From: Tolumonas lignilytica
Lineage (GTDB): Bacteria > Pseudomonadota > Gammaproteobacteria > Enterobacterales > Aeromonadaceae
DNA: 64,000 nt
Assembly (NCBI RefSeq): GCF_000527035.1
Contig: NZ_AZUK01000001.1
Coordinates: 62,001-126,000 of the forward strand
Direction of reading: 5' to 3'
Under the pieces are notes generated by a model. That model was not told the origin of the DNA. It did not search any database and saw only the letters and a list, made by a program, of their open reading frames with translations. Position 1 is the stretch's first letter, and each line of letters begins with the position of its first letter. The position numbers and the translations under genes were made by a program. Below, piece by piece: positions 1-64,000 of this stretch.

Positions 1-2142
1 CGTGATACCACCCAGCGTGACATGATTGCCACCACCAGTACCGGTATGTCGGCCATCCAGCATGAATTTTTCTGCACTTAGCCGTGATAAATAGGCCTGC
101 TCATAAAGGGTTTCCGTGTTGAAAACCAGTTCATCCCAGTTTTTTGACGGATGAATATTTACTTCAATGACCCCCGGATCGGGCGTGATGAGAAATTTTT
201 GCAGACGATAGTCTTTCGGCGGCTCATACCCTTCGATCACGACCGGAAGGTTCAGGCTTGCAGCCACACGTTCAATGGCATGAATTAATGCGACATAATT
301 TTCCAGATAGGAAACAGGCGGTAAGAATAAATGCAGTTTGCCATCACGAGGTTCGAGACACAGCGCGGTACGTACTACATTTTTAACGATTTTCAGTGTT
401 GGTTGTTTTTGTGACTGACGAGCTTGCTGCGTGGCCATAGTTGGCGCTTCGGTTGCTATTGAAAACAATGGCAGTGGGTCGCGAGGTTCAAAAGGATCAC
501 GATCTACCTCGATTTCTTCCTGTGTGACCGCAGGGAGTGAATTCAGGGGTAAACGATATCCCATCGGGCTATCCCCTGGAACCAAGGTGATCACATCGGC
601 GCGCATTTGCCACAGACTGCTTTGCCATTCCACGCCATTAAATTCAATCGGTAGAATGTAACCAGTGGGCTTATCCAACCCTCTGGTGAGCAATTTCGCC
701 AGTCGTCGACGCTCCAGATCATCTTTCAGATTGGCTTTACGTGGATCAACGTTTTCCGGTAAGGCACGTTCCTGCCACAAATAATACAGCGTATCTTCAT
801 AGGCAGGCTGGAGATAATGCTCTGCTAAGCCAAACTGCTGACATAATGCGAGGCCAAATGCTTGGGCCTGCGAAGTTGTCATGCCGTAATCTTTATCCAC
901 CCGTGCCAGCAAAGCCGGGTTATGCCAGAGGGGTTCGCCATCGGTCCGCCAGAAACAGCCAAGTGCCCAGCGGGGAACTTCTTCTCCCGGATACCATTTC
1001 CCCTGACCATAATGCAGCAGGCCATTACCACCAAATTTCTCTTTCATTCGCAGTAACAGATCTTTGGCCAATCTGAGTTTATCGGCACCCAGTGCTTCCG
1101 TATTCCATTGGGCAGAATCCATATCATCGATGGAAACAAATGTTGGCTCGCCGCCCATGGTTAACCGGACATCGCCTTTTTGTAATTCGGCATCGACAGC
1201 CCGGCCCAGTGCCTTGATGTTTTGCCATTCATCATCACTGTAAGGCTTGGTGACACGCGGGTCTTCATGAATGCGGGTGACCACATTTGAATAACTGAAC
1301 TTGCATTCACATTTGTCGGTAAATCCGCTAATTGGTGCAGCAGATATGGGCTCCGCAGTACAAGCCAGAGGGATATGTCCTTCACCAGCAAACAGGCCAC
1401 TGGTTGGATCAAGCCCAACCCAGCCAGCCCCCGGTAAATAGACTTCACACCAGGCATGTAGATCGGTGAAATCCTGTTCTGGCCCGGACGGGCCATCCAG
1501 CGCTTTGACATCTGAACTGAGTTGCACCAGATAACCCGATGCAAACCTTGCCGCCAGCCCCAGATGACGGAAAATCTGCACCATTAACCAGGCGGTATCA
1601 CGACAGGAACCCTTTTTCAGATTCAGTGTTTCCTGACACGTCTGTATGCCGGGTTCTAGTCGAATGCCGTAACCAATTTCATTGGCCAGACGGCTGTTTA
1701 ATTGCACCAGAAAGCTGACGATTGGCATTGTGCTGCGATCAATGTCAGACAGCCACTGTGTCAGTTCCGGACAATCTTCCGATATTTTCAAATACGGCGT
1801 CAGCTCTTCTTTTAAGGTGCTGTCATAGTCAAATGGAAAAGTTTCGGCATATTTTTCAATGAAGAAATCGAAGGGATTGATGACAGTCATGTCTGCAATG
1901 ACTTCCACCGCAAATTCGAGCTTCTTCATTTTTTCCGGAAAAACCAGTCGGGCCTGATAGTTACCGTAAGGATCTTGTTGCCAGTTAATAAAATGGTTTT
2001 CAGGTGTTACGTTCAGTGAATAAGCATGAATATGCGTACGTGAATGCGGTGCCGGACGCAGACGTAAAATATGCGGTGACACATTGATAAAACGGTCAAA
2101 TTCATAGGTTGTCTTATGCTGTATTGCAACACGGATCGTCAT
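1..2142 (-). CDS. Transglutaminase-like protein with DUF2126 region (3' end outside window)
   Basis: This gene runs off the left edge, so only about 714 N-terminal residues are visible. Residues 1-85 look like the transglutaminase N-terminal beta domain. The transglutaminase-like core follows, with a Cys-His-Asp triad at C180 (KGSCRDTAW), H229 (DLHAWCEV) and D245 (GLDPTSG). The rest matches the large DUF2126 extension known in about 1,100-residue proteins of this kind. Its start overlaps the stop of the alpha-E gene by ATGA, so it is the third gene of an operon with that gene and an ATP-grasp gene. This trio is widely conserved and is thought to make or modify a peptide, but its product is unknown. 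The family call is secure; the function is not. Confidence 0.88.
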   Translation of the reverse strand, partial: MTIRVAIQHKTTYEFDRFINVSPHILRLRPAPHSRTHIHAYSLNVTPENHFINWQQDPYGNYQARLVFPEKMKKLEFAVEVIADMTVINPFDFFIEKYAETFPFDYDSTLKEELTPYLKISEDCPELTQWLSDIDRSTMPIVSFLVQLNSRLANEIGYGIRLEPGIQTCQETLNLKKGSCRDTAWLMVQIFRHLGLAARFASGYLVQLSSDVKALDGPSGPEQDFTDLHAWCEVYLPGAGWVGLDPTSGLFAGEGHIPLACTAEPISAAPISGFTDKCECKFSYSNVVTRIHEDPRVTKPYSDDEWQNIKALGRAVDAELQKGDVRLTMGGEPTFVSIDDMDSAQWNTEALGADKLRLAKDLLLRMKEKFGGNGLLHYGQGKWYPGEEVPRWALGCFWRTDGEPLWHNPALLARVDKDYGMTTSQAQAFGLALCQQFGLAEHYLQPAYEDTLYYLWQERALPENVDPRKANLKDDLERRRLAKLLTRGLDKPTGYILPIEFNGVEWQSSLWQMRADVITLVPGDSPMGYRLPLNSLPAVTQEEIEVDRDPFEPRDPLPLFSIATEAPTMATQQARQSQKQPTLKIVKNVVRTALCLEPRDGKLHLFLPPVSYLENYVALIHAIERVAASLNLPVVIEGYEPPKDYRLQKFLITPDPGVIEVNIHPSKNWDELVFNTETLYEQAYLSRLSAEKFMLDGRHTGTGGGNHVTLGGIT

Positions 2143-3083
2143 GCGGCATCTCCCTGCATATACTGAAACCAGTTATCCGTAATTTGATGATGTAACGCGA
2201 TAATGCTTAATTGAATGTCATTCAGATAACGACTGAATTCCTGATTCAAATCTTCAGAACGCTCGACGCCATGGGTGTTCTGCAACAACATATTGACCTG
2301 ATGCGCAATCACTTCCGAACGCGGCAACGCACTGGCGGCCAGCTTGATCTGTTCCAGACAAAAAAGTTGTGAGCGAGGGAAGTGCGGATCGGTCAGCAAA
2401 AAGGTGGCGGCCATTGCTCCCTTAATGGAACTACGCATGGTGCGACGAAAGCTCAGATAAGCACTTTGTGATTTCAGCACTTTAGACCAGATCACCTGAC
2501 CTAGTTTCACGCTCTCTTCTTCTCGAGATTGCATCAGCACTGAATTGGCGGCATCCAGAATGCGTGTATTCATATCTGCCCGTTCAAGATAACGTCCGAT
2601 ATTCAGAAAACACCAGCCGGCGCCTCTGTCCATCGAGCCGCTCAGCAGACCTATAATTTTCTGGCAGCCGCCAATGATCGTATTGAGATAAGTGTGTCGT
2701 TCGGAGCGATTGATCCCTTGTTTGATATGCTGTTTGGCATACAGATCCAGCTCGTTGATTAGCTCCCACATCTCTCCGGGAACGACATCACGGGTCGTAC
2801 GTAGATTTTCACGAACCATCTTGAGCGACGATAAAAGAGAACCGGGATTGGTATCATCGGCCAGTAAAAATTTCAGCACATTGCGTTCGTCTTTGACCTT
2901 ATAGCGTTGTTCAAACAACTCGACACCGCTGTTGATTTCAATCAGGTTGTACCAGGAGATAGCAATTTCACGCGGTAAATCGTAAAGCAAGTCATCATAC
3001 ACGCTGACTAAACGTGCGGTATTTTCAACGCGTTCAAGATAACGGGCACACCAGTAAAGGCGTTCTGCAACTCGTGATAGCAT
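2139..3083 (-). CDS. Alpha-E domain protein (DUF403)
   Basis: A 314-residue, mainly helical protein starting MLSRVAERLYWCARYLERVE, the usual opening of the alpha-E family. It has no signal peptide or membrane segment. It lies 2 bp after the ATP-grasp gene and overlaps the transglutaminase gene by 4 bp, so the three are almost certainly co-transcribed and translationally coupled. In other bacteria alpha-E proteins occur next to circularly permuted ATP-grasp enzymes, sometimes fused to them, and are proposed to act with them in building an unidentified peptide. Length is normal and no defect is visible. Family assignment is firm; biochemical role is inferred from context only. Confidence 0.9.
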   Translation of the reverse strand: MLSRVAERLYWCARYLERVENTARLVSVYDDLLYDLPREIAISWYNLIEINSGVELFEQRYKVKDERNVLKFLLADDTNPGSLLSSLKMVRENLRTTRDVVPGEMWELINELDLYAKQHIKQGINRSERHTYLNTIIGGCQKIIGLLSGSMDRGAGWCFLNIGRYLERADMNTRILDAANSVLMQSREEESVKLGQVIWSKVLKSQSAYLSFRRTMRSSIKGAMAATFLLTDPHFPRSQLFCLEQIKLAASALPRSEVIAHQVNMLLQNTHGVERSEDLNQEFSRYLNDIQLSIIALHHQITDNWFQYMQGDAA

Positions 3084-3085
3084 GG

Positions 3086-4540
3086 CTAAACTCCTTTTGT
3101 CTCAACGATCCATGTGTCTTTACTACCGCCACCTTGTGACGAATTGACGACCAGAGATCCTTTTTTCATGGCTACGCGAGTTAATCCGCCTGTCGTAACA
3201 TAGGTATCTTTACTCTGCAAAATGAAAGGCCGTAAATCCAGATGGCGTGGCTCAAGTGTACCTTTGCCAACCAGTGTCGGGGCCGTGGAGAGTTTTAAAG
3301 TTGGTTGTGCGATATAATTCCGAGGGTTGGCCTGAATCAGCTCTGCAAATAACTGCTGATCTTTTTTACTGGAATGCGGGCCAACCAACATGCCATAGCC
3401 ACCAGATTCATTGGCGGGTTTCACCACCAGTTTATCGAGATTTTGCAGCACATATTCGCGATGGTCATCGCGCTCACACAGATATGTGGTCACATTCGGG
3501 AGGATAGGTTCTTCGTCTAAATAGTAGCGAATTAAATCGGGCACATACGCATACACCACTTTATCATCAGCAACTCCGGCGCCGGGTGCATTGGCCAATG
3601 CGACATTTCCTGCTTTCCAAGCGCGCATTAAGCCCGGTACACCTAATACTGAATCCGGCTCAAACACTTCCGGATCAAGGTATAAATCGTCAATTCGACG
3701 ATAAATCACATCAACCCGTTCCGGCCCGTAAATGGTCTTGGTATAGACACAATCATCATTACCGATAAACAGATCGCTGCCTTCCACCAGTTCCACACCC
3801 ATCTGTTGCGCCAGAAAAGCATGTTCAAAATAAGCCGAATTGTAGATGCCGGGCGTCAGCACCACGATCTCCGGGCGTTCAATTTTTCGCGGAGACAATG
3901 CCGCCAGCGTTTCAAATAATTGAGAAGGGTAATCGGCGATGGGTTTGATATCGTCGTTTTCAAACAGTTCTGGTAATACGCGTTTGGTAATGGCCCGGTT
4001 TTCCAGCATATACGACACACCGGAAGGAACACGCAGGTTATCTTCTAACACATAAAATTGACCGGTTTCATCACGCACCAAGTCGGTGCCACAAATATGC
4101 GCCCACACACCATACGCAGGGGAGACGCCCACACATTCAGGACGGAAATTCTTGGATTTGGTAATGATATATTCAGGGATAATGCCGTCTTTGATGCAAT
4201 TCTGGTCGTGGTAGAGATCATCGATAAAACGGTTTAATGCTGTGAGGCGTTGTTTCAATCCAGCCTCTGTTACAGCCCACTCTTTGGCTTCAATCGTACG
4301 AGGAATAATGTCAAACGGCCAGGTTCTGTCGATATTTCCTTCTTCCGTATAGACGGTAAAACTGATGCCCATTTCCTGTACGGTCGCTTCTGCCGTCAGT
4401 CGGCGTTTTTCTAATTCGTCAGCAGAGAGTGAATTGAGATATTTGAGTAGTCGTTGCGCTGGTGGGCGAGGGTTTCCGGATTGATCTATCAACTCATCGT
4501 AATACGCATCGGGATCGTAATTTTTTGTTAGTTTATTCAT
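3086..4540 (-). CDS. Circularly permuted ATP-grasp protein (DUF404/DUF407)
   Basis: A 484-residue protein of the circularly permuted ATP-grasp type 2 family. Family-typical stretches are visible, such as the VLEDNLRVPSGVSYMLENR segment around residues 165-183 and the VVKPANESGGYGM nucleotide-binding segment in the last third. ATP-grasp enzymes join a carboxylate to an amine via an acyl-phosphate, so a peptide ligase role is likely, but the substrate is unknown. It is the first gene of the minus-strand trio with alpha-E and transglutaminase-like genes, and the 441-bp region upstream must hold the promoter. Start chosen at ATG 4540 because the conserved N-terminal helix begins shortly after it. 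Confidence 0.9.
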   Translation of the reverse strand: MNKLTKNYDPDAYYDELIDQSGNPRPPAQRLLKYLNSLSADELEKRRLTAEATVQEMGISFTVYTEEGNIDRTWPFDIIPRTIEAKEWAVTEAGLKQRLTALNRFIDDLYHDQNCIKDGIIPEYIITKSKNFRPECVGVSPAYGVWAHICGTDLVRDETGQFYVLEDNLRVPSGVSYMLENRAITKRVLPELFENDDIKPIADYPSQLFETLAALSPRKIERPEIVVLTPGIYNSAYFEHAFLAQQMGVELVEGSDLFIGNDDCVYTKTIYGPERVDVIYRRIDDLYLDPEVFEPDSVLGVPGLMRAWKAGNVALANAPGAGVADDKVVYAYVPDLIRYYLDEEPILPNVTTYLCERDDHREYVLQNLDKLVVKPANESGGYGMLVGPHSSKKDQQLFAELIQANPRNYIAQPTLKLSTAPTLVGKGTLEPRHLDLRPFILQSKDTYVTTGGLTRVAMKKGSLVVNSSQGGGSKDTWIVETKGV

Positions 4541-4981
4541 AGGTGTAGCATCCTTTTCAACAACCTAAGTGCCATGCCTTGTTTTTTCTCATGATGCAGT
4601 TTTTGGCAATGCAGCACTCTGTTTAGATAAACAAGCAAATCTTATACCTCAAATGGAAAACACTGGAATCGTAAAAAAAATGTCATTTTGAACCGAGAAT
4701 ATGTCGTTTTTAAGTCTGGCAGAGAGCCTCAACTTATTAATACTAGATTGAAAAATCAGATTTTTATAAATACATGCTACATATAAGTGACTCAAAATGG
4801 TGCAAAAAGAACAAAGAGACTCGAACTATATTCGCCAGCATAAGTATTATGTTAAAAGGTGTATGTTTATATAATCCCCCGAATATTCACTTTCGGAGAG
4901 TATTTCCAAACAGCTCAGCAATGCATACTCATTGGCTGATATAATCCGCTCCCATATTTTCTTTATATTAATGATCAATCA
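4541..4981. other. Intergenic region between divergent genes
   Basis: This 441-bp AT-rich gap separates the minus-strand ATP-grasp operon from the plus-strand VF530 gene, so both promoters should lie here. I see no convincing -35/-10 pair, terminator or RNA gene. A string resembling a tRNA T-loop (TTCGAGTC on the minus strand, near 4820) lacks pairing stems. Confidence 0.4.
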
Positions 4982-5455
4982 ATGAACGATGCTGCCGGTT
5001 ATAAAAACAACCCGTTACACGGGCTAAGTTTAAAGAATTTACTCACCGAGATAGTGGAGTATTATGGATTTGAAATCCTTTTTGCTTACTTGAATATCAA
5101 TTGTTTCAAGAATAATCCCAGCGTGGATTCCAGTGTCAAATTCCTCAAAAAAACAGACTGGGCTCGTGAAAAGGTAGAAGCGTTTTACCTATACCAGTTC
5201 AAAAGTCTACCCAAGGCTTCTGAAGCGCAATTTCAATTGCCACCCCGAGAACGCATCATCCCTGCCGGAGATGTTCCTGGCTTACCGGCTGAACTCAGTC
5301 TGGAAGACGCGATCCGTTTACGTGAAAAACGGGCCCAAAAAGCTGCGTTGCGCAATCAGAATCGCGGAGGCTTTAAACGCGACAATCGCTCATATTCTTA
5401 CTCAAACAGCTCTGCAGGTGATGATGCAGACCCTTGGGCTAAGTGGCGTAAATAG
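4982..5455 (+). CDS. VF530 family (DUF2132) protein with basic C-terminal tail
   Basis: A 157-residue protein. Residues 11-72 match the small VF530/DUF2132 fold ([19 protein letters not shown], then [20 protein letters not shown] and [11 protein letters not shown]), which has been proposed to bind DNA. Typical members are about 75-90 residues. This one carries a linker and a charged Arg/Lys/Asn-rich tail that ends DPWAKWRK, a terminal motif shared by several gammaproteobacterial members. No good Shine-Dalgarno sequence precedes the ATG at 4982. It appears to be a single-gene unit; no operon partner is visible. Cytoplasmic; exact role unknown. Confidence 0.8.
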
Positions 5456-5569
5456 ACGCGATTAAAAAGAGTTTTTGCTACATTGGCGCTTATATTACAC
5501 GTGCACTATGCTGTATTCATAATACCGCTTTAGCCGGTAGTTCATAGCCTTTAAAGGGTAAAGGTGAAT

Positions 5570-5980
5570 ATGATGAAACATTTGCATGTAATAATGTTAT
5601 TCCTGGCAGGAATGCTGGGATCTGCTGCGCTTAATGCAGAAACGACTCCAACCAATGATGCCAACACTCAAACTGCCGTCATCGTAAATGGTGTCCAACA
5701 GGTAAATATGTTGGCTGGTAGTTTTTACTATAAACCGAATCAAGTGACGGTTAAAGTCAACGTCCCCGTTGAGCTCATGATTAAGAAAGAAAGCGGGATG
5801 ATCCCTCATAATTTCGTCATCGAATCACCAGATGCTGGCGTTGTGGTGAAAGAAGAGCTATCCAGTGATGTCAAAACCATCCGCTTTACACCAACTGCGA
5901 TTGGCAAAATTCCATTTTATTGCACCCATGGCACACATCGCGACCGGGGAATGGAAGGGGTCATTGATGTCGTGAAATAA
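5570..5980 (+). CDS. Periplasmic cupredoxin (plastocyanin-like)
   Basis: A small exported copper protein. A signal peptide ends near the LNAE site. The cupredoxin fold follows with a full type-1 copper ligand set near the C-terminus: the His of MIPHNF, then C, H and M in FYCTHGTHRDRGMEG. Such proteins carry single electrons in the periplasm or act as copper chaperones. I place the start at ATG 5570 (or ATG 5573), because AAAGG at 5560-5564 sits at a good distance; an in-frame GTG at 5564 would overlap that ribosome site. It is first in a tight run with a LolA-like protein, an SRPBCC protein and a PPK2 kinase. Confidence 0.85.
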   Translation: MMKHLHVIMLFLAGMLGSAALNAETTPTNDANTQTAVIVNGVQQVNMLAGSFYYKPNQVTVKVNVPVELMIKKESGMIPHNFVIESPDAGVVVKEELSSDVKTIRFTPTAIGKIPFYCTHGTHRDRGMEGVIDVVK

Positions 5981-5982
5981 AA

Positions 5983-6594
5983 ATGTTGTTAGCACTTTCT
6001 TTTGCGGCCGCCATTAGTGGCGTTGCCGCAGATGAATTGTCTTGGGCAATGAATAATTACCGCAAAGTTCAATCTTATGTTGTAACAATTCATTCTTCGG
6101 GCAGGAGTGATCGTCAAGACATTCGCTACTCCTTCAAAAAACCCGGCTTCGTACGGATGGATTTTATATATCCCCATAATGGGACGGTGCTTATTTATAA
6201 CCCCGTTACTGGTCGTGTCAGCGTATGGCCTTTTGGCATACATCATTTTCCTAAATTAAATTTAAGTCCTAATAATTCACTGATCCAGGGATCTGGTGGC
6301 CAGCGTATAGATCATTCAGATATTGGTGCTTTATTTGACAATATTCATACTATGGCGCTAAACGGAACAATCGAAAACAGGGCCATTGATTTGGGAAATC
6401 TGCATCTCGTTATCACGGGGGCTGATAAAGTGGCTATTGGAACCATTCATCGTTATGAATTGTGGCTTGATCCTGAAAGTGGATTTCCCAGAAAAGTAAT
6501 TAGCTTTGATCTCCAAAATAGAATTATTGAAACAGTAATGATGGATGTTCCGACTGTGAACATTCTATTACCTGAGGTGTTATTTACCCCATAG
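5983..6594 (+). CDS. LolA-like/DUF1571 periplasmic protein
   Basis: A 203-residue protein whose ATG lies 2 bp after the cupredoxin stop, so translation is probably coupled. The N-terminus is a short signal peptide, with likely cleavage after GVAA. The rest has the pattern of outer-membrane lipoprotein-sorting/LolA-like or DUF1571 beta folds: a SYVVTIHSSGR strand, a KKPGFVRMDF segment, and the WLDPESGFPRKVI segment typical of these proteins. The family suggests binding of a lipid or lipoprotein acyl chain in the periplasm. No lipobox cysteine is seen. The exact subfamily is uncertain; a role with the adjacent cupredoxin is inferred from position alone. Confidence 0.7.
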   Translation: MLLALSFAAAISGVAADELSWAMNNYRKVQSYVVTIHSSGRSDRQDIRYSFKKPGFVRMDFIYPHNGTVLIYNPVTGRVSVWPFGIHHFPKLNLSPNNSLIQGSGGQRIDHSDIGALFDNIHTMALNGTIENRAIDLGNLHLVITGADKVAIGTIHRYELWLDPESGFPRKVISFDLQNRIIETVMMDVPTVNILLPEVLFTP

Positions 6595-6605
6595 TCAGGT
6601 ACACG

Positions 6606-7085
6606 ATGAAATACCATATTGTGACTATTTGGCTCCTTGAAGCGCCTATTGAAGTTGTCTATGAGACCATTTCTCAATCTATGAATTGGCCACAGTGGTG
6701 GGGTAACGTTAAACAAGTTGAGAACCTTGAATCTGGCGATGCCAATGGCATAGGAAACATTCGGCGATATACATGGCAAGGCTTCTTACCTTATCAACTG
6801 CGTTTTGATATATGCGTTACTCGTCTTGAACCACTGATCTTTATTGAAGGAATAGCAAGCGGAGACCTGGAAGGCATCGGTTGCTGGTCTTTCAGCTATG
6901 ATAAAAACATAACTGTTGTCAATTATACCTGGCATGTACATACAACATCTTTCTGGATGAATTTGTTAGAGCTGTTTGCTTATCCTCTTATTAAATGGAA
7001 TCACAATCTTGTTATGCGCAAAGGTGGAGAAGCACTTGCCCAGAAACTTAATGCACGCCTAGTCTGTGTTACTCATCGCACATAA
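6606..7085 (+). CDS. SRPBCC (polyketide cyclase/START-like) protein
   Basis: A 159-residue protein of the SRPBCC helix-grip fold. The opening [20 protein letters not shown] and the following [11 protein letters not shown] are diagnostic of polyketide-cyclase/dehydrase-like members, which form a deep hydrophobic pocket. There is no signal peptide. The ATG lies 11 bp after the LolA-like gene with an AGGTAC sequence just upstream, and the PPK2 gene follows after 16 bp, so it belongs to the same transcription unit. The ligand is unknown. Length is normal for a stand-alone SRPBCC domain. Confidence 0.75.
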
Positions 7086-7101
7086 AAGGAAAGGGATAAA
7101 T

Positions 7102-7989
7102 ATGAAAATTGATTTAGCTGATTTCCGAGTTAAAGAAGGTGAAAAGGTCAAACTCGACAAGTGGCCTACGTTCGTTAAACCCATTTATCATTCAAAAGAA
7201 CAATATCACGAGCTGCTCGGTGAACAAGTTACTGAGCTGAGTGCTCAACAACAACTGCTCTACGCCTCTAATCGTCATGCCATCCTGCTTATTTTTCAAG
7301 CCATGGATGCTGCCGGAAAAGACGGTGTCATCCGCCATGTGATGTCTGGTATCAATCCGCAGGGGTGTCAGGTATTCAGCTTTAAACATCCCAGTGCGAC
7401 CGAATTGGAGCATGATTTTCTGTGGCGCACGACGCAGTGTTTACCTGAGCGCGGCCGGATCGGGATCTTTAACCGATCCTATTATGAAGAGGTCTTGATC
7501 GTTCGCGTTCACCCCGAGATCCTGCAAAGTCAGGGGGTGCCTGACGGACTCCTAGATGATGAATCCATTTGGCAGCACCGCTACCATTCCATCGTAGAGC
7601 AGGAAAAACATCTGTATCGCAACGGGACAAGGGTGATCAAATTTTTCCTGCATCTGTCAAAAGAAGAGCAGCGCAAGCGCTTTCTTGAGCGTATTGATGA
7701 ACCTGAAAAAAATTGGAAATTCAGTATTTCCGACATTGAAGAAAGACAATTTTGGGATCAATACATGGATGCTTATGAGAAATGTCTGAGTGCAACGAGT
7801 ACGGAAACGGCCCCCTGGTATGTGGTACCCGCAGATGATAAAGAAAATGCGCGTCTGATCATTTCCCGCGTCATTCTCGAAACATTGAAGAAGCTCGACA
7901 TGCACTATCCGGAAACTGACGCTGAACGTCATCAGGAATTGCAGGCTATCCGGCAACGCCTGATCAATGAAGATCCTCTCGCCGATTGA
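7102..7989 (+). CDS. PPK2-family polyphosphate kinase
   Basis: A 295-residue cytoplasmic enzyme that moves phosphate from polyphosphate to nucleotides. The Walker A-type loop is at residues 65-75 ([11 protein letters not shown]), the Walker B-type motif at 120-130 ([11 protein letters not shown]), and the lid region lies around [20 protein letters not shown]. The sequence fits the polyphosphate:nucleotide phosphotransferase subgroup. The start is ATG 7102, preceded by AAAGGAAAGGG; an upstream in-frame start at 7066 would lie inside the SRPBCC gene. It is last in the cupredoxin-LolA-like-SRPBCC run, an unusual setting for a PPK2 gene. Confidence 0.9.
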
Positions 7990-7999
7990 GCATTCAAAT

Positions 8000-8050
8000 C
8001 CGGTTTCACCTCAATAGTAAAGCGACTGCGCTAATATTGTGTGAAACCGG
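8000..8050. repeat. 10-bp inverted repeat, possible terminator or operator
   Basis: CCGGTTTCAC at 8000-8009 and its perfect complement GTGAAACCGG at 8041-8050 flank a 31-base loop between the PPK2 gene and a LysR gene. There is no T-run after it, so it is not a classical terminator. Confidence 0.45.
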
Positions 8051-8131
8051 GAGCTTATTTGAAGCCAGTGAATCGAATTTGTGGCAGCGTTTTGCTAGAG
8101 TAAGAAAAAGTTTCTTATATTCCGGGGTGTT

Positions 8132-9055
8132 ATGTTTAACCGTTTGGATTACCTGAAGATATTTTGCGTTGCAGCCCAACACCGCACATTTAAAGAGGCT
8201 GCAATCAAATTAAATGTATCCCCCCAACTGGTAACGCGTTGTGTGAAGGAACTGGAAACCGAACTCGGGGAGATTCTGTTCGTCCGCAGCACCCGTAATA
8301 TCAAAATCACCACATTTGGTGAACAATTTCTTCAAAAAGCACAACAAGCATTGGCCGTCATGGACAATATTTTTGGGAAAAGCGTTGCGGAAAATCTGCC
8401 GGTCAAAATCACAGCGCCGCCATCTTTTGCAAAACCACTGCTTATTCCAGTTCTGGCCCGGGTTTCTAAAGAACATCCGGAAATTCAATTTGATTTAAAG
8501 TTGTCAAACCAGTTTGCCGATGTGGTAGAAGACAAAATTGACATCGGGATCCGAGCCGGAAATCCGATTACCGATCACCGGTTTATTGCAAGAGCGGTGA
8601 ATAAACTCAATCATGTTGTGGTTGCTACGCCAGAGTTAATATCCCGTGTTGGTACACCCCAGACGATTGATGATTTGTATCATCTGCCAGTCACAACCAT
8701 GTTTGATAACAATCGCAATCAACCGTGGGAGTGGTTTTTCAAAGACAAGCTCATTTTCAAACCGGAAACTCCTGTTCTAGTTTCGGATGATGCAGATGCG
8801 GAATTTGAAGCCATCCTGAATGGGATCGGCTTCGGTCAAGTCTCTATTTTTATGGCCGCACCTCATATCATGAGCGGTCGGCTGGTACCTGTACTTCAGG
8901 ACTATGAAGCACGTGATCAATGGGATGTATTTATTTATCGCCCGCAGCGAGGGCCTGTTCCACCGCGTGTTCGTATTGTCTATGACGCGCTGGTCGAGCA
9001 GATGCAAGATCCTCACTTTTTCCCAAACGCCGTTCCGGATGTGGTGCATCAGTAG
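8132..9055 (+). CDS. LysR-family transcriptional regulator
   Basis: A 307-residue regulator. Residues 1-62 hold the LysR winged helix (YLKIFCVAAQHRTFKEAAIKL, then SPQLVTRCVKELE), followed by a type-2 periplasmic-binding-like effector domain with the common INDIGIRAG-like segment (KIDIGIRAGNP near residue 136). LysR proteins bind DNA as tetramers and respond to a small metabolite. The gene stands alone; its end shares a hairpin with the convergent yhbP-trxC pair. The target genes cannot be told from the sequence, although the nearest candidates are the adjacent PPK2 run and the trxC-yhbP pair. Length normal. Confidence 0.9.
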   Translation: MFNRLDYLKIFCVAAQHRTFKEAAIKLNVSPQLVTRCVKELETELGEILFVRSTRNIKITTFGEQFLQKAQQALAVMDNIFGKSVAENLPVKITAPPSFAKPLLIPVLARVSKEHPEIQFDLKLSNQFADVVEDKIDIGIRAGNPITDHRFIARAVNKLNHVVVATPELISRVGTPQTIDDLYHLPVTTMFDNNRNQPWEWFFKDKLIFKPETPVLVSDDADAEFEAILNGIGFGQVSIFMAAPHIMSGRLVPVLQDYEARDQWDVFIYRPQRGPVPPRVRIVYDALVEQMQDPHFFPNAVPDVVHQ

Positions 9056-9081
9056 TCGGAATATTGCAGGGTAATTCTTCG

Positions 9082-9102
9082 AACGGCCTTTTCAGGGCCG
9101 TT
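9082..9102. terminator. Bidirectional hairpin between LysR and yhbP
   Basis: AACGGCC at 9082-9088 pairs with GGCCGTT at 9096-9102. The hairpin overlaps the yhbP stop codon. It probably ends transcription for the convergent LysR and yhbP genes, but the T-tract is weak on the plus strand. Confidence 0.5.
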
Positions 9103-9526
9103 CCCAGCTGATTTTTTTACCAAAACCCAGACTGTTATTGGTAAATTTCATTTCCTGAATTTCAATCTTCCAGAGTGGTAGAGATTTAATTTTGGCAACT
9201 GGAAATCGTTGCGTATAAGTCTGATAGGCTAACTGTCTTTCTACACCATCAGCGAGAAGTGCCATAACACCTTTGTATTGCAATCCTTTTATGGAGAGTA
9301 TGTTGCTCGGTTGCTCATTGATTGTGCCGGCAACCACAGGGTTTGCTATGGCCAATCGCCCGTGGCGAGTATCGGGATCAGACATCAAATAAAAGCAGAC
9401 GTCGTCTTTATTAAAGATATAAAAGCTATTGGCAGCCCAGATATCATCTTCTGCAAAACAACAAAACGAAATGACATGATTTTCACTGATGTATTCAGAG
9501 ATCATATCAAGGTCTGTTTTTTTCAT
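9092..9526 (-). CDS. yhbP: YhbP-type (UPF0306) flavin-fold protein
   Basis: A 144-residue protein of the UPF0306/YhbP family, related to pyridoxamine-phosphate-oxidase-like split barrels that usually bind FMN. Key stretches are ISFCCFAEDDIWAANSFYIF and SDPDTRHGRLAIANP. The start is set at ATG 9526 (protein begins MKKTDLDMISEYI) because it overlaps the trxC stop as ATGA; a longer reading from 9559 would sit inside trxC. It is the second gene of a trxC-yhbP unit, suggesting a redox-linked job. Biochemical function is not established for the family. Confidence 0.8.
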   Translation of the reverse strand: MKKTDLDMISEYISENHVISFCCFAEDDIWAANSFYIFNKDDVCFYLMSDPDTRHGRLAIANPVVAGTINEQPSNILSIKGLQYKGVMALLADGVERQLAYQTYTQRFPVAKIKSLPLWKIEIQEMKFTNNSLGFGKKISWERP

Positions 9527-9978
9527 ATCTTTAACTGACTCAAATTCTGCTGCAGCCACTGCTGAAACTGGCTTTTTGGCAAGGCGCCAGATAATCGGGT
9601 TATTTCCCTCCCTTGATAAAAGATGGCAAGAGTGGGAATGGAACGGATCTGGTAACGCGCCGCCGTTTGCTGATGTTCCTGCGTATCTAATTTGATGAAA
9701 TAGGCTTGTGTGCCCATTTCTGCAGCCACTTGGTTATAAACCGGTGCAAATTGCTGGCAAGGGCCACACCACGGTGCCCAAAAATCAACCACTACCGGTA
9801 ATTCATTTTTCTCGATAAATCGCTGGAAATTATTGTCATGGGCAATAATGGGTTTGCCAGCAATGACCGGGCTCCGACATTTTCCACAGAGTGGATGTTC
9901 CGCCAGTTTTTGCATCGGAACCCGATTGATAACACCACAGTGGGGGCAGACAAGCTGCAATGAAGTTAACGTCGTCAT
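9523..9978 (-). CDS. trxC: Thioredoxin 2
   Basis: A 151-residue thioredoxin 2. The N-terminus carries the zinc-binding pair CPHC (residues 11-14) and CGKC (31-34) that separates TrxC from TrxA. The active site WCGPC is at residues 70-74, and the cis-proline segment is RSIPTLAIF. TrxC reduces protein disulfides in the cytoplasm and is often induced by oxidative stress. Its zinc centre makes it redox-responsive. It is co-transcribed with yhbP (4-bp overlap) and lies close to katG, which is transcribed in the opposite direction from the same 219-bp gap. Identification is firm. Confidence 0.95.
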   Translation of the reverse strand: MTTLTSLQLVCPHCGVINRVPMQKLAEHPLCGKCRSPVIAGKPIIAHDNNFQRFIEKNELPVVVDFWAPWCGPCQQFAPVYNQVAAEMGTQAYFIKLDTQEHQQTAARYQIRSIPTLAIFYQGREITRLSGALPKSQFQQWLQQNLSQLKI

Positions 9979-10041
9979 CTGTCATTCTCTCTATATGAGT
10001 CATGATGAATATATGGACATAATTATGATGTTTTTCAAGAA

Positions 10042-10050
10042 TGCTATAAT
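10042..10050 (+). promoter_or_regulatory. Extended -10 promoter element upstream of katG
   Basis: TGCTATAAT is a perfect extended -10 (TGN plus TATAAT) on the plus strand, 148 bp before the katG start. No good -35 is present, as expected for an extended -10 promoter. Confidence 0.5.
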
Positions 10051-10143
10051 CAATGCATCTTAAATTTTGTATCTCATTAATCTTGGCTACTGCTTCACGC
10101 TAGATCAAATGAACATGCATAAGCTACCACGTTACATCTTCCA

Positions 10144-10156
10144 ACTATCTGATAGT
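10144..10156. promoter_or_regulatory. Palindrome in katG leader
   Basis: ACTATCTGATAGT is a perfect 6+1+6 palindrome between the -10 element and katG. It contains the ATAG/CTAT halves seen in OxyR sites but at the wrong spacing, so an OxyR role is only a guess. Confidence 0.3.
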
Positions 10157-10158
10157 AA

Positions 10159-12372
<2,214 letters not shown>

Positions 12373-12391
12373 ATTAATAATAAGTGCCGGT

Positions 12392-12423
12392 CCGAACAGT
12401 CTGTCAGGCTGTTCGGATTTTTT
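12392..12423 (+). terminator. Rho-independent terminator after katG
   Basis: CCGAACAG at 12392-12399 pairs with CTGTTCGG at 12409-12416 and is followed by ATTTTTTT. The next LysR gene begins just after it, which argues against a start codon at 12424. Confidence 0.85.
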
Positions 12424-12447
12424 ATGCCGTTTTGCGAGGAGAACAGA

Positions 12448-13359
12448 TTGGAACGACTGGAATGTGACCGGATGTTTGTTGCTGTCATGGAAGCAGGAAG
12501 TTTCGCGGGAGCGGCCCAGCGACTCACAACAAGCAACGGTCAGGCGTCAAAACTGATTTCCCGTCTGGAACAGGAATTGGGCGTACAGTTATTTAAGCGC
12601 AGCACCCGGGCACTGGTCGCCACAGAAATCGGCCGAGCTTATTACGAGCGGGTCAAAAAACTGCTCGATGGCTATGACTCCCTGAATGATGATATCCGCA
12701 ATACGTCGGATTCCCCATCCGGTAAAGTCCGGATTTCAGCGCCGGTCACTTTTGGTTCGATGCAACTGGCAACCCATTTGATCGCTTTTGCGCAACGCTA
12801 CCCTCAGATTGAGCTGGATGTCAGCTTTTCTGATCGACTGGTGAATGTGGTCGATGACGGATTTGATCTCGCACTTCGCATTGGTAATCTGACCGACAGT
12901 AGCCTGCTTGCCCGAAAATTATGCGATATTCAGGTCATTCATGTTGCCTCCCCAGGCTATTTACAGACCCATGGCGCTCCGATGCATTGGCATGAATTGT
13001 CGCAACACGAATGTATTCTCGATACCAACTTTCGTGATCCGTATTGCTGGCCATTTCTTGATCAGAATAACGACATTGATGAGTATCCCGTCAATGGCCG
13101 TCTGAAATTTTCCAATGCGGAAGTCTGTCTTAAAGCTGCTTGTGCTGGATTGGGGATCGCACGATTACCGACATTTGTCGCTGCCGATGCGATAAGAACA
13201 AAAGACGTCGTTCCTGTATTGGCGACATTTGCTCTGCCCACATTAGGGCTCTACGCCCTGTATCCGCCAGCCAAGCATCTCGCCAGAAAATCACGTGTGG
13301 TGATCGATTTTCTTGTGGACGCATTATCAGGCAAACCAACATGGGATCAGGGCTGGTGA
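12448..13359 (+). CDS. LysR-family transcriptional regulator
   Basis: A 303-residue LysR regulator. The start is TTG 12448, giving MERLECDRMFVAVMEAGSF, because GAGGAG at 12436-12441 is ideally placed; the ATG at 12424 touches the katG terminator. The helix-turn-helix occupies residues 1-60 and the effector-binding domain the remainder (VRISAPVTFGSMQL, DLALRIGNLTDS). This is the subgroup of LysR proteins often found beside genes for quinone or aldehyde stress. A DoxX gene, a glutathionyl-hydroquinone reductase and an esterase follow on the same strand 109 bp later, and are its likely targets (inference). Confidence 0.9.
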   Translation: MERLECDRMFVAVMEAGSFAGAAQRLTTSNGQASKLISRLEQELGVQLFKRSTRALVATEIGRAYYERVKKLLDGYDSLNDDIRNTSDSPSGKVRISAPVTFGSMQLATHLIAFAQRYPQIELDVSFSDRLVNVVDDGFDLALRIGNLTDSSLLARKLCDIQVIHVASPGYLQTHGAPMHWHELSQHECILDTNFRDPYCWPFLDQNNDIDEYPVNGRLKFSNAEVCLKAACAGLGIARLPTFVAADAIRTKDVVPVLATFALPTLGLYALYPPAKHLARKSRVVIDFLVDALSGKPTWDQGW

Positions 13360-13468
13360 TTATTTCCAAAATGGAAATAAATATCCGCATTTTGAGGGGA
13401 TAATTCTTCTTACAGAGTTGAGCTACATTTACTCTCGTCAACACTTACTTGTTTGCGAGGGAAACATC

Positions 13469-13876
13469 ATGAATGAAGACCGTAACACTGCTTATGCAGC
13501 ACTGCTTCTGCGTCTTGTACTGGGCGGCCTGTTTTTAGCCCATTTTAGTCTGAAATTTTTTGTATTTACGCCTGCCGGCACTGCCCATTTTTTCACATCA
13601 CTCGGCTTACCCGGCTGGATGGCCTATCTGACCATGACTGCTGAGTTCTTTGGCGGCATCGCACTGATCCTGGGGGTTTATGCCCGCTTAGTTGCCGTTG
13701 CTTTGACCCCAATTTTGCTGGGTGCCATTGTGACCGTGCATGCTCACGCCGGTTTCTTTTTCACCAATCCGAATGGTGGCTGGGAATTTCCTGCACTCTG
13801 GATCGTAGGGTTGCTGGTTCTGGCACTGATTGGTGATGGTAAATTTGCGCTGAAACCAACATTACAGAACAAATAG
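13469..13876 (+). CDS. DoxX-family membrane protein
   Basis: A 135-residue integral membrane protein with four hydrophobic segments (about residues 8-28, 48-68, 72-92 and 105-125) and the typical DoxX opening LLLRLVLGGLFLAHF. The start is ATG 13469 with GAGGGAAAC upstream; the longer open frame upstream overlaps the LysR gene and is not family-like. DoxX proteins are linked to quinone-related redox stress and disulfide metabolism, but the mechanism is unclear. It leads a three-gene run with yqjG and an esterase, a set also seen together in other proteobacteria, so a detoxification role is likely. Confidence 0.85.
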   Translation: MNEDRNTAYAALLLRLVLGGLFLAHFSLKFFVFTPAGTAHFFTSLGLPGWMAYLTMTAEFFGGIALILGVYARLVAVALTPILLGAIVTVHAHAGFFFTNPNGGWEFPALWIVGLLVLALIGDGKFALKPTLQNK

Positions 13877-13887
13877 GCAGGCCTGCT

Positions 13888-14847
13888 ATGTTAGTGAATG
13901 GAACATGGACTGCAGATTGGCATCCGGTGCAGGCATCGGATGCCAAAGGGGGATTTGTCCGTCAAATTTCAGGATTCCGTCACTGGATAACACCGGACGG
14001 TTCCGCAGGTGTAACCGGTGAGGGTGGCTTTAAAGCTGAAGCCGATCGTTATCATCTGTACGTTGCGTTGATTTGTCCGTGGGCATCGCGAACATTGATC
14101 GCCAGAAAATTAAAAGGGCTGGAATCGGTGATCAGCGTCTCTGTTGTTGAGCCGTGGTTGTTAGAGCAAGGCTGGCATTTTGGCGATTATCCCGGTGCAG
14201 ATCATGATGACATCAATGAGGTTGAATGGCTGCATCAACTCTATACGCTCGCTGACACACACTATACTGGGCGGGCAACAGTGCCAGTATTGTGGGATAA
14301 AAAGCTGAAAACCATCGTGAATAATGAATCAGCAGATATCATCCGCATGTTAAACAGTGGTTTCGGTTCTTTAGCTTCAGCGGCAATGGATCTTTATCCG
14401 CCAGAGTTCAGCAAAGAAATCGATCAGCTCAATGAAGAAATATATCCAACACTCAACAACGGTGTTTATCGGGCGGGCTTTGCCACAACACAAATCAGCT
14501 ATGAAGAAGCCTATCACGATGTATTCACCATGTTGCAGGCTTTGGAAACCCGTCTCAGTGATGGTCGTCCGTTTCTGGTTGGTGCTCAATTTACCGAAGT
14601 CGATATCCGGTTGTTTGTCACGCTGATTCGGTTTGATACCGCTTACCATGGTTTGTTTAAGTGTAATTTTCGTCAGTTAAGAGACTATTCGCAGCTGAAT
14701 CGTTATGTAAAACGCATTCTGGATATTCCCGGAATACGGGATACCGTAAATCTTGATCATATCAAGCAGGGTTACTATTCAATTAAAGCATTGAATCCGA
14801 ATGGGATTGCGCCTGTTGGCCCAGATATGAGCGATTATGGATTTTAG
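13888..14847 (+). CDS. yqjG: Glutathionyl-hydroquinone reductase (Xi-class GST)
   Basis: A 319-residue Xi-class glutathione transferase. The thioredoxin-fold half carries the catalytic cysteine C63 in LICPWASRTLI, which marks glutathionyl-hydroquinone reductases and not serine or tyrosine GSTs. The all-helical C-terminal half includes YEEAYHDVFTMLQALE. The enzyme strips glutathione from glutathionyl-hydroquinones and so recycles quinone adducts, in the cytoplasm. It starts 11 bp after the DoxX gene and its end is followed by the esterase, so the three are probably one operon. Length and motifs are normal. Confidence 0.92.
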   Translation: MLVNGTWTADWHPVQASDAKGGFVRQISGFRHWITPDGSAGVTGEGGFKAEADRYHLYVALICPWASRTLIARKLKGLESVISVSVVEPWLLEQGWHFGDYPGADHDDINEVEWLHQLYTLADTHYTGRATVPVLWDKKLKTIVNNESADIIRMLNSGFGSLASAAMDLYPPEFSKEIDQLNEEIYPTLNNGVYRAGFATTQISYEEAYHDVFTMLQALETRLSDGRPFLVGAQFTEVDIRLFVTLIRFDTAYHGLFKCNFRQLRDYSQLNRYVKRILDIPGIRDTVNLDHIKQGYYSIKALNPNGIAPVGPDMSDYGF

Positions 14848-14857
14848 GAGAGCCGCC

Positions 14858-15460
14858 ATGCCCAAAAAAGCAGTCATCTTATTACACGGTGTGGGAAGCA
14901 ACGACGCTGATTTGCAGCCCTTGGCCCAATTCTGGCGCCAAAATAATCCGGATATCACCTTTATTACCACCAATGCTCCGTTCCCGTTTGATCAAGGGAT
15001 CGGCTATCAATGGTTTAGCATTGCCGGTGTAACAGAACAATCTCGTCCGGCCCGCATTGTTGCCGCCAGAGTGCAATTTGACCGTACAATCAACGATCTG
15101 TTGAATCAACAAGGTATGAGTTTGCAATCTGACAGCATCATGCTGGCAGGATTTTCACAGGGCGCGATCATGGCTCTGGATGCATTGGTAACACAACGAT
15201 TTCCCTTAGCGGGAGTTATTTCGTTCTCTGGCCGATTGGCGTCACCGGAACCTTTTGTTCAGGGGCATGGCTTGAAAGCTTTGTTGATCCATGGAAAAAG
15301 TGATCCCGTGATTCCCTATACTGAAAGTGAAAATGCCGCTACTAAACTCCGTTCTGCTGGTTTCAATATCCAAAGCCTTTATGAAACGGGGAGTGGCCAT
15401 ACGATCACAACCGCAGGTGCAATCGCCGCTGCAGAATTCATTACTGCGTGTATGAATTAG
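14858..15460 (+). CDS. Alpha/beta-hydrolase, phospholipase/carboxylesterase type
   Basis: A 200-residue esterase of the phospholipase/carboxylesterase family (similar to YpfH). The catalytic triad is S100 in AGFSQGA, D149 in GKSDPVIPY and H181 in GSGHTI; the oxyanion-hole region is ILLHGVGSND near the N-terminus. The start is ATG 14858 with TAGGAG at 14845-14850; an earlier in-frame ATG at 14837 lies within yqjG. It is third in the DoxX-yqjG-esterase run. Substrate unknown; such enzymes cleave short acyl esters and are cytoplasmic. Confidence 0.88.
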   Translation: MPKKAVILLHGVGSNDADLQPLAQFWRQNNPDITFITTNAPFPFDQGIGYQWFSIAGVTEQSRPARIVAARVQFDRTINDLLNQQGMSLQSDSIMLAGFSQGAIMALDALVTQRFPLAGVISFSGRLASPEPFVQGHGLKALLIHGKSDPVIPYTESENAATKLRSAGFNIQSLYETGSGHTITTAGAIAAAEFITACMN

Positions 15461-15540
15461 TTGAAGCATGATTTAGTTATCAGCGAACCATGAGCCCGAA
15501 TCGTTATCTTGCCGATTTTTCAGGTAAAATAGCCGAATAC

Positions 15541-15557
15541 TGACATCAATGATGTTA
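15541..15557. promoter_or_regulatory. Inverted repeat just upstream of ptxS
   Basis: TGACATCA and TGATGTTA flank one central base and are complementary with a single mismatch. The position 17 bp before the ptxS start suits a regulator binding site, but it does not resemble the PtxS operator found at 23308. Confidence 0.35.
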
Positions 15558-15573
15558 AGACCGGGAGCTGTGA

Positions 15574-16605
15574 GTGAGCGAACCAACTAATCGTAAACGT
15601 TCTTATGCCACTATTCGGGATGTTGCTGCCAGAGCAAAAGCGGGAAAAACCAGTATTTCACGTTATCTGAACGGTGAGTTTCATCTTTTATCTGATGATT
15701 TGCGTCAGCGTATTGAAAGTGCCATACAAGAGCTGGAATACCGCCCCAACCAAATGGCCCGCAGCCTGAAATATGGCCGCACGCGACTGATTGGTTTAAT
15801 CATCGCCGATATCAGTAACCCGTTTTCCGTTGAAGTATTAAAAGGCGTCGAAGCCGAGTCGATCAAACAAGGCTTCATGACGGTGGTCTGTAACGCGCGC
15901 AACAGCATTGAGTTGGAATGCGAGTTTCTGAATTTACTGAATGGCTACCGCGTCGACGGGCTCATCATCAATTCAGCCGGCATCAACGAACATTTTCTGC
16001 AGTCGCTGAAAGCCACCACACTACCGTTTGTGTTGCTCGATCGAAAAATCGACGACTTCCCCTGCGACATGGTTGGGTTGGACAATTCTCAAGCAGCCAC
16101 ACTGGCAACACATCATCTGATCGAACAAGGCTTTGAAGCTTTGCTGTTTCTGACTGAACCGGTGCGCTATATCAGTGCTCGACAAGAGCGTTTACAGACG
16201 TTCCGGCAGGTGTTGACGCAGCATCCACATATCAAGGGTGAAAATCATGAAATTGTGTTACCCGCACCGGATGAGATTGATCGCCTGATTACAGCATTCT
16301 GCGCAAATCATCGGGGAATGCGCAAGGCAGTGATTGCAGCCAACGGCGTGCTGACATTACAGATAGCACAGGCGTTGAATCGCCTGGGGTTGAACTGGGG
16401 TTCTGACATCGGCTTTTTAAGCTTTGACAATCTGGAATGGGCCGCTCTGGCAGGTAAGGGGATCACGTCGGTTTCGCAACCCACCGCCGATATGGGGCGC
16501 AAAGCCGTTACATGCTTGCTGGATAAACTGGATAAGCCGGATCACCCGCCGGCGCAATATCTGTTTAACGGTGACCTGATTATTCGCGGTTCAACCACGT
16601 TGTAA
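15574..16605 (+). CDS. ptxS: LacI-family regulator, PtxS type
   Basis: A 343-residue LacI/GalR repressor with the helix-turn-helix at about residues 11-35 (TIRDVAARAKAGKTSISRYLNG), the hinge helix, and a periplasmic-binding-like core (IGLIIADISNPFSVEVL). It faces the kguE-kguK-kguT-kguD-edd-eda operon tail to tail. In Pseudomonas, PtxS controls the kgu genes, binds a TGAAACCGGTTTCA-type palindrome and is released by 2-ketogluconate. A close relative of that palindrome stands in front of kguE here, which supports the assignment. Start GTG 15574 with GGGAG 6 bp upstream. The symbol is inferred from neighbourhood plus operator type. Confidence 0.8.
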   Translation: MSEPTNRKRSYATIRDVAARAKAGKTSISRYLNGEFHLLSDDLRQRIESAIQELEYRPNQMARSLKYGRTRLIGLIIADISNPFSVEVLKGVEAESIKQGFMTVVCNARNSIELECEFLNLLNGYRVDGLIINSAGINEHFLQSLKATTLPFVLLDRKIDDFPCDMVGLDNSQAATLATHHLIEQGFEALLFLTEPVRYISARQERLQTFRQVLTQHPHIKGENHEIVLPAPDEIDRLITAFCANHRGMRKAVIAANGVLTLQIAQALNRLGLNWGSDIGFLSFDNLEWAALAGKGITSVSQPTADMGRKAVTCLLDKLDKPDHPPAQYLFNGDLIIRGSTTL

Positions 16606-16649
16606 CGTGGTTGATGATCTCCGACAAATTTAAAGGATTGCCGGAGATC
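16592..16649. terminator. Two hairpins between convergent ptxS and eda
   Basis: CAACCACGT (16592-16600) pairs with ACGTGGTTG (16605-16613), overlapping the ptxS stop. GATCTCCG (16616-16623) pairs with CGGAGATC (16642-16649). They probably end both convergent transcripts; no long T-run is present. Confidence 0.5.
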
Positions 16650-16671
16650 AATCTGACATATACCGGAGTAT

Positions 16672-17319
16672 TTAACCTCGTAGCGATTTCACCAGCGCAA
16701 CCGCCTCCTGCGATAATTTTGTCACGCGCTGCCAGTCACCGGCTTTCAAGGCATCCCCCGGTAACATCCATGACCCGCCAACCGTAGCAACACAAGGTAA
16801 TGCCAGATAGTCATGCACATTTTTCGGACTGATGCCACCTGTTGGACAAAACTGGATCTGCGGCAACGGTGCCGAAATAGCTTTCAGTGCCGGAGCACCA
16901 CCATTGGCTTCTGCCGGGAAAAATTTCAGATGATCATAGCCCAGACTGTAAGCGGTCATGATTTCACTGGGGGTAGCGACACCCGGAATAAGCGGAACAG
17001 CTCTCTGGCAAGCATGTGTTAATAATTCAGTGGTAAACCCCGGTGAAATAACAAACTGCGCACCGGCTTCAACCGCAGCATCATATTGCTGCGGATTCAA
17101 TACTGTACCTGCACCAACCAAAGCATCTGGCAAGGCTTCGCGGATCGCCGCAATGGCCTGTAATGCCGCCGGTGTGCGCAGCGTCACCTCATAAACGGTA
17201 ATCCCGCCAGCAGCCAGAGCTTGGGTCATCGGCACAGCCTGCTCTAAATCCTCAATGACCATAACCGGCACTAATGGCGAGGCAGCAAATATCGCCGCCG
17301 GAGATAATGTCCAATTCAT
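16672..17319 (-). CDS. eda: KHG/KDPG aldolase
   Basis: A 215-residue class I aldolase that splits 2-keto-3-deoxy-6-phosphogluconate into pyruvate and glyceraldehyde-3-phosphate, the last step of the Entner-Doudoroff pathway. The Schiff-base lysine is K132 in DHLKFFPAE, and the catalytic glutamate is E44 in YEVTLRTP; the phosphate-binding PTGGIS segment is near residue 160. It lies 15 bp after edd and is last in the kgu operon, so its product feeds directly into lower glycolysis. Length and motifs are normal. Confidence 0.95.
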   Translation of the reverse strand: MNWTLSPAAIFAASPLVPVMVIEDLEQAVPMTQALAAGGITVYEVTLRTPAALQAIAAIREALPDALVGAGTVLNPQQYDAAVEAGAQFVISPGFTTELLTHACQRAVPLIPGVATPSEIMTAYSLGYDHLKFFPAEANGGAPALKAISAPLPQIQFCPTGGISPKNVHDYLALPCVATVGGSWMLPGDALKAGDWQRVTKLSQEAVALVKSLRG

Positions 17320-17334
17320 TTTATTTCCTCTTAA

Positions 17335-19143
17335 TTAATCGGTGGCATCAGTGAACAAGACACAGGCACCCTGTTCGGCACTGGAAACGTTCTGACGGAA
17401 AAGCGAAAAATATTCGCGGCCCATACCGCAGTGCTGGCTTTGTAAATCAGGCTTTGCTGTGGCGCGCGAACTGATATCGGTTAAGACGTTTAGCAGACCT
17501 TCAACAGCATCCAGCCGAATGCGATCACCTGTTTTCAGATGCGCCAGCGGTCCGCCTTTGGCGGCTTCCGGGGTGACGTGAATGGCGGCTGGAATTTTCC
17601 CGGAAGCGCCGGATAAACGACCATCGGTGACAAGCGCAACCTGATAGCCAGCTTTCTGAATATTGCCAAGGATCGGCATTAACTTGTGCAATTCCGGCAT
17701 CCCATTCGCGGCGGGGCCACTGAAACGCACGACAATGATGGCATCACGATTCAGTTGACCCGCTTTATAGGCGATTTCAACATCATGTTGAGAATCAAAA
17801 ATCAGCGCATCGGCTTCCACCACCTGATGTTCTGGGGCGACCGCACTAACTTTAATGACCGCGCGCCCCAAATTGCCGGAGAGCAGTTTCAGTCCACCGG
17901 AAACATGAAATACCTGAGGGGAAGCGGCGATGACATCCGGTAATTTTGATTCGCCCACTTCCTGCCAGTAGAGCTTGCCGTTGTCCAAAAACGGCTGATG
18001 GAAATGAGCACTGAAATCACCGCTGAATGTTTGTGCATCGGTATTCAGCAATCCGCGCGCCGCCAGTTTCTTCAGCAGTAACGGCACGCCGCCAGCTTGA
18101 TGGAAGGCGTTGATATCTGCCGGGCCATTCGGATAAACCCGCGCCAGCAGCGGCACCACGTCAGAAAGATCACTGAAGTCATCCCATGTCAGCAACAAAC
18201 CGGCCGCACGGGCTACCGCAACCATATGCAGAGTGTGATTGGTGCTGCCCCCGGAGGCCAGTAGTGCGACCAAACCGTTCACCAGCGATTTTTCATCCAC
18301 GAGTTGCCACAATGGACGGTATTGCGTACTGCCAGTGGTTTGCGAGGTAATCAGCGTTGCCGCTTTTCCTGTCAATGCCTGCCGCAGCGGATCATCCGGA
18401 TGCACAAATGCCGAACCAGGCAACATCAGCCCCATGGCTTCAAACACCAACTGATTCGTATTGGCTGTACCGTAAAACGTGCAAGTACCGTGACTGTGAT
18501 AAGCCTGATTTTCCATCTGCAGCAAGGCATCACGTCCCAGTTGTCCGGCCGCGTATTGCTGTCGGATCAGCACTTTTTCATCGTTGTTGATACCGGTGCT
18601 CATCGGGCCAGCCGGAATAAATGCCGTCGGCAGATGACCAAAGGCGAGGGCGCCCATCAGTTGCCCGGGGGCAATTTTATCGCAGATCCCCAGTAACAAT
18701 GTGGCATCGAACGCATTGTGACTGAGTGACACGGCAGTCGCCTGAGCGATGACGTCGCGGGAAAACAGAGACAGATCCATCCCGGCTTGCCCTTGTGTGA
18801 CACCATCGCACATGGCCGGAACACCGCCGGCAACCTGAGCGGAATGCCCCAGCGCGCTGACCACCGTTTTGATCTGTGCCGGATAATCAGCATAAGGCTG
18901 GTGCGCACTCAGCATGTCGTTATAGGCGGTCACAATTGCGACATTACACCGCGTCATATCCAGCAGGGATAATTTTTGTGCCTGCGGACAAGCCGCCACC
19001 ACATGAGCCAGATTACCGCAGGCCAGTTGTGCCCGCGGTCTGCCCTGAGCGGCTTGTTGCTGCATGAGTTCAAGATATTGCTGACGGGTTACTTCACTGC
19101 GCTGACGAATACGTTCAGTGACTTGCCGAACTACAGAATGCAT
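17335..19143 (-). CDS. edd: Phosphogluconate dehydratase
   Basis: A 602-residue IlvD/Edd-family dehydratase that turns 6-phosphogluconate into KDPG. Iron-sulfur ligands are visible in AMCDGVTQG and LGICDKIAPG, and Edd-specific stretches such as FYGTANTNQ and GGSTNHTLH are present. The start is ATG 19143 (MHSVVRQVTERI), preceded on its strand by AAGGATCAGCAAT; a longer frame from 19194 would enter kguD. It is 20 bp downstream of kguD. Putting edd-eda in the 2-ketogluconate operon lets the cell convert the KguD product straight to pyruvate and triose phosphate. The enzyme is oxygen- and peroxide-sensitive by family. Confidence 0.95.
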   Translation of the reverse strand: MHSVVRQVTERIRQRSEVTRQQYLELMQQQAAQGRPRAQLACGNLAHVVAACPQAQKLSLLDMTRCNVAIVTAYNDMLSAHQPYADYPAQIKTVVSALGHSAQVAGGVPAMCDGVTQGQAGMDLSLFSRDVIAQATAVSLSHNAFDATLLLGICDKIAPGQLMGALAFGHLPTAFIPAGPMSTGINNDEKVLIRQQYAAGQLGRDALLQMENQAYHSHGTCTFYGTANTNQLVFEAMGLMLPGSAFVHPDDPLRQALTGKAATLITSQTTGSTQYRPLWQLVDEKSLVNGLVALLASGGSTNHTLHMVAVARAAGLLLTWDDFSDLSDVVPLLARVYPNGPADINAFHQAGGVPLLLKKLAARGLLNTDAQTFSGDFSAHFHQPFLDNGKLYWQEVGESKLPDVIAASPQVFHVSGGLKLLSGNLGRAVIKVSAVAPEHQVVEADALIFDSQHDVEIAYKAGQLNRDAIIVVRFSGPAANGMPELHKLMPILGNIQKAGYQVALVTDGRLSGASGKIPAAIHVTPEAAKGGPLAHLKTGDRIRLDAVEGLLNVLTDISSRATAKPDLQSQHCGMGREYFSLFRQNVSSAEQGACVLFTDATD

Positions 19144-19163
19144 ATTGCTGATCCTTCTTCTCA

Positions 19164-20141
19164 TCAACGACGTCGAGCCATCGGATTCACACAATTCACC
19201 GAAACATCGTTACTGAGTGCGGCGATCAAATTATCGACCGCACAGCGCACCATCGCATAACGGGTTTCGTGCGTGGCAGAACCGATATGCGGCAAAGCCA
19301 CGACATTCGGTAGTGACAACAGTGGTGAATCTGCCGGTAACGGTTCATTCTCAAACACATCAAGACCGGCACCACGGATCACACCTTGCTGTAAAACTTC
19401 GATCAGTGCGATCTCGTCGACAATCTTGCCGCGGGAACCATTGATTAAAAAAGCGCTGGGTTTCATTTTTTGCAGTTGAGCTTTACCGATAAATTTTTCC
19501 GTTTCCGGCAGTAACGGCAGCACAACACAGACAAAATCAGCCTGAGTCAGTACTTCATCCAGCTCACAACGGCGGGCTTTGAAATCCTGTTCGGCCATTG
19601 GATTGGCCACATCGTTGTAATACAGCACGGACATACCAAAACCGGCATACGCGCGTTTGGCTACGGCATAACCAATGCGGCCCATGCCAAGAATACCGAT
19701 GGTTTTACCGTTAACGTCAGAACCATAACAGTCGACACCAATACTGCGGGTCCAGCGGCCTTGTTTCACCATCTCGGCCATTTCAACCACCCGGCGGGCA
19801 CTATTCAGGATCAATGTAAAAATCGTGTCGGCGGTCGTTTCAGTCAGAACACTTGGTGTGTGCATCAGGTGAATACCTCTAGCGGTGAGTTCCGGCACAT
19901 TGAATTGATCCACCCCGACAGAAATGGTCGATACTGCACGCAGTATCGGAGCAGCTTCAAGATAATCAGCTGTGATGGGGCAACTTGCCCCAATCAAGCC
20001 TTCTGCATTTTGCAACGCACCGAAAAAATCAGCGCGGTTGGCATCCGTAATGCCGTCGAAGAAAGCCACATTGAAGTGGCTTTGCAAACGTTCCAATTGA
20101 TCAGCAGGAATGTTTTTATACAGAACTACATTTGGTTTCAT
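19164..20141 (-). CDS. kguD: 2-keto-6-phosphogluconate reductase (D-2-hydroxyacid dehydrogenase)
   Basis: A 325-residue NAD(P)H-dependent D-2-hydroxyacid dehydrogenase of the GhrB/TkrA group. The Rossmann glycine motif is GILGMGRIG (near residue 150). Catalytic Arg, Glu and His are recognizable in [19 protein letters not shown] and [11 protein letters not shown]. Members reduce 2-ketogluconate, its 6-phosphate or glyoxylate. Its position between kguT and edd argues for reduction of 2-keto-6-phosphogluconate to 6-phosphogluconate, as for Pseudomonas KguD; the alternative is TkrA/GhrB acting on unphosphorylated 2-ketogluconate. It follows kguT by 12 bp. Confidence 0.85.
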
Positions 20142-20153
20142 AACTATTCCCTG

Positions 20154-21434
20154 TTAGGCCGCTTGCGGCAGAGATTGAGCGCTTTCTTTATCGGCATTGG
20201 GTTTAACAACGATGGTTAACACGACGGAAACAACCAGAGCACTACCCATGAAGATGTAAGATGCACCTGGGCCACCGGTTGTGCCATTCAGATAACCGAC
20301 AACCCAGGAGCCGATGAACGAACCCAATGCGCCCATGCTGTTAATCAGCGCCATAGCGCCACCGGAAACATTTTTTGGCAACATTTCAGGAATGATGGCA
20401 AAGAATGGACCATAAGGGGCATACATGGCGGCAGCAGCAATGACCAGCAACGTGTAAGACAACCAGAAATTACTTGTACCCAGCAGGAAAGAGCCGAGGA
20501 AGCAAATTGCACCGAGTAATAACATTGGCCAGACGAACAGTTTGCGGTTCTGTAGACGATCTGACAGCCAGGAGACGGTGATCATGGCAATCGTGGCTGC
20601 CAGATAAGGCACAGAAGACAACCAGCCGGTCTGAACCATACCCATATTGGATGCACCACGGATGATGGATGGCAACCACAATACGAAACCATAGACCCCA
20701 ATGCTCCAGCAGAAGTATTGTGCACACAGCAGGATCACATTCTTGGATTTGAACGCTTCAGCATAATTACGAACGGGTTTGATGTGCTTCTGTTCATTAG
20801 CCAGAATTTCGTTCAGGTCATCTTTTTCCTGCTGAGTCAACCAGTTAACCTGTTGTGGTTTGTCACGCGCAATTTTCCACCAGTAGAAGGCCCACACTAC
20901 GGCAGGAATCCCTTCCAGAATGAACATTTCGCGCCAGCCCAATGCCTGGATCAGGTAACCGGAAAGCACCGACATCCACAAGACCGTAACGGGATTCCCC
21001 AGAATCAGAAACGTATTGGCGCGAGAGCGTTCCGATTTGGTAAACCAGTTACTGATATAAATCAGCATGGCAGGCATGACCGCGGCCTCCACCATACCGA
21101 GCGTAAACCGGATGATGATCAGCATCGGGATGTTACTGACCAAGCCAGTTAACGCTGCACAGGCACCCCATAACAACACACACAGAAAAATCAGTTTACG
21201 GACACTGCGTTTTTCAGCGTAAATTGCACCAGGGATCTGGAAGAAAAAATAACCCAGGAAAAACAACGAGCCCAGCAGGGATGACATCCCCTTTGTGATG
21301 CCCAAATCCTGATTGATCCCGGCCGCTGCTGCAAAGCTGTAATTAGCCCGGTCGAGATAAGCCAGACTGTAGGTAATAAATACAATCGGCATGATATGCC
21401 ACCATCTGGATGGGGCAGGGAGTTTGGTATTCAT
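20154..21434 (-). CDS. kguT: MFS transporter for 2-ketogluconate
   Basis: A 426-residue major-facilitator protein with about 12 membrane helices, of the anion:cation symporter/phthalate-permease group (opening WWHIMPIVFITYSLAYLDRANYSF, with the RANYSF signature of sugar-acid symporters). It takes up a sugar acid with protons across the inner membrane. Sandwiched between kguK and kguD in a kguE-K-T-D order, its substrate is most likely 2-ketogluconate. Length typical, no defect. Family is certain, substrate inferred from the operon. Confidence 0.87.
   Translation of the reverse strand: MNTKLPAPSRWWHIMPIVFITYSLAYLDRANYSFAAAAGINQDLGITKGMSSLLGSLFFLGYFFFQIPGAIYAEKRSVRKLIFLCVLLWGACAALTGLVSNIPMLIIIRFTLGMVEAAVMPAMLIYISNWFTKSERSRANTFLILGNPVTVLWMSVLSGYLIQALGWREMFILEGIPAVVWAFYWWKIARDKPQQVNWLTQQEKDDLNEILANEQKHIKPVRNYAEAFKSKNVILLCAQYFCWSIGVYGFVLWLPSIIRGASNMGMVQTGWLSSVPYLAATIAMITVSWLSDRLQNRKLFVWPMLLLGAICFLGSFLLGTSNFWLSYTLLVIAAAAMYAPYGPFFAIIPEMLPKNVSGGAMALINSMGALGSFIGSWVVGYLNGTTGGPGASYIFMGSALVVSVVLTIVVKPNADKESAQSLPQAA
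21413..21420 (+). other. KOPS-like octamer pointing toward dif
   Basis: GGGCAGGG fits the FtsK-orienting consensus GGGNAGGG and reads toward the dif site at 43021. Inside the kguT gene. Confidence 0.35.
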
Positions 21435-21454
21435 ATTGGATCCTCATATCGTTG

Positions 21455-22453
21455 TTATACAGAAACCTTGCAGGTTTCATTTGTCATCGCCATCTCTGCA
21501 TCAAGAGCAGCTCTTGTCGGAAGACCTTCACTATCACCAATTACCTGAATGGCCCGGGCACCGATAAAGTTACCGCGAGCAACCGCATTTTTTATTGTTT
21601 TTCCTTCCAGTAGTGCACTGATAACCCCAACTGCAAAGCCATCACCCGCACCTACGGTATCTACTACGTTTTTCACTAACACAGCCGGAATGACTCCTTT
21701 TTCACCCGCTGCGGTTTTTAAAAAGGCACCTTCTTCACCGGTCTTAATGACGACTGTTTTTACTCCACCAGCCAGATAAAAATCGGCGACTGCTTCGGGA
21801 GTCGTAAATCCAGTCAGAATGCGACCCTCTTTGATTCCGGGCAGCACCCAGTCAGCCGCAAAGGCCAGTTTGTTCAACTGAGAGATCATTTCCTGTTCTG
21901 AACGCCATAAGACCGGACGCAAATTCGGATCAAATGAAACCGTTTTGCCGTGCGCCCGCATCCACTGCGCTGCATAGGCAGAGAGTTCATAAGATGTCGG
22001 GGACAATGCAGCCGCAACACCGCTCAGATGCACATGACGTGCACTCCCAAAATAGGCTTCGTTAAAATCAGCCAGAGAGAGGTGACTGGCCGCAGAACCT
22101 TTGCGAAAATACTCTACGATGGGATCGGTCCCATTTTCAGCTTTAGATTTGAGCTGAAAACCGGTAGGGTAGGCACGATCAATAGTAACGGCCTGTCGGT
22201 CAACATTTTCTTTATCCAGCGTGTCCAGAATAAAACGCCCAAAAGAGTCATTACCCAGTCGGCTGACCCAGCCACATTTCAGACCAAGACGGGCCAGGCC
22301 AATGGCGACATTCAGTTCTGCCCCGGCGGCACGACGGACAAACTGTTCCACACGATGCAAATTCCCCGTTTGTGTAGCAACGAACATCATCATGGCCTCA
22401 CCAAAGGTGACGACGTCCAGTTCTGCACAATTAGTCTGTACTTGAGTTGTCAT
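21455..22453 (-). CDS. kguK: 2-ketogluconate kinase (PfkB family)
   Basis: A 332-residue ribokinase/PfkB sugar kinase. The N-terminal PfkB signature is in the GAELNVAIGLARLG region, and the C-terminal ATP/catalytic motif DTVGAGDGFAVG carries the catalytic aspartate. Related enzymes are KdgK and KguK; the kguE-K-T-D order favours phosphorylation of 2-ketogluconate to 2-keto-6-phosphogluconate. It starts 6 bp after kguE. Its coding sequence contains a 16-bp near-copy of the upstream operator at 22119-22134. A KDG kinase role is the main alternative. Confidence 0.87.
   Translation of the reverse strand: MTTQVQTNCAELDVVTFGEAMMMFVATQTGNLHRVEQFVRRAAGAELNVAIGLARLGLKCGWVSRLGNDSFGRFILDTLDKENVDRQAVTIDRAYPTGFQLKSKAENGTDPIVEYFRKGSAASHLSLADFNEAYFGSARHVHLSGVAAALSPTSYELSAYAAQWMRAHGKTVSFDPNLRPVLWRSEQEMISQLNKLAFAADWVLPGIKEGRILTGFTTPEAVADFYLAGGVKTVVIKTGEEGAFLKTAAGEKGVIPAVLVKNVVDTVGAGDGFAVGVISALLEGKTIKNAVARGNFIGARAIQVIGDSEGLPTRAALDAEMAMTNETCKVSV
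22119..22134. promoter_or_regulatory. Intragenic near-copy of the PtxS-type operator
   Basis: ATGGGATCGGTCCCAT differs from the 16-bp palindrome at 23308-23323 by a single base. It lies inside kguK, 1,189 bp into the transcription unit, and may be an auxiliary operator for repression by looping. Confidence 0.5.
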
Positions 22454-22459
22454 TGTTCA

Positions 22460-23209
22460 TTACACCTCTTTCAATTTAGCCACGTAATAACGGGTCACCG
22501 CTGTCAGATCGTCACCTTGCAGTGGGAACTCAATACCGCGGGGAACATCGGTTGGCAGCATTGCCAACAAGTCTTTCCAGCTACCATCGCTGTTATCCAA
22601 TGCGACCGCGTTTATTTTGCCTTGCACAACATGGCTGGCTTTGACATGTATATAAGCCACTTGAGATGCAAGTGCTCTGGCTGCAATGAATGCGTCTTCG
22701 CCTTGCCAGTTCCAGTTCGCCATATCAAATGTCATGGATACAGGGACATGCTGTGAAAGCACCATGCCGAAAAAAGTGACCATAGGGCTGATTCGACCAC
22801 CTTCCTGAGTCTGGTCATTTTCAATAACCAATCTGACTTGAGATGACTGCAGTTTTGGAATGACGCTGGTCAGATCGGTTGCATTGGTAATAGAGCCTAA
22901 GGGTAATTTCAGGGTGCGAGCCTTCATTCGTTCGGCATTTTTCATGTGAACAGCCAGGCGGTCTAATTCCGGTTGCCCATCATCGTTCAGTAGGGGCTCA
23001 GGTACCGAGTACACACAAAACAGCCCGCGTTTCGTTATGTCACTGGCTAATTCGTCAGCATCATCCTCGGCAGATATCAGCTCATGGCGGATCTCAACAC
23101 CATCGGCGCCACTGGCTTCAATAAGTGGTAGCAACGCACGCTGACCACCCAGTCGTCTGACCATGTCCGCCCCATAGGCTGATGTGACAACAACAATTTT
23201 CTTGCTCAT
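22460..23209 (-). CDS. kguE: KguE-type sugar-phosphate isomerase/epimerase-like TIM barrel
   Basis: A 249-residue protein of the xylose-isomerase-like TIM-barrel superfamily (GADGVEIRHELIS, RLVIENDQTQEGGRISP, SMTFDMANWNWQGED), with the metal-binding Glu, Asp and His positions typical of sugar isomerases/epimerases. In Pseudomonas the first gene of the 2-ketogluconate operon, kguE, encodes such a protein with an unproven step. Here it is also the first gene, 98 bp downstream of the palindromic operator, and its start has AAGGA 8 bp upstream. Role within 2-ketogluconate use is supported by context, the exact reaction is not known. Confidence 0.85.
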   Translation of the reverse strand: MSKKIVVVTSAYGADMVRRLGGQRALLPLIEASGADGVEIRHELISAEDDADELASDITKRGLFCVYSVPEPLLNDDGQPELDRLAVHMKNAERMKARTLKLPLGSITNATDLTSVIPKLQSSQVRLVIENDQTQEGGRISPMVTFFGMVLSQHVPVSMTFDMANWNWQGEDAFIAARALASQVAYIHVKASHVVQGKINAVALDNSDGSWKDLLAMLPTDVPRGIEFPLQGDDLTAVTRYYVAKLKEV

Positions 23210-23307
23210 ATAAATCCTTATTAATCAGATATATGAATCAAATATTTTCTGTAGCTACCGCTATCAGGCGATATTTGAATGAATAAATTCGATTTGGTGA
23301 ATTTATT

Positions 23308-23323
23308 ATGGGACCGGTCCCAT
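23308..23323. promoter_or_regulatory. PtxS-type palindromic operator upstream of kguE
   Basis: ATGGGACCGGTCCCAT is a perfect 16-bp palindrome with the CCGG centre seen in the Pseudomonas PtxS site. It lies about 100 bp before kguE, where a repressor of the operon should bind. Confidence 0.75.
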
Positions 23324-23501
23324 TAAGGATTCCATGATGAGAAGACAAAAACATGAGGCAGGTCACTATTCCCTGGAAAAATGCCGTATTTTTGTGATGC
23401 AGATATTAGTTACGGGTAACAAATTTTCTGGTTATTTACCCAAATTTGCTACCAGAAAATCGACCAGCAACCTGACCTTAGGGGATATAGGAATCAAAAA
23501 T

Positions 23502-23734
23502 ATGTTCAGAACATTTCTATTACTTAGTACTTTCATTTGCAGTTTTCGGTCAGCGCAAAAGAATGGCTGATTGACGTCAGAACGCCTGCTGAATTCGCTA
23601 TTGAGCATGCCGAAAGAACAACGAACATCGAGTATTAACAAATTGTCGAAGGAGCTCAGCGGAATGGTTATCAGAGAGTAGAAAATCTGGGTTCATTACA
23701 AGATGCAAAAAAGTGGACTAAAACCGCTCGATAA
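23502..23734 (+). pseudogene. Remnant of a PspE-like periplasmic rhodanese
   Basis: Translated in pieces, this stretch shows a signal-peptide-like start (MFRTFLLLSTFICSF), then, after a one-base frame change, AKEWLIDVRTPAEFAIEHAE, the conserved opening of PspE-type rhodaneses. A TAA stop follows, and then the family C-terminus, NGYQRVENLGSLQDA. The middle part with the active-site cysteine loop (about 40 residues) is missing. So the gene carries a frameshift, an in-frame stop and an internal deletion and cannot encode an active sulfurtransferase. It marks the last host-like sequence before the AT-rich island. Confidence 0.75.
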
Positions 23735-23857
23735 GGTTTATGACATGGAGGAGTGGCGTTGTCGCTCCAAATTCATAACACATAGAAAGAAAACCCAGAT
23801 GAGTTACAAGTCCTAACATATTGCAAAAATCAACACAATATTATCCTAATATCTATT

Positions 23858-23869
23858 AGATATGTAGTA
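23858..23869 (+). repeat. Candidate left attachment repeat
   Basis: AGATATGTAGTA matches AGACATGTAGTA at 42992-43003 in 11 of 12 positions and in the same orientation. It is also part of the odd palindrome ATGTAGTACAT (23862-23872). Confidence 0.35.
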
Positions 23870-24155
23870 CATAACAATTGTCACCCCTCTAAATGCCTGC
23901 TGTACATAGGGTTAACTACAAATTTTTATCAATTTATGTAAGTAACACTTCATGTACCACATCGATTTTCCACAATTTGCACTTTATTAACACCTATCAT
24001 TACATGTACTTTGAATTGCCTCTGATTTGTTAGACACCTTGCCAGCAGAGGTGATGATAGAAAGTAATTTTCTTAAGAATGCGGTAAATTACATGGGATT
24101 TTTCTAATGCAAAAGGTGCGAAAAAAAACTCTTATAGTTTTAGCAAAGTTCTATG

Positions 24156-24170
24156 CTACCAATTTGGTAG
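24156..24170. promoter_or_regulatory. Palindrome upstream of the viperin operon
   Basis: CTACCAATTTGGTAG is a perfect 7+1+7 palindrome 45 bp before the first gene; a candidate operator. Confidence 0.4.
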
Positions 24171-24180
24171 GGTCAAACTT

Positions 24181-24202
24181 CATGTTGTCTAACAGCAACA
24201 TG
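24181..24202 (+). promoter_or_regulatory. Leader hairpin before the viperin operon
   Basis: CATGTTG (24181-24187) pairs with CAACATG (24196-24202) directly ahead of the AAGGAG ribosome site at 24204. The hairpin could affect translation of the first gene. Confidence 0.35.
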
Positions 24203-24215
24203 CAAGGAGACTTAA

Positions 24216-24461
24216 ATGATGTCGCTAACGATTTTAGGGTATTGTCCAAACAGAATCATATCTAAAGCAAAACATCTTATTCGATCATTTCAAGATGGGC
24301 ACACGAGGTACAAAAAACTTTCCGGGTTACGGCAATATTCATCAATCAAGTTAAACAACAATTATCGATTGCTTTTAGCGCCTTCTGGGTCTGTCTTCAT
24401 CGGTTCTCATGAGGAATACGAGCGTAAAATAAAGCAATTGAAGAAGACAGGTGGCCAATAG
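24216..24461 (+). CDS. Small ParE/RelE-like protein
   Basis: An 81-residue basic protein. The C-terminal half (YKKLSGLRQYSSIKLNNNYR, then SHEEYERKI) has the pattern of short ParE/RelE-superfamily toxins: a compact helical hairpin, then a beta sheet with YR and a final SHExY segment. AAGGAG lies 6 bp before the ATG. Its stop overlaps the GTG start of the viperin gene by one base, so the two are coupled. No antitoxin is seen beside it. Whether it is a true ribonuclease/gyrase toxin or a repurposed fold cannot be told; it has no obvious catalytic residues. Family assignment is tentative. Confidence 0.6.
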   Translation: MMSLTILGYCPNRIISKAKHLIRSFQDGHTRYKKLSGLRQYSSIKLNNNYRLLLAPSGSVFIGSHEEYERKIKQLKKTGGQ

Positions 24462-25315
24462 TGGAAGCTGTTTATAATTGGCATGTTACGGAGCGATGTC
24501 AGTACTCATGCAAATATTGTTTTGCAAAATGGGGGAACACCAAGGAGATTTGGCAAAATGTGAAGCTGACTTCTGCGCTATTAGACCAGATCCGCATTCA
24601 TGGTCGCGAACCCTTTGGTGAGGGATACAAAACAGCCCCAATCAGATTAAATTTTGCAGGTGGTGAACCGCTATTGCTCAAGCAGCGTCTCATTGATATT
24701 GCCAAGGAGTCAAAATCTCTGGGTTTGAAGACATCATTAATCACTAATGGAGAAAGGCTTGGTCAATCACTTGAACTAGTTTCGAAGCTAGACATGATTG
24801 GTCTTTCTATTGATTCTTTTGATGAAGCAACTAATCGTGCAATCGGGCGGATAAGATCCTCTGGCAAAGCTTTGTCATTCCAGGATGTTTACGATTTAGT
24901 GACAAAAATTCGTACTATCAACCCAGAAATATTGCTCAAGTTCAATGTGGTTGTAAATAAATACAACTATCGTGAGAATCTCATACCAAAGCTTTTGAGT
25001 TTGTCCCCACAAAAAATAAAAGTACTTCAAGAATTGTCAGCTGGCGGGAACGTATCTTCAACAAATGATGAGATGTTTAGTCATTTTATATCAAACAATC
25101 AATGTGATTGCTCAAATGTTTATATTGAAGACAGAAATTCAATGATCCAATCATATCTGATGATCAATCCTTCGGGTCGATTCTATCAAAACGGGAACCA
25201 AAACGATTATTTTTATAGTGCCCCAATTCATGAAGTCGGTTTATTACGCGCAATGAAATCTATCTCATTTAATCAACAACAATTTTCAAATAGATACAAC
25301 GGAGCTAAAAAATGA
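24461..25315 (+). CDS. Prokaryotic viperin (radical SAM, antiviral nucleotide synthase)
   Basis: A 284-residue radical-SAM enzyme of the viperin family. The 4Fe-4S motif is C13-x3-C17-x2-C20 in ERCQYSCKYCFAKW, the SAM-binding GGEP is at residues 67-70, followed by SLITNGE. The viperin-specific segments KFNVVVNKYNYRE (160-172) and SYLMINPSGRFYQN (231-244) are clear, and the C-terminus has the DYFYSAPIHEVG pattern of bacterial viperins. Viperins convert nucleotide triphosphates to 3'-deoxy-3',4'-didehydro forms that stop viral RNA polymerase. It is sandwiched by overlaps between a ParE-like gene and a TPR gene. GTG start. Confidence 0.9.
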   Translation: MEAVYNWHVTERCQYSCKYCFAKWGNTKEIWQNVKLTSALLDQIRIHGREPFGEGYKTAPIRLNFAGGEPLLLKQRLIDIAKESKSLGLKTSLITNGERLGQSLELVSKLDMIGLSIDSFDEATNRAIGRIRSSGKALSFQDVYDLVTKIRTINPEILLKFNVVVNKYNYRENLIPKLLSLSPQKIKVLQELSAGGNVSSTNDEMFSHFISNNQCDCSNVYIEDRNSMIQSYLMINPSGRFYQNGNQNDYFYSAPIHEVGLLRAMKSISFNQQQFSNRYNGAKK

Positions 25316-27234
25316 AAAATAAGTCAGTAGCTCTAACTGATATGGTGATAAGTCTGGGATATAAAAATAGTAGCCAAATATCAAATAGAATCAGGGATAT
25401 TTTAAAAGAAAAGGAAGATTTCAAAAAAAGATATGTTGTTGATGAAAAAAAAGGTTCTTATGGTCGTAGTGAAAAATTTTTGGTATCGGAAGATGCTAAA
25501 ACTCTCGTAGACAATATTGCCATCATTCAACAATATGAATCGTTATTTTCAAGGGCCTCGACTGGTGAAACAAACATGTTGCGTTACTATCGAGAACTAA
25601 GAGCTGGTATTGATAAAGAAACTTTCAAGGAAAATGTTTTCACACAAACTACCAAATTTAATCAATATATTAGCCGATCAAAAGAAAGTTTAGAAAACTT
25701 GCCAATATTCGCCAAAGTGATACTCGAAACATCCAAACTGGATATCTGTGATACAAGTATTAGAACGCTCATGGAGAATGCTGATTCCCGCAATTTGATT
25801 AATTTTGGGAAAACGTATGAATTAGCAGCATGGAATGAATTGATTGAACTACAAAATAAGGTCTCTTTAGGTGAGAATACATCCTTAAACCATCAGTTAA
25901 TTGGTGATCTCTTCTTATCTATCGGCGATGTAGAGCAGGCTCTGATAGCATTTGAAGAATCCGTAGAATTAGATCCTAAAAATGGGGTTGCCTGGGCGTT
26001 AATGGCATTAGCTAATTATAAGAGGCTAACAAAGCAACATAAGGAAGTACATACAGCGCTTGCGCGAACAGATTTTAATGGTTTTATTGAAAATCCAATC
26101 GATGCTGAGGAATATTGGATTAATGAGCAGATTGATGAGACGTTAAATGATGTGACTAACTCGGAGAAACGTTTCGTTGATGCAGCTATTCAGGGGCTTC
26201 AACATTGGCCTGAATGGGATAATGAGCCAAGAACTCTCAGTGATGGGAGAAAAAAGCCGAATTATTATTATCATTTGAACCAATCTAGAAATACATCCAT
26301 TGAATTAACAAGAAAAAAACTATTTCTGTTACTGCTTTGCCATATTAAACATGAAAATTTCATTCAACACCGTGATGTATGCGTGGAGATATTACGCTCT
26401 TTCCAGCATTGGGATCCCCAAAATAATCCACTTACTAGTATCATGTTGATGCCATTAGATGCGTGTGGCTCGCTACTCCAGCTAATTAGCTGGATTGATA
26501 AAGATGAATTCATAATAGCTCTTAGAGAGCTTGCAAAAAATATTGCAAACAATCACTATTCTCCAAGCAAGTCTATTCAATTCCTTAAATCCCCCCAAAT
26601 TAGTGAAATGTTTTGGAAATACATGGGGCGAGAGAGCTACTTAAATCTATTTGTCTCTTTAGAGAAGAAAGAGCAAAAGAAATTGACAAACTCTCGAATT
26701 GAGCTATTAGCTGAGCTACAAATAAAAGATGTGCTTTTATGTTTCACAGATTTATTGATACAACTACAAGAAGAATGGCTTCATAATTGGTTGCCAATGC
26801 CTGATGAACCAAAAAATGTAAATAAGCCTGTGTGGAGCCAAAATGCTATGATTCAACTTGAGAATTCATGTCGTTGCAGCTTAGATGTTTTAGATGGTTG
26901 GGAAAGCCTTATTAGTGTCGTTACTTCTGATTCAAAGGATTCACCTTCATCAGCGCAAGTACTTATATTTTTATCAGCCTTTGTAGAGATATCCAATCGT
27001 CTTCATATCGATTCGAATACAGAAATTTTGATCTTTTTTGCCAGCAACGAATCGAGTTTTTCGACAATCAGACGTCATATAAATAGACATCTGCGATCAC
27101 TTTTTTTTGAGTCAATATTGCACTCAAAAAATTATGAAGGTACGAGGCTACGGGAGATTGTTCTAAAGCTAGTTGAGTTAGACTATGCTTTAGAATCGGA
27201 TGAAGATGATTTCTTCGACTGTAATTTATTATAA
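25312..27234 (+). CDS. Large TPR protein encoded with viperin
   Basis: A 640-residue, mostly helical protein not recognized as a named family. It overlaps the viperin stop by ATGA, so it is translated with it. The first about 75 residues (LGYKNSSQISNRIRDILKEK, then KKGSYGRSEKFLVSEDA) have a pattern like phage antirepressor-type DNA-binding domains. One or two tetratricopeptide repeats lie near residues 195-240 (LIGDLFLSIGDVEQALIAFEES, VELDPKNGVAWALMALANYK). The rest is helical without catalytic motifs. It could be a sensor or scaffold acting with viperin; this is inferred from gene order. Very AT-rich, like the rest of the island. Confidence 0.75.
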   Translation: MKNKSVALTDMVISLGYKNSSQISNRIRDILKEKEDFKKRYVVDEKKGSYGRSEKFLVSEDAKTLVDNIAIIQQYESLFSRASTGETNMLRYYRELRAGIDKETFKENVFTQTTKFNQYISRSKESLENLPIFAKVILETSKLDICDTSIRTLMENADSRNLINFGKTYELAAWNELIELQNKVSLGENTSLNHQLIGDLFLSIGDVEQALIAFEESVELDPKNGVAWALMALANYKRLTKQHKEVHTALARTDFNGFIENPIDAEEYWINEQIDETLNDVTNSEKRFVDAAIQGLQHWPEWDNEPRTLSDGRKKPNYYYHLNQSRNTSIELTRKKLFLLLLCHIKHENFIQHRDVCVEILRSFQHWDPQNNPLTSIMLMPLDACGSLLQLISWIDKDEFIIALRELAKNIANNHYSPSKSIQFLKSPQISEMFWKYMGRESYLNLFVSLEKKEQKKLTNSRIELLAELQIKDVLLCFTDLLIQLQEEWLHNWLPMPDEPKNVNKPVWSQNAMIQLENSCRCSLDVLDGWESLISVVTSDSKDSPSSAQVLIFLSAFVEISNRLHIDSNTEILIFFASNESSFSTIRRHINRHLRSLFFESILHSKNYEGTRLREIVLKLVELDYALESDEDDFFDCNLL

Positions 27235-27283
27235 GAAGTCTTTGTGTTTGTACGTTTTGAAAAACTCAAAATAGGTCAATAAT

Positions 27284-27556
27284 ATGCCTTGCACTAAACT
27301 TCACATTAGAACACTTAATGAGAATGAGCTAAGTAACTTATCAGAACATCAAATGCATGAACATGGTCGTCATAAATGTTGCCTGTGCGCATACAACCAA
27401 GGATATGAACAAGGTTTTCAGCTAAGTGAAAATCCTCGTTTAGTTATAGATGATTTGGGTGATAGCCAGGCTCATCTCGATGGGCGTCATAAAAGTGTCC
27501 ATCAAGCATTTGCATTGGGTTACAGTCACGGTATTCGTGATTTTATAAATCAATAA
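27284..27556 (+). CDS. Small His/Cys-rich protein with an internal repeat
   Basis: A 90-residue protein of unknown family. Two similar halves can be aligned: HEHGRHKCCLCAYNQGYEQG and LDGRHKSVHQAFALGYSHG, sharing GRHK and GY-x-x-G. The cysteines in CCLC and several histidines could bind zinc. It lies 49 bp after the TPR gene on the same strand and may be the fourth gene of the viperin transcript. No membrane segment or signal peptide is seen. Confidence 0.55.
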   Translation: MPCTKLHIRTLNENELSNLSEHQMHEHGRHKCCLCAYNQGYEQGFQLSENPRLVIDDLGDSQAHLDGRHKSVHQAFALGYSHGIRDFINQ

Positions 27557-27672
27557 ATTCATATTTTCATCTGAATTTGGAGAGCTATTTTGAGATTCAA
27601 AGATAAATCCCGTTACAGCCTCATGTGATCTCTCGAAGGAGGGATCTTCTATTACTATTCGGGAGAATCATT

Positions 27673-27881
27673 GTGATCAAATCATCTGCACGAGCTATTC
27701 GCCGTCATCATCGATATCGTCTTATGAAAAAACGATCGGATTATTGAGGTAACACCGCGAAATCAGCAGATATAAAGCAAGGGATCTGTATTCATACGCC
27801 TTGTTTATGTTTATGTTTTTAGGTAACTACCTTCATCCGGTGAAGGGATTTGCTCTCATCACCCTGATAGAGCAGTCTTGA
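27673..27881 (+). pseudogene. Decayed small RRHHR/TPC-type protein
   Basis: From GTG 27673 the frame reads SSARAIRRHHRYRLMKKRSDY and then hits TGA where relatives have a tryptophan (YWG). The same frame continues past the stop as GNTAKSADIKQGICIHTPCLCLCF, again family-like, to a TAG. A shift of frame gives LGNYLHPVKGFALITLIEQS. I recognize this as the widespread small cysteine-containing protein with RRHHR, TPC and CGNPRK motifs, here broken by a nonsense change, a frameshift and loss of the CGNPRK motif. Function of the family is unknown to me. Confidence 0.6.
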
Positions 27882-28093
27882 ATAGACTTAAAGCAATGAC
27901 CTTCAACAGGAGATTGAGCTACCCAGTCATTTCCTAAACACAGGTTGTTATGGAGGCAATAGGTTGTTTACCATTACTAACAACGTTCGCCTTTTACCAA
28001 GGAGTTAGGTAAACGCTCTCTTTTTGTACGCTATTAAAGGTTCGGACCGACTCTGAGCATCGAACTTTGCTAAACAAATGGATATTTTCCTAT

Positions 28094-28297
28094 CTACTTT
28101 CCTAAGATGTCTCGTAGTTTAGCTTTAACCTGATCCATGACTGTAGGTTGAGAACACTCCAGAGAGTCAAATCCGCATTCGGGGCAAGACTCGAACCAAT
28201 TATGGTTACGCACCAACACATCATTTTTCGGCATAACAGTCTTGTGCCAATTACATTGAGGACAGCGATAGGATTTTGGATATGGAGGAATAGGCAT
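28094..28297 (-). CDS. Small zinc-ribbon protein
   Basis: A 67-residue protein with two CxxC knuckles, CPQC (residues 12-15) and CPEC (38-41), in the spacing of a zinc ribbon, followed by a short helical tail (MDQVKAKLRDILGK). No other domain is present. Similar stand-alone zinc ribbons are common in mobile elements, with unknown role. It is the only minus-strand gene in this part of the island. The 212 bp to its left (27882-28093) hold no gene; a weak hairpin TTTACC/GGTAAA at 27993-28013 precedes a T-run. Confidence 0.6.
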   Translation of the reverse strand: MPIPPYPKSYRCPQCNWHKTVMPKNDVLVRNHNWFESCPECGFDSLECSQPTVMDQVKAKLRDILGK

Positions 28298-28719
28298 GTA
28301 GTTCCACAGCGAAGAGCGATTCTATTTACCTATTATGATAGACAATCCGCACTCGGTTGGCCTTCATTTTCCAGATGTAAATCATTTTTTTAAATCAGAG
28401 GCTTCTCCGTGTCTTCTATGGTGGCTCTCGCCCCCTTATTTTTCAGGAGAGATGATACAAGTCAACTTTGAGGTCGATGATATCAATTAGCAAGTAAGCC
28501 ATCGGGTCTTTGCTGGGGAGGTGATACTTGATGCTGATGATCATTGTGCAGATAGTTCCCCAATTTGATCAACAAGGCTGATTGGAGGCAAAATAGCATG
28601 CGTTCTTGCATAAATGCTAAGGCTGTCAATAGATTAGTCTTGAACAAGGTTATTGCTATGGCTAGCATCTAATGTAGATAGTGTAATTTTTCTCGGTAGC
28701 AAGACAAGGATGGAGACAA
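28298..28719. other. Intergenic region within the island
   Basis: No recognized gene in 422 bp. A possible 24-codon frame starts at 28598 (ATG, GGAGG upstream; MRSCINAKAVNRLV...), and a 12-codon frame with a good ribosome site lies near 28450. Neither has a family I recognize. Confidence 0.3.
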
Positions 28720-29106
28720 ATGCCTATTAGCAACGAAGATGAGCTGGTTGAAAAGCTAAAAGCCAAAGAAAATTATATCGAAATTGAAGGAGACCTAGCT
28801 GCGAAGGTCATTAAGATAAAGGTTGTTGGGCCCGTGGCCTGGGGGGTTGTTTTGGGTTCCGTCGCTGTTGGAGCGGGGGCTGTGTATATGGCTCTTACGC
28901 CATCTCCAGATCCTGTAACAAAAGGATTTATGCCAGTGGCAGGCGCTGGGGCTACAGGTACCGTAGCGACTATATTGGGGATAGGTGGGGCTGCAAGTGT
29001 GGCTAAAATGGTGAAGTCAGCAGGCAGCATTTCGATTTTAAATGACTTGCGTTCTTATAAAGTAGTTAGCAAAAGTGAAGGAAAGGTTGTGCTCAGTCGT
29101 GAGTAA
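28720..29106 (+). CDS. Small membrane protein, unknown
   Basis: A 128-residue protein with a charged N-terminus (NEDELVEKLKAKENYIEIEG) and two hydrophobic Gly/Ala-rich segments at about residues 36-57 and 70-97 (VAWGVVLGSVAVGAGAVYMA and the region around GAGATGTVATILGIGGAA), then a basic C-terminal part. This suggests an inner-membrane hairpin with both ends in the cytoplasm. GGATGGAG precedes the ATG. No relatives are recognized. It stands alone upstream of the IS21/IS30 remnants. Small membrane proteins of this type occur in defence loci as effectors, but nothing here proves that. Confidence 0.55.
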   Translation: MPISNEDELVEKLKAKENYIEIEGDLAAKVIKIKVVGPVAWGVVLGSVAVGAGAVYMALTPSPDPVTKGFMPVAGAGATGTVATILGIGGAASVAKMVKSAGSISILNDLRSYKVVSKSEGKVVLSRE

Positions 29107-29451
29107 TACTACTTTGTGGTCAGTACGAACTTTAGTCGTACCGATAGTACGGAATGGGGCAGTTCTAAGCTAACGCGCCGATGGACAATTTCGTGTTACG
29201 AACGACTCTGTCTGTATTCAGATAAGATGAGAAAATCTTATAGTGAATACTCATTTTAACAAGCCAATATTTATGCCGCTCAACAAATAGGGGCGGCACA
29301 TAAATTGTTTTGCTCAATTTTACTAGAGATAGATCCCAACTATCTAAATATCTTTAACTAAGCATCCCTGCACTTAGTTTATTAGTAGCATTAATTGCTG
29401 AGTAAACTTGACCTTTTAGCAAAAAATCCCAAATATCTAGGCATTGGTTTA
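29107..29451. other. Intergenic region next to IS remnants
   Basis: No gene seen in 345 bp. An imperfect inverted repeat, TTTATGCCGC near 29271 and GCGGCACATAAA near 29295, is the only notable structure. Confidence 0.3.
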
Positions 29452-29718
29452 TCACCTCATCTGGCATAGTTGCCGGAAAATCGCTTCATTGGCCACGCTC
29501 TCAGCGAAGTTGAAACCATTCACATCACGATAGGCCGGAAACTTAGCGGCTTTTAAGTGATTGGCTACCGAACGAACTTCCCGCTCTGCCAATTCCGCTT
29601 TCAGTAAATGGTCTAATACAGTGATGCTGGCCAGAAATGCCGGTGAGTCTTGTTCCGCAAGATCCGCCAGTGCGTGAGCCATGCGATATAACTTCAGTGA
29701 TTTAAGTACAGGGAGCAT
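29452..29718 (-). pseudogene. Truncated IstB (IS21-family ATP-binding helper)
   Basis: An 88-residue frame matching only the N-terminal domain of IstB (LKSLKLYRMAHALADLAEQ, LLKAELAEREVRSVANHLKAAKFPAYRDV). Full IstB has about 250 residues with a Walker ATPase core, which is absent. No istA is found upstream; an IS30 element begins 30 bp before its start. So it is a relic of an IS21 element, probably cut by deletion and by the IS30 insertion. Confidence 0.8.
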
Positions 29719-29747
29719 GGCATATTAGTGAGGGCGGATTCAATTAC

Positions 29748-30810
29748 GAAGTGCGACAACTTTAAACATAAAAACAGCGAGATGTGATACTCAGGATTTT
29801 TACTCCCGCCAAGAAGTGAAAAGCCAATGAAATACACACATCTCACTGAGAATGAAAGATATATGTTGTCAGCCTTGAGAAAGCAAGGACTGACTGTCGC
29901 ATCCATCGCCAAAGCCTTAGGTCGTCACCGAAGTACGGTCTACCGGGAAGTGGAACGAAACTCCCGATGGTGCAATTATGACCAGCTTTATAGTTACCAA
30001 CCAGCGCGAGCCCAGCAAAAAGTCAGGGTAAGAACAAAGAAAGCCCGAAGGAACAAACGGTATGATCACATGGACTTTCTGCTGGTTGATGCCTTACTGA
30101 AATTGCATTGGAGTCCAGAACAGATCGTTGGCTATTTTCGTTACAAAGGCTATCCGGTGATGAGCCATGAAACGATTTACCAGCATGTCTGGGCTGATAA
30201 AAATGAAGGCGGCAATCTTTGGCAATACCTGAGACAGTCGCCGAAAATTAGACGTAAACGCTATCGAAGCAAAGACAGCCGAGGGCGAGTAGCAGCCAAA
30301 CGGCATATCAGCGAACGCCCTACACTAGTGAACGAACGAGAAGAGTTCGGACACTGGGAAATCGATACAGTCATTGGACACGGCAGTAAACATTGCCTAG
30401 TCACGATGGTAGAAAGACAAAGCCGCTATACCCTCATAGGCCAACTGGATGATCGGACAACAGAAAGCCTGAACAGACGAGTCGGTTGGCTGATCAAAGA
30501 AACGGGCCTACCATTTAAAACCATCACAGCCGACAACGGCACTGAATTTAACCAATATCAGCAGTTAGAACGTAGCCACGGTTGTGACTTTTACTTTGCG
30601 ACGCCGTATCATTCGTGGGAGCGAGGAACCAACGAAAACACCAATGGTCTGATCAGACAATACATCCCCAAAAAGCAAAGCATGGCGTTGTTAGGTCAAC
30701 GGCATTGCAGCGACATAGCCAGAAGATTAAACACGAGACCAAGGAAAGTGCTTGGATTTAAAACCCCGGAGGAATTTATCCGTGAGTATCGTTAAGCTAT
30801 GTCGCACTTC
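29748..30810 (+). mobile_element. IS30-family insertion sequence
   Basis: The transposase gene is bounded by an 11-bp inverted repeat: GAAGTGCGACA at 29748-29758 and TGTCGCACTTC at 30800-30810, giving about 1.06 kb, the normal IS30 size. The true ends may extend a few bases further out; no target duplication is clear. A short frame to its right (30814-30903, ending EAIHYHV) may be a relic of the interrupted sequence. Confidence 0.8.
29827..30795 (+). CDS. IS30-family transposase
   Basis: A 322-residue transposase. The N-terminal helix-turn-helix (LTENERYMLSALRKQGLTV, then ALGRHRSTVYREVERN) binds the IS ends. The DDE catalytic triad is D180 (HWEIDTVIG), D236 (TADNGTEF) and E270 (RGTNENTNGLIRQ). 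The length and the intact triad indicate a functional gene. It moves a 1.06-kb element by copy-out through a circle, as known for IS30. Confidence 0.93.
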   Translation: MKYTHLTENERYMLSALRKQGLTVASIAKALGRHRSTVYREVERNSRWCNYDQLYSYQPARAQQKVRVRTKKARRNKRYDHMDFLLVDALLKLHWSPEQIVGYFRYKGYPVMSHETIYQHVWADKNEGGNLWQYLRQSPKIRRKRYRSKDSRGRVAAKRHISERPTLVNEREEFGHWEIDTVIGHGSKHCLVTMVERQSRYTLIGQLDDRTTESLNRRVGWLIKETGLPFKTITADNGTEFNQYQQLERSHGCDFYFATPYHSWERGTNENTNGLIRQYIPKKQSMALLGQRHCSDIARRLNTRPRKVLGFKTPEEFIREYR

Positions 30811-30980
30811 AAACTTGAAGCTACGGAGCATGGTGATCTCCACGCGATGCGGGTCACGTTAGCCAACGGCTCGATCCTCGAAGCAATTCATTATCATGTA
30901 TGATGACCGTTTACCGCTGTAATCACTAAACAGCCACTTACACAGAAAATTTTACAAACTCGGTTCTGGACATTCTCTGT

Positions 30981-32492
30981 TTACAGTAGATGCTCAATAA
31001 TTTGATCTACACGCTCTTGGTTAAACTCTTCAAAATCAACCATTTCACCCATAGCGACAAGTTGTTCTCTTGTCGGGTAACGTAATGTTCTAAGATCAGT
31101 GGCATTGACTTGAGTATGACCATTCATTTGGCGGAAATACTTATCTACTAAGGTGCTGTTCAAGAACACCCATAGACCTTTGGCAAGGCTATCATCTAAC
31201 GGTTCACCCATTGCGTGAAAGTAGTTCGTTTTGTTCTCAAAACCCACTACTTCTACATCAGCAATATCAGACGTGTAAATTGAAGCAACAATTCTACGCT
31301 TTTCTTCTTTGGCGGTAAGTCTGCGAGTTAAGACGTAAGTTCCGTTTTGAACCATAAGATTAGCGGTGCTTTCATTGTTCAATAGTGCGTTTGGTTTTTT
31401 CGCATTTTCAACTGGCCATTTAATAGCACATTTTTGTAAATGTTGAGGAAAAATCAAAGGCACTGAACCTTCAACATAGTTTGTGCTTAAATTTTCCCTA
31501 GTGCGAAAATCAACGACTTTACCTGTGCTTGCCTGAATACCAAGATCTTCGAGTGAACACGGTAAACCACCGGCTCTAGTCGCTACATTCTGTTCTTCTT
31601 CATCGGTGATGATATGAATAAATCGATCTGGATTGCTCTCACTCACGACCCTGTCAAAAGGCACTTCATAGACAAATGGGTTTGGATCTTCTGCACAAGA
31701 GCTAGAAGTTACAATAACCGTATCTCTTTGCGGTTCACCTTTCGTTAAGTGGTATACAACGTTTTCTTGCAGCACTTTGTCAGTCTTAAACGCTGAATTA
31801 CGGCTATTAAAAACGTGAATTTTGTTTATAGAACAAGAATCTAACAGTAGTCTACGAAAATCGTTGAAGTATGGACCGTTACAAAATGAACGTGGAGTGA
31901 TTGCGACAAGTTCACCACCCTCTTCTAAAAGCTTTATAGCCAAACCTACAAACGCTGAGTAAAGATTACCCGTTTCAAAACTAACCTTTCTAAGAGTATC
32001 CCTTTCTGTGCCTTTAGCCGCGATTTTTAAGTAAGGAGGATTAAGGATGGCTTTGTTATATGTAGGTCTGTATGTATCACTTAGAAGTAATTCTACTGAG
32101 TGTTGAATAAAATCTTCTTCAATTACGGTTTGTTCCCACTGCACACCACTAACATCACATGTATTTGAACAATGCTTTAATGTGTCAGATAGGTAATATC
32201 TCATTACGCTCGATAATTCAAAGCAAGTTGAATCAATGCTTTTTGCATCGTTTTTAACTCGCTCAACAAAAGCAGCCGTTAAAGATCCTACGCCTGCTCC
32301 TGCATCTAGTAGGCGCTGTTCACCCTCGACATTTTCAAACATATCAGCAAGAAGCTTAGATACAGCAGAAGATGACATAAACTGGCCTAACTTCCCTCTA
32401 AGCTTTTCATCGAGTTTTCCATTTGCCTCTACTCGGTTCACATCTGCAATGTAATTTAAGTTAATGGGTAAATTTTGAGCCAACTCAGCCAT
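30981..32492 (-). CDS. Adenine-N6 DNA methyltransferase, PstI/BsuBI type
   Basis: A 503-residue gamma-class adenine methyltransferase. The opening NLNYIADVNRVEANGKLD...LGQF is characteristic of M.PstI-type enzymes, with the SAM-binding motif LLDAGAGVGSL near residue 60 and the catalytic NPPY near residue 150 (NKAILNPPYLK). The C-terminal half is the target-recognition domain. It is divergent from a BsuBI/PstI-family endonuclease gene 129 bp away, as in the classical PstI system, and would protect host DNA by methylating adenine in the target, probably CTGCAG (inference from family). Confidence 0.92.
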   Translation of the reverse strand: MAELAQNLPINLNYIADVNRVEANGKLDEKLRGKLGQFMSSSAVSKLLADMFENVEGEQRLLDAGAGVGSLTAAFVERVKNDAKSIDSTCFELSSVMRYYLSDTLKHCSNTCDVSGVQWEQTVIEEDFIQHSVELLLSDTYRPTYNKAILNPPYLKIAAKGTERDTLRKVSFETGNLYSAFVGLAIKLLEEGGELVAITPRSFCNGPYFNDFRRLLLDSCSINKIHVFNSRNSAFKTDKVLQENVVYHLTKGEPQRDTVIVTSSSCAEDPNPFVYEVPFDRVVSESNPDRFIHIITDEEEQNVATRAGGLPCSLEDLGIQASTGKVVDFRTRENLSTNYVEGSVPLIFPQHLQKCAIKWPVENAKKPNALLNNESTANLMVQNGTYVLTRRLTAKEEKRRIVASIYTSDIADVEVVGFENKTNYFHAMGEPLDDSLAKGLWVFLNSTLVDKYFRQMNGHTQVNATDLRTLRYPTREQLVAMGEMVDFEEFNQERVDQIIEHLL

Positions 32493-32534
32493 ATATGTTT
32501 ATTTACACAGTAATCAATTGAGAGGAAAGTATCA

Positions 32535-32571
32535 CAAAAAACCTGCACAAAGGGAAGAAAAAAACCTGCAC
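32535..32571. repeat. Tandem 14-bp direct repeat in the R-M intergenic region
   Basis: AAAAAACCTGCACA occurs at 32535-32548 and again at 32558-32571, 23 bp apart (about two helical turns), between the divergent methylase and endonuclease genes. It includes CTGCA, five bases of the expected target. A candidate control site. Confidence 0.5.
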
Positions 32572-32621
32572 ATAGATTATATTATTGGACTTGATACTTT
32601 AATGACTGAAAATTAAAGAAA

Positions 32622-33596
32622 ATGAGAGAAAAAAAACTAGAGCAAGCAAAGAAAATTCTCAAAGCTTTGGGATTACCTAAGCAACAATACAACGATAGAT
32701 CGGCATGGGTATTTTTAGCACTTGCTAATATTAAACCAAATGATGATTGGATTGTTGCAACTGCGCCACTACTACCAACCGTTGATATTATGGATTTTAT
32801 CCGCTCTGAGTATGGTAAGGACTACAAACCAAACTCTCGTGAAACGATTAGAAGACAAACTTTGCACCAATTTGATCAAGCCCAAATCGTTGATAGAAAC
32901 CGTGATAACCCTTCTAGAGCTACAAATAGCAAGGACAATAACTACTCTTTGAATCAACCAATTATCGAGATTCTACACGCTTACCCTAATGGCAATTGGG
33001 AAACATTGGTTGAGAAATTTCTTAATGATGTACCTACTCTTCAAGCAATGTATCAACGAGCTATCAATAAAGAAAAGATTCCTGTTCTCTTACCTGATGG
33101 GAATGAAATAAAACTTTCCCCAGGTGCTCACAACCAACTTCACGCTGATATTGTTCACGAATTCTGCCCTCGTTTCGTTGGTGCGGGTGGTAAAGTTCTT
33201 TATATCGGTGATACGGCAAGTAGCCGTGATGAAGGTGGTAAACATATGGTTCTAGAAACTGAGTACCTAAAATCGCTGAATGTTCCACCCATGTCGCACG
33301 ACAAACTACCTGACGTTGTTGTTTATGATGAAAAACGCCAATGGCTGTTTTTGATTGAAGCTGTAACAAGCCACGGACCAGTTAGCCCTAAGCGATGGCT
33401 GGAACTTGAAGAAGCTTTGAAAAGTTGTTCTGTTGGTCGTGTTTACGTAACCGCTTTTCCTCATAGAGCTGAATTTAGAAAAAATGCTGCTGATATTGCT
33501 TGGGAAACTGAAGTTTGGATTGCTGACAATCCAGACCATATGATTCACTTCAACGGAGATCGATTCCTTGGTCCACATGACAATACAAAGAGTTAA
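32622..33596 (+). CDS. Type II restriction endonuclease, BsuBI/PstI family
   Basis: A 324-residue endonuclease, the same size as R.PstI (about 326). Features of the family are an N-terminal helical part ([23 protein letters not shown]) and the C-terminal catalytic region [39 protein letters not shown], where D and E residues form a PD-(D/E)XK-like centre. By family it should cut CTGCAG and leave 3' overhangs. It is paired with the divergent methylase and followed 3 bp later by another putative nuclease gene. AT-rich like the island. Confidence 0.92.
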
Positions 33597-33599
33597 ATA

Positions 33600-34181
33600 A
33601 TGTCGAGTGAAATAAATCCGCTAGGGTGGATTATTCTTGATGTTCCTGTATCAGCTGAAAATAAAGCTATCAGGCTCAGAAAGAGTCGAGATGAGCAATA
33701 TGGAAACATCTACACAGAAGAAAAAACTGATAAGCGGTGGGTCGGAGACCTTGGAGAGTTTGTATTCAAATCATTTCTGACTAGCAGAGGAATAAGTAAA
33801 AAAGACTATGAGTGGGTTTTATACGATGCTGCTGGTAAAGCCGACTTTATAATGATGGATAGTTCAAAGCTTGATGTAAAAACAGTAAAACGGAAATGGC
33901 CTGTCCAACCTAATTACACGGCACAAATTACAGCTCAACATATTAATGAAGATGTACAACATTACTTTTTTATGTCATACCAAATTAATGCGAGAAAAAT
34001 GACTCTATTAGGTGGTATATCTAAAAGTGAATTTAAAAAGCATGCGGTCTACTATAGGGAAGGAGATGAAGTTCATAGTGACTACATAATTAGAAAAGGG
34101 CATGAAATATATAATATTGATGTAACCAAATTAACTCCACCGGATCAATGGTTAGCGCAGTTTATAAACTATCTTACATGA
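33600..34181 (+). CDS. Putative PD-(D/E)XK nuclease-like protein linked to the R-M system
   Basis: A 193-residue protein of no family I can name. The central part has the layout of a PD-(D/E)XK core: WVGDLGEFVF (E53), then ADFIMMDSSKLDVKT with D82 and D92-x-K94. The start lies 3 bp after the endonuclease stop, so it is translated with it. PstI systems normally have only two genes, so a third nuclease-like gene is unusual; it may be a companion nuclease, a nicking activity or an unrelated passenger. Assignment rests on motif spacing only. Confidence 0.6.
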   Translation: MSSEINPLGWIILDVPVSAENKAIRLRKSRDEQYGNIYTEEKTDKRWVGDLGEFVFKSFLTSRGISKKDYEWVLYDAAGKADFIMMDSSKLDVKTVKRKWPVQPNYTAQITAQHINEDVQHYFFMSYQINARKMTLLGGISKSEFKKHAVYYREGDEVHSDYIIRKGHEIYNIDVTKLTPPDQWLAQFINYLT

Positions 34182-34428
34182 GACCTATTGGACACAAAGT
34201 GTACCAGTCAACTAATACCGGATAATAAATTAAGCTGATTTTCTGCTTTCGCTGACGTAACACCTTGAATTTACAGAATCGAAACCTTTACTGGGGCGGG
34301 GAGTTATCTCGGCTCATAAAGTTAGAGTGAGGCACGAGGATTTTCGAATTAGAAACAGATAGTAATTGATCCGCAAATTATAATACCAAACAGAGTTGTG
34401 ATTTCATCTAATTAAGGGTGTGAAACAC

Positions 34429-35106
34429 ATGAAAAAAGTTACTGATGCTAGTTTTATTGAAATAACTCACATAGCAGCAATTGCTGGACGAGATGCTGTG
34501 GCAAAATCAAAAGCCAGCAAACGAAATAAAACTATCGGCTATTACAATGAAAATGCAGAGACCTTTTATAATTCGACGGTAAACGTTGATATGGCATCTT
34601 TATATCAAGAATTTCTACCTTTAGTGAAACCGGCAGGACATATTCTGGATGCAGGCTGCGGCTCTGGACGCGATTCAAAGGCATTCATTGCATATGGTTT
34701 TAAAGTCACTGCGATTGATGCAAGTGCTGAGCTCGCAGATTATGCAACACAATTAATCAAGCAGCCTGTTATTGTTACTGACTTCCAATCATTCAAATCT
34801 GACGATATGTTCGATGGGATATGGGCATGTGCCTCATTGTTGCATGTACCGATTTTTGACTTAAAAAATACTTTTTTCCATCTTGGAACAAGCTTAAAAA
34901 CACAGGGGGTTTTTTACTGCTCTTTCAAGTATGGTTCTGATTCGATCGTAAGAAATGGACGTTTTTTCACTGATTTAAACGAAACATATTTAGACGAGTT
35001 GTTACTCGATACTGAACTTCAAATTGAGAAGTATTGGATCACATCAGATTTACGGCCTGGTCGTTCCGATGAAAAATGGCTGAATGCAATTCTAAGGAAA
35101 ATTTAA
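34429..35106 (+). CDS. Class I SAM-dependent methyltransferase
   Basis: A 225-residue Rossmann-fold methyltransferase. Motif I is HILDAGCGSGRDSKAF near residue 70, the acidic end of strand 2 is VTAIDASAELA, and motif IV-like MFDGIWACASLLHVP follows. It has an unusual about 40-residue leader rich in Ala and Lys. Start ATG 34429 with AAGGG 10 bp upstream; the GTG at 34420 would be too close to that site. An HNH nuclease gene begins one base after its stop. The substrate is unknown; it lacks the NPPY or PC motifs of DNA methylases, so it may act on a small molecule or protein. Confidence 0.8.
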   Translation: MKKVTDASFIEITHIAAIAGRDAVAKSKASKRNKTIGYYNENAETFYNSTVNVDMASLYQEFLPLVKPAGHILDAGCGSGRDSKAFIAYGFKVTAIDASAELADYATQLIKQPVIVTDFQSFKSDDMFDGIWACASLLHVPIFDLKNTFFHLGTSLKTQGVFYCSFKYGSDSIVRNGRFFTDLNETYLDELLLDTELQIEKYWITSDLRPGRSDEKWLNAILRKI

Positions 35107-35107
35107 T

Positions 35108-36109
35108 ATGTCGCAGCAATTTACCAATGAAGATTACCTAAAAGGAATCATACTGTTTGGTCTGAATGCTGCGACTTACAAAATGGGACTAGCTAAGGTA
35201 TTACTTGCCGCAGCAAAAGAACAAAAAAACCAACTTTTTTGGGATGAATTATCTTCAGAATTTTTTTTGCTATACAAAGATCGCATAGCTACGAATCAGA
35301 TGCCTCAGCAAGGTATTGCACATCGACAGACAGCAATGGAACGAATTGTTCAACAACATAGTTCCGGTAAGTTATCTGCGTCTGATGCAATCGAACAAGT
35401 TGGCGTAAAAGGCTTCATTGATGTGATACCACGTTTTCAAACCATCGGCACCAATAAAGAAATTGTTAAAGAATACTTTTACGAATTTGATTATGGAAAG
35501 AAGCTAACACTGAAGGATTCGCTGCTGAACTTCACGAAAGGACAATTGGCCGAATTAGAGGCCGAAATTGATGCTAGATGGGGGTTGTTAGAGGGTGCTT
35601 TTGCTATCAATCAAAAACAGTTTCAATTAGCAAATGATATCCGAGAGATTTATCTGTATTCAGGTTATGAAAGAAAGCCTCTGACCAACAACATCCCATT
35701 CCTTAGCGGTTATCAGGGGAATGTTTGTTTCTATTGTGGCGAGCCACTTGAGGAGGATATTCATGTTGACCATGTGTTGCCGAGACAAGTGCTACATCAT
35801 GATGAGATCTGGAATCTGGTTCTCAGTCATTCAGACTGCAATTTATTAAAGTCTGACCGTCTTGTTGGTAAACATTTCATAGAAAAACTGATCGCACGCA
35901 ATGAAAACATTATGGGCAGCAATCATCCCTGGAAAGCAAAAATTGCCGCTGCACTTGGTTCGACACTAAAGCAAAGATCTACCAGCCTATTGAAGCATTA
36001 TCAGAATGTCTCGACTGTTATAGGAACGAATTATTGGGGTGGAAGTGCTTCTTATAACCCAGCGACAGATCCGTTTTATAAGAAACTCATTACAGCATTA
36101 AATAATTGA
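35108..36109 (+). CDS. HNH endonuclease
   Basis: A 333-residue protein. Residues 1-200 are helical with no family I recognize. The HNH nuclease lies at about 205-260: zinc knuckle CFYCGEPL, then HVDHVLPRQ with the catalytic DH, NLVLSHSDCN with the second half of the knuckle, and KHFIEKL. The start follows the methyltransferase stop by one base, so they form a two-gene unit. Such a nuclease plus methyltransferase pair in a defence island could act on foreign DNA, but the methylase does not look like a DNA methylase, so this may not be ordinary restriction-modification. Confidence 0.85.
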   Translation: MSQQFTNEDYLKGIILFGLNAATYKMGLAKVLLAAAKEQKNQLFWDELSSEFFLLYKDRIATNQMPQQGIAHRQTAMERIVQQHSSGKLSASDAIEQVGVKGFIDVIPRFQTIGTNKEIVKEYFYEFDYGKKLTLKDSLLNFTKGQLAELEAEIDARWGLLEGAFAINQKQFQLANDIREIYLYSGYERKPLTNNIPFLSGYQGNVCFYCGEPLEEDIHVDHVLPRQVLHHDEIWNLVLSHSDCNLLKSDRLVGKHFIEKLIARNENIMGSNHPWKAKIAAALGSTLKQRSTSLLKHYQNVSTVIGTNYWGGSASYNPATDPFYKKLITALNN

Positions 36110-36123
36110 AGCGGGGAAGGTGA

Positions 36124-36615
36124 TCATAACCCTGCAATCATCTTGTTAATAGCCCTAATTTTACCATTCAATTTATGCATCCGGAGCGTGGCCAATTCTT
36201 GTAAATCCTTAATTTGGATTAATTTATGAGGGAATACTTTTCTCATCTCATCGTATGCGTCAAATTCGTAACGAGTAATAGATAACTCTTCTTCAAGCAA
36301 AGATTTTTCAGCGTCAAGGTATTCATTTGAATTAACAAAATGCTCACCTTGTATCTGTTTGAGTAGCTTAAGAGAAAAGATATAGTTGCGAGCTTTACTC
36401 CCACCCTCGGCATAAACCAAATCATGCTTTTTCAATAAAAAGATACCTCGATTAATCAGTCCAGCTGCTTGCTCAATCGACAAAGAAAATTCAATTTTTG
36501 CCATTTTAATCAGATCGTTACGGCCAATATTTGGCTGTTCAATTTTTGATAAAATCCGAATGAATTTATTATTTAATTTCATATTTAATGTTTGATTCAT
36601 CTGTTTAAGTAACAT
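36124..36615 (-). CDS. Hypothetical protein with helical/coiled-coil character
   Basis: A 163-residue basic protein without known domains. The N-terminal part may form a winged helix (NIGRNDLIKMAKIEFSLSI, ...AGLINRGIFLLKKHDLVY), as judged by its helix-strand pattern. The second half, EKSLLEEELSITRYEFDAYDE, looks like a coiled coil. The start is uncertain (ATG 36615, or ATG 36600 or 36582); no clear ribosome site is present. It is divergent from an XRE regulator with two shared operators between them, so it is probably controlled by that regulator. Confidence 0.5.
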   Translation of the reverse strand: MLLKQMNQTLNMKLNNKFIRILSKIEQPNIGRNDLIKMAKIEFSLSIEQAAGLINRGIFLLKKHDLVYAEGGSKARNYIFSLKLLKQIQGEHFVNSNEYLDAEKSLLEEELSITRYEFDAYDEMRKVFPHKLIQIKDLQELATLRMHKLNGKIRAINKMIAGL

Positions 36616-36619
36616 GAAA

Positions 36620-36668
36620 CTTAGGATTGCTAAGTATACAAAAGTAGAGGAAACTTAGACAATCTAAG
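36620..36668. promoter_or_regulatory. Two matching operators between divergent genes
   Basis: CTTAG-N5-CTAAG occurs twice: 36620-36634 (spacer GATTG) and 36654-36668 (spacer ACAAT, also similar when reversed). Centres are 34 bp apart. This is typical of binding sites for the adjacent XRE regulator. Confidence 0.7.
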
Positions 36669-36696
36669 CATATGAGAATTTTATGATGAATGACCG

Positions 36697-37011
36697 TTGC
36701 GAAACAATCCGATCCCAGAGCGGCTTAAACAGGCACGACAAAAAGCAGGAATATCCCAAAAGGATCTTGGTGTGAAAGCTGGTATGGATGAAAGTTCAGC
36801 TAGCGGTCGAATGAATCACTATGAAAAAGGCCGTCATATTCCCGACATCGATATGCTGCATAAATTGGCAGCTGTACTTGATGTCCCAATCAGTTACTTT
36901 TTCTGCGAAGATGAATTGAGTGCAGAACTTGTTTGTCTCTTCGAAAAACTAAATGAGGAAGAGAAAAAGAAACTGATTTATTTAATCAAAACCCAGTATG
37001 AAAGCCCATAA
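36697..37011 (+). CDS. XRE-family regulator
   Basis: A 104-residue DNA-binding protein with a Cro/C1-type helix-turn-helix (RLKQARQKAGISQKDLGVKAG, then NHYEKGRHIPDIDMLHKLAAVL) at residues 9-66 and a short acidic helical tail. The only possible start upstream of the domain is TTG 36697, since a stop codon precedes it in frame at 36691. It most likely binds the two palindromes at 36620-36668 and controls itself and the divergent gene. It could also regulate the neighbouring recombinase module or act as a control protein for the island. Confidence 0.85.
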   Translation: MRNNPIPERLKQARQKAGISQKDLGVKAGMDESSASGRMNHYEKGRHIPDIDMLHKLAAVLDVPISYFFCEDELSAELVCLFEKLNEEEKKKLIYLIKTQYESP

Positions 37012-37091
37012 TATCGATAGACTATTCAATATAGGTAAGATGTTTTTTACTAAATACCACTATCAATGCGAATTATTGATATATTTTCATT

Positions 37092-37550
37092 TTAGTTTTG
37101 CTCTTTATCTTCGCGTTGTCTGAGCTCTCTGATTAGAAAAGGGCTTAAGAATCGTTCAATATTCCTATGAAGCCCTTCACTCTTGATTGCTTGAATAACA
37201 TCAATGAGCACTGCTGTGTTTTGGTTAACCATATTTTTAGCTTCTTCTACTTGAACCCTCAGTGCTGCATTGGTTTTAATTAATTCAGCTCGGCTTTTAG
37301 TCGCTCCAGAACGAGCACTTTCCCCGAATGTTCCTCCAACTTCATCAAGTTGCATTTTTTTATAATGTTCAATAATGTTCTTTCGACTTGTTAGTGTGCT
37401 GATAGACCCTGAAACAATCCCTTTTTCTTTTAGCCTGATGTGCAGGTTTTTATTGGTAATAGGCGAGACGTTATAGCCCTCTCGTACCATCGCGCGTAAT
37501 TCAGCCTCTATAGCTTCGTCAAGCTCTTCACCTGATAGTTTGATCTGCAT
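37092..37550 (-). CDS. Recombination helper protein (Srap-like)
   Basis: A 152-residue protein, last of four overlapping recombinase genes. The first half resembles a small winged helix (ISTLTSRKNIIEHYKKM region) and the second a coiled coil (RAELIKTNAALRVQVEEAKNMV). In size and position it corresponds to the SE-associated recombination auxiliary protein, and to the third gene, tnpC, of Tn554-like modules. Its start shares one base with the 804-residue gene. No enzymatic motif. Name inferred from gene order. Confidence 0.65.
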   Translation of the reverse strand: MQIKLSGEELDEAIEAELRAMVREGYNVSPITNKNLHIRLKEKGIVSGSISTLTSRKNIIEHYKKMQLDEVGGTFGESARSGATKSRAELIKTNAALRVQVEEAKNMVNQNTAVLIDVIQAIKSEGLHRNIERFLSPFLIRELRQREDKEQN

Positions 37551-39964
37551 TACATAATCTCCAATTTCTTATGCTCAATGGCAAAAATCGTAGCTAGTGT
37601 TTTGGGTTTCTTTTGTACATCAAATCCAATCAAACTGACTTTTTTCTTCGCAGATTCAATCATGCCGGACTGTTGCTTAAACCACTGTAAATTTTCTTTT
37701 CGATAATGAAAATCAACTATAATTTCATCGTATTCATTTTGTGTTAATTCACCTATATGCAAGAGCCGTTTAATTTCTTGTATGTTTTGCTGGAGCATCG
37801 ATATTCTTTGCTCTAATTTTTGAGTATCGTCTGCTCTTCCAATTATGGTGAAATATGGGCATAACGTACCATCCTGGCATTTCATCGAGTAAGGGCATGA
37901 CCACGCTTGTAATTTCCTCATGCAACTCCCAAAATCCAGCGGGTGTAGATCTGCATGTCTTTCCAATAATGCATTCCTTTCTGATTCAGACCCTTCCAGA
38001 GCACATGCTTCACTGAGACCCGCCATTAAATCAAATGAGCAGCTTCCAAATGCGTCCTCAATAAAGGATATTTTATCTTCCTTAGTCGTAAAAGAATGCG
38101 TATTTTGTGTTATTGAATTGCGAAGATTGAGATTGGGATTAATGTATATTTCGGCAGTTTCCTTGATGATATTGAGTGCATTCGATGCAGCAATACCTTT
38201 GGGTGCTGGTGCTCGTTCATCAGTAAATAAATCCAACTGATTGCAAGCTGATACAACTTCACTAGCTAATGCTCTTTGTTCTATCGCAAGATGTTGATAT
38301 GCATCATTTTGAGTAATGTCTACACGCCCCATCATAACAGCCTGCAGGTGATCGGTTATTCCTGCGATGGCAAGAAATGTATTAATAGTATGACGCGGCA
38401 TATGTGTGGTTAATACTGGAAATTCGCCATTCTCATCAACTAAGTTGTATTTTTTGAATAACGAAACACCATGTCCGCTCTTTGATCCAACGAAAGTCAG
38501 CATATTTACCATTGATACTGGTACTGGTAATGGTTTTATCACGGATGCGTGAGCTAAAGAAAATGAACCTTCTGGGGCAATGAAAAGCAAGTCTTCAATT
38601 CTGTATGTAATTTGATTTCCTGTACGAGAATCTACAAATCTATATATAAAATCCTGGTTAAGTCCCTTGGTTACAAATATTTTTTCTTTCAAAAATTTTT
38701 CAATGCTATCTCTGGAATAATAAAAGTTTTTTTGCCGTCCATTGACTCGCTCTACGCGTGAGGGTTCAACACCAAGTTGTGAAAGTGATTTTTTGGCATA
38801 ATCTCTTTGTGAAGCAGTCCCTCTCGCTTTAGCAGTTTTTGCGAATGACTCAGAAATATAAAGTACAATTTCGTTTAAAGAGATTTCAGGTTTACCAAGA
38901 AGTTCAAGCGGTAACAGCGAAATGAAATTATTCTCTCGACATCGTGCAATATGAGCTCTTACTGACTTAGTGATCTTTATAGTGTCTTCAAATATAGATT
39001 CGACTAGATCTATTGCGAGTGGCTCAACCCAATGTGTACGATGACCTGCTTTTTTCTCACCTATGTATACAATGCCAAGATAATAATGTTTCAATCCCTT
39101 TTTTTTAAGGATAGCCAACGCGTCAACATCTTCAACTTCTAACTTTTTCAGACAATCTATTTTTAGACGCTCTAATTCTCCGAATCGGAATCCAGTTACC
39201 ATTAGCAGTAACAACATGTTTAAAAGTAATTTTTCTCCATCAGTTTTCACCATGCTGCGCACAGCCACAATATTTAAAAATGTTTGTATAGTAATAATTT
39301 TTTTACTTTCATCTTCATCGGTTTGTTCTGCAAACTCAGAACCATGATATGCTTTTATTTTGGCTTGTTTTGCTGCGCTGGTAGATTTTGAGGAAGGGCA
39401 TCTTTGGGTTATTTTAAATACGATTGGATTGAATGTAATTCCTATCCTAGTTATATATTCACAGATTCGCTTTACAGCTGTTTGACTATCAGCAATATTG
39501 TTGATATTTGACATTACTGAACAATGAGCTCGCATGGCCTGCGATATGATTTCATCGCTAATTGTATAAACATTTGGAGATCGATCTCCATTAATTAGCA
39601 TGCGGATATAAATCCGCTTTAATAATAAATTGTCACGATGCAAGGCGGATATTGAGATCTTGTGATTATTTAATTTAATTAGAAAGATAATGAAAGACTT
39701 CATGAAATTTCGATATTCAATATTAATTTCATGACTTGTATCTATTGGCGTGTCACCATTAAGATAAATCCCTTTTTTTAACTGACTTATTTTCTTGAAT
39801 TCCAAATGACCTGAAACACGACCAGAAAACACTCCCTTGTGAGAGGTTGCGACCCCCCAGCTATCATCTTCCCAGTTAAAATCTACATCTGATGCAATTT
39901 TGGCTTTAAAATAAGCTTTATGCTCTGCAACGAAGAGTTTTAAATTTTCGATCCTATCTCTCAT
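37550..39964 (-). CDS. Large tyrosine recombinase, IntB-like
   Basis: An 804-residue recombinase. Catalytic residues of the tyrosine recombinase family are present: R260 (TGFRFGELERL), H521-x-x-R524 (HMPRHT), then R547 in place of the usual H/W (MMGRVDIT) and the nucleophile Y556 (NDAYQHLA). An extra cysteine-rich segment in the last quarter (ACALEGSE, SCMRKLQAWSCPYSMKCQDG) looks like a zinc site. It overlaps its neighbours by one base on each side (stop/start), so it is in an operon. Size and order match IntB of SE elements or TnpB of Tn554-like elements. Confidence 0.85.
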   Translation of the reverse strand: MRDRIENLKLFVAEHKAYFKAKIASDVDFNWEDDSWGVATSHKGVFSGRVSGHLEFKKISQLKKGIYLNGDTPIDTSHEINIEYRNFMKSFIIFLIKLNNHKISISALHRDNLLLKRIYIRMLINGDRSPNVYTISDEIISQAMRAHCSVMSNINNIADSQTAVKRICEYITRIGITFNPIVFKITQRCPSSKSTSAAKQAKIKAYHGSEFAEQTDEDESKKIITIQTFLNIVAVRSMVKTDGEKLLLNMLLLLMVTGFRFGELERLKIDCLKKLEVEDVDALAILKKKGLKHYYLGIVYIGEKKAGHRTHWVEPLAIDLVESIFEDTIKITKSVRAHIARCRENNFISLLPLELLGKPEISLNEIVLYISESFAKTAKARGTASQRDYAKKSLSQLGVEPSRVERVNGRQKNFYYSRDSIEKFLKEKIFVTKGLNQDFIYRFVDSRTGNQITYRIEDLLFIAPEGSFSLAHASVIKPLPVPVSMVNMLTFVGSKSGHGVSLFKKYNLVDENGEFPVLTTHMPRHTINTFLAIAGITDHLQAVMMGRVDITQNDAYQHLAIEQRALASEVVSACNQLDLFTDERAPAPKGIAASNALNIIKETAEIYINPNLNLRNSITQNTHSFTTKEDKISFIEDAFGSCSFDLMAGLSEACALEGSESERNALLERHADLHPLDFGSCMRKLQAWSCPYSMKCQDGTLCPYFTIIGRADDTQKLEQRISMLQQNIQEIKRLLHIGELTQNEYDEIIVDFHYRKENLQWFKQQSGMIESAKKKVSLIGFDVQKKPKTLATIFAIEHKKLEIM

Positions 39965-41493
39965 TATTTAAAACCTCCTTCGATGCGATTAATAACCATC
40001 TGCACTTCACCTTTTAGATTGGCAAGTATTTCTATAGCTGGATTTCTAACATTGCCTGACATCTCACTTACTTCTAAAGTATCAATCAGCTCCTTATTTA
40101 CAGCACGAAGAACGGAGTAGTGTTTATTTAGATCAGTAAAGGGCCTAAAGTAGAAGCAACCATAACAGGAACGCACCTTAGCTAGATGACATTGTTCATC
40201 AGGTCTTTCACACCCACCGATTTTAATGTGAAGTTCTCCACCTAATGAGCCTGAAACTGTTCTTTTCGACCAAGCAGTATTTTCAACTGAATAACCAGTG
40301 AGTAATAAATTTACCATATTTTTCCAAACTGGATTATCTCCAAGAGCTTTGCTTTTGAGCATTGCCAATTCTGGAGTGGCAGAAATATAGTAGGTAGCAG
40401 CGATTAATGAACTATGCCCAAGCATATAAGCAATTTCATCGGCGCTAGCGCCAGCAAGCGCTAATGAATGACCAACATTATGGCGAAAATCATAAGTGGT
40501 TAGTTTTGGTAAAATTATCTCATCTTTAGCAACTTTCTCTTGCACTTCTTTCGGCTGAATTATAAGTAGCACTCTTTGTAATATATTATTTAAAAAATTA
40601 ACAAGGTTTTCATCTACCGGTATAAATCTATCTTCCGGTTTTAATTTCCCCCGTTTAATATATTCGTCAACAAGCAATCCAAGTTCAGCTGGCAATGCAA
40701 CTTTAACTTTATTGTTGGTGATCTTGGTTTGTTTTGCGTATGGCATATTTAGACAGTAACGATAAAGCCCTGACTTATCGTTACTTGTATCTTGTTTAAA
40801 ATCTCCAGCTGTTATCTTGGCGAACTGAATTGATCGCATTCCTGTGTAGTATGACAAACCAAATAGCGTAAAGTCTGTAATTTCATTACTGGACAATATC
40901 ATTCTATTTTTGCTGGCAGAAACAATAGAACGAGCAATTAAACATTTAAGAGAGGAGGGCAATGCATTTTCTAAATCTTGATACTTAATGAACGGATTAT
41001 CTGAATTCGGAGTTGGAATGAGCAAAAAATCATCCAGATTTTCTACAGAAAACCTAGGGAAATTAAGCCTACATAATACCCTTAGCACGCCTTTAACAGC
41101 AAAGTACATTTCAGGCTTTCCTAACAACTCGGTCGAACAGAGTGCATCCTTGAACCCTTTATAGGAAAAATCATTAAAACTGAATGCATGTTTTATCAGA
41201 TTAAAGTTTGTCCCTCTGAGAGCTCGGCCACTATTAATGAGTGAAACGATGCAAAACTTGATTAGTTTTTTCATCGAAAGATCAAAAATATCAGTGAAGT
41301 TAAAAACTTCTTTTTCTGCGCCAATAATAAATCGCCACTTATCTTCAGCTGTGTCAGAGATCACTGAATCGAATCTTGAATCAGTTTGGATTATAACATG
41401 CTTAGGAAGTTTTAATTCCTCAATAAATACGACTTGTTCATGAGATAATATAGACTCATTAATAACTGATGAATAACTCTCTGTAGACATCAT
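39964..41493 (-). CDS. Tyrosine recombinase fold protein, Tfp-like
   Basis: A 509-residue member of the tyrosine recombinase fold. R220 (YTGMRSIQF), R337, H360 (LGHSSL) and Y368/Y369 (AATYYIS) are in place, but the HxxR histidine is replaced by Y334 (YDFRHN), so activity may be weak or lost. A cysteine cluster (GGCERPDEQCHLAKVRSCYGC) near residue 430 could bind zinc. It is the second gene of the module and would be the non-catalytic 'tfp' component in SE elements. It starts 6 bp after the intA stop and overlaps intB by one base. Confidence 0.8.
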   Translation of the reverse strand: MMSTESYSSVINESILSHEQVVFIEELKLPKHVIIQTDSRFDSVISDTAEDKWRFIIGAEKEVFNFTDIFDLSMKKLIKFCIVSLINSGRALRGTNFNLIKHAFSFNDFSYKGFKDALCSTELLGKPEMYFAVKGVLRVLCRLNFPRFSVENLDDFLLIPTPNSDNPFIKYQDLENALPSSLKCLIARSIVSASKNRMILSSNEITDFTLFGLSYYTGMRSIQFAKITAGDFKQDTSNDKSGLYRYCLNMPYAKQTKITNNKVKVALPAELGLLVDEYIKRGKLKPEDRFIPVDENLVNFLNNILQRVLLIIQPKEVQEKVAKDEIILPKLTTYDFRHNVGHSLALAGASADEIAYMLGHSSLIAATYYISATPELAMLKSKALGDNPVWKNMVNLLLTGYSVENTAWSKRTVSGSLGGELHIKIGGCERPDEQCHLAKVRSCYGCFYFRPFTDLNKHYSVLRAVNKELIDTLEVSEMSGNVRNPAIEILANLKGEVQMVINRIEGGFK

Positions 41494-41499
41494 GTGCTC

Positions 41500-42852
41500 T
41501 TAAATATCAGGGAATTCGTTACTATAGAGTATTTCAAATGTGCCGTGTTTAAACATACTCATGTTGACTTCATTAGCATGCTCGGCGATAAATCGCTTGG
41601 CATAATTGTTTGGCATCAAGGAGCCATCAGCCCATCCACCTAATTGGCGTAAACTATCCTTTGCTGACTCCATGATGCCTTTCGCATTTGCAGCTCCTGC
41701 CTTAACAAATTGTTCTTCAAAGTGGTGATACAAATTTCTTAGTTGTATATAAGCCCATGTGTGTCGAAGCATATGGGGATGAACATTATCCAAATATTCT
41801 GCCTTGACGGGGGAAAAGTGCTCTGGAAATTTTTCTTTCATCGCATCACTAGCATCACTAATGATTTTGTAAGCTGCCTTGTAGGATAGGGGATCACAAT
41901 CACCAATTGATGAAGTGATTAAAAAATTGTGCGACGATCGCAGTTCCACTTGTGACATAAACATTTTTATAATTTTGTAGTCCTGCGATGTGATCTTTAG
42001 CTCCCTAATACTTTGTTGAGTTTTTATTTGAGGTTTTTGCTTTCGTGGATCTACGCCATCATTTAGATTAGCAACATACATATAGAATGCATTACCAGAC
42101 ATATTGGATTTGAACGATGTTCCCCGGAGCAGAAGAGCCTCACCGATCCTTAGACCATACTGTGTCAGAAGTTTAATAAGAATGAGGTTTCTGAAACTGA
42201 CATAGACAGATAGCGCTAGCTTACCATCGTCATCTTTTTCAATCTGCTTTGGCAATGAAAACAGCGATACAAAATCTCTGAGTTGCTCATGAGTCAGACT
42301 TTTATAAAAGTTTGTGTTGTGTGATTTATTAGAGCTGTACTTAGAGTATTTTTTTGCTTCGACGTTCAAAAAGGAATGTAACGCTCTTTTATAAGCATCA
42401 ATATCCTTAATACTCTCAGTTATAAAATGTGGCGTAATATATGAATCGATGAGCCAAGAGATGAAACGGCAGACTGCTTGATATCTTGATGTTTTTGTTT
42501 GTATCTTTTGTATTGAATCTTTTTGGGGGTTGAAGGGAAGAGCAGTAACATTATCCACATAGTTCCTTGAATGACCTAAATACAGCCAGAAACAATCCAA
42601 TTCTGAGATCATTTTTGATATCAGCGAGCCAGAAAACTCGCTTTTATACATTGAATAGTCCAGCGTAAAACCGAATTTGGCTAGCCAATACTCATGGAAA
42701 TACATAATGTTGGTCAACGTGCTGATCTGGTAGTTAACTGACTTCAGGTGAAGTTGCTCAATGCAAAGCTTCAATGACAAGAATGTTGGTTGCATGGCTT
42801 CGCTGTCAAAAAGGCAAGCTCTCTCATCATCAATTTTAATCACCTTATACAT
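41500..42852 (-). CDS. Tyrosine recombinase, IntA-like
   Basis: A 450-residue site-specific recombinase with the full set of catalytic residues: R235 (YGLRIGEALLL), H360-x-x-R363 with H364 (HPHMLRHTW), W407 (LGGWADG) and the nucleophile Y417 (NNYAKRF). It is the first of four overlapping or adjacent genes, all read leftwards. Its start is 168 bp from the dif-like site and near ACATGTA words at 42848, so it is at the very end of the element, as expected for an integrase next to its attachment site. Confidence 0.9.
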   Translation of the reverse strand: MYKVIKIDDERACLFDSEAMQPTFLSLKLCIEQLHLKSVNYQISTLTNIMYFHEYWLAKFGFTLDYSMYKSEFSGSLISKMISELDCFWLYLGHSRNYVDNVTALPFNPQKDSIQKIQTKTSRYQAVCRFISWLIDSYITPHFITESIKDIDAYKRALHSFLNVEAKKYSKYSSNKSHNTNFYKSLTHEQLRDFVSLFSLPKQIEKDDDGKLALSVYVSFRNLILIKLLTQYGLRIGEALLLRGTSFKSNMSGNAFYMYVANLNDGVDPRKQKPQIKTQQSIRELKITSQDYKIIKMFMSQVELRSSHNFLITSSIGDCDPLSYKAAYKIISDASDAMKEKFPEHFSPVKAEYLDNVHPHMLRHTWAYIQLRNLYHHFEEQFVKAGAANAKGIMESAKDSLRQLGGWADGSLMPNNYAKRFIAEHANEVNMSMFKHGTFEILYSNEFPDI

Positions 42853-42889
42853 GTACGTATTCCATGGTAGATATTATCGGTGATGTACA
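42848..42889. repeat. TACATGTAC/ATGTACA words at the right end
   Basis: TACATGTAC at 42848-42856 also occurs exactly at 24001-24009 near the left end; ATGTACA follows at 42883-42889. These may be recombinase arm-binding sites. Confidence 0.3.
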
Positions 42890-42991
42890 AATTAAAGTGT
42901 AGACATTATGAGAGTCAACCAAAACAAAGCAAATGATGACTACTCGATCAAACTATCTGATCTTATAGGATTTATTGATGATATGACCAAC

Positions 42992-43003
42992 AGACATGTA
43001 GTA
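42992..43003 (+). repeat. Candidate right attachment repeat
   Basis: AGACATGTAGTA, in the same orientation as AGATATGTAGTA at 23858-23869, with one mismatch. It ends 17 bp before dif. Confidence 0.35.
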
Positions 43004-43020
43004 GATCATATATAGATTGG

Positions 43021-43048
43021 ATTTAACATAATATACATTATGCGAAAT
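43021..43048 (-). other. dif-like XerCD recombination site
   Basis: On the plus strand: ATTTAACATAA (XerD arm, 43021-43031), spacer TATACA, TTATGCGAAAT (XerC arm, 43038-43048). The first 24 bases equal the reverse complement of the E. coli dif; only the outer four bases of the XerC arm differ. This is either the chromosome terminus site or an Xer-type integration scar. Confidence 0.8.
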
Positions 43049-43049
43049 A

Positions 43050-43277
43050 CTAGATTATGGTGATTTGTGTCGTCTGGCATGAAATCGTCGGATACTGATG
43101 TGTCATCGCTGAGCACGCTGCAACGCCCGCAAAATCTGGAGCTGTAGAACCTGGTCGCAACCCGCGGATATATCCAGTAACGAAATTGGTGTTTTGCCAC
43201 CGAGCGCCAGAATCGAGCATTTCAGGTGTGGTGGCCGAATTCAGCGTATCAGGTGGTAACCGACTGTTTTTACTCAT
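43050..43277 (-). pseudogene. Possible N-terminal fragment of an unknown gene
   Basis: A 75-residue frame beginning MSKNSRLPPDTLNSATTPEM with a balanced, host-like composition and the segment WQNTNFVTGYIRGLRPGS. It stops close to dif, so it may be the 5' end of a gene cut by the terminus or island boundary. No relative is recognized; it may also be a chance frame. Confidence 0.3.
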
Positions 43278-43286
43278 GAAATCCCA

Positions 43287-43316
43287 TTATGCCGATAAAT
43301 TGCGTTATCGGCATAA
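43287..43316. repeat. Perfect 12-6-12 palindrome, recombinase-site-like
   Basis: Arms TTATGCCGATAA (43287-43298) and TTATCGGCATAA (43305-43316) are exact complements around a 6-bp spacer, ATTGCG. The inner ATAA-N6-TTAT matches the layout of Xer and other tyrosine-recombinase core sites. It lies 239 bp from dif. Confidence 0.6.
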
Positions 43317-43400
43317 GCGTAAAATACGATTATTTCAGTGACTACAGTGTTACGCATCTATAATTAACTGCAGATATTCCAAATGAATATGTAGGTATAT

Positions 43401-46340
43401 ATGCAATTCCGGATACCACTCTATGTGCATATAGCTACGCTATTTTTCTTACTTTTTTTGGTATTGGGGTTTGCGCTGGTTTCGCAGGCATACCGACAAA
43501 CCCTTTCCGGCAACATAACGCACGAACAACAAAGTTTTAAACAGCAAGGATTTGCTGTTGAACAGTCATTGCAACTAACAATTACCCCTGTCAAAGCATC
43601 ATTAACATTACTCTCCTATTCGCCAATTACTTCAGCTACGACACTTCCCCAGCGGTTATCCGCGCTACCACAACTGACATCGGTTTTAACATCTCAAAAC
43701 TCGATTTCTGCAATTTATATAGGCTATGCGAATGGTGATTTTTTTCTGGTGCGTAAATTCACAAATGAGGTTCAAGCAGCGCTTCATAAAAAAGCCCCTG
43801 AAAACACCGAATTTCTGGTGCAGAGCATTACCAGCACTGGAAATAAACGAGAAGGAAACTATCTATTTTTTGATGCCAATTTAAAACAGTTAGAGTCTCT
43901 ATTCATGCCTGATTATCAATATGATCCCCGAACCAGGATCTGGTATCAGGAAGCACAAAGCAGCACTAATGTTGTTATATCTCGTTCCTATATCTTTTTT
44001 ACGACTCAAGAGCCAGGTTCAACACTTGCTATTAAAACTCCTGCAGGAAACGCTGTTATTGGTGCTGATTTTAGCATGAAGAATCTGTCACAATTCTTGG
44101 AAAAAATGCAAAGACCACAAGGAAGTGAGGTCGTTTTATTTGATGATCAAGGGCAATTAATCGCCTCAGCCCGAGAAATGTACACCACTCAAAATACTAT
44201 GCATACCCTACCCTTATTGAATTCGTTAAAAATACCCGTGTTGGATATATTGCAAGAAGATATAACCAAACAAGCGATTACTGTGGGTAAACACAAGGAG
44301 TTAAATTTAAAAACTGCGAATAATGAATCCTGGGTTGCCTATGTCATCTCCATGTCATCCGGCAGTAAATATCCGCTTTATCTCAGCTTACTATTACCTT
44401 TAGATACGCTGTATTTACCTGCCCGCAATAATGCATTAACGGGGGCAATAGTTACGGTTTTTTTCTTGCTGCTCATGCTTCCCTTTGTGTGGTATGTCGC
44501 CAAACAGACAGCAAAACCATTATTAACTTTAAAGAAAGATATTGAATCCATCCGTAATTTTGATTTTGAAAAAAAATTCCCCACTCATTCCCATATTTCA
44601 GAAATAAAAGAATTAACCGAAGCCATGAACAGCATGCGCTTTACGATTCACAATTTTATTTCTATTGATAACGCACTCACGGCAGAACATAAATTTGACT
44701 CTTTGTTGACGCTTATTTTGAACGAAACATTAAAAGCTGTAGCGGCAAATGGCGGCATTATCTATTTACGGCAAGATTCAACCCTTAAAATGGAACCTGT
44801 CCGGGCCTTTTGGCAACAACAGGAAGTTAAGGGGCTGACAGGCATTCCTCTCCGAGATAAAAAAGAACATGCTCTTCGATTGGCCATTCATGGGCTGAAA
44901 GTGGTTGAAACGCTAGATCCCACGGTCTGGCAACGCGATTTTCAACAATTAGCGCCATTTGATAAAGCCCATTTATTAGTGGCCGAACCTTTAATCAGCC
45001 ACCGTAAAGAAGTGATTGGCCTGCTCGTCGTCGTGTTGCCGCAGGATCATCATGCCTCTCACGATATCAAAGCCAGGGTCAGTCTGATTGACGCCTTATC
45101 CGGCACAGCGGCAGTAGCGATAGAAACACAACGTCTGATTGATGAACAAAAACATCTGCTAGAGTCTTTTATTGAGCTGGTCGCAGGTGCTATTGATGCG
45201 AAAAGTGCATATACCGGCGGCCATTGTCAGAGAGTTCCCGTCTTAACGCAGATGCTTACTCAAGCTGCATGCGATCAGAAACAAGGGGTTTTTGCTGATT
45301 TCAAATTGGATGATGATCAATGGGAAGCGGTTCATATTGCCAGTTGGTTACACGATTGCGGCAAAGTAACGACGCCGGAATATATTGTCGATAAAGCCAC
45401 TAAACTGGAGGGGTTATATGATCGTATCCACGAGATACGCATGCGATTTGAGGTCATCAAGCGAGATGTGCACATTGCAACACTGAAATCTTATCTCGAT
45501 AACGAACAACAAAAAGAAATTGAGAATTCCGTATCGGCATTATGGAAGGTGCTGGATGACGAATTTGCCTTTGTGGCCGAATGCAATCTTGGCTGCGAAA
45601 ACATGGCAGCCGTACACCAAGAACGACTACAGGAAATAGCAAAACGAACATGGCAAAGAACATTAGATGACAGATTGGGAATATCTCACGATGAGCTTGA
45701 GCGTAAATCGCAAAACCCTAAACAAACATTGCCGGTATGGGAACATTTACTGGCCGATAAACCCGAACATTTAATTCCTCGTCCCGATTCAGAACAAATT
45801 AAAAATGATAACCCTTGGGGCTTTAAAGTAACTGTACCGGAATATCTTTATAATCGGGGGGAAATGTATAGCCTAACCGTGCCATACGGCACGCTGACAA
45901 ATGAAGAGCGTTTCAAAATTAATCAACATATTATCCAAACCATTATCATGTTGAATAAATTACCTTTCCCACAGCATTTACAAAATGTGCCAGAAATAGC
46001 CGGAGGTCATCATGAAAAAATGGATGGTAGCGGTTATCCAAAAGGTCTTCATCAAAAAGATTTAAGTATCCCAGCTCGAATTATGGCTATTGCTGATATT
46101 TTTGAGGCCCTCACCGCCCGAGATCGTCCTTATAAGTCGGGGAAAACCATCACGGAAGCCCTCCAGCTCATGAAAGAAATGACTAAGAAAAACCATATTG
46201 ATCGAGACTTATATATTCTTTTTGTTACCAGTGAAATATGGCGTGAATATGCAAAGCAATATTTACTCCCCGAGCAACTGACTGAGGTTGATAAAGCTGC
46301 TTTGCTGGATGGGCTTGAACGATTAAATTTCCCTCAGTAA
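43401..46340 (+). CDS. Membrane sensor with HD-GYP domain
   Basis: A 979-residue inner-membrane signalling protein. Membrane segments lie at about residues 8-30 and 343-365, enclosing a periplasmic Cache-like sensor. A HAMP-like linker (about 368-420) and a GAF-like domain (about 430-590) follow. The HD-GYP phosphodiesterase at 590-960 has the HD pair in ASWLHDCGKV (about 651) and the HHEKMDGSGYP segment (about 868-880). It should break down cyclic-di-GMP. An insertion of about 150 residues separates the HD and GYP halves, longer than usual. Gene alone; convergent with the integrase 7 bp away. Confidence 0.9.
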   Translation: MQFRIPLYVHIATLFFLLFLVLGFALVSQAYRQTLSGNITHEQQSFKQQGFAVEQSLQLTITPVKASLTLLSYSPITSATTLPQRLSALPQLTSVLTSQNSISAIYIGYANGDFFLVRKFTNEVQAALHKKAPENTEFLVQSITSTGNKREGNYLFFDANLKQLESLFMPDYQYDPRTRIWYQEAQSSTNVVISRSYIFFTTQEPGSTLAIKTPAGNAVIGADFSMKNLSQFLEKMQRPQGSEVVLFDDQGQLIASAREMYTTQNTMHTLPLLNSLKIPVLDILQEDITKQAITVGKHKELNLKTANNESWVAYVISMSSGSKYPLYLSLLLPLDTLYLPARNNALTGAIVTVFFLLLMLPFVWYVAKQTAKPLLTLKKDIESIRNFDFEKKFPTHSHISEIKELTEAMNSMRFTIHNFISIDNALTAEHKFDSLLTLILNETLKAVAANGGIIYLRQDSTLKMEPVRAFWQQQEVKGLTGIPLRDKKEHALRLAIHGLKVVETLDPTVWQRDFQQLAPFDKAHLLVAEPLISHRKEVIGLLVVVLPQDHHASHDIKARVSLIDALSGTAAVAIETQRLIDEQKHLLESFIELVAGAIDAKSAYTGGHCQRVPVLTQMLTQAACDQKQGVFADFKLDDDQWEAVHIASWLHDCGKVTTPEYIVDKATKLEGLYDRIHEIRMRFEVIKRDVHIATLKSYLDNEQQKEIENSVSALWKVLDDEFAFVAECNLGCENMAAVHQERLQEIAKRTWQRTLDDRLGISHDELERKSQNPKQTLPVWEHLLADKPEHLIPRPDSEQIKNDNPWGFKVTVPEYLYNRGEMYSLTVPYGTLTNEERFKINQHIIQTIIMLNKLPFPQHLQNVPEIAGGHHEKMDGSGYPKGLHQKDLSIPARIMAIADIFEALTARDRPYKSGKTITEALQLMKEMTKKNHIDRDLYILFVTSEIWREYAKQYLLPEQLTEVDKAALLDGLERLNFPQ
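44206..44213 (-). other. KOPS-like octamer pointing toward dif
   Basis: CCCTACCC on the plus strand is GGGTAGGG on the minus strand, reading left toward dif, as expected on the right side of the terminus. Confidence 0.35.
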
Positions 46341-46347
46341 AGCCGCA

Positions 46348-47646
46348 TCAATTTATCCCTTTCAGCCGATTAATTTGTTTGGCAGCAGCGGTTTCATGTC
46401 GTTCAATTTTCGTGGTATGTAAATACTGTGATGTGGTATCAATACTGTCATGTCCCGCATCAGCCTGCACATGCGATAACGGTCTTCCATTTAAATTAAT
46501 ATCGTGTGTAATCCCCGTATGGCGGATGCTATGAGGAGTCATTTGCCGCATCTCCTGTGCGTCCTGTTCAAACCCATCTTCCTGTGCCAAATCGGCGGCA
46601 GTTTGGATCAAGAAGTTGATATCATCGCGTAATTGCCGAACCCCCAGGTTTGCATTGCGTAAACCAGCATCTCGCCCTCTCCCTGCGGCTTTATGTCGCA
46701 AAAATAGCGGCGTACTTTCATTCGGTGTCGGTAAAGCTGATAACCCTAGATATTCTCTATAACGTTTCAATGCGACAAGCAACTGATTGGATACTGCGAC
46801 TGTTCTGCGTTTTCCGCCTTTACTGACCGGAATAAAAAATCCCCAGACACCGCTGTGACTGTCTCGTCGAAATTGCCCCATTACAGGTGAAAAACCAGGC
46901 CGGGCAGCCACTTCAGAAATGCGTAAATAACAGCTATACATCAAACTCACCAAAAATAGCGTTCTTTCGTGCAAATCTGGCTGTTTACTGGCCAATGCTT
47001 CTGCTGCAGAGATGACATAAGACCACTGTAACTCACTGAATGATTTTATGTTTTCCTCATCATCGAGCATATTACCCCGTAATGGTGATACAGAAAATCG
47101 GCTTTGTTTCATCCACATCATGGCCGGATTTCTTTCTGTGTATTCCTCATTAATCAAGTAACCATAATATGCTGATAAAATAGCCATTTTTGTTTTTAAT
47201 GCTTTATCACTCAGACGGTAGGCTAATGGCTGGTTATTGTCTTTTTTCCCTAGAAATGGCCGCCATAAAGGATTAGGTACCCGCTCCCCCCACTCTTTCA
47301 CAGTGACAAACTGCGCCACATTTCGATAAGCAATCAGTTCCTTGGGTGGATCCATGCAATAGTTAACATACGCGTTCATCATGCGGCGATTCACTTCCGC
47401 CGGAGAGATCCCTTCCACGTCAAAACACCAATGCAAATAAGTCGTGAGCTCACTTCGATATGTTTTGTAGTTATTTTCATTGAAACGATGCTCACTCAAC
47501 CAATCAACGGCATGTTCATAGACCAGCGCAGCATCATATACATGATGGATCGTGATATCCGCGACATGCTGATTGACGGTCGGATTACCTTCATCCAAAT
47601 ATTGTGGTGAATCAAAAAGCGGAATAACAGGAGGGTTATCTTGCAT
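46348..47646 (-). CDS. Tyrosine-type site-specific recombinase
   Basis: A 432-residue recombinase with all catalytic residues: R242 (CYLRISEVA), H372-x-x-R375-H376 (TPHSIRHTG), H399 (AGHDSIDT) and Y408 (SQYLHT). A long N-terminal core-binding domain precedes them. It is not part of the four-gene module and is unlike XerC/XerD in length. There is no cargo around it that would mark a prophage. The perfect 12-6-12 palindrome at 43287 could be its target, inferred only from site shape and nearness. Related stand-alone genes occur in Vibrio- and Shewanella-like genomes. Confidence 0.9.
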   Translation of the reverse strand: MQDNPPVIPLFDSPQYLDEGNPTVNQHVADITIHHVYDAALVYEHAVDWLSEHRFNENNYKTYRSELTTYLHWCFDVEGISPAEVNRRMMNAYVNYCMDPPKELIAYRNVAQFVTVKEWGERVPNPLWRPFLGKKDNNQPLAYRLSDKALKTKMAILSAYYGYLINEEYTERNPAMMWMKQSRFSVSPLRGNMLDDEENIKSFSELQWSYVISAAEALASKQPDLHERTLFLVSLMYSCYLRISEVAARPGFSPVMGQFRRDSHSGVWGFFIPVSKGGKRRTVAVSNQLLVALKRYREYLGLSALPTPNESTPLFLRHKAAGRGRDAGLRNANLGVRQLRDDINFLIQTAADLAQEDGFEQDAQEMRQMTPHSIRHTGITHDINLNGRPLSHVQADAGHDSIDTTSQYLHTTKIERHETAAAKQINRLKGIN

Positions 47647-47840
47647 TGCTTGCTCTTGGCTATTTCACATAATTCCATTATATATCAATAAGCTAATATC
47701 ACATCGCCGATTTTTATCGACTCGCAATAGTGCTAATCAGATATCTGCAGAGATCCACAAGACAGATGCGGCTGAAAATACAAATATGGTGTTATGATAT
47801 CAACAACCAGTCATGTATCACTTAGCGGAGCTTTCCCTGC

Positions 47841-49037
47841 ATGTTTCAACACGTAGACATCTACCCAGGAGACCCAATCCTTTCACTGGTAGATACTTTC
47901 AAAAAAGACACCCGTTCCCACAAAGTTAATTTAGGTATCGGTATTTATTACGATGAAGCCGGTAATATTCCTGTTTTAGGATCTGTTCAAAAAGCAGAAG
48001 CCGCAATCGCGCAAACCATTACTCCACGCTCATATTTACCCATGGAAGGCGCACCTGATTACCGTAAGGCGGTCCAGGAGTTATTGTGGGGCAATGATAA
48101 TCCAGCGTTAAAATCAGGTCGAATTGCCACGATCCAGACACTGGGTGGCTCTGGCGCTTTAAAAGTAGGTGCGGATTTTTTACATCGTTATTTTCCGCAA
48201 AGTGAAGTCTGGGTCAGTGATCCAACCTGGGATAATCACCATGCCATTTTTCAAGGTGCAGGCATCAGCACACATACCTACCCGTATTATGACGAAACAA
48301 CCGGTGGTGTTCGTTTCACTGAAATGCTGGAAACACTCCGTGCACTGCCACTGAAAAGCATCGTACTTTTGCACCCATGCTGTCACAACCCAACCGGGGT
48401 AGATCTTTCCCCAACACAATGGGAAACACTGCTGCCGGTTATTAAAGAACGCGAATTGATCCCCTTCCTGGATATTGCTTATCAAGGATTCGGCGACAGC
48501 ATTATTGAAGATACCTTTGCCGTCAGGATGCTGACCGATGCCAATATCAGTTTCTTTGTCAGCAATTCATTCTCTAAAAATCTGTCTCTTTACAGCGAAC
48601 GCTGTGGTGGCCTTTCTGTCATTTGTCCGAATGCAGAAGAAGCTGATCGGGTGTTAGGACAATTAAAACTGACGGTTCGTAAAATTTATTCCAGCCCGCC
48701 AAGCCATGGTGCACAGGTCGTTGCTTCTGTACTGACTCAATCTGAGTTGCGAGCCGCATGGGAACAGGAAGTGGCAGAAATGCGTGACCGTATCAAAGCC
48801 ATGCGCCAAAAACTCTACGACACCTTAACGGCCAAAGTGCCCGGAAAAGATTTCAGCTACATGATCACGCAACGGGGCATGTTCAGCTATACCGGCTTAA
48901 CGCCCGAACAGGTTGATCGTCTGCGTGAAGAATTTGCGGTGTATCTGGTGAGAACCGGACGTATGTGTGTCGCAGGTTTGAATACACGCAATGTTGAATA
49001 TGTGGCTAATTCGATTGCAGCAGTATTACAACATTAA
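47841..49037 (+). CDS. tyrB: Aromatic/aspartate aminotransferase
   Basis: A 398-residue PLP-dependent class I aminotransferase. The PLP lysine is in [16 protein letters not shown] (about residue 247), and the phosphate/ring contacts include [11 protein letters not shown] (the NPTG motif) and the C-terminal MCVAGLN arginine region ([11 protein letters not shown]). The sequence type matches TyrB/AspC, which transfer the amino group between glutamate and tyrosine, phenylalanine or aspartate in the cytoplasm. ATG 47841 with GCGGAGC upstream. It stands alone and ends in a perfect terminator. AspC is the alternative name. Confidence 0.9.
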
Positions 49038-49049
49038 TATGCAACTCAG

Positions 49050-49078
49050 AAGGCTGCTGGTGATATAGCAGCCTTTTT
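49050..49078 (+). terminator. Terminator after tyrB
   Basis: AAGGCTGCT (49050-49058) pairs perfectly with AGCAGCCTT (49067-49075), followed by TTT. Confidence 0.85.
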
Positions 49079-49185
49079 CCCGCAAGTTATCACAATCTTA
49101 TTCCAATGTTATGCACAAAAACTGTGGATAAACTACGGATGCAATGATGTCTGAAATACACTCCCTAATATCCTTCCGCGACAAC

Positions 49186-49204
49186 CTTTCTAAAAAATAG
49201 AAAG
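49186..49204. promoter_or_regulatory. Palindrome upstream of azoR
   Basis: CTTTCTA and TAGAAAG flank a 5-base spacer, about 90 bp ahead of azoR; a candidate repressor site. Confidence 0.3.
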
Positions 49205-49290
49205 ATAGCACCTATTTTTTGCCATTTTTTCCTTAAAAATAGAATGTATTGTATCTATCAAGGCGATATGCCAACACTGAGGAATAAATA

Positions 49291-49896
49291 ATGAGCAATG
49301 TTTTAGTCATTCAATCAAGTATTCTTGGCCCTTATTCTCAATCAACCAAATTGCTGGACAATTTTGCTGTTGAGTGGAAACAAAAACACCCAACCGACAA
49401 TATTGTTGTTCGTGACCTAGCTGGCGAACCATTGCCTGTGCTGGATGGTGAAATTATTGCCGCCTTAGGTGGAAATGGTGAACTGAATGATCGTCAAAAA
49501 GCGGCTGCTGAGCTTTCTATGACGTTGATTGAAGAAGTCAAAACAGCCGACTACGTTGCAATTGCAGTCCCCATGTATAACTTTGGTATCCCGGTACAAC
49601 TGAAAACCTGGATTGACCTGATTTGCCGTGCCGGTATCACCTTTTCTTACACTGAAACAGGCCCACAAGGCTTACTGACCGGCAAGAAAGTATTGATCGT
49701 CACGACCACTGGTGGTGCACATCGTAATACCGCGACTGATCTGGCGCTGGCTCATGCTCAAACAGTATTGAGTTTTGTCGGTCTGAAAGACATCTCTGTT
49801 GCGTATGCGGAAGCACTGGCTATGGGCCCAGAATCTCAAGAACGTGGTTTGGCTGAAGCGACTAAAGCAATACAAGCATTTATTGCACAGCATTAA
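49291..49896 (+). CDS. azoR: FMN-dependent NADH-azoreductase
   Basis: A 201-residue flavodoxin-like quinone/azo reductase. The FMN phosphate loop is SSILGPYSQSTKLL near the start, and the FMN-ring segments are PMYNFGIPVQLKTWIDLI and TTTGGAHR. It reduces quinones and azo compounds with NADH and two electrons, lowering quinone stress, in the cytoplasm. Start ATG 49291 with GAGGAATAA upstream. Single gene behind a separate intergenic region with a palindrome, so probably regulated on its own. Identification is firm. Confidence 0.93.
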   Translation: MSNVLVIQSSILGPYSQSTKLLDNFAVEWKQKHPTDNIVVRDLAGEPLPVLDGEIIAALGGNGELNDRQKAAAELSMTLIEEVKTADYVAIAVPMYNFGIPVQLKTWIDLICRAGITFSYTETGPQGLLTGKKVLIVTTTGGAHRNTATDLALAHAQTVLSFVGLKDISVAYAEALAMGPESQERGLAEATKAIQAFIAQH

Positions 49897-49905
49897 TTAA
49901 TGTTA

Positions 49906-49939
49906 TGCTGAGGGAAGTTATTCTTTCTTCAGCATTTTT
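49906..49939 (+). terminator. Hairpin between azoR and HD protein
   Basis: TGCTGA with GGAAG pairs imperfectly with CTTTCTTCAGCA (49924-49935), followed by TTTTT up to the next start codon at 49940. Weak terminator or attenuator. Confidence 0.5.
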
Positions 49940-50560
49940 ATGGACACAAGACCTGTTCCCGCTTTCCGTTCGGAAATCGAAGCCTATATTCAGCAGCACG
50001 CACTTCCTGTCGATAAATTCAGTCACCAGCCTCGGCTTTATGCATTAGCTCGTTCTCTGGCTGAATCTGAAAAGATGGTATTTGATGATGACATACTTCA
50101 TGCAGCAATATGGTTACACGATATTGGTGTCTTTGAAGGTCATCGCCCTTCCAACCCTGAACTGCTGGCAAAATGGGACAATGTCGCCTATGCCTGCAAC
50201 GCGTTACCTGCTTTATTAGACTGCTGGCAATTTCCGGCAGAGAAAATTCCAGTCGTCATTGATGCCATAAGACAACATGCCGCACCCAACACGCCATCTT
50301 CACATGAAGCTATTTTATTGCACGATGCCGATCTGCTTGAGTTGCTTGGTGCCGTTGGCATCATGAGAGCACTCAGTAAAGTAGGACGTGATACCCGTTA
50401 TCCGACGCATGGTAAAGCCGTAGCTGTACTGGAAACCCTGTTAACACTTCCCCAATTTCTACTGCTTCCCACAGCAAAAAAACTGGCCGAACCGCGAGTC
50501 ATACTCATGCAACAATTTTTGTCTTCAATTGCGGATGAAACACTCGGCGTTTCATATTGA
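49940..50560 (+). CDS. HD-domain phosphohydrolase
   Basis: A 206-residue metal-dependent phosphohydrolase of the HD superfamily. Metal ligands are visible: an early His (KFSHQPRLYALARSLAE), the HD pair in AIWLHDIGVF, and later Asp in LLHDADLLELLG. Fold and length match small HD proteins thought to hydrolyse nucleotides, but the substrate is unknown. It starts 43 bp after azoR, right at the end of a hairpin, so read-through from azoR is possible. Confidence 0.85.
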   Translation: MDTRPVPAFRSEIEAYIQQHALPVDKFSHQPRLYALARSLAESEKMVFDDDILHAAIWLHDIGVFEGHRPSNPELLAKWDNVAYACNALPALLDCWQFPAEKIPVVIDAIRQHAAPNTPSSHEAILLHDADLLELLGAVGIMRALSKVGRDTRYPTHGKAVAVLETLLTLPQFLLLPTAKKLAEPRVILMQQFLSSIADETLGVSY

Positions 50561-50769
50561 AGCTTTTATAAGCATCTGCAAAGCCGATCACAAGAGAGGG
50601 GGAATTTATTTGACCAATCTCTACCTTTGTAAAATCAATAAATGATTAGATATGTGCGTGTCGATGTAGTTACAAAACTCCAGATACAAGCAGTGGATGT
50701 CAGCATAATCAATTACATAAATATACTGTCATTCGTATCATCAACACATTTAGTGGCGAGAAACGTTTT

Positions 50770-51510
50770 ATGCACCCAAGACACTCGGTTATTTTAGAAC
50801 TGGTAAATAGTGCAGGACGGGTCAGTGTGGTTGATTTATCCACACAACTTGGCGTTTCAGAAGTGACAATCCGTCAAGATTTGACACAACTGGAAAACCA
50901 AGGTTTCCTGAAACGAGTACATGGTGCTGCAACCGTGCTCGACAGCGAAGATCCGGAGCATCGCTTATGGGCAAATAGCAAAGTCAAACAAGACATTGCT
51001 AACTATGCCTATTCCCTCATTAATCGTGATGATTGCATCTTGATCGAAGGCGGTAGCGTCAACGTTATGTTGGCTAAATTGCTTGCTGAACGAGCTGATA
51101 TCACCATTATTACTTCCAGTTCTTATATTGCTCACCAGCTTCGTGCGAGCAAGGCAGAAATTATTCTGCTGGGTGGACAATATCAAACCAGTAGTGAAAG
51201 TCTTGTCGGACCGTTAACTCGCTTGTGCATCGACCATGTGCATTTCAGTAAAGCATTCATCGGCGTAGACGGTTTTGATGTTCAGACCGGATTTACTAAC
51301 CGGAATATGATGCGAGCTGATATTGCTAATGCCATTTTGAACAAGCATCAGGAGGTCTTTGTACTGACTGATTCGAGCAAGTTCGGACGAATTCATCCTG
51401 CAGCTATCGGGCCTACTTCGCTGATCAAGCATGTAGTAACCGATAAGAATGCGCCGAACAGTTCATTGCAATGGCTGAGTCACCAAGGTGTACAAGTTCA
51501 TATCATCTGA
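50770..51510 (+). CDS. yciT: DeoR-family regulator, YciT-like
   Basis: A 246-residue DeoR-type regulator. The N-terminal helix-turn-helix is SVVDLSTQLGVSEVTIRQDL; the C-terminal sugar-phosphate-sensing domain has the SESLVGPLTRLCIDHVHFSKAF and DSSKFGRIHPAAIGP segments. The match to E. coli YciT is close along the whole length. Target genes are not clear. ATG 50770 with GGCGAG upstream. It ends in a shared terminator with dcd. The 209-bp gap in front shows no distinct operator. Confidence 0.88.
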   Translation: MHPRHSVILELVNSAGRVSVVDLSTQLGVSEVTIRQDLTQLENQGFLKRVHGAATVLDSEDPEHRLWANSKVKQDIANYAYSLINRDDCILIEGGSVNVMLAKLLAERADITIITSSSYIAHQLRASKAEIILLGGQYQTSSESLVGPLTRLCIDHVHFSKAFIGVDGFDVQTGFTNRNMMRADIANAILNKHQEVFVLTDSSKFGRIHPAAIGPTSLIKHVVTDKNAPNSSLQWLSHQGVQVHII

Positions 51511-51522
51511 CGTCTAAATGAA

Positions 51523-51544
51523 AAAAGCCCCTTACGGGGCTTTT
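51523..51544. terminator. Bidirectional terminator between yciT and dcd
   Basis: AAAAGCCCC (51523-51531), loop TTAC, GGGGCTTTT (51536-51544): perfect and symmetric, so it serves both convergent genes. Confidence 0.92.
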
Positions 51545-51546
51545 GT

Positions 51547-52128
51547 CTAATCCTGATCTATCCTGCTGGCAACCGCACCCTGCTGACTCTTGTATTTCGC
51601 ATTGGTACGTTTGTTATATGGCCGCACGGCTGAGCCTGACATCGTTTCGAAGTTCAGTGCGCCAATCACCATACCGGGACGCAATGCCAGTGGCAAACGT
51701 CCACCATTATAGAATTCAAGTACGATACGGCCAGACCAACCCGGATCAATACGATGCGCGGTAACGTGCACCATTAACCCTAAACGCGCCAGTGATGAAC
51801 GACCATCCAGCCAGCCGACGATGTTATCTGGTAACGTAACTGATTCATGAGTCACCGCCAGCGCCAGCTCTCCCGGATGCAGTACAAATACATCTTCATT
51901 CTTGATGTAAATTTCGTCGCTCATGACGCGGTCGATAGCTGCCGAAACCTCTTCCTTTGGGCCGCTCAGATCAATGTAAGGTGCAGTATGTGCCTGAAAC
52001 ACACGAAATTCATTACCAAGCAACACATCCACACTGACGCCGCTGATGCGCGAGCTATCAGGACGCGGCTCAATCACGATTTTACCTTCTTCAAGGTGCT
52101 GCTCTATGTCGCGATCACAAAGACGCAT
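51547..52128 (-). CDS. dcd: dCTP deaminase
   Basis: A 193-residue homotrimeric enzyme that deaminates dCTP to dUTP, supplying dUMP for thymidylate synthesis. The family core [20 protein letters not shown] and the C-terminal [10 protein letters not shown] are present; the catalytic glutamate lies in GRIVLEFYN. Start ATG 52128. It is 20 bp downstream of udk on the same strand, giving a pyrimidine-nucleotide pair, which together with apbC matches the order in related gammaproteobacteria. Confidence 0.95.
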
Positions 52129-52148
52129 GTTTTCTCCAGAATAAGTAA

Positions 52149-52793
52149 TCAGCTTAGTAATAAATGACGAATTCGCGATTTCAACATCTCAATCGCGATG
52201 CGGTTACGACCGCCACGAGGAATAATAATATCGGCGTATTGCTTGGATGGCTCGATAAATTGCAAAAACATCGGACGCACTGTTTTCTGATATTGTTCCA
52301 GCACCGAATCCATGGTTCTGCCACGTTCCTGAACATCTCGAGCTAAACGGCGGACCAGACAGATATCCAGCGGGGTATCCATGAATATGCTGACGTTCAG
52401 CAATTTTCGCAATGTAGAATCATTCAGTAACAGAATGCCTTCCAGAATGATAATCCGCTTGGGCGTGAAATGAATGGTCCGTTCCGTCCGGGTATGTTCT
52501 GCATAAGAATAAGTAGGGATATCGACTGCCTGCCCTTCTATCAGCTGTTTCAGATGCGTGGCCAGCAGGGCATGATCGAATGCAGCAGGATGATCGTAAT
52601 TCGTTTTAACTCGTTCCGTCATCGGTAAATGACTTTGATCTTTGTAATAGCAATCTTCCGTGATCACACCGATCTGATCTTCACCTAATTCGGCGGTTAA
52701 TTCATTGAATATTGTTCTTGCAATCAGACTTTTACCTGACGCTGAGGCTCCTGCAATACCTATAATGACGCAGTCAGGATGTTTATCAGACAT
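52149..52793 (-). CDS. udk: Uridine kinase
   Basis: A 214-residue uridine/cytidine kinase. The P-loop is [11 protein letters not shown] near residue 15, with the [13 protein letters not shown] and [13 protein letters not shown] segments of the nucleoside site and the family ending [19 protein letters not shown]. It salvages uridine and cytidine to UMP and CMP with GTP/ATP. The start is ATG 52793 ([12 protein letters not shown]), which fits the E. coli protein; a longer frame from 52862 has no family support. Lies between dcd and apbC. Confidence 0.95.
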
Positions 52794-52865
52794 GAAGAGA
52801 TCTCTTTTCGCTATTTCAAGCGGCGCATTATATATAAATCGTCGCCTGAAATAACGTGTCATTCC

Positions 52866-53939
52866 TTAGCTATTCACAGTAAATATCGTGCTTGGCTCGG
52901 TTTTTCCTGAAAAATAGAGTGATGAGGCAATTTTTCGGGCAATTCGTTTGTAAATTGCCGCTAATTTGCCATTAGGATCAGCCACCACTATCGGCGTGCC
53001 GTCATCTGATTGTTCACGAATATGAATATGAAGCGGAATTTGCCCTAACAATTCGGTTCCGTATTGCTCAGCAACCTTCACGCCACCGCCCTCCCCAAAG
53101 ATTTTCTCCTTATGACCACACTTACTGCAAATGTGATAGCTCATGTTTTCAATGACACCTAATACCGGAATATTCACTTTCTCAAACATGGCGATGCCTT
53201 TACGTGCATCAATCAACGCCAAGTCTTGCGGTGTGGTGATCACGACAGCCGCCGTCGTCGGCACTTGCTGGGCAATCGTTAACTGAATATCCCCTGTACC
53301 TGGCGGCAAATCGACAACCAGATAGTCCAGATCTCCCCAACGGGTATCGTATAAAATTTGTGAAAGTGCCTTACTGGCCATCGGGCCACGCCAGATGGCG
53401 GCTTCATGTTCAGGGACTAGAAAACCGATGCTATTACAGACAATAGAATGCGCTTTGACAGGACGCATATGCTTTTCATCAATAATTTCAGGATGAGCAT
53501 CGGCTTTACCCAGCAATACAGGAATGGAGGGGCCGTATATATCCGCATCCAACAAGCCGACCTTGGCGCCTTCCTGATGTAATGCCAATGCCAGATTAAC
53601 TGCCGTTGTCGATTTCCCAACCCCGCCTTTACCCGAGCTGACGGCAATGATATTCCGAACACCCGGAATGGACGGCACCGCATTCTTGCGTGCGATTGTT
53701 TCTACCTGAATATCAAAATGCCACCAGACACGGCTAATATCGGCGACCTGACGAATTCGTTCATCCAGAACTTCCTGGATCTCGTTTTCCCAAGACAATC
53801 CAGCAAACGGCAGTTGAATATAGATATGTAACTTCCGGTCAATCAATTCTGTCTTTTTCAGAAAACCTGCTGCGACCAAATCCTTATCCCACGATGCAGG
53901 TTTAAATTCACTTAACAACTGATGTACTGTTTCAATCAC
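52866..53939 (-). CDS. apbC: Iron-sulfur cluster carrier (Mrp/ApbC)
   Basis: A 357-residue P-loop ATPase that carries 4Fe-4S clusters to target enzymes. It has an N-terminal DUF59/MIP18-like region (about residues 1-85), a deviant Walker A (SSGKGGVGKST, near residue 106) and the cluster-bridging CxxC in HICSKCGHKE. It is divergent from metG across a 126-bp gap, the usual arrangement in enterics and relatives. Cytoplasmic, probably constitutive. Confidence 0.95.
   Translation of the reverse strand: MIETVHQLLSEFKPASWDKDLVAAGFLKKTELIDRKLHIYIQLPFAGLSWENEIQEVLDERIRQVADISRVWWHFDIQVETIARKNAVPSIPGVRNIIAVSSGKGGVGKSTTAVNLALALHQEGAKVGLLDADIYGPSIPVLLGKADAHPEIIDEKHMRPVKAHSIVCNSIGFLVPEHEAAIWRGPMASKALSQILYDTRWGDLDYLVVDLPPGTGDIQLTIAQQVPTTAAVVITTPQDLALIDARKGIAMFEKVNIPVLGVIENMSYHICSKCGHKEKIFGEGGGVKVAEQYGTELLGQIPLHIHIREQSDDGTPIVVADPNGKLAAIYKRIARKIASSLYFSGKTEPSTIFTVNS
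53089..53096 (-). other. KOPS-like octamer pointing toward dif
   Basis: CCCTCCCC on the plus strand is GGGGAGGG on the minus strand, reading left toward dif. Inside apbC. Confidence 0.35.
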
Positions 53940-54065
53940 AAAGACCCCCTCGAACAGCGCAAATCATCGATTAATACATGAGATAAAAGGCATTGAGCCT
54001 AGGCAGTTGGAGCTTAATTCAGGTAACATTGCCATTATTTCCATTCAAAACAAAGTCCGAACACT

Positions 54066-56093
54066 ATGTCTAGCGCATCAAGAAATATTCTGGTTACCTG
54101 TGCATTACCTTACGCCAACGGTTCTATTCATCTCGGTCATATGCTGGAACACATCCAGGCAGATATCTGGGTTCGTTTTCAACGCATGCGCGGGCATAAC
54201 ATTCATTTCATCTGCGCTGATGATGCTCACGGCACGCCAATCATGCTTAAAGCGCAACAACTGGGTATCACGCCGGAAGAGATGATCGCTGCAGTATCGC
54301 AGGAACATCAAACCGATTTTGCCGGTTTCAAAATCAGTTTCGACAACTATCACTCCACCCATAGCGATGAAAATCGCCAGTTTGCTGAATCTATTTATAC
54401 GAAGCTAAAAGAAAACGGGTTCATTAAGAGCAAAACTATTTCCCAGCTCTATGATCCTGAAAAAAATATGTTCCTGCCAGACCGCTTCGTGAAAGGGACC
54501 TGTCCTAAGTGTAAAGCTCCGGATCAATATGGTGATAACTGTGAAGTCTGTGGCGCAACTTACAGCCCAACAGAACTGATCAACCCTAAATCAGCCGTGT
54601 CTGGCGCTACGCCGGTAATGAAAGAAACTGAACATTATTTCTTCGATCTGCCTCAGTTTGCTGACATGCTGAAAGCATGGACAACATCCGGCGCACTGCA
54701 AGATGAAATCGCCAACAAACTGAACGAATGGTTTACTTCCGGCTTGCAACAATGGGATATCACCCGTGATGCACCTTATTTCGGTTTTGAAATCCCTGGT
54801 GCGCCTGGCAAATATTTCTATGTGTGGCTGGATGCACCTATCGGTTACATGGGGTCATTCAAAAACCTGTGTAACAAACGGGGTGATATCGATTTTGATG
54901 CTTTCTGGGGCGAGAACAGTGAAGCTGAACTGTATCACTTCATCGGCAAAGACATCGTTTATTTCCATAGTCTGTTCTGGCCTGCGATGTTGCACGGTTC
55001 TGGCTACCGTAAACCAAGCAACGTATTCGTACATGGTTATGTCACAGTAAATGGCGCGAAGATGTCGAAATCCCGCGGTACCTTTATCAAGGCATCAACC
55101 TATTTACAGCATCTGGATCCAGAATGTTTGCGTTATTACTACGCAGCTAAACTAAACAACCGCATCGACGATCTGGATCTGAATCTGGACGATTTCGTCG
55201 CACGAGTGAACAGTGATGTCGTCAACAAACTGGTTAATCTGGCATCCCGTACCGCCAGCTTTATCTGCAAACGCTTTGACGGCAAACTCGCCGATACACT
55301 GTCTGAACCCGTATTGTATAAAACCTTCACCGATGCCAGTGAACGCATTGCCGATGCCTTTGAAAAACGTGAATACAGCCGTGCTATCCGCGACATCATG
55401 GCGTTAGCTGATGAAGCCAACCGCTATGTGGATGAGAAAGCTCCATGGGTTATTGCAAAACAAGAAGGTCAGGAGGCTGAACTGTCTGCTGTTTGTTCAA
55501 CGACAATTAACCTGTTCCGCGTTCTGATGACATACTTAAAGCCAGTGATGCCTGAACTTGCGACCCGTGCTGAAGCCTTCCTGAATGTGACGCTCAACTG
55601 GAGTGATATTGAACAGCCATTGCTGGCTCACACTGTTGCACCATTCAAGGCTTTGTTTACCCGTGTTGACCCGGCGAAAGTGAATGCCATGATTGAAGCA
55701 TCGAAAGAAGAACAGCAAACTGCAGCGCCAAAAGTGACAGGCCCATTGGCTGATGAACCTATTGCTCCAGAAATCACTTATGATGATTTTGCTAAATTAG
55801 ACTTACGTGTTGCGTTGATAAAAAAAGCTGAAACAGTGCCCGAAGCCGACAAACTGCTTCGTTTACAACTCGATCTCGGTGGCGAAGTACGTCAGGTATT
55901 TGCAGGTATCAAGTCTGCCTATTCCCCAGAACAGCTGGAAGGAAAACTGACTGTCATGGTTGCTAATCTGGCACCACGCAAAATGCGTTTTGGTATGTCA
56001 GAAGGAATGGTTTTAGCTGCTGGTCCCGGTGGCAAAGATCTGTTTGTTCTCGAACCACATGACGGCGCACAGCCCGGCATGCGAGTGAAATAA
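54066..56093 (+). CDS. metG: Methionyl-tRNA synthetase
   Basis: A 675-residue class I synthetase. The HIGH motif is in [12 protein letters not shown] (residues 16-27), the zinc knob is [18 protein letters not shown] (near residue 146), and the KMSKS motif is [11 protein letters not shown] (near 333). The C-terminal 100 residues form the EMAP/tRNA-binding domain used for dimerization ([17 protein letters not shown]...). It charges tRNA-Met in the cytoplasm and is essential. ATG 54066; divergent from apbC; the DsbA-family gene follows by 12 bp. Confidence 0.97.
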
Positions 56094-56105
56094 AGGACAT
56101 CACAC

Positions 56106-56840
56106 ATGAAATTAAAAACACTGGCTACTGCTCTATTGTGCGGCATGCTCTCTTTTAGCACAGTTGCCGCTGAAATGACCAAAGCCGAAGTTGAAAAAAT
56201 TGTACGTGAATATTTGGTTTCAAACCCAGAAATTCTGATTGAAATGTCAAATGCGCTACGCGCTAAACAGGAGATGCAGCAGTCTGAAACAGACAAGGCA
56301 TTACTGAAAAAACATGCCAATCAGCTTTTTCAGCAAGCGGATGACCCGGTAACCGGCAACCCTAAAGGCAGCCTCACGATCGTAGAATTTGTCGACTATA
56401 ACTGTGGCTATTGCAAACGCTCTGCACCGCTGGTGCAGGAATTACTGAAGAAAGATCAGGATATTCGTTATATTTATAAAGAATTTCCAATCTTGACAGA
56501 AACTTCAGTCATTGCTTCAAAAGCAGCCTTGGCCGTGAATGCATTGTTCCCTGCAAAATATGCCGCATTTCACGATGCATTGATGGCGCATGAAGGTGCA
56601 CTGAAATCAACCGACGATATTGCCTCCATTGCTCAAGGATTAGGGCTGGACTGGAATAAAATCTCAGAAAAAGCCAAAGATCCGGCCATTGAACGAAAAA
56701 TTGCAATTAATCACGCAATGGCTCAAACGCTGAATATTACGGGCACCCCCGCATTTATTATTGGCGATCAGCTGTTACGTGGTGCACCACAGACATTGGA
56801 CATGCTGGAGCAAAGCGTCCATCAGGCCCGTGGCAAATAA
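56106..56840 (+). CDS. DsbA-family periplasmic thiol oxidoreductase
   Basis: A 244-residue exported protein. Signal peptide with cleavage after VAA (residue about 22). An N-terminal helical stalk (AEVEKIVREYLVSNPEIL, up to about residue 70) resembles that of ScsC/Com1-type oligomeric proteins. The thioredoxin-fold DsbA domain has the active site C100-G-Y-C103 (DYNCGYCKRS) and the cis-Pro in GTPAF. It may oxidize or isomerize disulfides in the periplasm; the stalk suggests a dimer or trimer. It lies 12 bp after metG and could share its transcript. Subtype uncertain. Confidence 0.87.
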   Translation: MKLKTLATALLCGMLSFSTVAAEMTKAEVEKIVREYLVSNPEILIEMSNALRAKQEMQQSETDKALLKKHANQLFQQADDPVTGNPKGSLTIVEFVDYNCGYCKRSAPLVQELLKKDQDIRYIYKEFPILTETSVIASKAALAVNALFPAKYAAFHDALMAHEGALKSTDDIASIAQGLGLDWNKISEKAKDPAIERKIAINHAMAQTLNITGTPAFIIGDQLLRGAPQTLDMLEQSVHQARGK

Positions 56841-56857
56841 TTGATCTCATCTATGGG

Positions 56858-56876
56858 CGAGACTCTCTGTCTCGCT
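56858..56876 (+). terminator. Hairpin after DsbA-family gene
   Basis: GCGAGAC (56858-56864) pairs with GTCTCGC (56870-56876), followed by a pyrimidine-rich TCTTCTTT. Confidence 0.7.
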
Positions 56877-56904
56877 CTTCTTTACCCTTAATGCAAGGTG
56901 TTCT

Positions 56905-58053
56905 GTGAATCAGCTTAATATCGATCTAGCCGCATTTATGCGGGAATTTTGGCAAAAGAAACCAACCGTTCTACGCGGTGCATATGCACCTTTTAGTGAT
57001 CCCATCACACCCGACGAACTGGCCGGATTAGCGACCGAAGAACAGGTCGAAAGTCGTCTGGTCACATTCGTTGATGGCAAATGGAAAGCTGAACATGGGC
57101 CGTTTGATGACTATAGTCAATTGGGCGAAAGTCACTGGGCATTATTAGTTCAAGCCACTGACCACTGGATAAAATCTGTCGCGGATTTGATTACCCCATT
57201 CCGCGGTTTACCGAATTGGCGCATTGACGATGTCATGATTTCATATTCCGCACCGGGTGGTGGTGTTGGTCCGCATATCGACCAATATGATGTGTTTATC
57301 ATTCAAGGCGCAGGCCGCCGCCGCTGGCGTGTAGGTGCTAACACCCCCGCAGAGCAATTTGTGGCAACACCTGGGCTATTACATGTTAACCCGTTTGAAC
57401 CCATCATTGATGCCGAACTTGAGGCCGGGGATATTCTCTATATTCCGCCAGGATTCCCGCATGATGGTTATGCAATCACCGAAGCCATGAGTTATTCCAT
57501 TGGCTATCGTGCACCCAATCAACAAGATCTATTTTCATCGTTCGCTGATTTCTTATTGCAGGAAGATGCCGGTCAATTGCGTTATGCCGATCCGGATCGT
57601 GAACTGACAACTGAACCCGGTTTAGTGCCAGCCAAAGATGTGAATGATATTCGCACGTTGATGCAATCGCTGTTGCAAGATGAGCAACTTTTTTCAGCAT
57701 GGCTGGGAACACAATTAAGCCAAGCCAAACACGAACTTAATATTCTGACATCCGATGAATGGGATTTGATTCCTGATGAGCTGATCCCTGCGCTCGAAGC
57801 GGAAGATGAGCTTTATCGTTTGGGTGGACTGCGTTGTCTCTATTTCCGTGCACTGCCTGATGTTTGTTTCGTCAATGGCGAAAAAATGCAGATCCCAGAG
57901 GGCGGGCAAGAATTAGCGCATTTGATGTGTAACAGCACCGTATTGACCTTGGAGAACCTGCAGCCTTATCTGGACAACTCTGTCTTGGTTGAATGGATTT
58001 GCCACTGGTTCAATCAAGGCTACTGGTATCTGGCCTCAGACGCTGAAGAGTAA
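56905..58053 (+). CDS. roxA: Ribosomal protein uL16 arginine hydroxylase
   Basis: A 382-residue JmjC/cupin 2-oxoglutarate-dependent oxygenase, YcfD/RoxA type. The iron ligands are H124 and D126 (VGPHIDQYDVF) and H187 (PPGFPHDGYA), nearly the same numbering as in E. coli. A dimerization and winged-helix C-terminal part follows. It hydroxylates a specific arginine of ribosomal protein L16. Start GTG 56905 with AAGGTG upstream. It appears as a single gene after a terminator. Confidence 0.93.
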   Translation: MNQLNIDLAAFMREFWQKKPTVLRGAYAPFSDPITPDELAGLATEEQVESRLVTFVDGKWKAEHGPFDDYSQLGESHWALLVQATDHWIKSVADLITPFRGLPNWRIDDVMISYSAPGGGVGPHIDQYDVFIIQGAGRRRWRVGANTPAEQFVATPGLLHVNPFEPIIDAELEAGDILYIPPGFPHDGYAITEAMSYSIGYRAPNQQDLFSSFADFLLQEDAGQLRYADPDRELTTEPGLVPAKDVNDIRTLMQSLLQDEQLFSAWLGTQLSQAKHELNILTSDEWDLIPDELIPALEAEDELYRLGGLRCLYFRALPDVCFVNGEKMQIPEGGQELAHLMCNSTVLTLENLQPYLDNSVLVEWICHWFNQGYWYLASDAEE

Positions 58054-58095
58054 GTATTGTCTCACTCCAGCGTCTAAAGCCTGCAGCACTCAAGA

Positions 58096-58335
58096 TTAAT
58101 TCAGCAAATAACGAACAGCGGTGCGCATATTTGATGCGCGCCCTTTAATACTACCTAAGCAATCACTCGCCAGAAACTCACCACCGTTAGACTCAATTTT
58201 CACTTCGCCCACACGACATGGCCAGCCTTTCGCGTCCTGAATGCGGATCATCCATTGTTGCCCTACACGCTCTTCTGCAAACACGCCTGGGTACACTTCA
58301 TGTCCTACATAAAAACCATTCACAAAAACACTCAT
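58096..58335 (-). CDS. Hypothetical 79-residue protein
   Basis: A small protein with no family I recognize. AGGAG lies 8 bp before ATG 58335, which supports it as real. Likely beta-rich start (MSVFVNGFYVGHEVYPGVF) and a helical end (ASNMRTAVRYLLN); no signal peptide, no membrane segment, one or two cysteines. It is read toward roxA with only 42 bp between their ends. It could be a conserved cytoplasmic protein of the order, but nothing indicates its role. Confidence 0.65.
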   Translation of the reverse strand: MSVFVNGFYVGHEVYPGVFAEERVGQQWMIRIQDAKGWPCRVGEVKIESNGGEFLASDCLGSIKGRASNMRTAVRYLLN

Positions 58336-58564
58336 AATGCGCTCCTGCTGACCGATGTCTGTTGATAAAGTTGATGCTTAAATAAGCATTCCTGACGACA
58401 GAGATAATTTACTGTATTTATATACAGTATTGCAAGATTATTTTTTGATCTCTTATTCCTGAGTAATGACTGTTTTTTAGCAAATGATAAAACACCGTGT
58501 AGTCGCACAGATACTATGCACGGGTCGATTACAACGTTCAGGAATTGAGAACTAGCAACAAGAT

Positions 58565-58586
58565 GCCACACAGCTATATGTGTGGC
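58565..58586. terminator. Hairpin downstream of the AraC gene
   Basis: GCCACACA (58565-58572) pairs with TGTGTGGC (58579-58586). It lies just beyond the stop of the minus-strand AraC gene; the following T-run is weak. The rest of the gap to 58335 shows nothing else. Confidence 0.5.
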
Positions 58587-58604
58587 CCTTTGATTGGGAA
58601 TAGA

Positions 58605-59660
58605 CTAACTATTTCGCCATTGGCGTGGGCTGATATTAAACCAGCGGCGGAATGCACGAGAAAATGCACTCACTTCGGAATACCCCAGCAATAATGCCAT
58701 ATCGGATATTGATAGCTGATTTTGTTGCATATAACGCGTAGCCATTTCACATCGGAGTTTATCCACCAATGTTGAAAAGCTGATGCCTTCTCTTTTCAAA
58801 TTGCGCTGTAGAGACCACGGTGATAACCCCATTTTGGCCGCAACCTCATCTAAATTGGGCTCACCGTGCATCATCTGTAAACGTACTTGAGTGCGAGTTT
58901 GATCAATGAGATCTTGATTGTCCGACATCCGATTTAACTGTCGAATGGTCTGTCGTAACACCATCAACAATGCAGTATCACTTTCCGGCATTGAGCAGCG
59001 CACCAAATCAGCTTTAGGAATAATTAATGAGTTGTAAGGCTGTTCAAACCAAACCGGCGCATCAAAGACTTTACTATGTTCATGCCATTGTTCAGGGCGT
59101 GGGTGTTCAAAATGCACAGCACGCGGTGCCCAATTTTTTCCTAAGGCATAACGAATGACGTTTAAGAACATGCCTAGGGTTAATTCTGCATCCTGTCGAC
59201 GACACAAGATCGCGCCATGACGAACTTGATAATCGAGACGCCAGCAATCACCAATATCGACCATTTGAGTCAATGTATGGTGCTGATGCCATTGGAAGTC
59301 GGTAGCCATATTGTGCAGGGCATCAGTTAATGTCGGCGAGCTGAGACCAATATAACCAATCAAACCAAGGGATTGTGGTTTAAATTGTTTACCGTAATAA
59401 AGACCAAAGTTATCTACGCCAGAGTAACGAGCCGCCTCCTCCATTACTCGACAGTAATTGACCAAGTCAAGACTCAATGTTGGATTGGCGAGCAATTCTG
59501 GGTCAATACCGCTGACACCGAAAATACGATCGACATCACCACCATTGGAGCTGATAAAATCACTTAAACCAGTTGCGGCAGCAGCCAATACACCTCGGTT
59601 ACTGTCAAATGCGTCTGAGATCATGCCAGTCAGCGCAGATTGACGTGCAGAAATGATCAT
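58605..59660 (-). CDS. AraC-family regulator, probably of ethanolamine use
   Basis: A 351-residue regulator of the AraC/OruR group. Residues 1-225 are an arabinose-binding-type sensor domain; the C-terminal double helix-turn-helix is clear (PNLDEVAAKMGLSPWSLQRNLK and SISDMALLLGYSEVSAFSRAFRRW). Start ATG 59660 with GAGAGG 7 bp upstream; an earlier TTG at 59675 overlaps that site. It is divergent from the ethanolamine permease-eutB-eutC genes, so it is likely their activator, with ethanolamine or vitamin B12 as the signal (inference). Confidence 0.9.
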   Translation of the reverse strand: MIISARQSALTGMISDAFDSNRGVLAAAATGLSDFISSNGGDVDRIFGVSGIDPELLANPTLSLDLVNYCRVMEEAARYSGVDNFGLYYGKQFKPQSLGLIGYIGLSSPTLTDALHNMATDFQWHQHHTLTQMVDIGDCWRLDYQVRHGAILCRRQDAELTLGMFLNVIRYALGKNWAPRAVHFEHPRPEQWHEHSKVFDAPVWFEQPYNSLIIPKADLVRCSMPESDTALLMVLRQTIRQLNRMSDNQDLIDQTRTQVRLQMMHGEPNLDEVAAKMGLSPWSLQRNLKREGISFSTLVDKLRCEMATRYMQQNQLSISDMALLLGYSEVSAFSRAFRRWFNISPRQWRNS

Positions 59661-60035
59661 AATTGCCTCTCTCAACGCATGAACGAAATAATTAGTTAGA
59701 GATAAGCAATAAATGATCCAATTATTTAATCAATAAATATCAATTAGTTATAAAAACCATGGTGCCTTCGCGATACAATTTGGTGCGTAATGCCCATATT
59801 TGTTTCAACGCATGGATATTGCGTTTATCGCCCATACCCGACCACTTCTGTTTGCCTCTGAAATACATCTAGTTGACTTTAGAGAACAAAAATCACCGTT
59901 CTCAAGTCAAGTTTTCTGATTTTGCTGGGCGCAATATCACACTACGCAAAGGGGTATACCTTTTGCTTTAGTGATTACGACTCCCAGCTCTGTCGAAGAA
60001 AGACAGATGGATCAATTAAACAGAGGTACACATCT
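59661..60035. other. Divergent promoter region of the ethanolamine cluster
   Basis: A 375-bp gap with no gene. It must hold promoters for the AraC gene and the permease. GGTATACC at 59953-59960 is a perfect 8-bp palindrome and a possible activator site. No obvious sigma-54 -24/-12 motif was seen. Confidence 0.4.
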
Positions 60036-61421
60036 ATGCAGAAGGACATTGCTGCTCCGAGCTTAAAACGGACACTGGGCAAATTTCATCTTTGGGGAAT
60101 TGCCGTTGGTTTGGTTATCTCAGGGGAATACTTTGGTTGGAGCTATGGCTGGGCACAAGCTGGCACATTAGGCTTCATGGTAACGGCGCTGCTAATTGCC
60201 GCTATGTATACCGCGTTCATCTTCAGCTTTACTGAATTAACCACGTCGATTCCACATGCCGGCGGTCCATTTGCTTATGCATATCGCGCATTCGGCCCTG
60301 TGGGTGGTTATGTTGCCGGCTTTGCCACTTTAGTTGAATTTGTCTTTGCACCGCCAGCCATTGCGATGGCTATTGGTGCCTATCTGAATGTTCAGTTCCC
60401 ATCTATTGACCCCAAAATGATCGCTGTAGGCTCTTATCTGGTCTTTATGGCGCTCAACGTTGTTGGTGTCAGTATCGCCGCCACATTTGAACTGTGTGTC
60501 ACCATTCTCGCTATCATTGAATTGTTGGTATTCATGGGTGTGGTATCGCCAGGTTTCTCGGTCGCCAACTTTGTTGCCAATGGTTGGGCGGGTAGTAGCC
60601 ATTTCTCTGGCTCAGCCATATCCGGTATTTTCGCAGCCATTCCTTTTGCCATCTGGTTCTTTCTGGCTATTGAAGGCGCTGCAATGGCTGCTGAAGAAGC
60701 GAAAGATCCGAAGAAAACCATTCCTGTCGCGTTTATCGCTGGCATTCTGACACTGGTAGTCTTGGCTATTGGTGTGATGGTCTTTGCCGGTGGTGCCGGT
60801 GACTGGAGCAAACTGGCTAATATCAACGATCCACTGCCTCAGGCTATGAAAATGATCGTGGGTAATTCCAGTGGCTGGTTGCACATGCTGGTATGGTTGG
60901 GTTTGTTCGGTCTGATCGCGTCTTTCCATGGCATTATCATGGGTTATTCCCGTCAGATTTTTGCACTGGCTCGTGCAGGCTTTCTACCAAAACCGCTGGC
61001 TGCCATTAACAGTCGCTATCAGACACCACACTGGGCAATTCTGGCGGGCGGAATTATCGGGATCGCTGCAATTTTCTCTGACAACCTGATTGTCATTGGT
61101 GGTCAGCCTTTAACGGCCAATATCGTGACCATGTCTGTGTTTGGGGCTATCGTGATGTACATCATTTCTATGGCCGCGCTCTTCAAACTGCGTCGTACTG
61201 AACCAGGTCTGGAACGTCCATTCTCAGCCCCTATGTATCCCTTTGCACCGGCTTTGGCATTAGGTTTGTCCGTAGTTAGCCTAATTGCGATGGTGTATTA
61301 CAACTTCTTGTTGGCCGTCATTTTTGCCGGATTGTTCGTCGTCGGTTTCATTTACTTCAAAGCCACGCATAGCACCGACAAAATGCAGGAAGGTAACGAG
61401 CTGCTGCAGGCACAAGGTTAA
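60036..61421 (+). CDS. eat: Ethanolamine permease (APC family)
   Basis: A 461-residue amino-acid/polyamine/organocation transporter with about 12 membrane helices. Its opening, KRTLGKFHLWGIAVGLVISG and YFGWSYGWAQAGT, matches ethanolamine permeases of the Eat type. It brings ethanolamine in across the inner membrane for EutBC. Start ATG 60036 with AGAGG at 60022; a longer open frame from 59922 adds 38 residues that are not membrane-like or conserved. A terminator-like hairpin separates it from eutB. Confidence 0.9.
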   Translation: MQKDIAAPSLKRTLGKFHLWGIAVGLVISGEYFGWSYGWAQAGTLGFMVTALLIAAMYTAFIFSFTELTTSIPHAGGPFAYAYRAFGPVGGYVAGFATLVEFVFAPPAIAMAIGAYLNVQFPSIDPKMIAVGSYLVFMALNVVGVSIAATFELCVTILAIIELLVFMGVVSPGFSVANFVANGWAGSSHFSGSAISGIFAAIPFAIWFFLAIEGAAMAAEEAKDPKKTIPVAFIAGILTLVVLAIGVMVFAGGAGDWSKLANINDPLPQAMKMIVGNSSGWLHMLVWLGLFGLIASFHGIIMGYSRQIFALARAGFLPKPLAAINSRYQTPHWAILAGGIIGIAAIFSDNLIVIGGQPLTANIVTMSVFGAIVMYIISMAALFKLRRTEPGLERPFSAPMYPFAPALALGLSVVSLIAMVYYNFLLAVIFAGLFVVGFIYFKATHSTDKMQEGNELLQAQG

Positions 61422-61447
61422 CTGAATTTCTTCACTCCACGGATTTT

Positions 61448-61473
61448 GCCACCGTTCGCGCGGTGGCTTTTTT
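61448..61473 (+). terminator. Terminator or attenuator between permease and eutB
   Basis: GCCACC (61448-61453) pairs with GGTGGC (61462-61467), followed by TTTTTT. It is strong enough to reduce read-through into eutB. Confidence 0.75.
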
Positions 61474-61496
61474 AAAAACATAAGAAAGGAATCAGT

Positions 61497-62888
61497 ATGT
61501 ATCGGACGACCATAGGCCAACGCAATTATCAATTCCCGGATCTGAAAAGCCTGATGGCAAAAGCCAGCCCGGCCCGATCTGGGGATTATCTGGCTGGCGT
61601 GGCGGCAGCTACAGCTGAAGAGCGCATGGCAGCAAAGATCTGTCTGGCAGATCTCCCTTTAAAAGTCTTTCTGAATCACGCCCTGATCCCCTATGAAAGC
61701 GATGAAATAACCCGACTCATTTTTGACGAGCATGATCTGCAGGCATTCGGAATAATCAGCCACCTGACCGTGGGTGATTTCCGAGACTGGCTGCTCAGTG
61801 AACAGGCAGATAGCATTACTCTCTCTCGATTAGCGCGTGGCCTGACACCAGAAATGGTCGCGGCCGTGAGTAAATTGATGCGAAATCAGGATCTGATCCT
61901 GGTCGCTAAAAAATGTCAGGTTATCACCAAGTTCCGTAATACGATCGGATTACCCGGACACTTAAGTGTTCGCTTACAGCCAAACCACCCGACCGATGCC
62001 CTCTCCGGGATCGCGGCGGTGATGTTAGATGGGTTGTTATACGGTAGCGGAGATGCAGTGGTTGGCATTAATCCGGCGACAGACAGTTTACCAGGATTAG
62101 CAAAACTGAATCACATGCTGGATGACGTGATTCAACGCTTTGAAATTCCAACCCAATCGTGTGTGCTCACCCACGTCACGAACACCATTGAATTGATCAA
62201 TCGCGGTGTGCCGGTTGATCTGGTCTTTCAATCTATTGCCGGCACAGAAAAAGCCAACGCGGGATTCGGTGTCACCCTCTCGATTCTGGCGGAAGCCGAA
62301 GCGGCTGCACAAAGTCTGAACAGAGGCACCATTGGCAAGAACGTGATGTATTTTGAAACGGGTCAGGGAAGTTGTTTGTCAGCCAATGCGCATTTTGGTG
62401 TCGATCAGCAAACCTGTGAAGCCCGAGCTTATGCCGTGGCCAGAAAATTCAAACCGCTGCTGACCAACACCGTAGTCGGATTCATTGGACCGGAATATCT
62501 CTACGACGGTAAACAGATTATTCGGGCAGGATTGGAAGATCATTTCTGCGGAAAATTACTCGGTGTACCGCTGGGTTGTGATGTCTGCTACACCAATCAT
62601 GCTGAAGCAGATCAGGATGATATGGATACCCTGCTGACCTTGTTGGCCACAGCAGGGCTGACGTTCCTGATTGGGGTTCCCGGTGCCGATGACATCATGC
62701 TGAACTACCAAAGTACCTCATTTCATGACGCACTTTATATCCGTGATTTACTGGGGCTGAAACGTGCGCCGGAGTTCGACCACTGGCTGGAAAAAATGCG
62801 CCTGATCGATACACAAGGTCATCTTCTGGATCCGTCCCGACAACATCCGTTGTTGACCCAACTACCCTCTCTGGGGAGTGCTGCATGA
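61497..62888 (+). CDS. eutB: Ethanolamine ammonia-lyase large subunit
   Basis: A 463-residue large subunit of the adenosylcobalamin-dependent lyase that turns ethanolamine into acetaldehyde and ammonia. Family stretches include LGKAN-like KAKASPARSGDYLAGVAA, the substrate-site region HLSVRLQPNHPTDA, and YFETGQGSCLSANAHFG. Length matches other EutB. It overlaps eutC by ATGA. The set lacks microcompartment and reactivase (eutA) genes nearby, like the short eat-eutBC type of aerobic bacteria. Confidence 0.95.
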   Translation: MYRTTIGQRNYQFPDLKSLMAKASPARSGDYLAGVAAATAEERMAAKICLADLPLKVFLNHALIPYESDEITRLIFDEHDLQAFGIISHLTVGDFRDWLLSEQADSITLSRLARGLTPEMVAAVSKLMRNQDLILVAKKCQVITKFRNTIGLPGHLSVRLQPNHPTDALSGIAAVMLDGLLYGSGDAVVGINPATDSLPGLAKLNHMLDDVIQRFEIPTQSCVLTHVTNTIELINRGVPVDLVFQSIAGTEKANAGFGVTLSILAEAEAAAQSLNRGTIGKNVMYFETGQGSCLSANAHFGVDQQTCEARAYAVARKFKPLLTNTVVGFIGPEYLYDGKQIIRAGLEDHFCGKLLGVPLGCDVCYTNHAEADQDDMDTLLTLLATAGLTFLIGVPGADDIMLNYQSTSFHDALYIRDLLGLKRAPEFDHWLEKMRLIDTQGHLLDPSRQHPLLTQLPSLGSAA

Positions 62889-63676
62889 ACAAACAATTAA
62901 TCCATCAGAATCCCTGGGATGAACTGAAACAATTTACGGCCGCCAGAATTGCGTTAGGACGGACAGGCAGTAGCTTGCCAACCGAAGAATTGCTGAAATT
63001 TGGTCTGGCACATGCACAAGCCCGGGATGCCGTACACCAGCCCTTTGGTATAGACGCATTGGCAGAAGAATTGCATCAACAAGGATTTTCCACACTACAG
63101 GCCTATAGTGCGGCCGCTGATCGTGAAACCTATTTGCGTCGTCCCGATTTAGGTCGCGAATTGGCGAATGAATCACGTGAGTGGCTGAAACAACAGGCTG
63201 TTGAGCCGATAGAACTGGTGATCGTAGTGGGTGATGGCCTATCTTCTACTGCCATCCATCGCAATACCGTACCTTTTTTATTGGAGTTACGCCCGCGCCT
63301 TGAAGCACTCGGCATTGCAATCGGCCCCATTGTTCTAACCCGACAAGCTCGCGTCGCGATTGGCGATGACATTGCTGAGAGCCTGAAAGCAAAGGCAGTA
63401 GCGGTACTGATCGGTGAACGCCCGGGTTTATCCTCGCCTGACAGCATGGGAATTTATCTCACCTGGTCACCCCAGGTCGGTTTATTAGATTCCGAACGCA
63501 ATTGCATATCAAACGTGCGTCCAGAAGGTCTCAACTACCCTGAGGCCGCACATAAACTTAGCTGGCTGCTGGGAGAAGCATTTCGCCGCCAGATTAGCGG
63601 TATTAACCTCAAAGATGAAAGTGATAATTTTCCAGATATTTTGTTGCAATATAAAACATCAGCTACACTCATATAA
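62885..63676 (+). CDS. eutC: Ethanolamine ammonia-lyase small subunit
   Basis: A 263-residue small subunit that completes the cobalamin-binding active site with EutB. Typical segments are FTAARIALGRTGSSLPTEELLKFGLAHAQARDAVH at the start and VVGDGLSSTAIHRN and RVAIGDDIAE further on. It begins inside the last codon of eutB (ATGA overlap), so the two subunits are made in equal amounts. A terminator follows 58 bp after its stop. Confidence 0.95.
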   Translation: MNKQLIHQNPWDELKQFTAARIALGRTGSSLPTEELLKFGLAHAQARDAVHQPFGIDALAEELHQQGFSTLQAYSAAADRETYLRRPDLGRELANESREWLKQQAVEPIELVIVVGDGLSSTAIHRNTVPFLLELRPRLEALGIAIGPIVLTRQARVAIGDDIAESLKAKAVAVLIGERPGLSSPDSMGIYLTWSPQVGLLDSERNCISNVRPEGLNYPEAAHKLSWLLGEAFRRQISGINLKDESDNFPDILLQYKTSATLI

Positions 63677-63734
63677 GTCCATCGTCATCCATCATCTGTT
63701 GTTTTATATACTCCCCCGTTGTTCGATGTTATTT

Positions 63735-63761
63735 AAGGAGCCTCTGGCTCCTTTCTTTTTG
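63735..63761 (+). terminator. Terminator after eutC
   Basis: AAGGAGCC (63735-63742) pairs with GGCTCCTT (63746-63753), followed by TCTTTTT. Confidence 0.9.
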
Positions 63762-63878
63762 GGCATTTTAGAACTGAACAACAGATTTGTACGTATATCT
63801 TGATATGCATCATAATTTATTGACGATACCGCAAATAATGATGTAATTTTACTACATCTTTTAGGTGGAGACGTACCT

Positions 63879-64000
63879 ATGAAAATCGCATTATTTAGTG
63901 CCAAAGCATACGACCGCGACTATTTTGAACAAGCCAATCAGCCATTTGGTTATGAACTGGACTATTTCGATGTTCGCTTAGAACAAAAGACGCTACGTCT
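63879..64000 (+). CDS. ldhA: D-lactate dehydrogenase, start only
   Basis: Only the first 40 codons are in the window (MKIALFSAKAYDRDYFEQAN..., then DYFDVRLEQKT). This opening is characteristic of fermentative D-lactate dehydrogenase LdhA, which reduces pyruvate with NADH. Ribosome site AGGTGGAG at 63862-63869. The remainder is outside, so completeness cannot be judged. Confidence 0.85.
   Translation, partial: MKIALFSAKAYDRDYFEQANQPFGYELDYFDVRLEQKTLR

Follow-up and report, generated by a model that had tools for sequence, protein, structure and literature searches.

The window, that is, the whole 64-kb stretch of DNA analysed here, contains a 28-base dif sequence and, directly beside it, the recombinase operon of a genomic island with a set of probable cargo genes behind. 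The features are listed below; the boundaries of the arms and centre of dif are those that we take from the layout of E. coli dif.

43021..43048, minus strand: dif, 28 bases, identified by its similarity to E. coli dif, its single copy and the switch in skew and octamers
43048-43038, minus strand: XerC arm of dif, ATTTCGCATAA, divided by analogy with E. coli dif
43037-43032, minus strand: centre of dif, TGTATA, divided by analogy with E. coli dif
43031-43021, minus strand: XerD arm of dif, TTATGTTAAAT, divided by analogy with E. coli dif
43015..43020, minus strand: CCAATC, the six bases from dif to the left end of the element, putative element overlap by analogy with E. coli and A. bestiarum
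42853..43014, minus strand: left end of the island, non-coding, resembling the left ends in G040 (locus L066) and G010
41500..42852, minus strand: ginA, tyrosine recombinase, 450 aa (Pfam Phage_integrase, 36.6 bits)
39964..41493, minus strand: ginB, tyrosine recombinase, 509 aa (domain match; 34% to the E. coli G4/9 protein, E 2e-84)
37550..39964, minus strand: ginC, 804 aa, weak recombinase match (27% to the E. coli G4/9 protein, E 3e-95)
37092..37550, minus strand: ginD, 152 aa (41% to the E. coli G4/9 protein, E 4e-25)
35108..36109, plus strand: HNH endonuclease protein, probable cargo (Pfam)
34420..35106, plus strand: methyltransferase-domain protein, probable cargo (Pfam)
32622..33596, plus strand: BsuBI/PstI-type restriction endonuclease, probable cargo (Pfam, 208.5 and 169.5 bits; PADLOC)
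30981..32492, minus strand: type II DNA methyltransferase, probable cargo (Pfam; PADLOC)
24461..25315, plus strand: prokaryotic viperin (pVip), possibly of the same element, further off than the restriction pair (NCBIfam NF038283, 299.3 bits against a cut-off of 180; PADLOC)
20200..23381, plus strand: core chromosomal block outside the island, 80-84% to seven other genomes of the genus

The minus strand of 43021-43048 reads ATTTCGCATAATGTATATTATGTTAAAT. It is identical to E. coli dif at 25 of its 28 bases, 24 of them contiguous, as the sequence-only reading of the window had stated, and 100 shuffles of the sequence gave no dif match. In the genome (3,632,236 bases in nine contigs) it is the sole dif-like site at up to three mismatches to a 25-mer; a second complete dif, which that reading had named as the observation that would speak against it, was not found in the nine contigs at this threshold. 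The reading had also pointed to GGGNAGGG octamers converging on dif. Their positions (21413 on the plus strand, 44206 and 53089 on the minus strand) are exact, but 2.94 are expected in the window by chance and three are present, so that the octamers in the window prove nothing. The convergence is seen instead on the scale of contig C1, on which dif lies at 105,021: among 100 of the 167 places listed, the octamer is on the plus strand in 5/5 cases to the left of dif and on the minus strand in 30/32 from 106,206 to 793,551, all of these pointing inward. The octamer read backward is equally frequent (167 vs 167), so that the strand change alone is informative, and a G-rich octamer of this kind tracks GC skew anyway. 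Nine octamers far off, at 1.07-1.77 Mb, are on the plus strand where GC skew predicts the minus strand (again among 100 of 167 places listed).

Of 20 stretches of 20 kb sampled along contig C1, the 11 between 130 kb and 1.72 Mb all have negative GC skew; in the remaining nine (1-20 kb and eight from 1.85 Mb on) it is positive. The sign therefore switches between 20 and 130 kb, an interval that includes dif, and between 1.72 and 1.85 Mb, an interval that includes the dnaA match at 1.781 Mb. The 24-base dif core is present in 7 of 11 genomes of the genus, own genome counted; the four without a dif match comprise two that are less than 75% complete and two that are 95-99% complete. In the sister genus (Aeromonas-like) one dif was found in 37/37 genomes. 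The single copy, the skew switch, the octamer strand change and the presence across the genus support the original proposal that 43021-43048 is the probable chromosome dimer-resolution site. The outer bases of the XerC arm, ATTT, had been put down to either a species feature or a scar. All six full XerC arms of the genus have ATTT (the seventh dif is cut by a contig end), which rules out a scar; in the sister genus the same bases vary (ACTG, ACCG, ATTG, ACTT, AATG or ATTT in 30 loci read). Of the two readings the first is therefore right, in that the ATTT arm is a feature of the genus.

GInts, as the main text of Bardaji et al. (2017, PMC5385486) describes them, have three recombinase genes and a small gene at one end, with the cargo behind. 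The parts of the island seen in the window are the dif-side junction and the operon. On the XerD side of dif follow CCAATC, about 160 non-coding bases and then ginABCD, transcribed away from dif; the island had been placed within 20 bp of dif, which is close and yet understated, as comparison with relatives puts its start at the first base past dif. The genes ginA-ginD are in one operon, with ginA beside one end (attL) and reading inward, as in a GInt. The recombinase domains of GinA and GinB exceed the Pfam cut-off and GinC has a weak match, and in GinA the residues R235, H360, R363, W407 and Y417 are invariant across 10 homologues. GinA is related to its E. coli G4/9 counterpart by the tree, and GinB, GinC and GinD by pairwise similarity. 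Shewanella nanhaiensis has four genes of 449/523/805/147 aa at its own dif. Among solved structures the GinA profile gave a single match, at E 0.44, which is of no use. We identify the feature in the window as a predicted chromosomal dif with a GInt adjoining its XerD edge.

In E. coli and Aeromonas bestiarum the junctions can be read to the base. The empty site of E. coli K-12 is dif/CATGTC/TGAGTGATGCG, the six-mer being followed by TGAGTG. E. coli G4/9 has dif/ATGGTG/GGTTTGCTC (starting GGTTTG) on the ginA side and, about 42.6 kb from dif, the far junction CCTAATAGTTAAAT/CATGTC/TGAGTGATGCG (in short form TAATAGTTAAAT/CATGTC/TGAGTG), beyond which the native flank continues at 99.8% over 1,500 bases. 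Another sequence resembling a right end is found 79 bp inward of this far end (L103, 21216-21301), and the two are perhaps left by earlier or successive insertions. E. coli SCU-313 has dif/ATGGTG and AATAGTTAAAT/GGAATT/TGAGTG, with no gin genes in the stretch examined; its far six-mer, GGAATT, compares with CATGTC in K-12, the comparison holding no empty close relative. In A. bestiarum the left junction is dif/ATACTG and the far one, 62.8 kb away, is ACTTGTTAAAC/ATGATA/TCTTG (in short form TTGTTAAAC/ATGATA/TCTTG), while its relatives have dif/ATGATA/TCTTG (G032) and dif/GTTGTA/TCTTG (G031). The deviating six-mers of G031 and SCU-313 indicate that the six bases vary among hosts. In both species the comparison shows an unaltered dif, with the element's six bases beside it and the host's six at the far end, and the far end imitates the outer portion of the XerD arm.

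The six bases after dif are also variable in the sister genus, where native flank follows in 22 of 30 loci read (37 genomes) with 20 different six-mers. At 14 loci of equal spacing, the entropy being calculated with eight rows with one extra base and eight without native flank omitted, it amounts to 1.5-2.0 bits from +1 to +4, falls to 0-0.37 from +5 to +7 and rises to as much as 1.3 again at +20 to +29. This variability is suggestive only of a footprint of repeated visits, and drift could explain it.

A contig scan with three GinA sequences as queries gave 25 loci. In four of these (Shewanella nanhaiensis, Aeromonas bestiarum, Enterobacter cloacae and Pseudocitrobacter vendiensis) a dif core with at most two mismatches of 24 lies 200-209 bp before the GinA match in equal orientation. 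In Photobacterium marinum the core lies 2.6 kb before the GinA match and the left end touches dif, and in Providencia heimbachae and Vibrio halioticoli the contigs start within the XerD arm, in the latter at its last six bases. In a Citrobacter locus (L080) the left end adjoins ATAAGTTAAAT and there is no Xer site, and no arm was found within 800 bp upstream in Vibrio salilacus (L076). At 16/16 more distant GinA loci, all of them weaker matches and three of them with less than 1 kb of upstream sequence, no dif was found (best 7-10 mismatches). In a GinA tree of 31 rows, of which L079 and L102 are identical, drawn with the root on the long branch L097, all 12 rows labelled as bearing the arm fall in one 15-row group with support of 100/99; its E. 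coli row, L102, was found with a dif-containing query. The other three rows of the group are L080, L076 and G070. The last of these, labelled as without an arm, has its left end at dif with ginA 17 kb on, which brings the arm-adjacent rows to 13/15; the remaining two have a partial arm in one case and none found in the other. The printed left ends start directly past the XerD arm, and in the branch of A. bestiarum and E. coli a TTCATGAG-like motif stands at a constant distance from it. In a class-wide sample a member of this GinA clade (E 1e-30) was found in 1/369 genomes, the own genome.

The same left ends also occur away from dif. Ten such loci were printed, nine on plasmids and one (L112) in an E. 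coli chromosome record. Full TTATGTTAAAT stands inside a Xer-type site in 9/10, seven of the ten having come from arm-containing queries, and in 3/3 finds made with the protein alone (Vibrio harveyi, Klebsiella and E. coli plasmids). The XerC arm and centre vary in these sites and TTATGTTAAAT stays, so that the constant part is the XerD arm. The site GGTGCGCATAA-caaaga-TTATGTTAAAT is found empty on a Klebsiella plasmid. The tenth locus (L107) is at ATAAGTTAAAT without a Xer site; together with L080 at the same sequence and the armless L076, this indicates that the XerD arm is not absolutely required.

A 94-bp query of dif plus left end matched 641 of 5,426 E. coli genomes, and in 594 of them the match extended over at least 80% of the query; a query running from dif into ginC matched 692, of which 87 had at least 80% covered. 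Since only 87 cover the longer query, most of the 594 are probably remnants. Among 72,556 plasmid records the plasmid version of the junction query matched 1,139, and its coverage reached at least 80% in 92; in the weakest plasmid rows listed the Xer site alone was covered. Where a GInt left end holds the XerD side, genes for ISNCY-family transposases (ISKpn21, ISLad2 and unnamed) are found on the XerC side (L100, L105, L106, L108, L109, L112, L114 and L115; L146 is an empty site). Two unrelated kinds of element flanking Xer sites are in line with the account in the main text of PMC10132070. In E. coli EH09-18-41 (L100) filamentous-phage genes, two copies of ISKpn21 and a GInt are stacked in the interval from hipA to the far side of dif.

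Within the island, two proteins without a family match (33600-34181 and 36124-36615, the NCBIfam search covering the former) adjoin the restriction pair and the gin operon. A transposase with HTH_38 and rve domains at 29827-30795 is presumably IS30-like. Far ends of the attR type are present in E. coli G4/9, SCU-313 and A. bestiarum; in the window, scanned for native flank, GTTAAA-type arms and left-end repeats, no attR with an imperfect direct repeat and AT-rich 3' end was found. The native flank was sought with 3.9 kb beside dif of G002 and 2.2 kb of G001 (the nearest 259 bp omitted), which had no match in the own genome or inside the 64-kb window. A candidate far end near 23,800, marked by a GC step and an AT-rich stretch with TATGTTA, was too weak and is not claimed. 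The bases next to dif in G001, G002, G008 and G009 are TAACTA or TAATTA, after which comes a common flank. The nearest clearly chromosomal block in the window, which ends at 23,381, is situated about 136-395 kb from dif in four relatives (G001, G002, G009 and G010), which indicates that the terminus side has been rearranged.

Left-end remnants adjoining dif without a ginA match, in L066 (G040) and G010, are traces of lost islands; in G010 (contig C1, 456848-456930) the remnant is short and the flank of G008 then resumes at 91%. On the XerC side of dif the window has a further tyrosine-recombinase gene (46348-47646), whose best NCBIfam matches are XerC/XerD, far below the cut-off. Related genes are found near dif in G001, G002, G009 and G014 (also L010, 7-1173), and in G070 there is one within 60 kb.

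We consider it highly probable that a GInt integrated at the XerD edge, with GinABCD using the XerD arm as half of the attachment site and dif remaining intact. The attachment site of the GInt would consist of the XerD arm TTATGTTAAAT, a six-base overlap and a second arm. A Gin protein would itself bind the XerD arm as a half-site, and the strands would be cut six bases apart, in parallel to the inference of Bardaji et al. for other GInts. Recombination would take place just outside dif, so that the element's six-mer comes to adjoin dif and that of the host moves to the island's far end, and because it lies outside, all 28 bases of dif would survive. One essential half-site may in this way serve two systems, XerCD inward and the GInt outward, and dimer resolution would be left working beside the element. 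The E. coli and A. bestiarum junctions, the intact dif, the left-end register across the clade and the plasmid XerD-arm sites are what comparison shows directly.

Adjacency to dif could in principle arise in other ways. IMEX-type elements, such as CTX phage and others, use dif, have no recombinase of their own and depend on host XerCD, which act inside dif. Entry of this type, in which XerC/XerD of the host recombined dif with a dif-like site on the island and the gin genes came in as passengers, would agree with that habit and with the filamentous-phage genes that lie between hipA and the dif-GInt junction in EH09-18-41. However, the island has its own recombinase operon at a fixed place, the dif sequence is complete with the change starting outside it, and the far junctions of G4/9, SCU-313 and A. 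bestiarum are a XerD-like arm without an adjoining XerC arm. None of the marks of an IMEX (lack of an own recombinase, crossover inside dif and dif-like sites at both ends) was found. The last two observations on the junctions disfavour XerCD-driven entry, which we regard as improbable; what the island would have in common with an IMEX is the use of dif, and what would set it apart is that it carries its own recombinases and that the crossover is outside dif. We give still less credence, indeed hardly any, to coincidence or to selection for a harmless place, in which the terminus collects islands and dif-adjacency involves no recognition. The terminus of the genus is much rearranged, as the displaced core block illustrates, but a junction identical to the base across several orders, in a single orientation, and the use of plasmid Xer sites speak against this explanation, and the register already contradicts it. 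From these alignments we conclude that the XerD arm is the predicted target of the island and not something circumstantially close to it.

A third alternative is that recognition extends to no more than a short core, GTTAAAT, and that XerD arms are used for being well kept and accessible and not for being bound as a whole. It would account for L080 and L107, at ATAAGTTAAAT without a Xer site, and for the right-end arms, which share mainly GTTAAA with dif. GTTAAAT is, however, common in any genome, yet nearly all left ends inspected are at complete XerD arms in Xer-type sites, and we think recognition of the short core alone unlikely, if well ahead of the two explanations above. Beyond recognition of the XerD arm at this locus, we tentatively suggest, as a possibility short of an even chance, that one GinA clade in several gammaproteobacterial orders addresses the XerD half-site of both dif and plasmid Xer sites. 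As the 11-bp arm is shared, every dimer-resolving replicon would be a landing site, islands could pass between terminus and plasmids, and their integration or excision may be in competition with XerD and FtsK at division or have its timing set by them.

For islands with defence genes this amounts to a target rule, from which landing sites in new genomes can be predicted and which suggests how such islands move between chromosome and plasmid. It also makes testable the sharing of the XerD half-site by a parasite without harm to dimer resolution.

GInts are already known, also in E. coli, and appear as the Tn6571/Tn6488 subfamilies in the text of PMC8865565. In the main text of PMC5385486 their junctions are site-specific with short imperfect repeats and 6-nt staggered cuts are inferred; the targets given are an ABC transporter gene, ssb and a ribonucleotide reductase gene, and the word dif does not occur there. 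The island in the window is like these GInts in its operon and in the cargo behind it, and the related islands of E. coli and A. bestiarum also have site-specific junctions with short imperfect repeats; the difference is in the target, here the XerD arm, both in dif and in the Xer sites of plasmids. Hochhauser et al. (2023, PMC10121019) place GInts with defence systems at fixed places in E. coli, for example at hotspot #39; neither dif nor Xer occurs in the main text, and hotspot #39 may be the dif-side place, unnamed there. We found no open-access paper that places GInts at dif in its article text, as distinct from supplementary tables, and, going by these main texts, what appears to be new here is the XerD arm as target. 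We file the island as a GInt and not as an SE (strand-biased circularizing integrative element; IntA-Tfp-IntB-Srap) by gene order and size. SEs, in the main text of PMC10214605, likewise have a quartet with tyrosine recombinases and a 6-bp spacer marking the ends, and SE proteins are separated there from GInt proteins; the host six-mer is at the recombinase-proximal end in SEs and at the distal end in the GInts described here. Insertion sequences of the IS1202 family (ISAjo2 and ISKpn21), in the main text of PMC10132070, likewise belong to the non-Xer elements with dif and plasmid dif as their targets; the site stays intact and the orientation is constant. They insert 5 bp from the XerC side with target duplication, whereas the island described here has tyrosine recombinases and lies directly at the XerD side.
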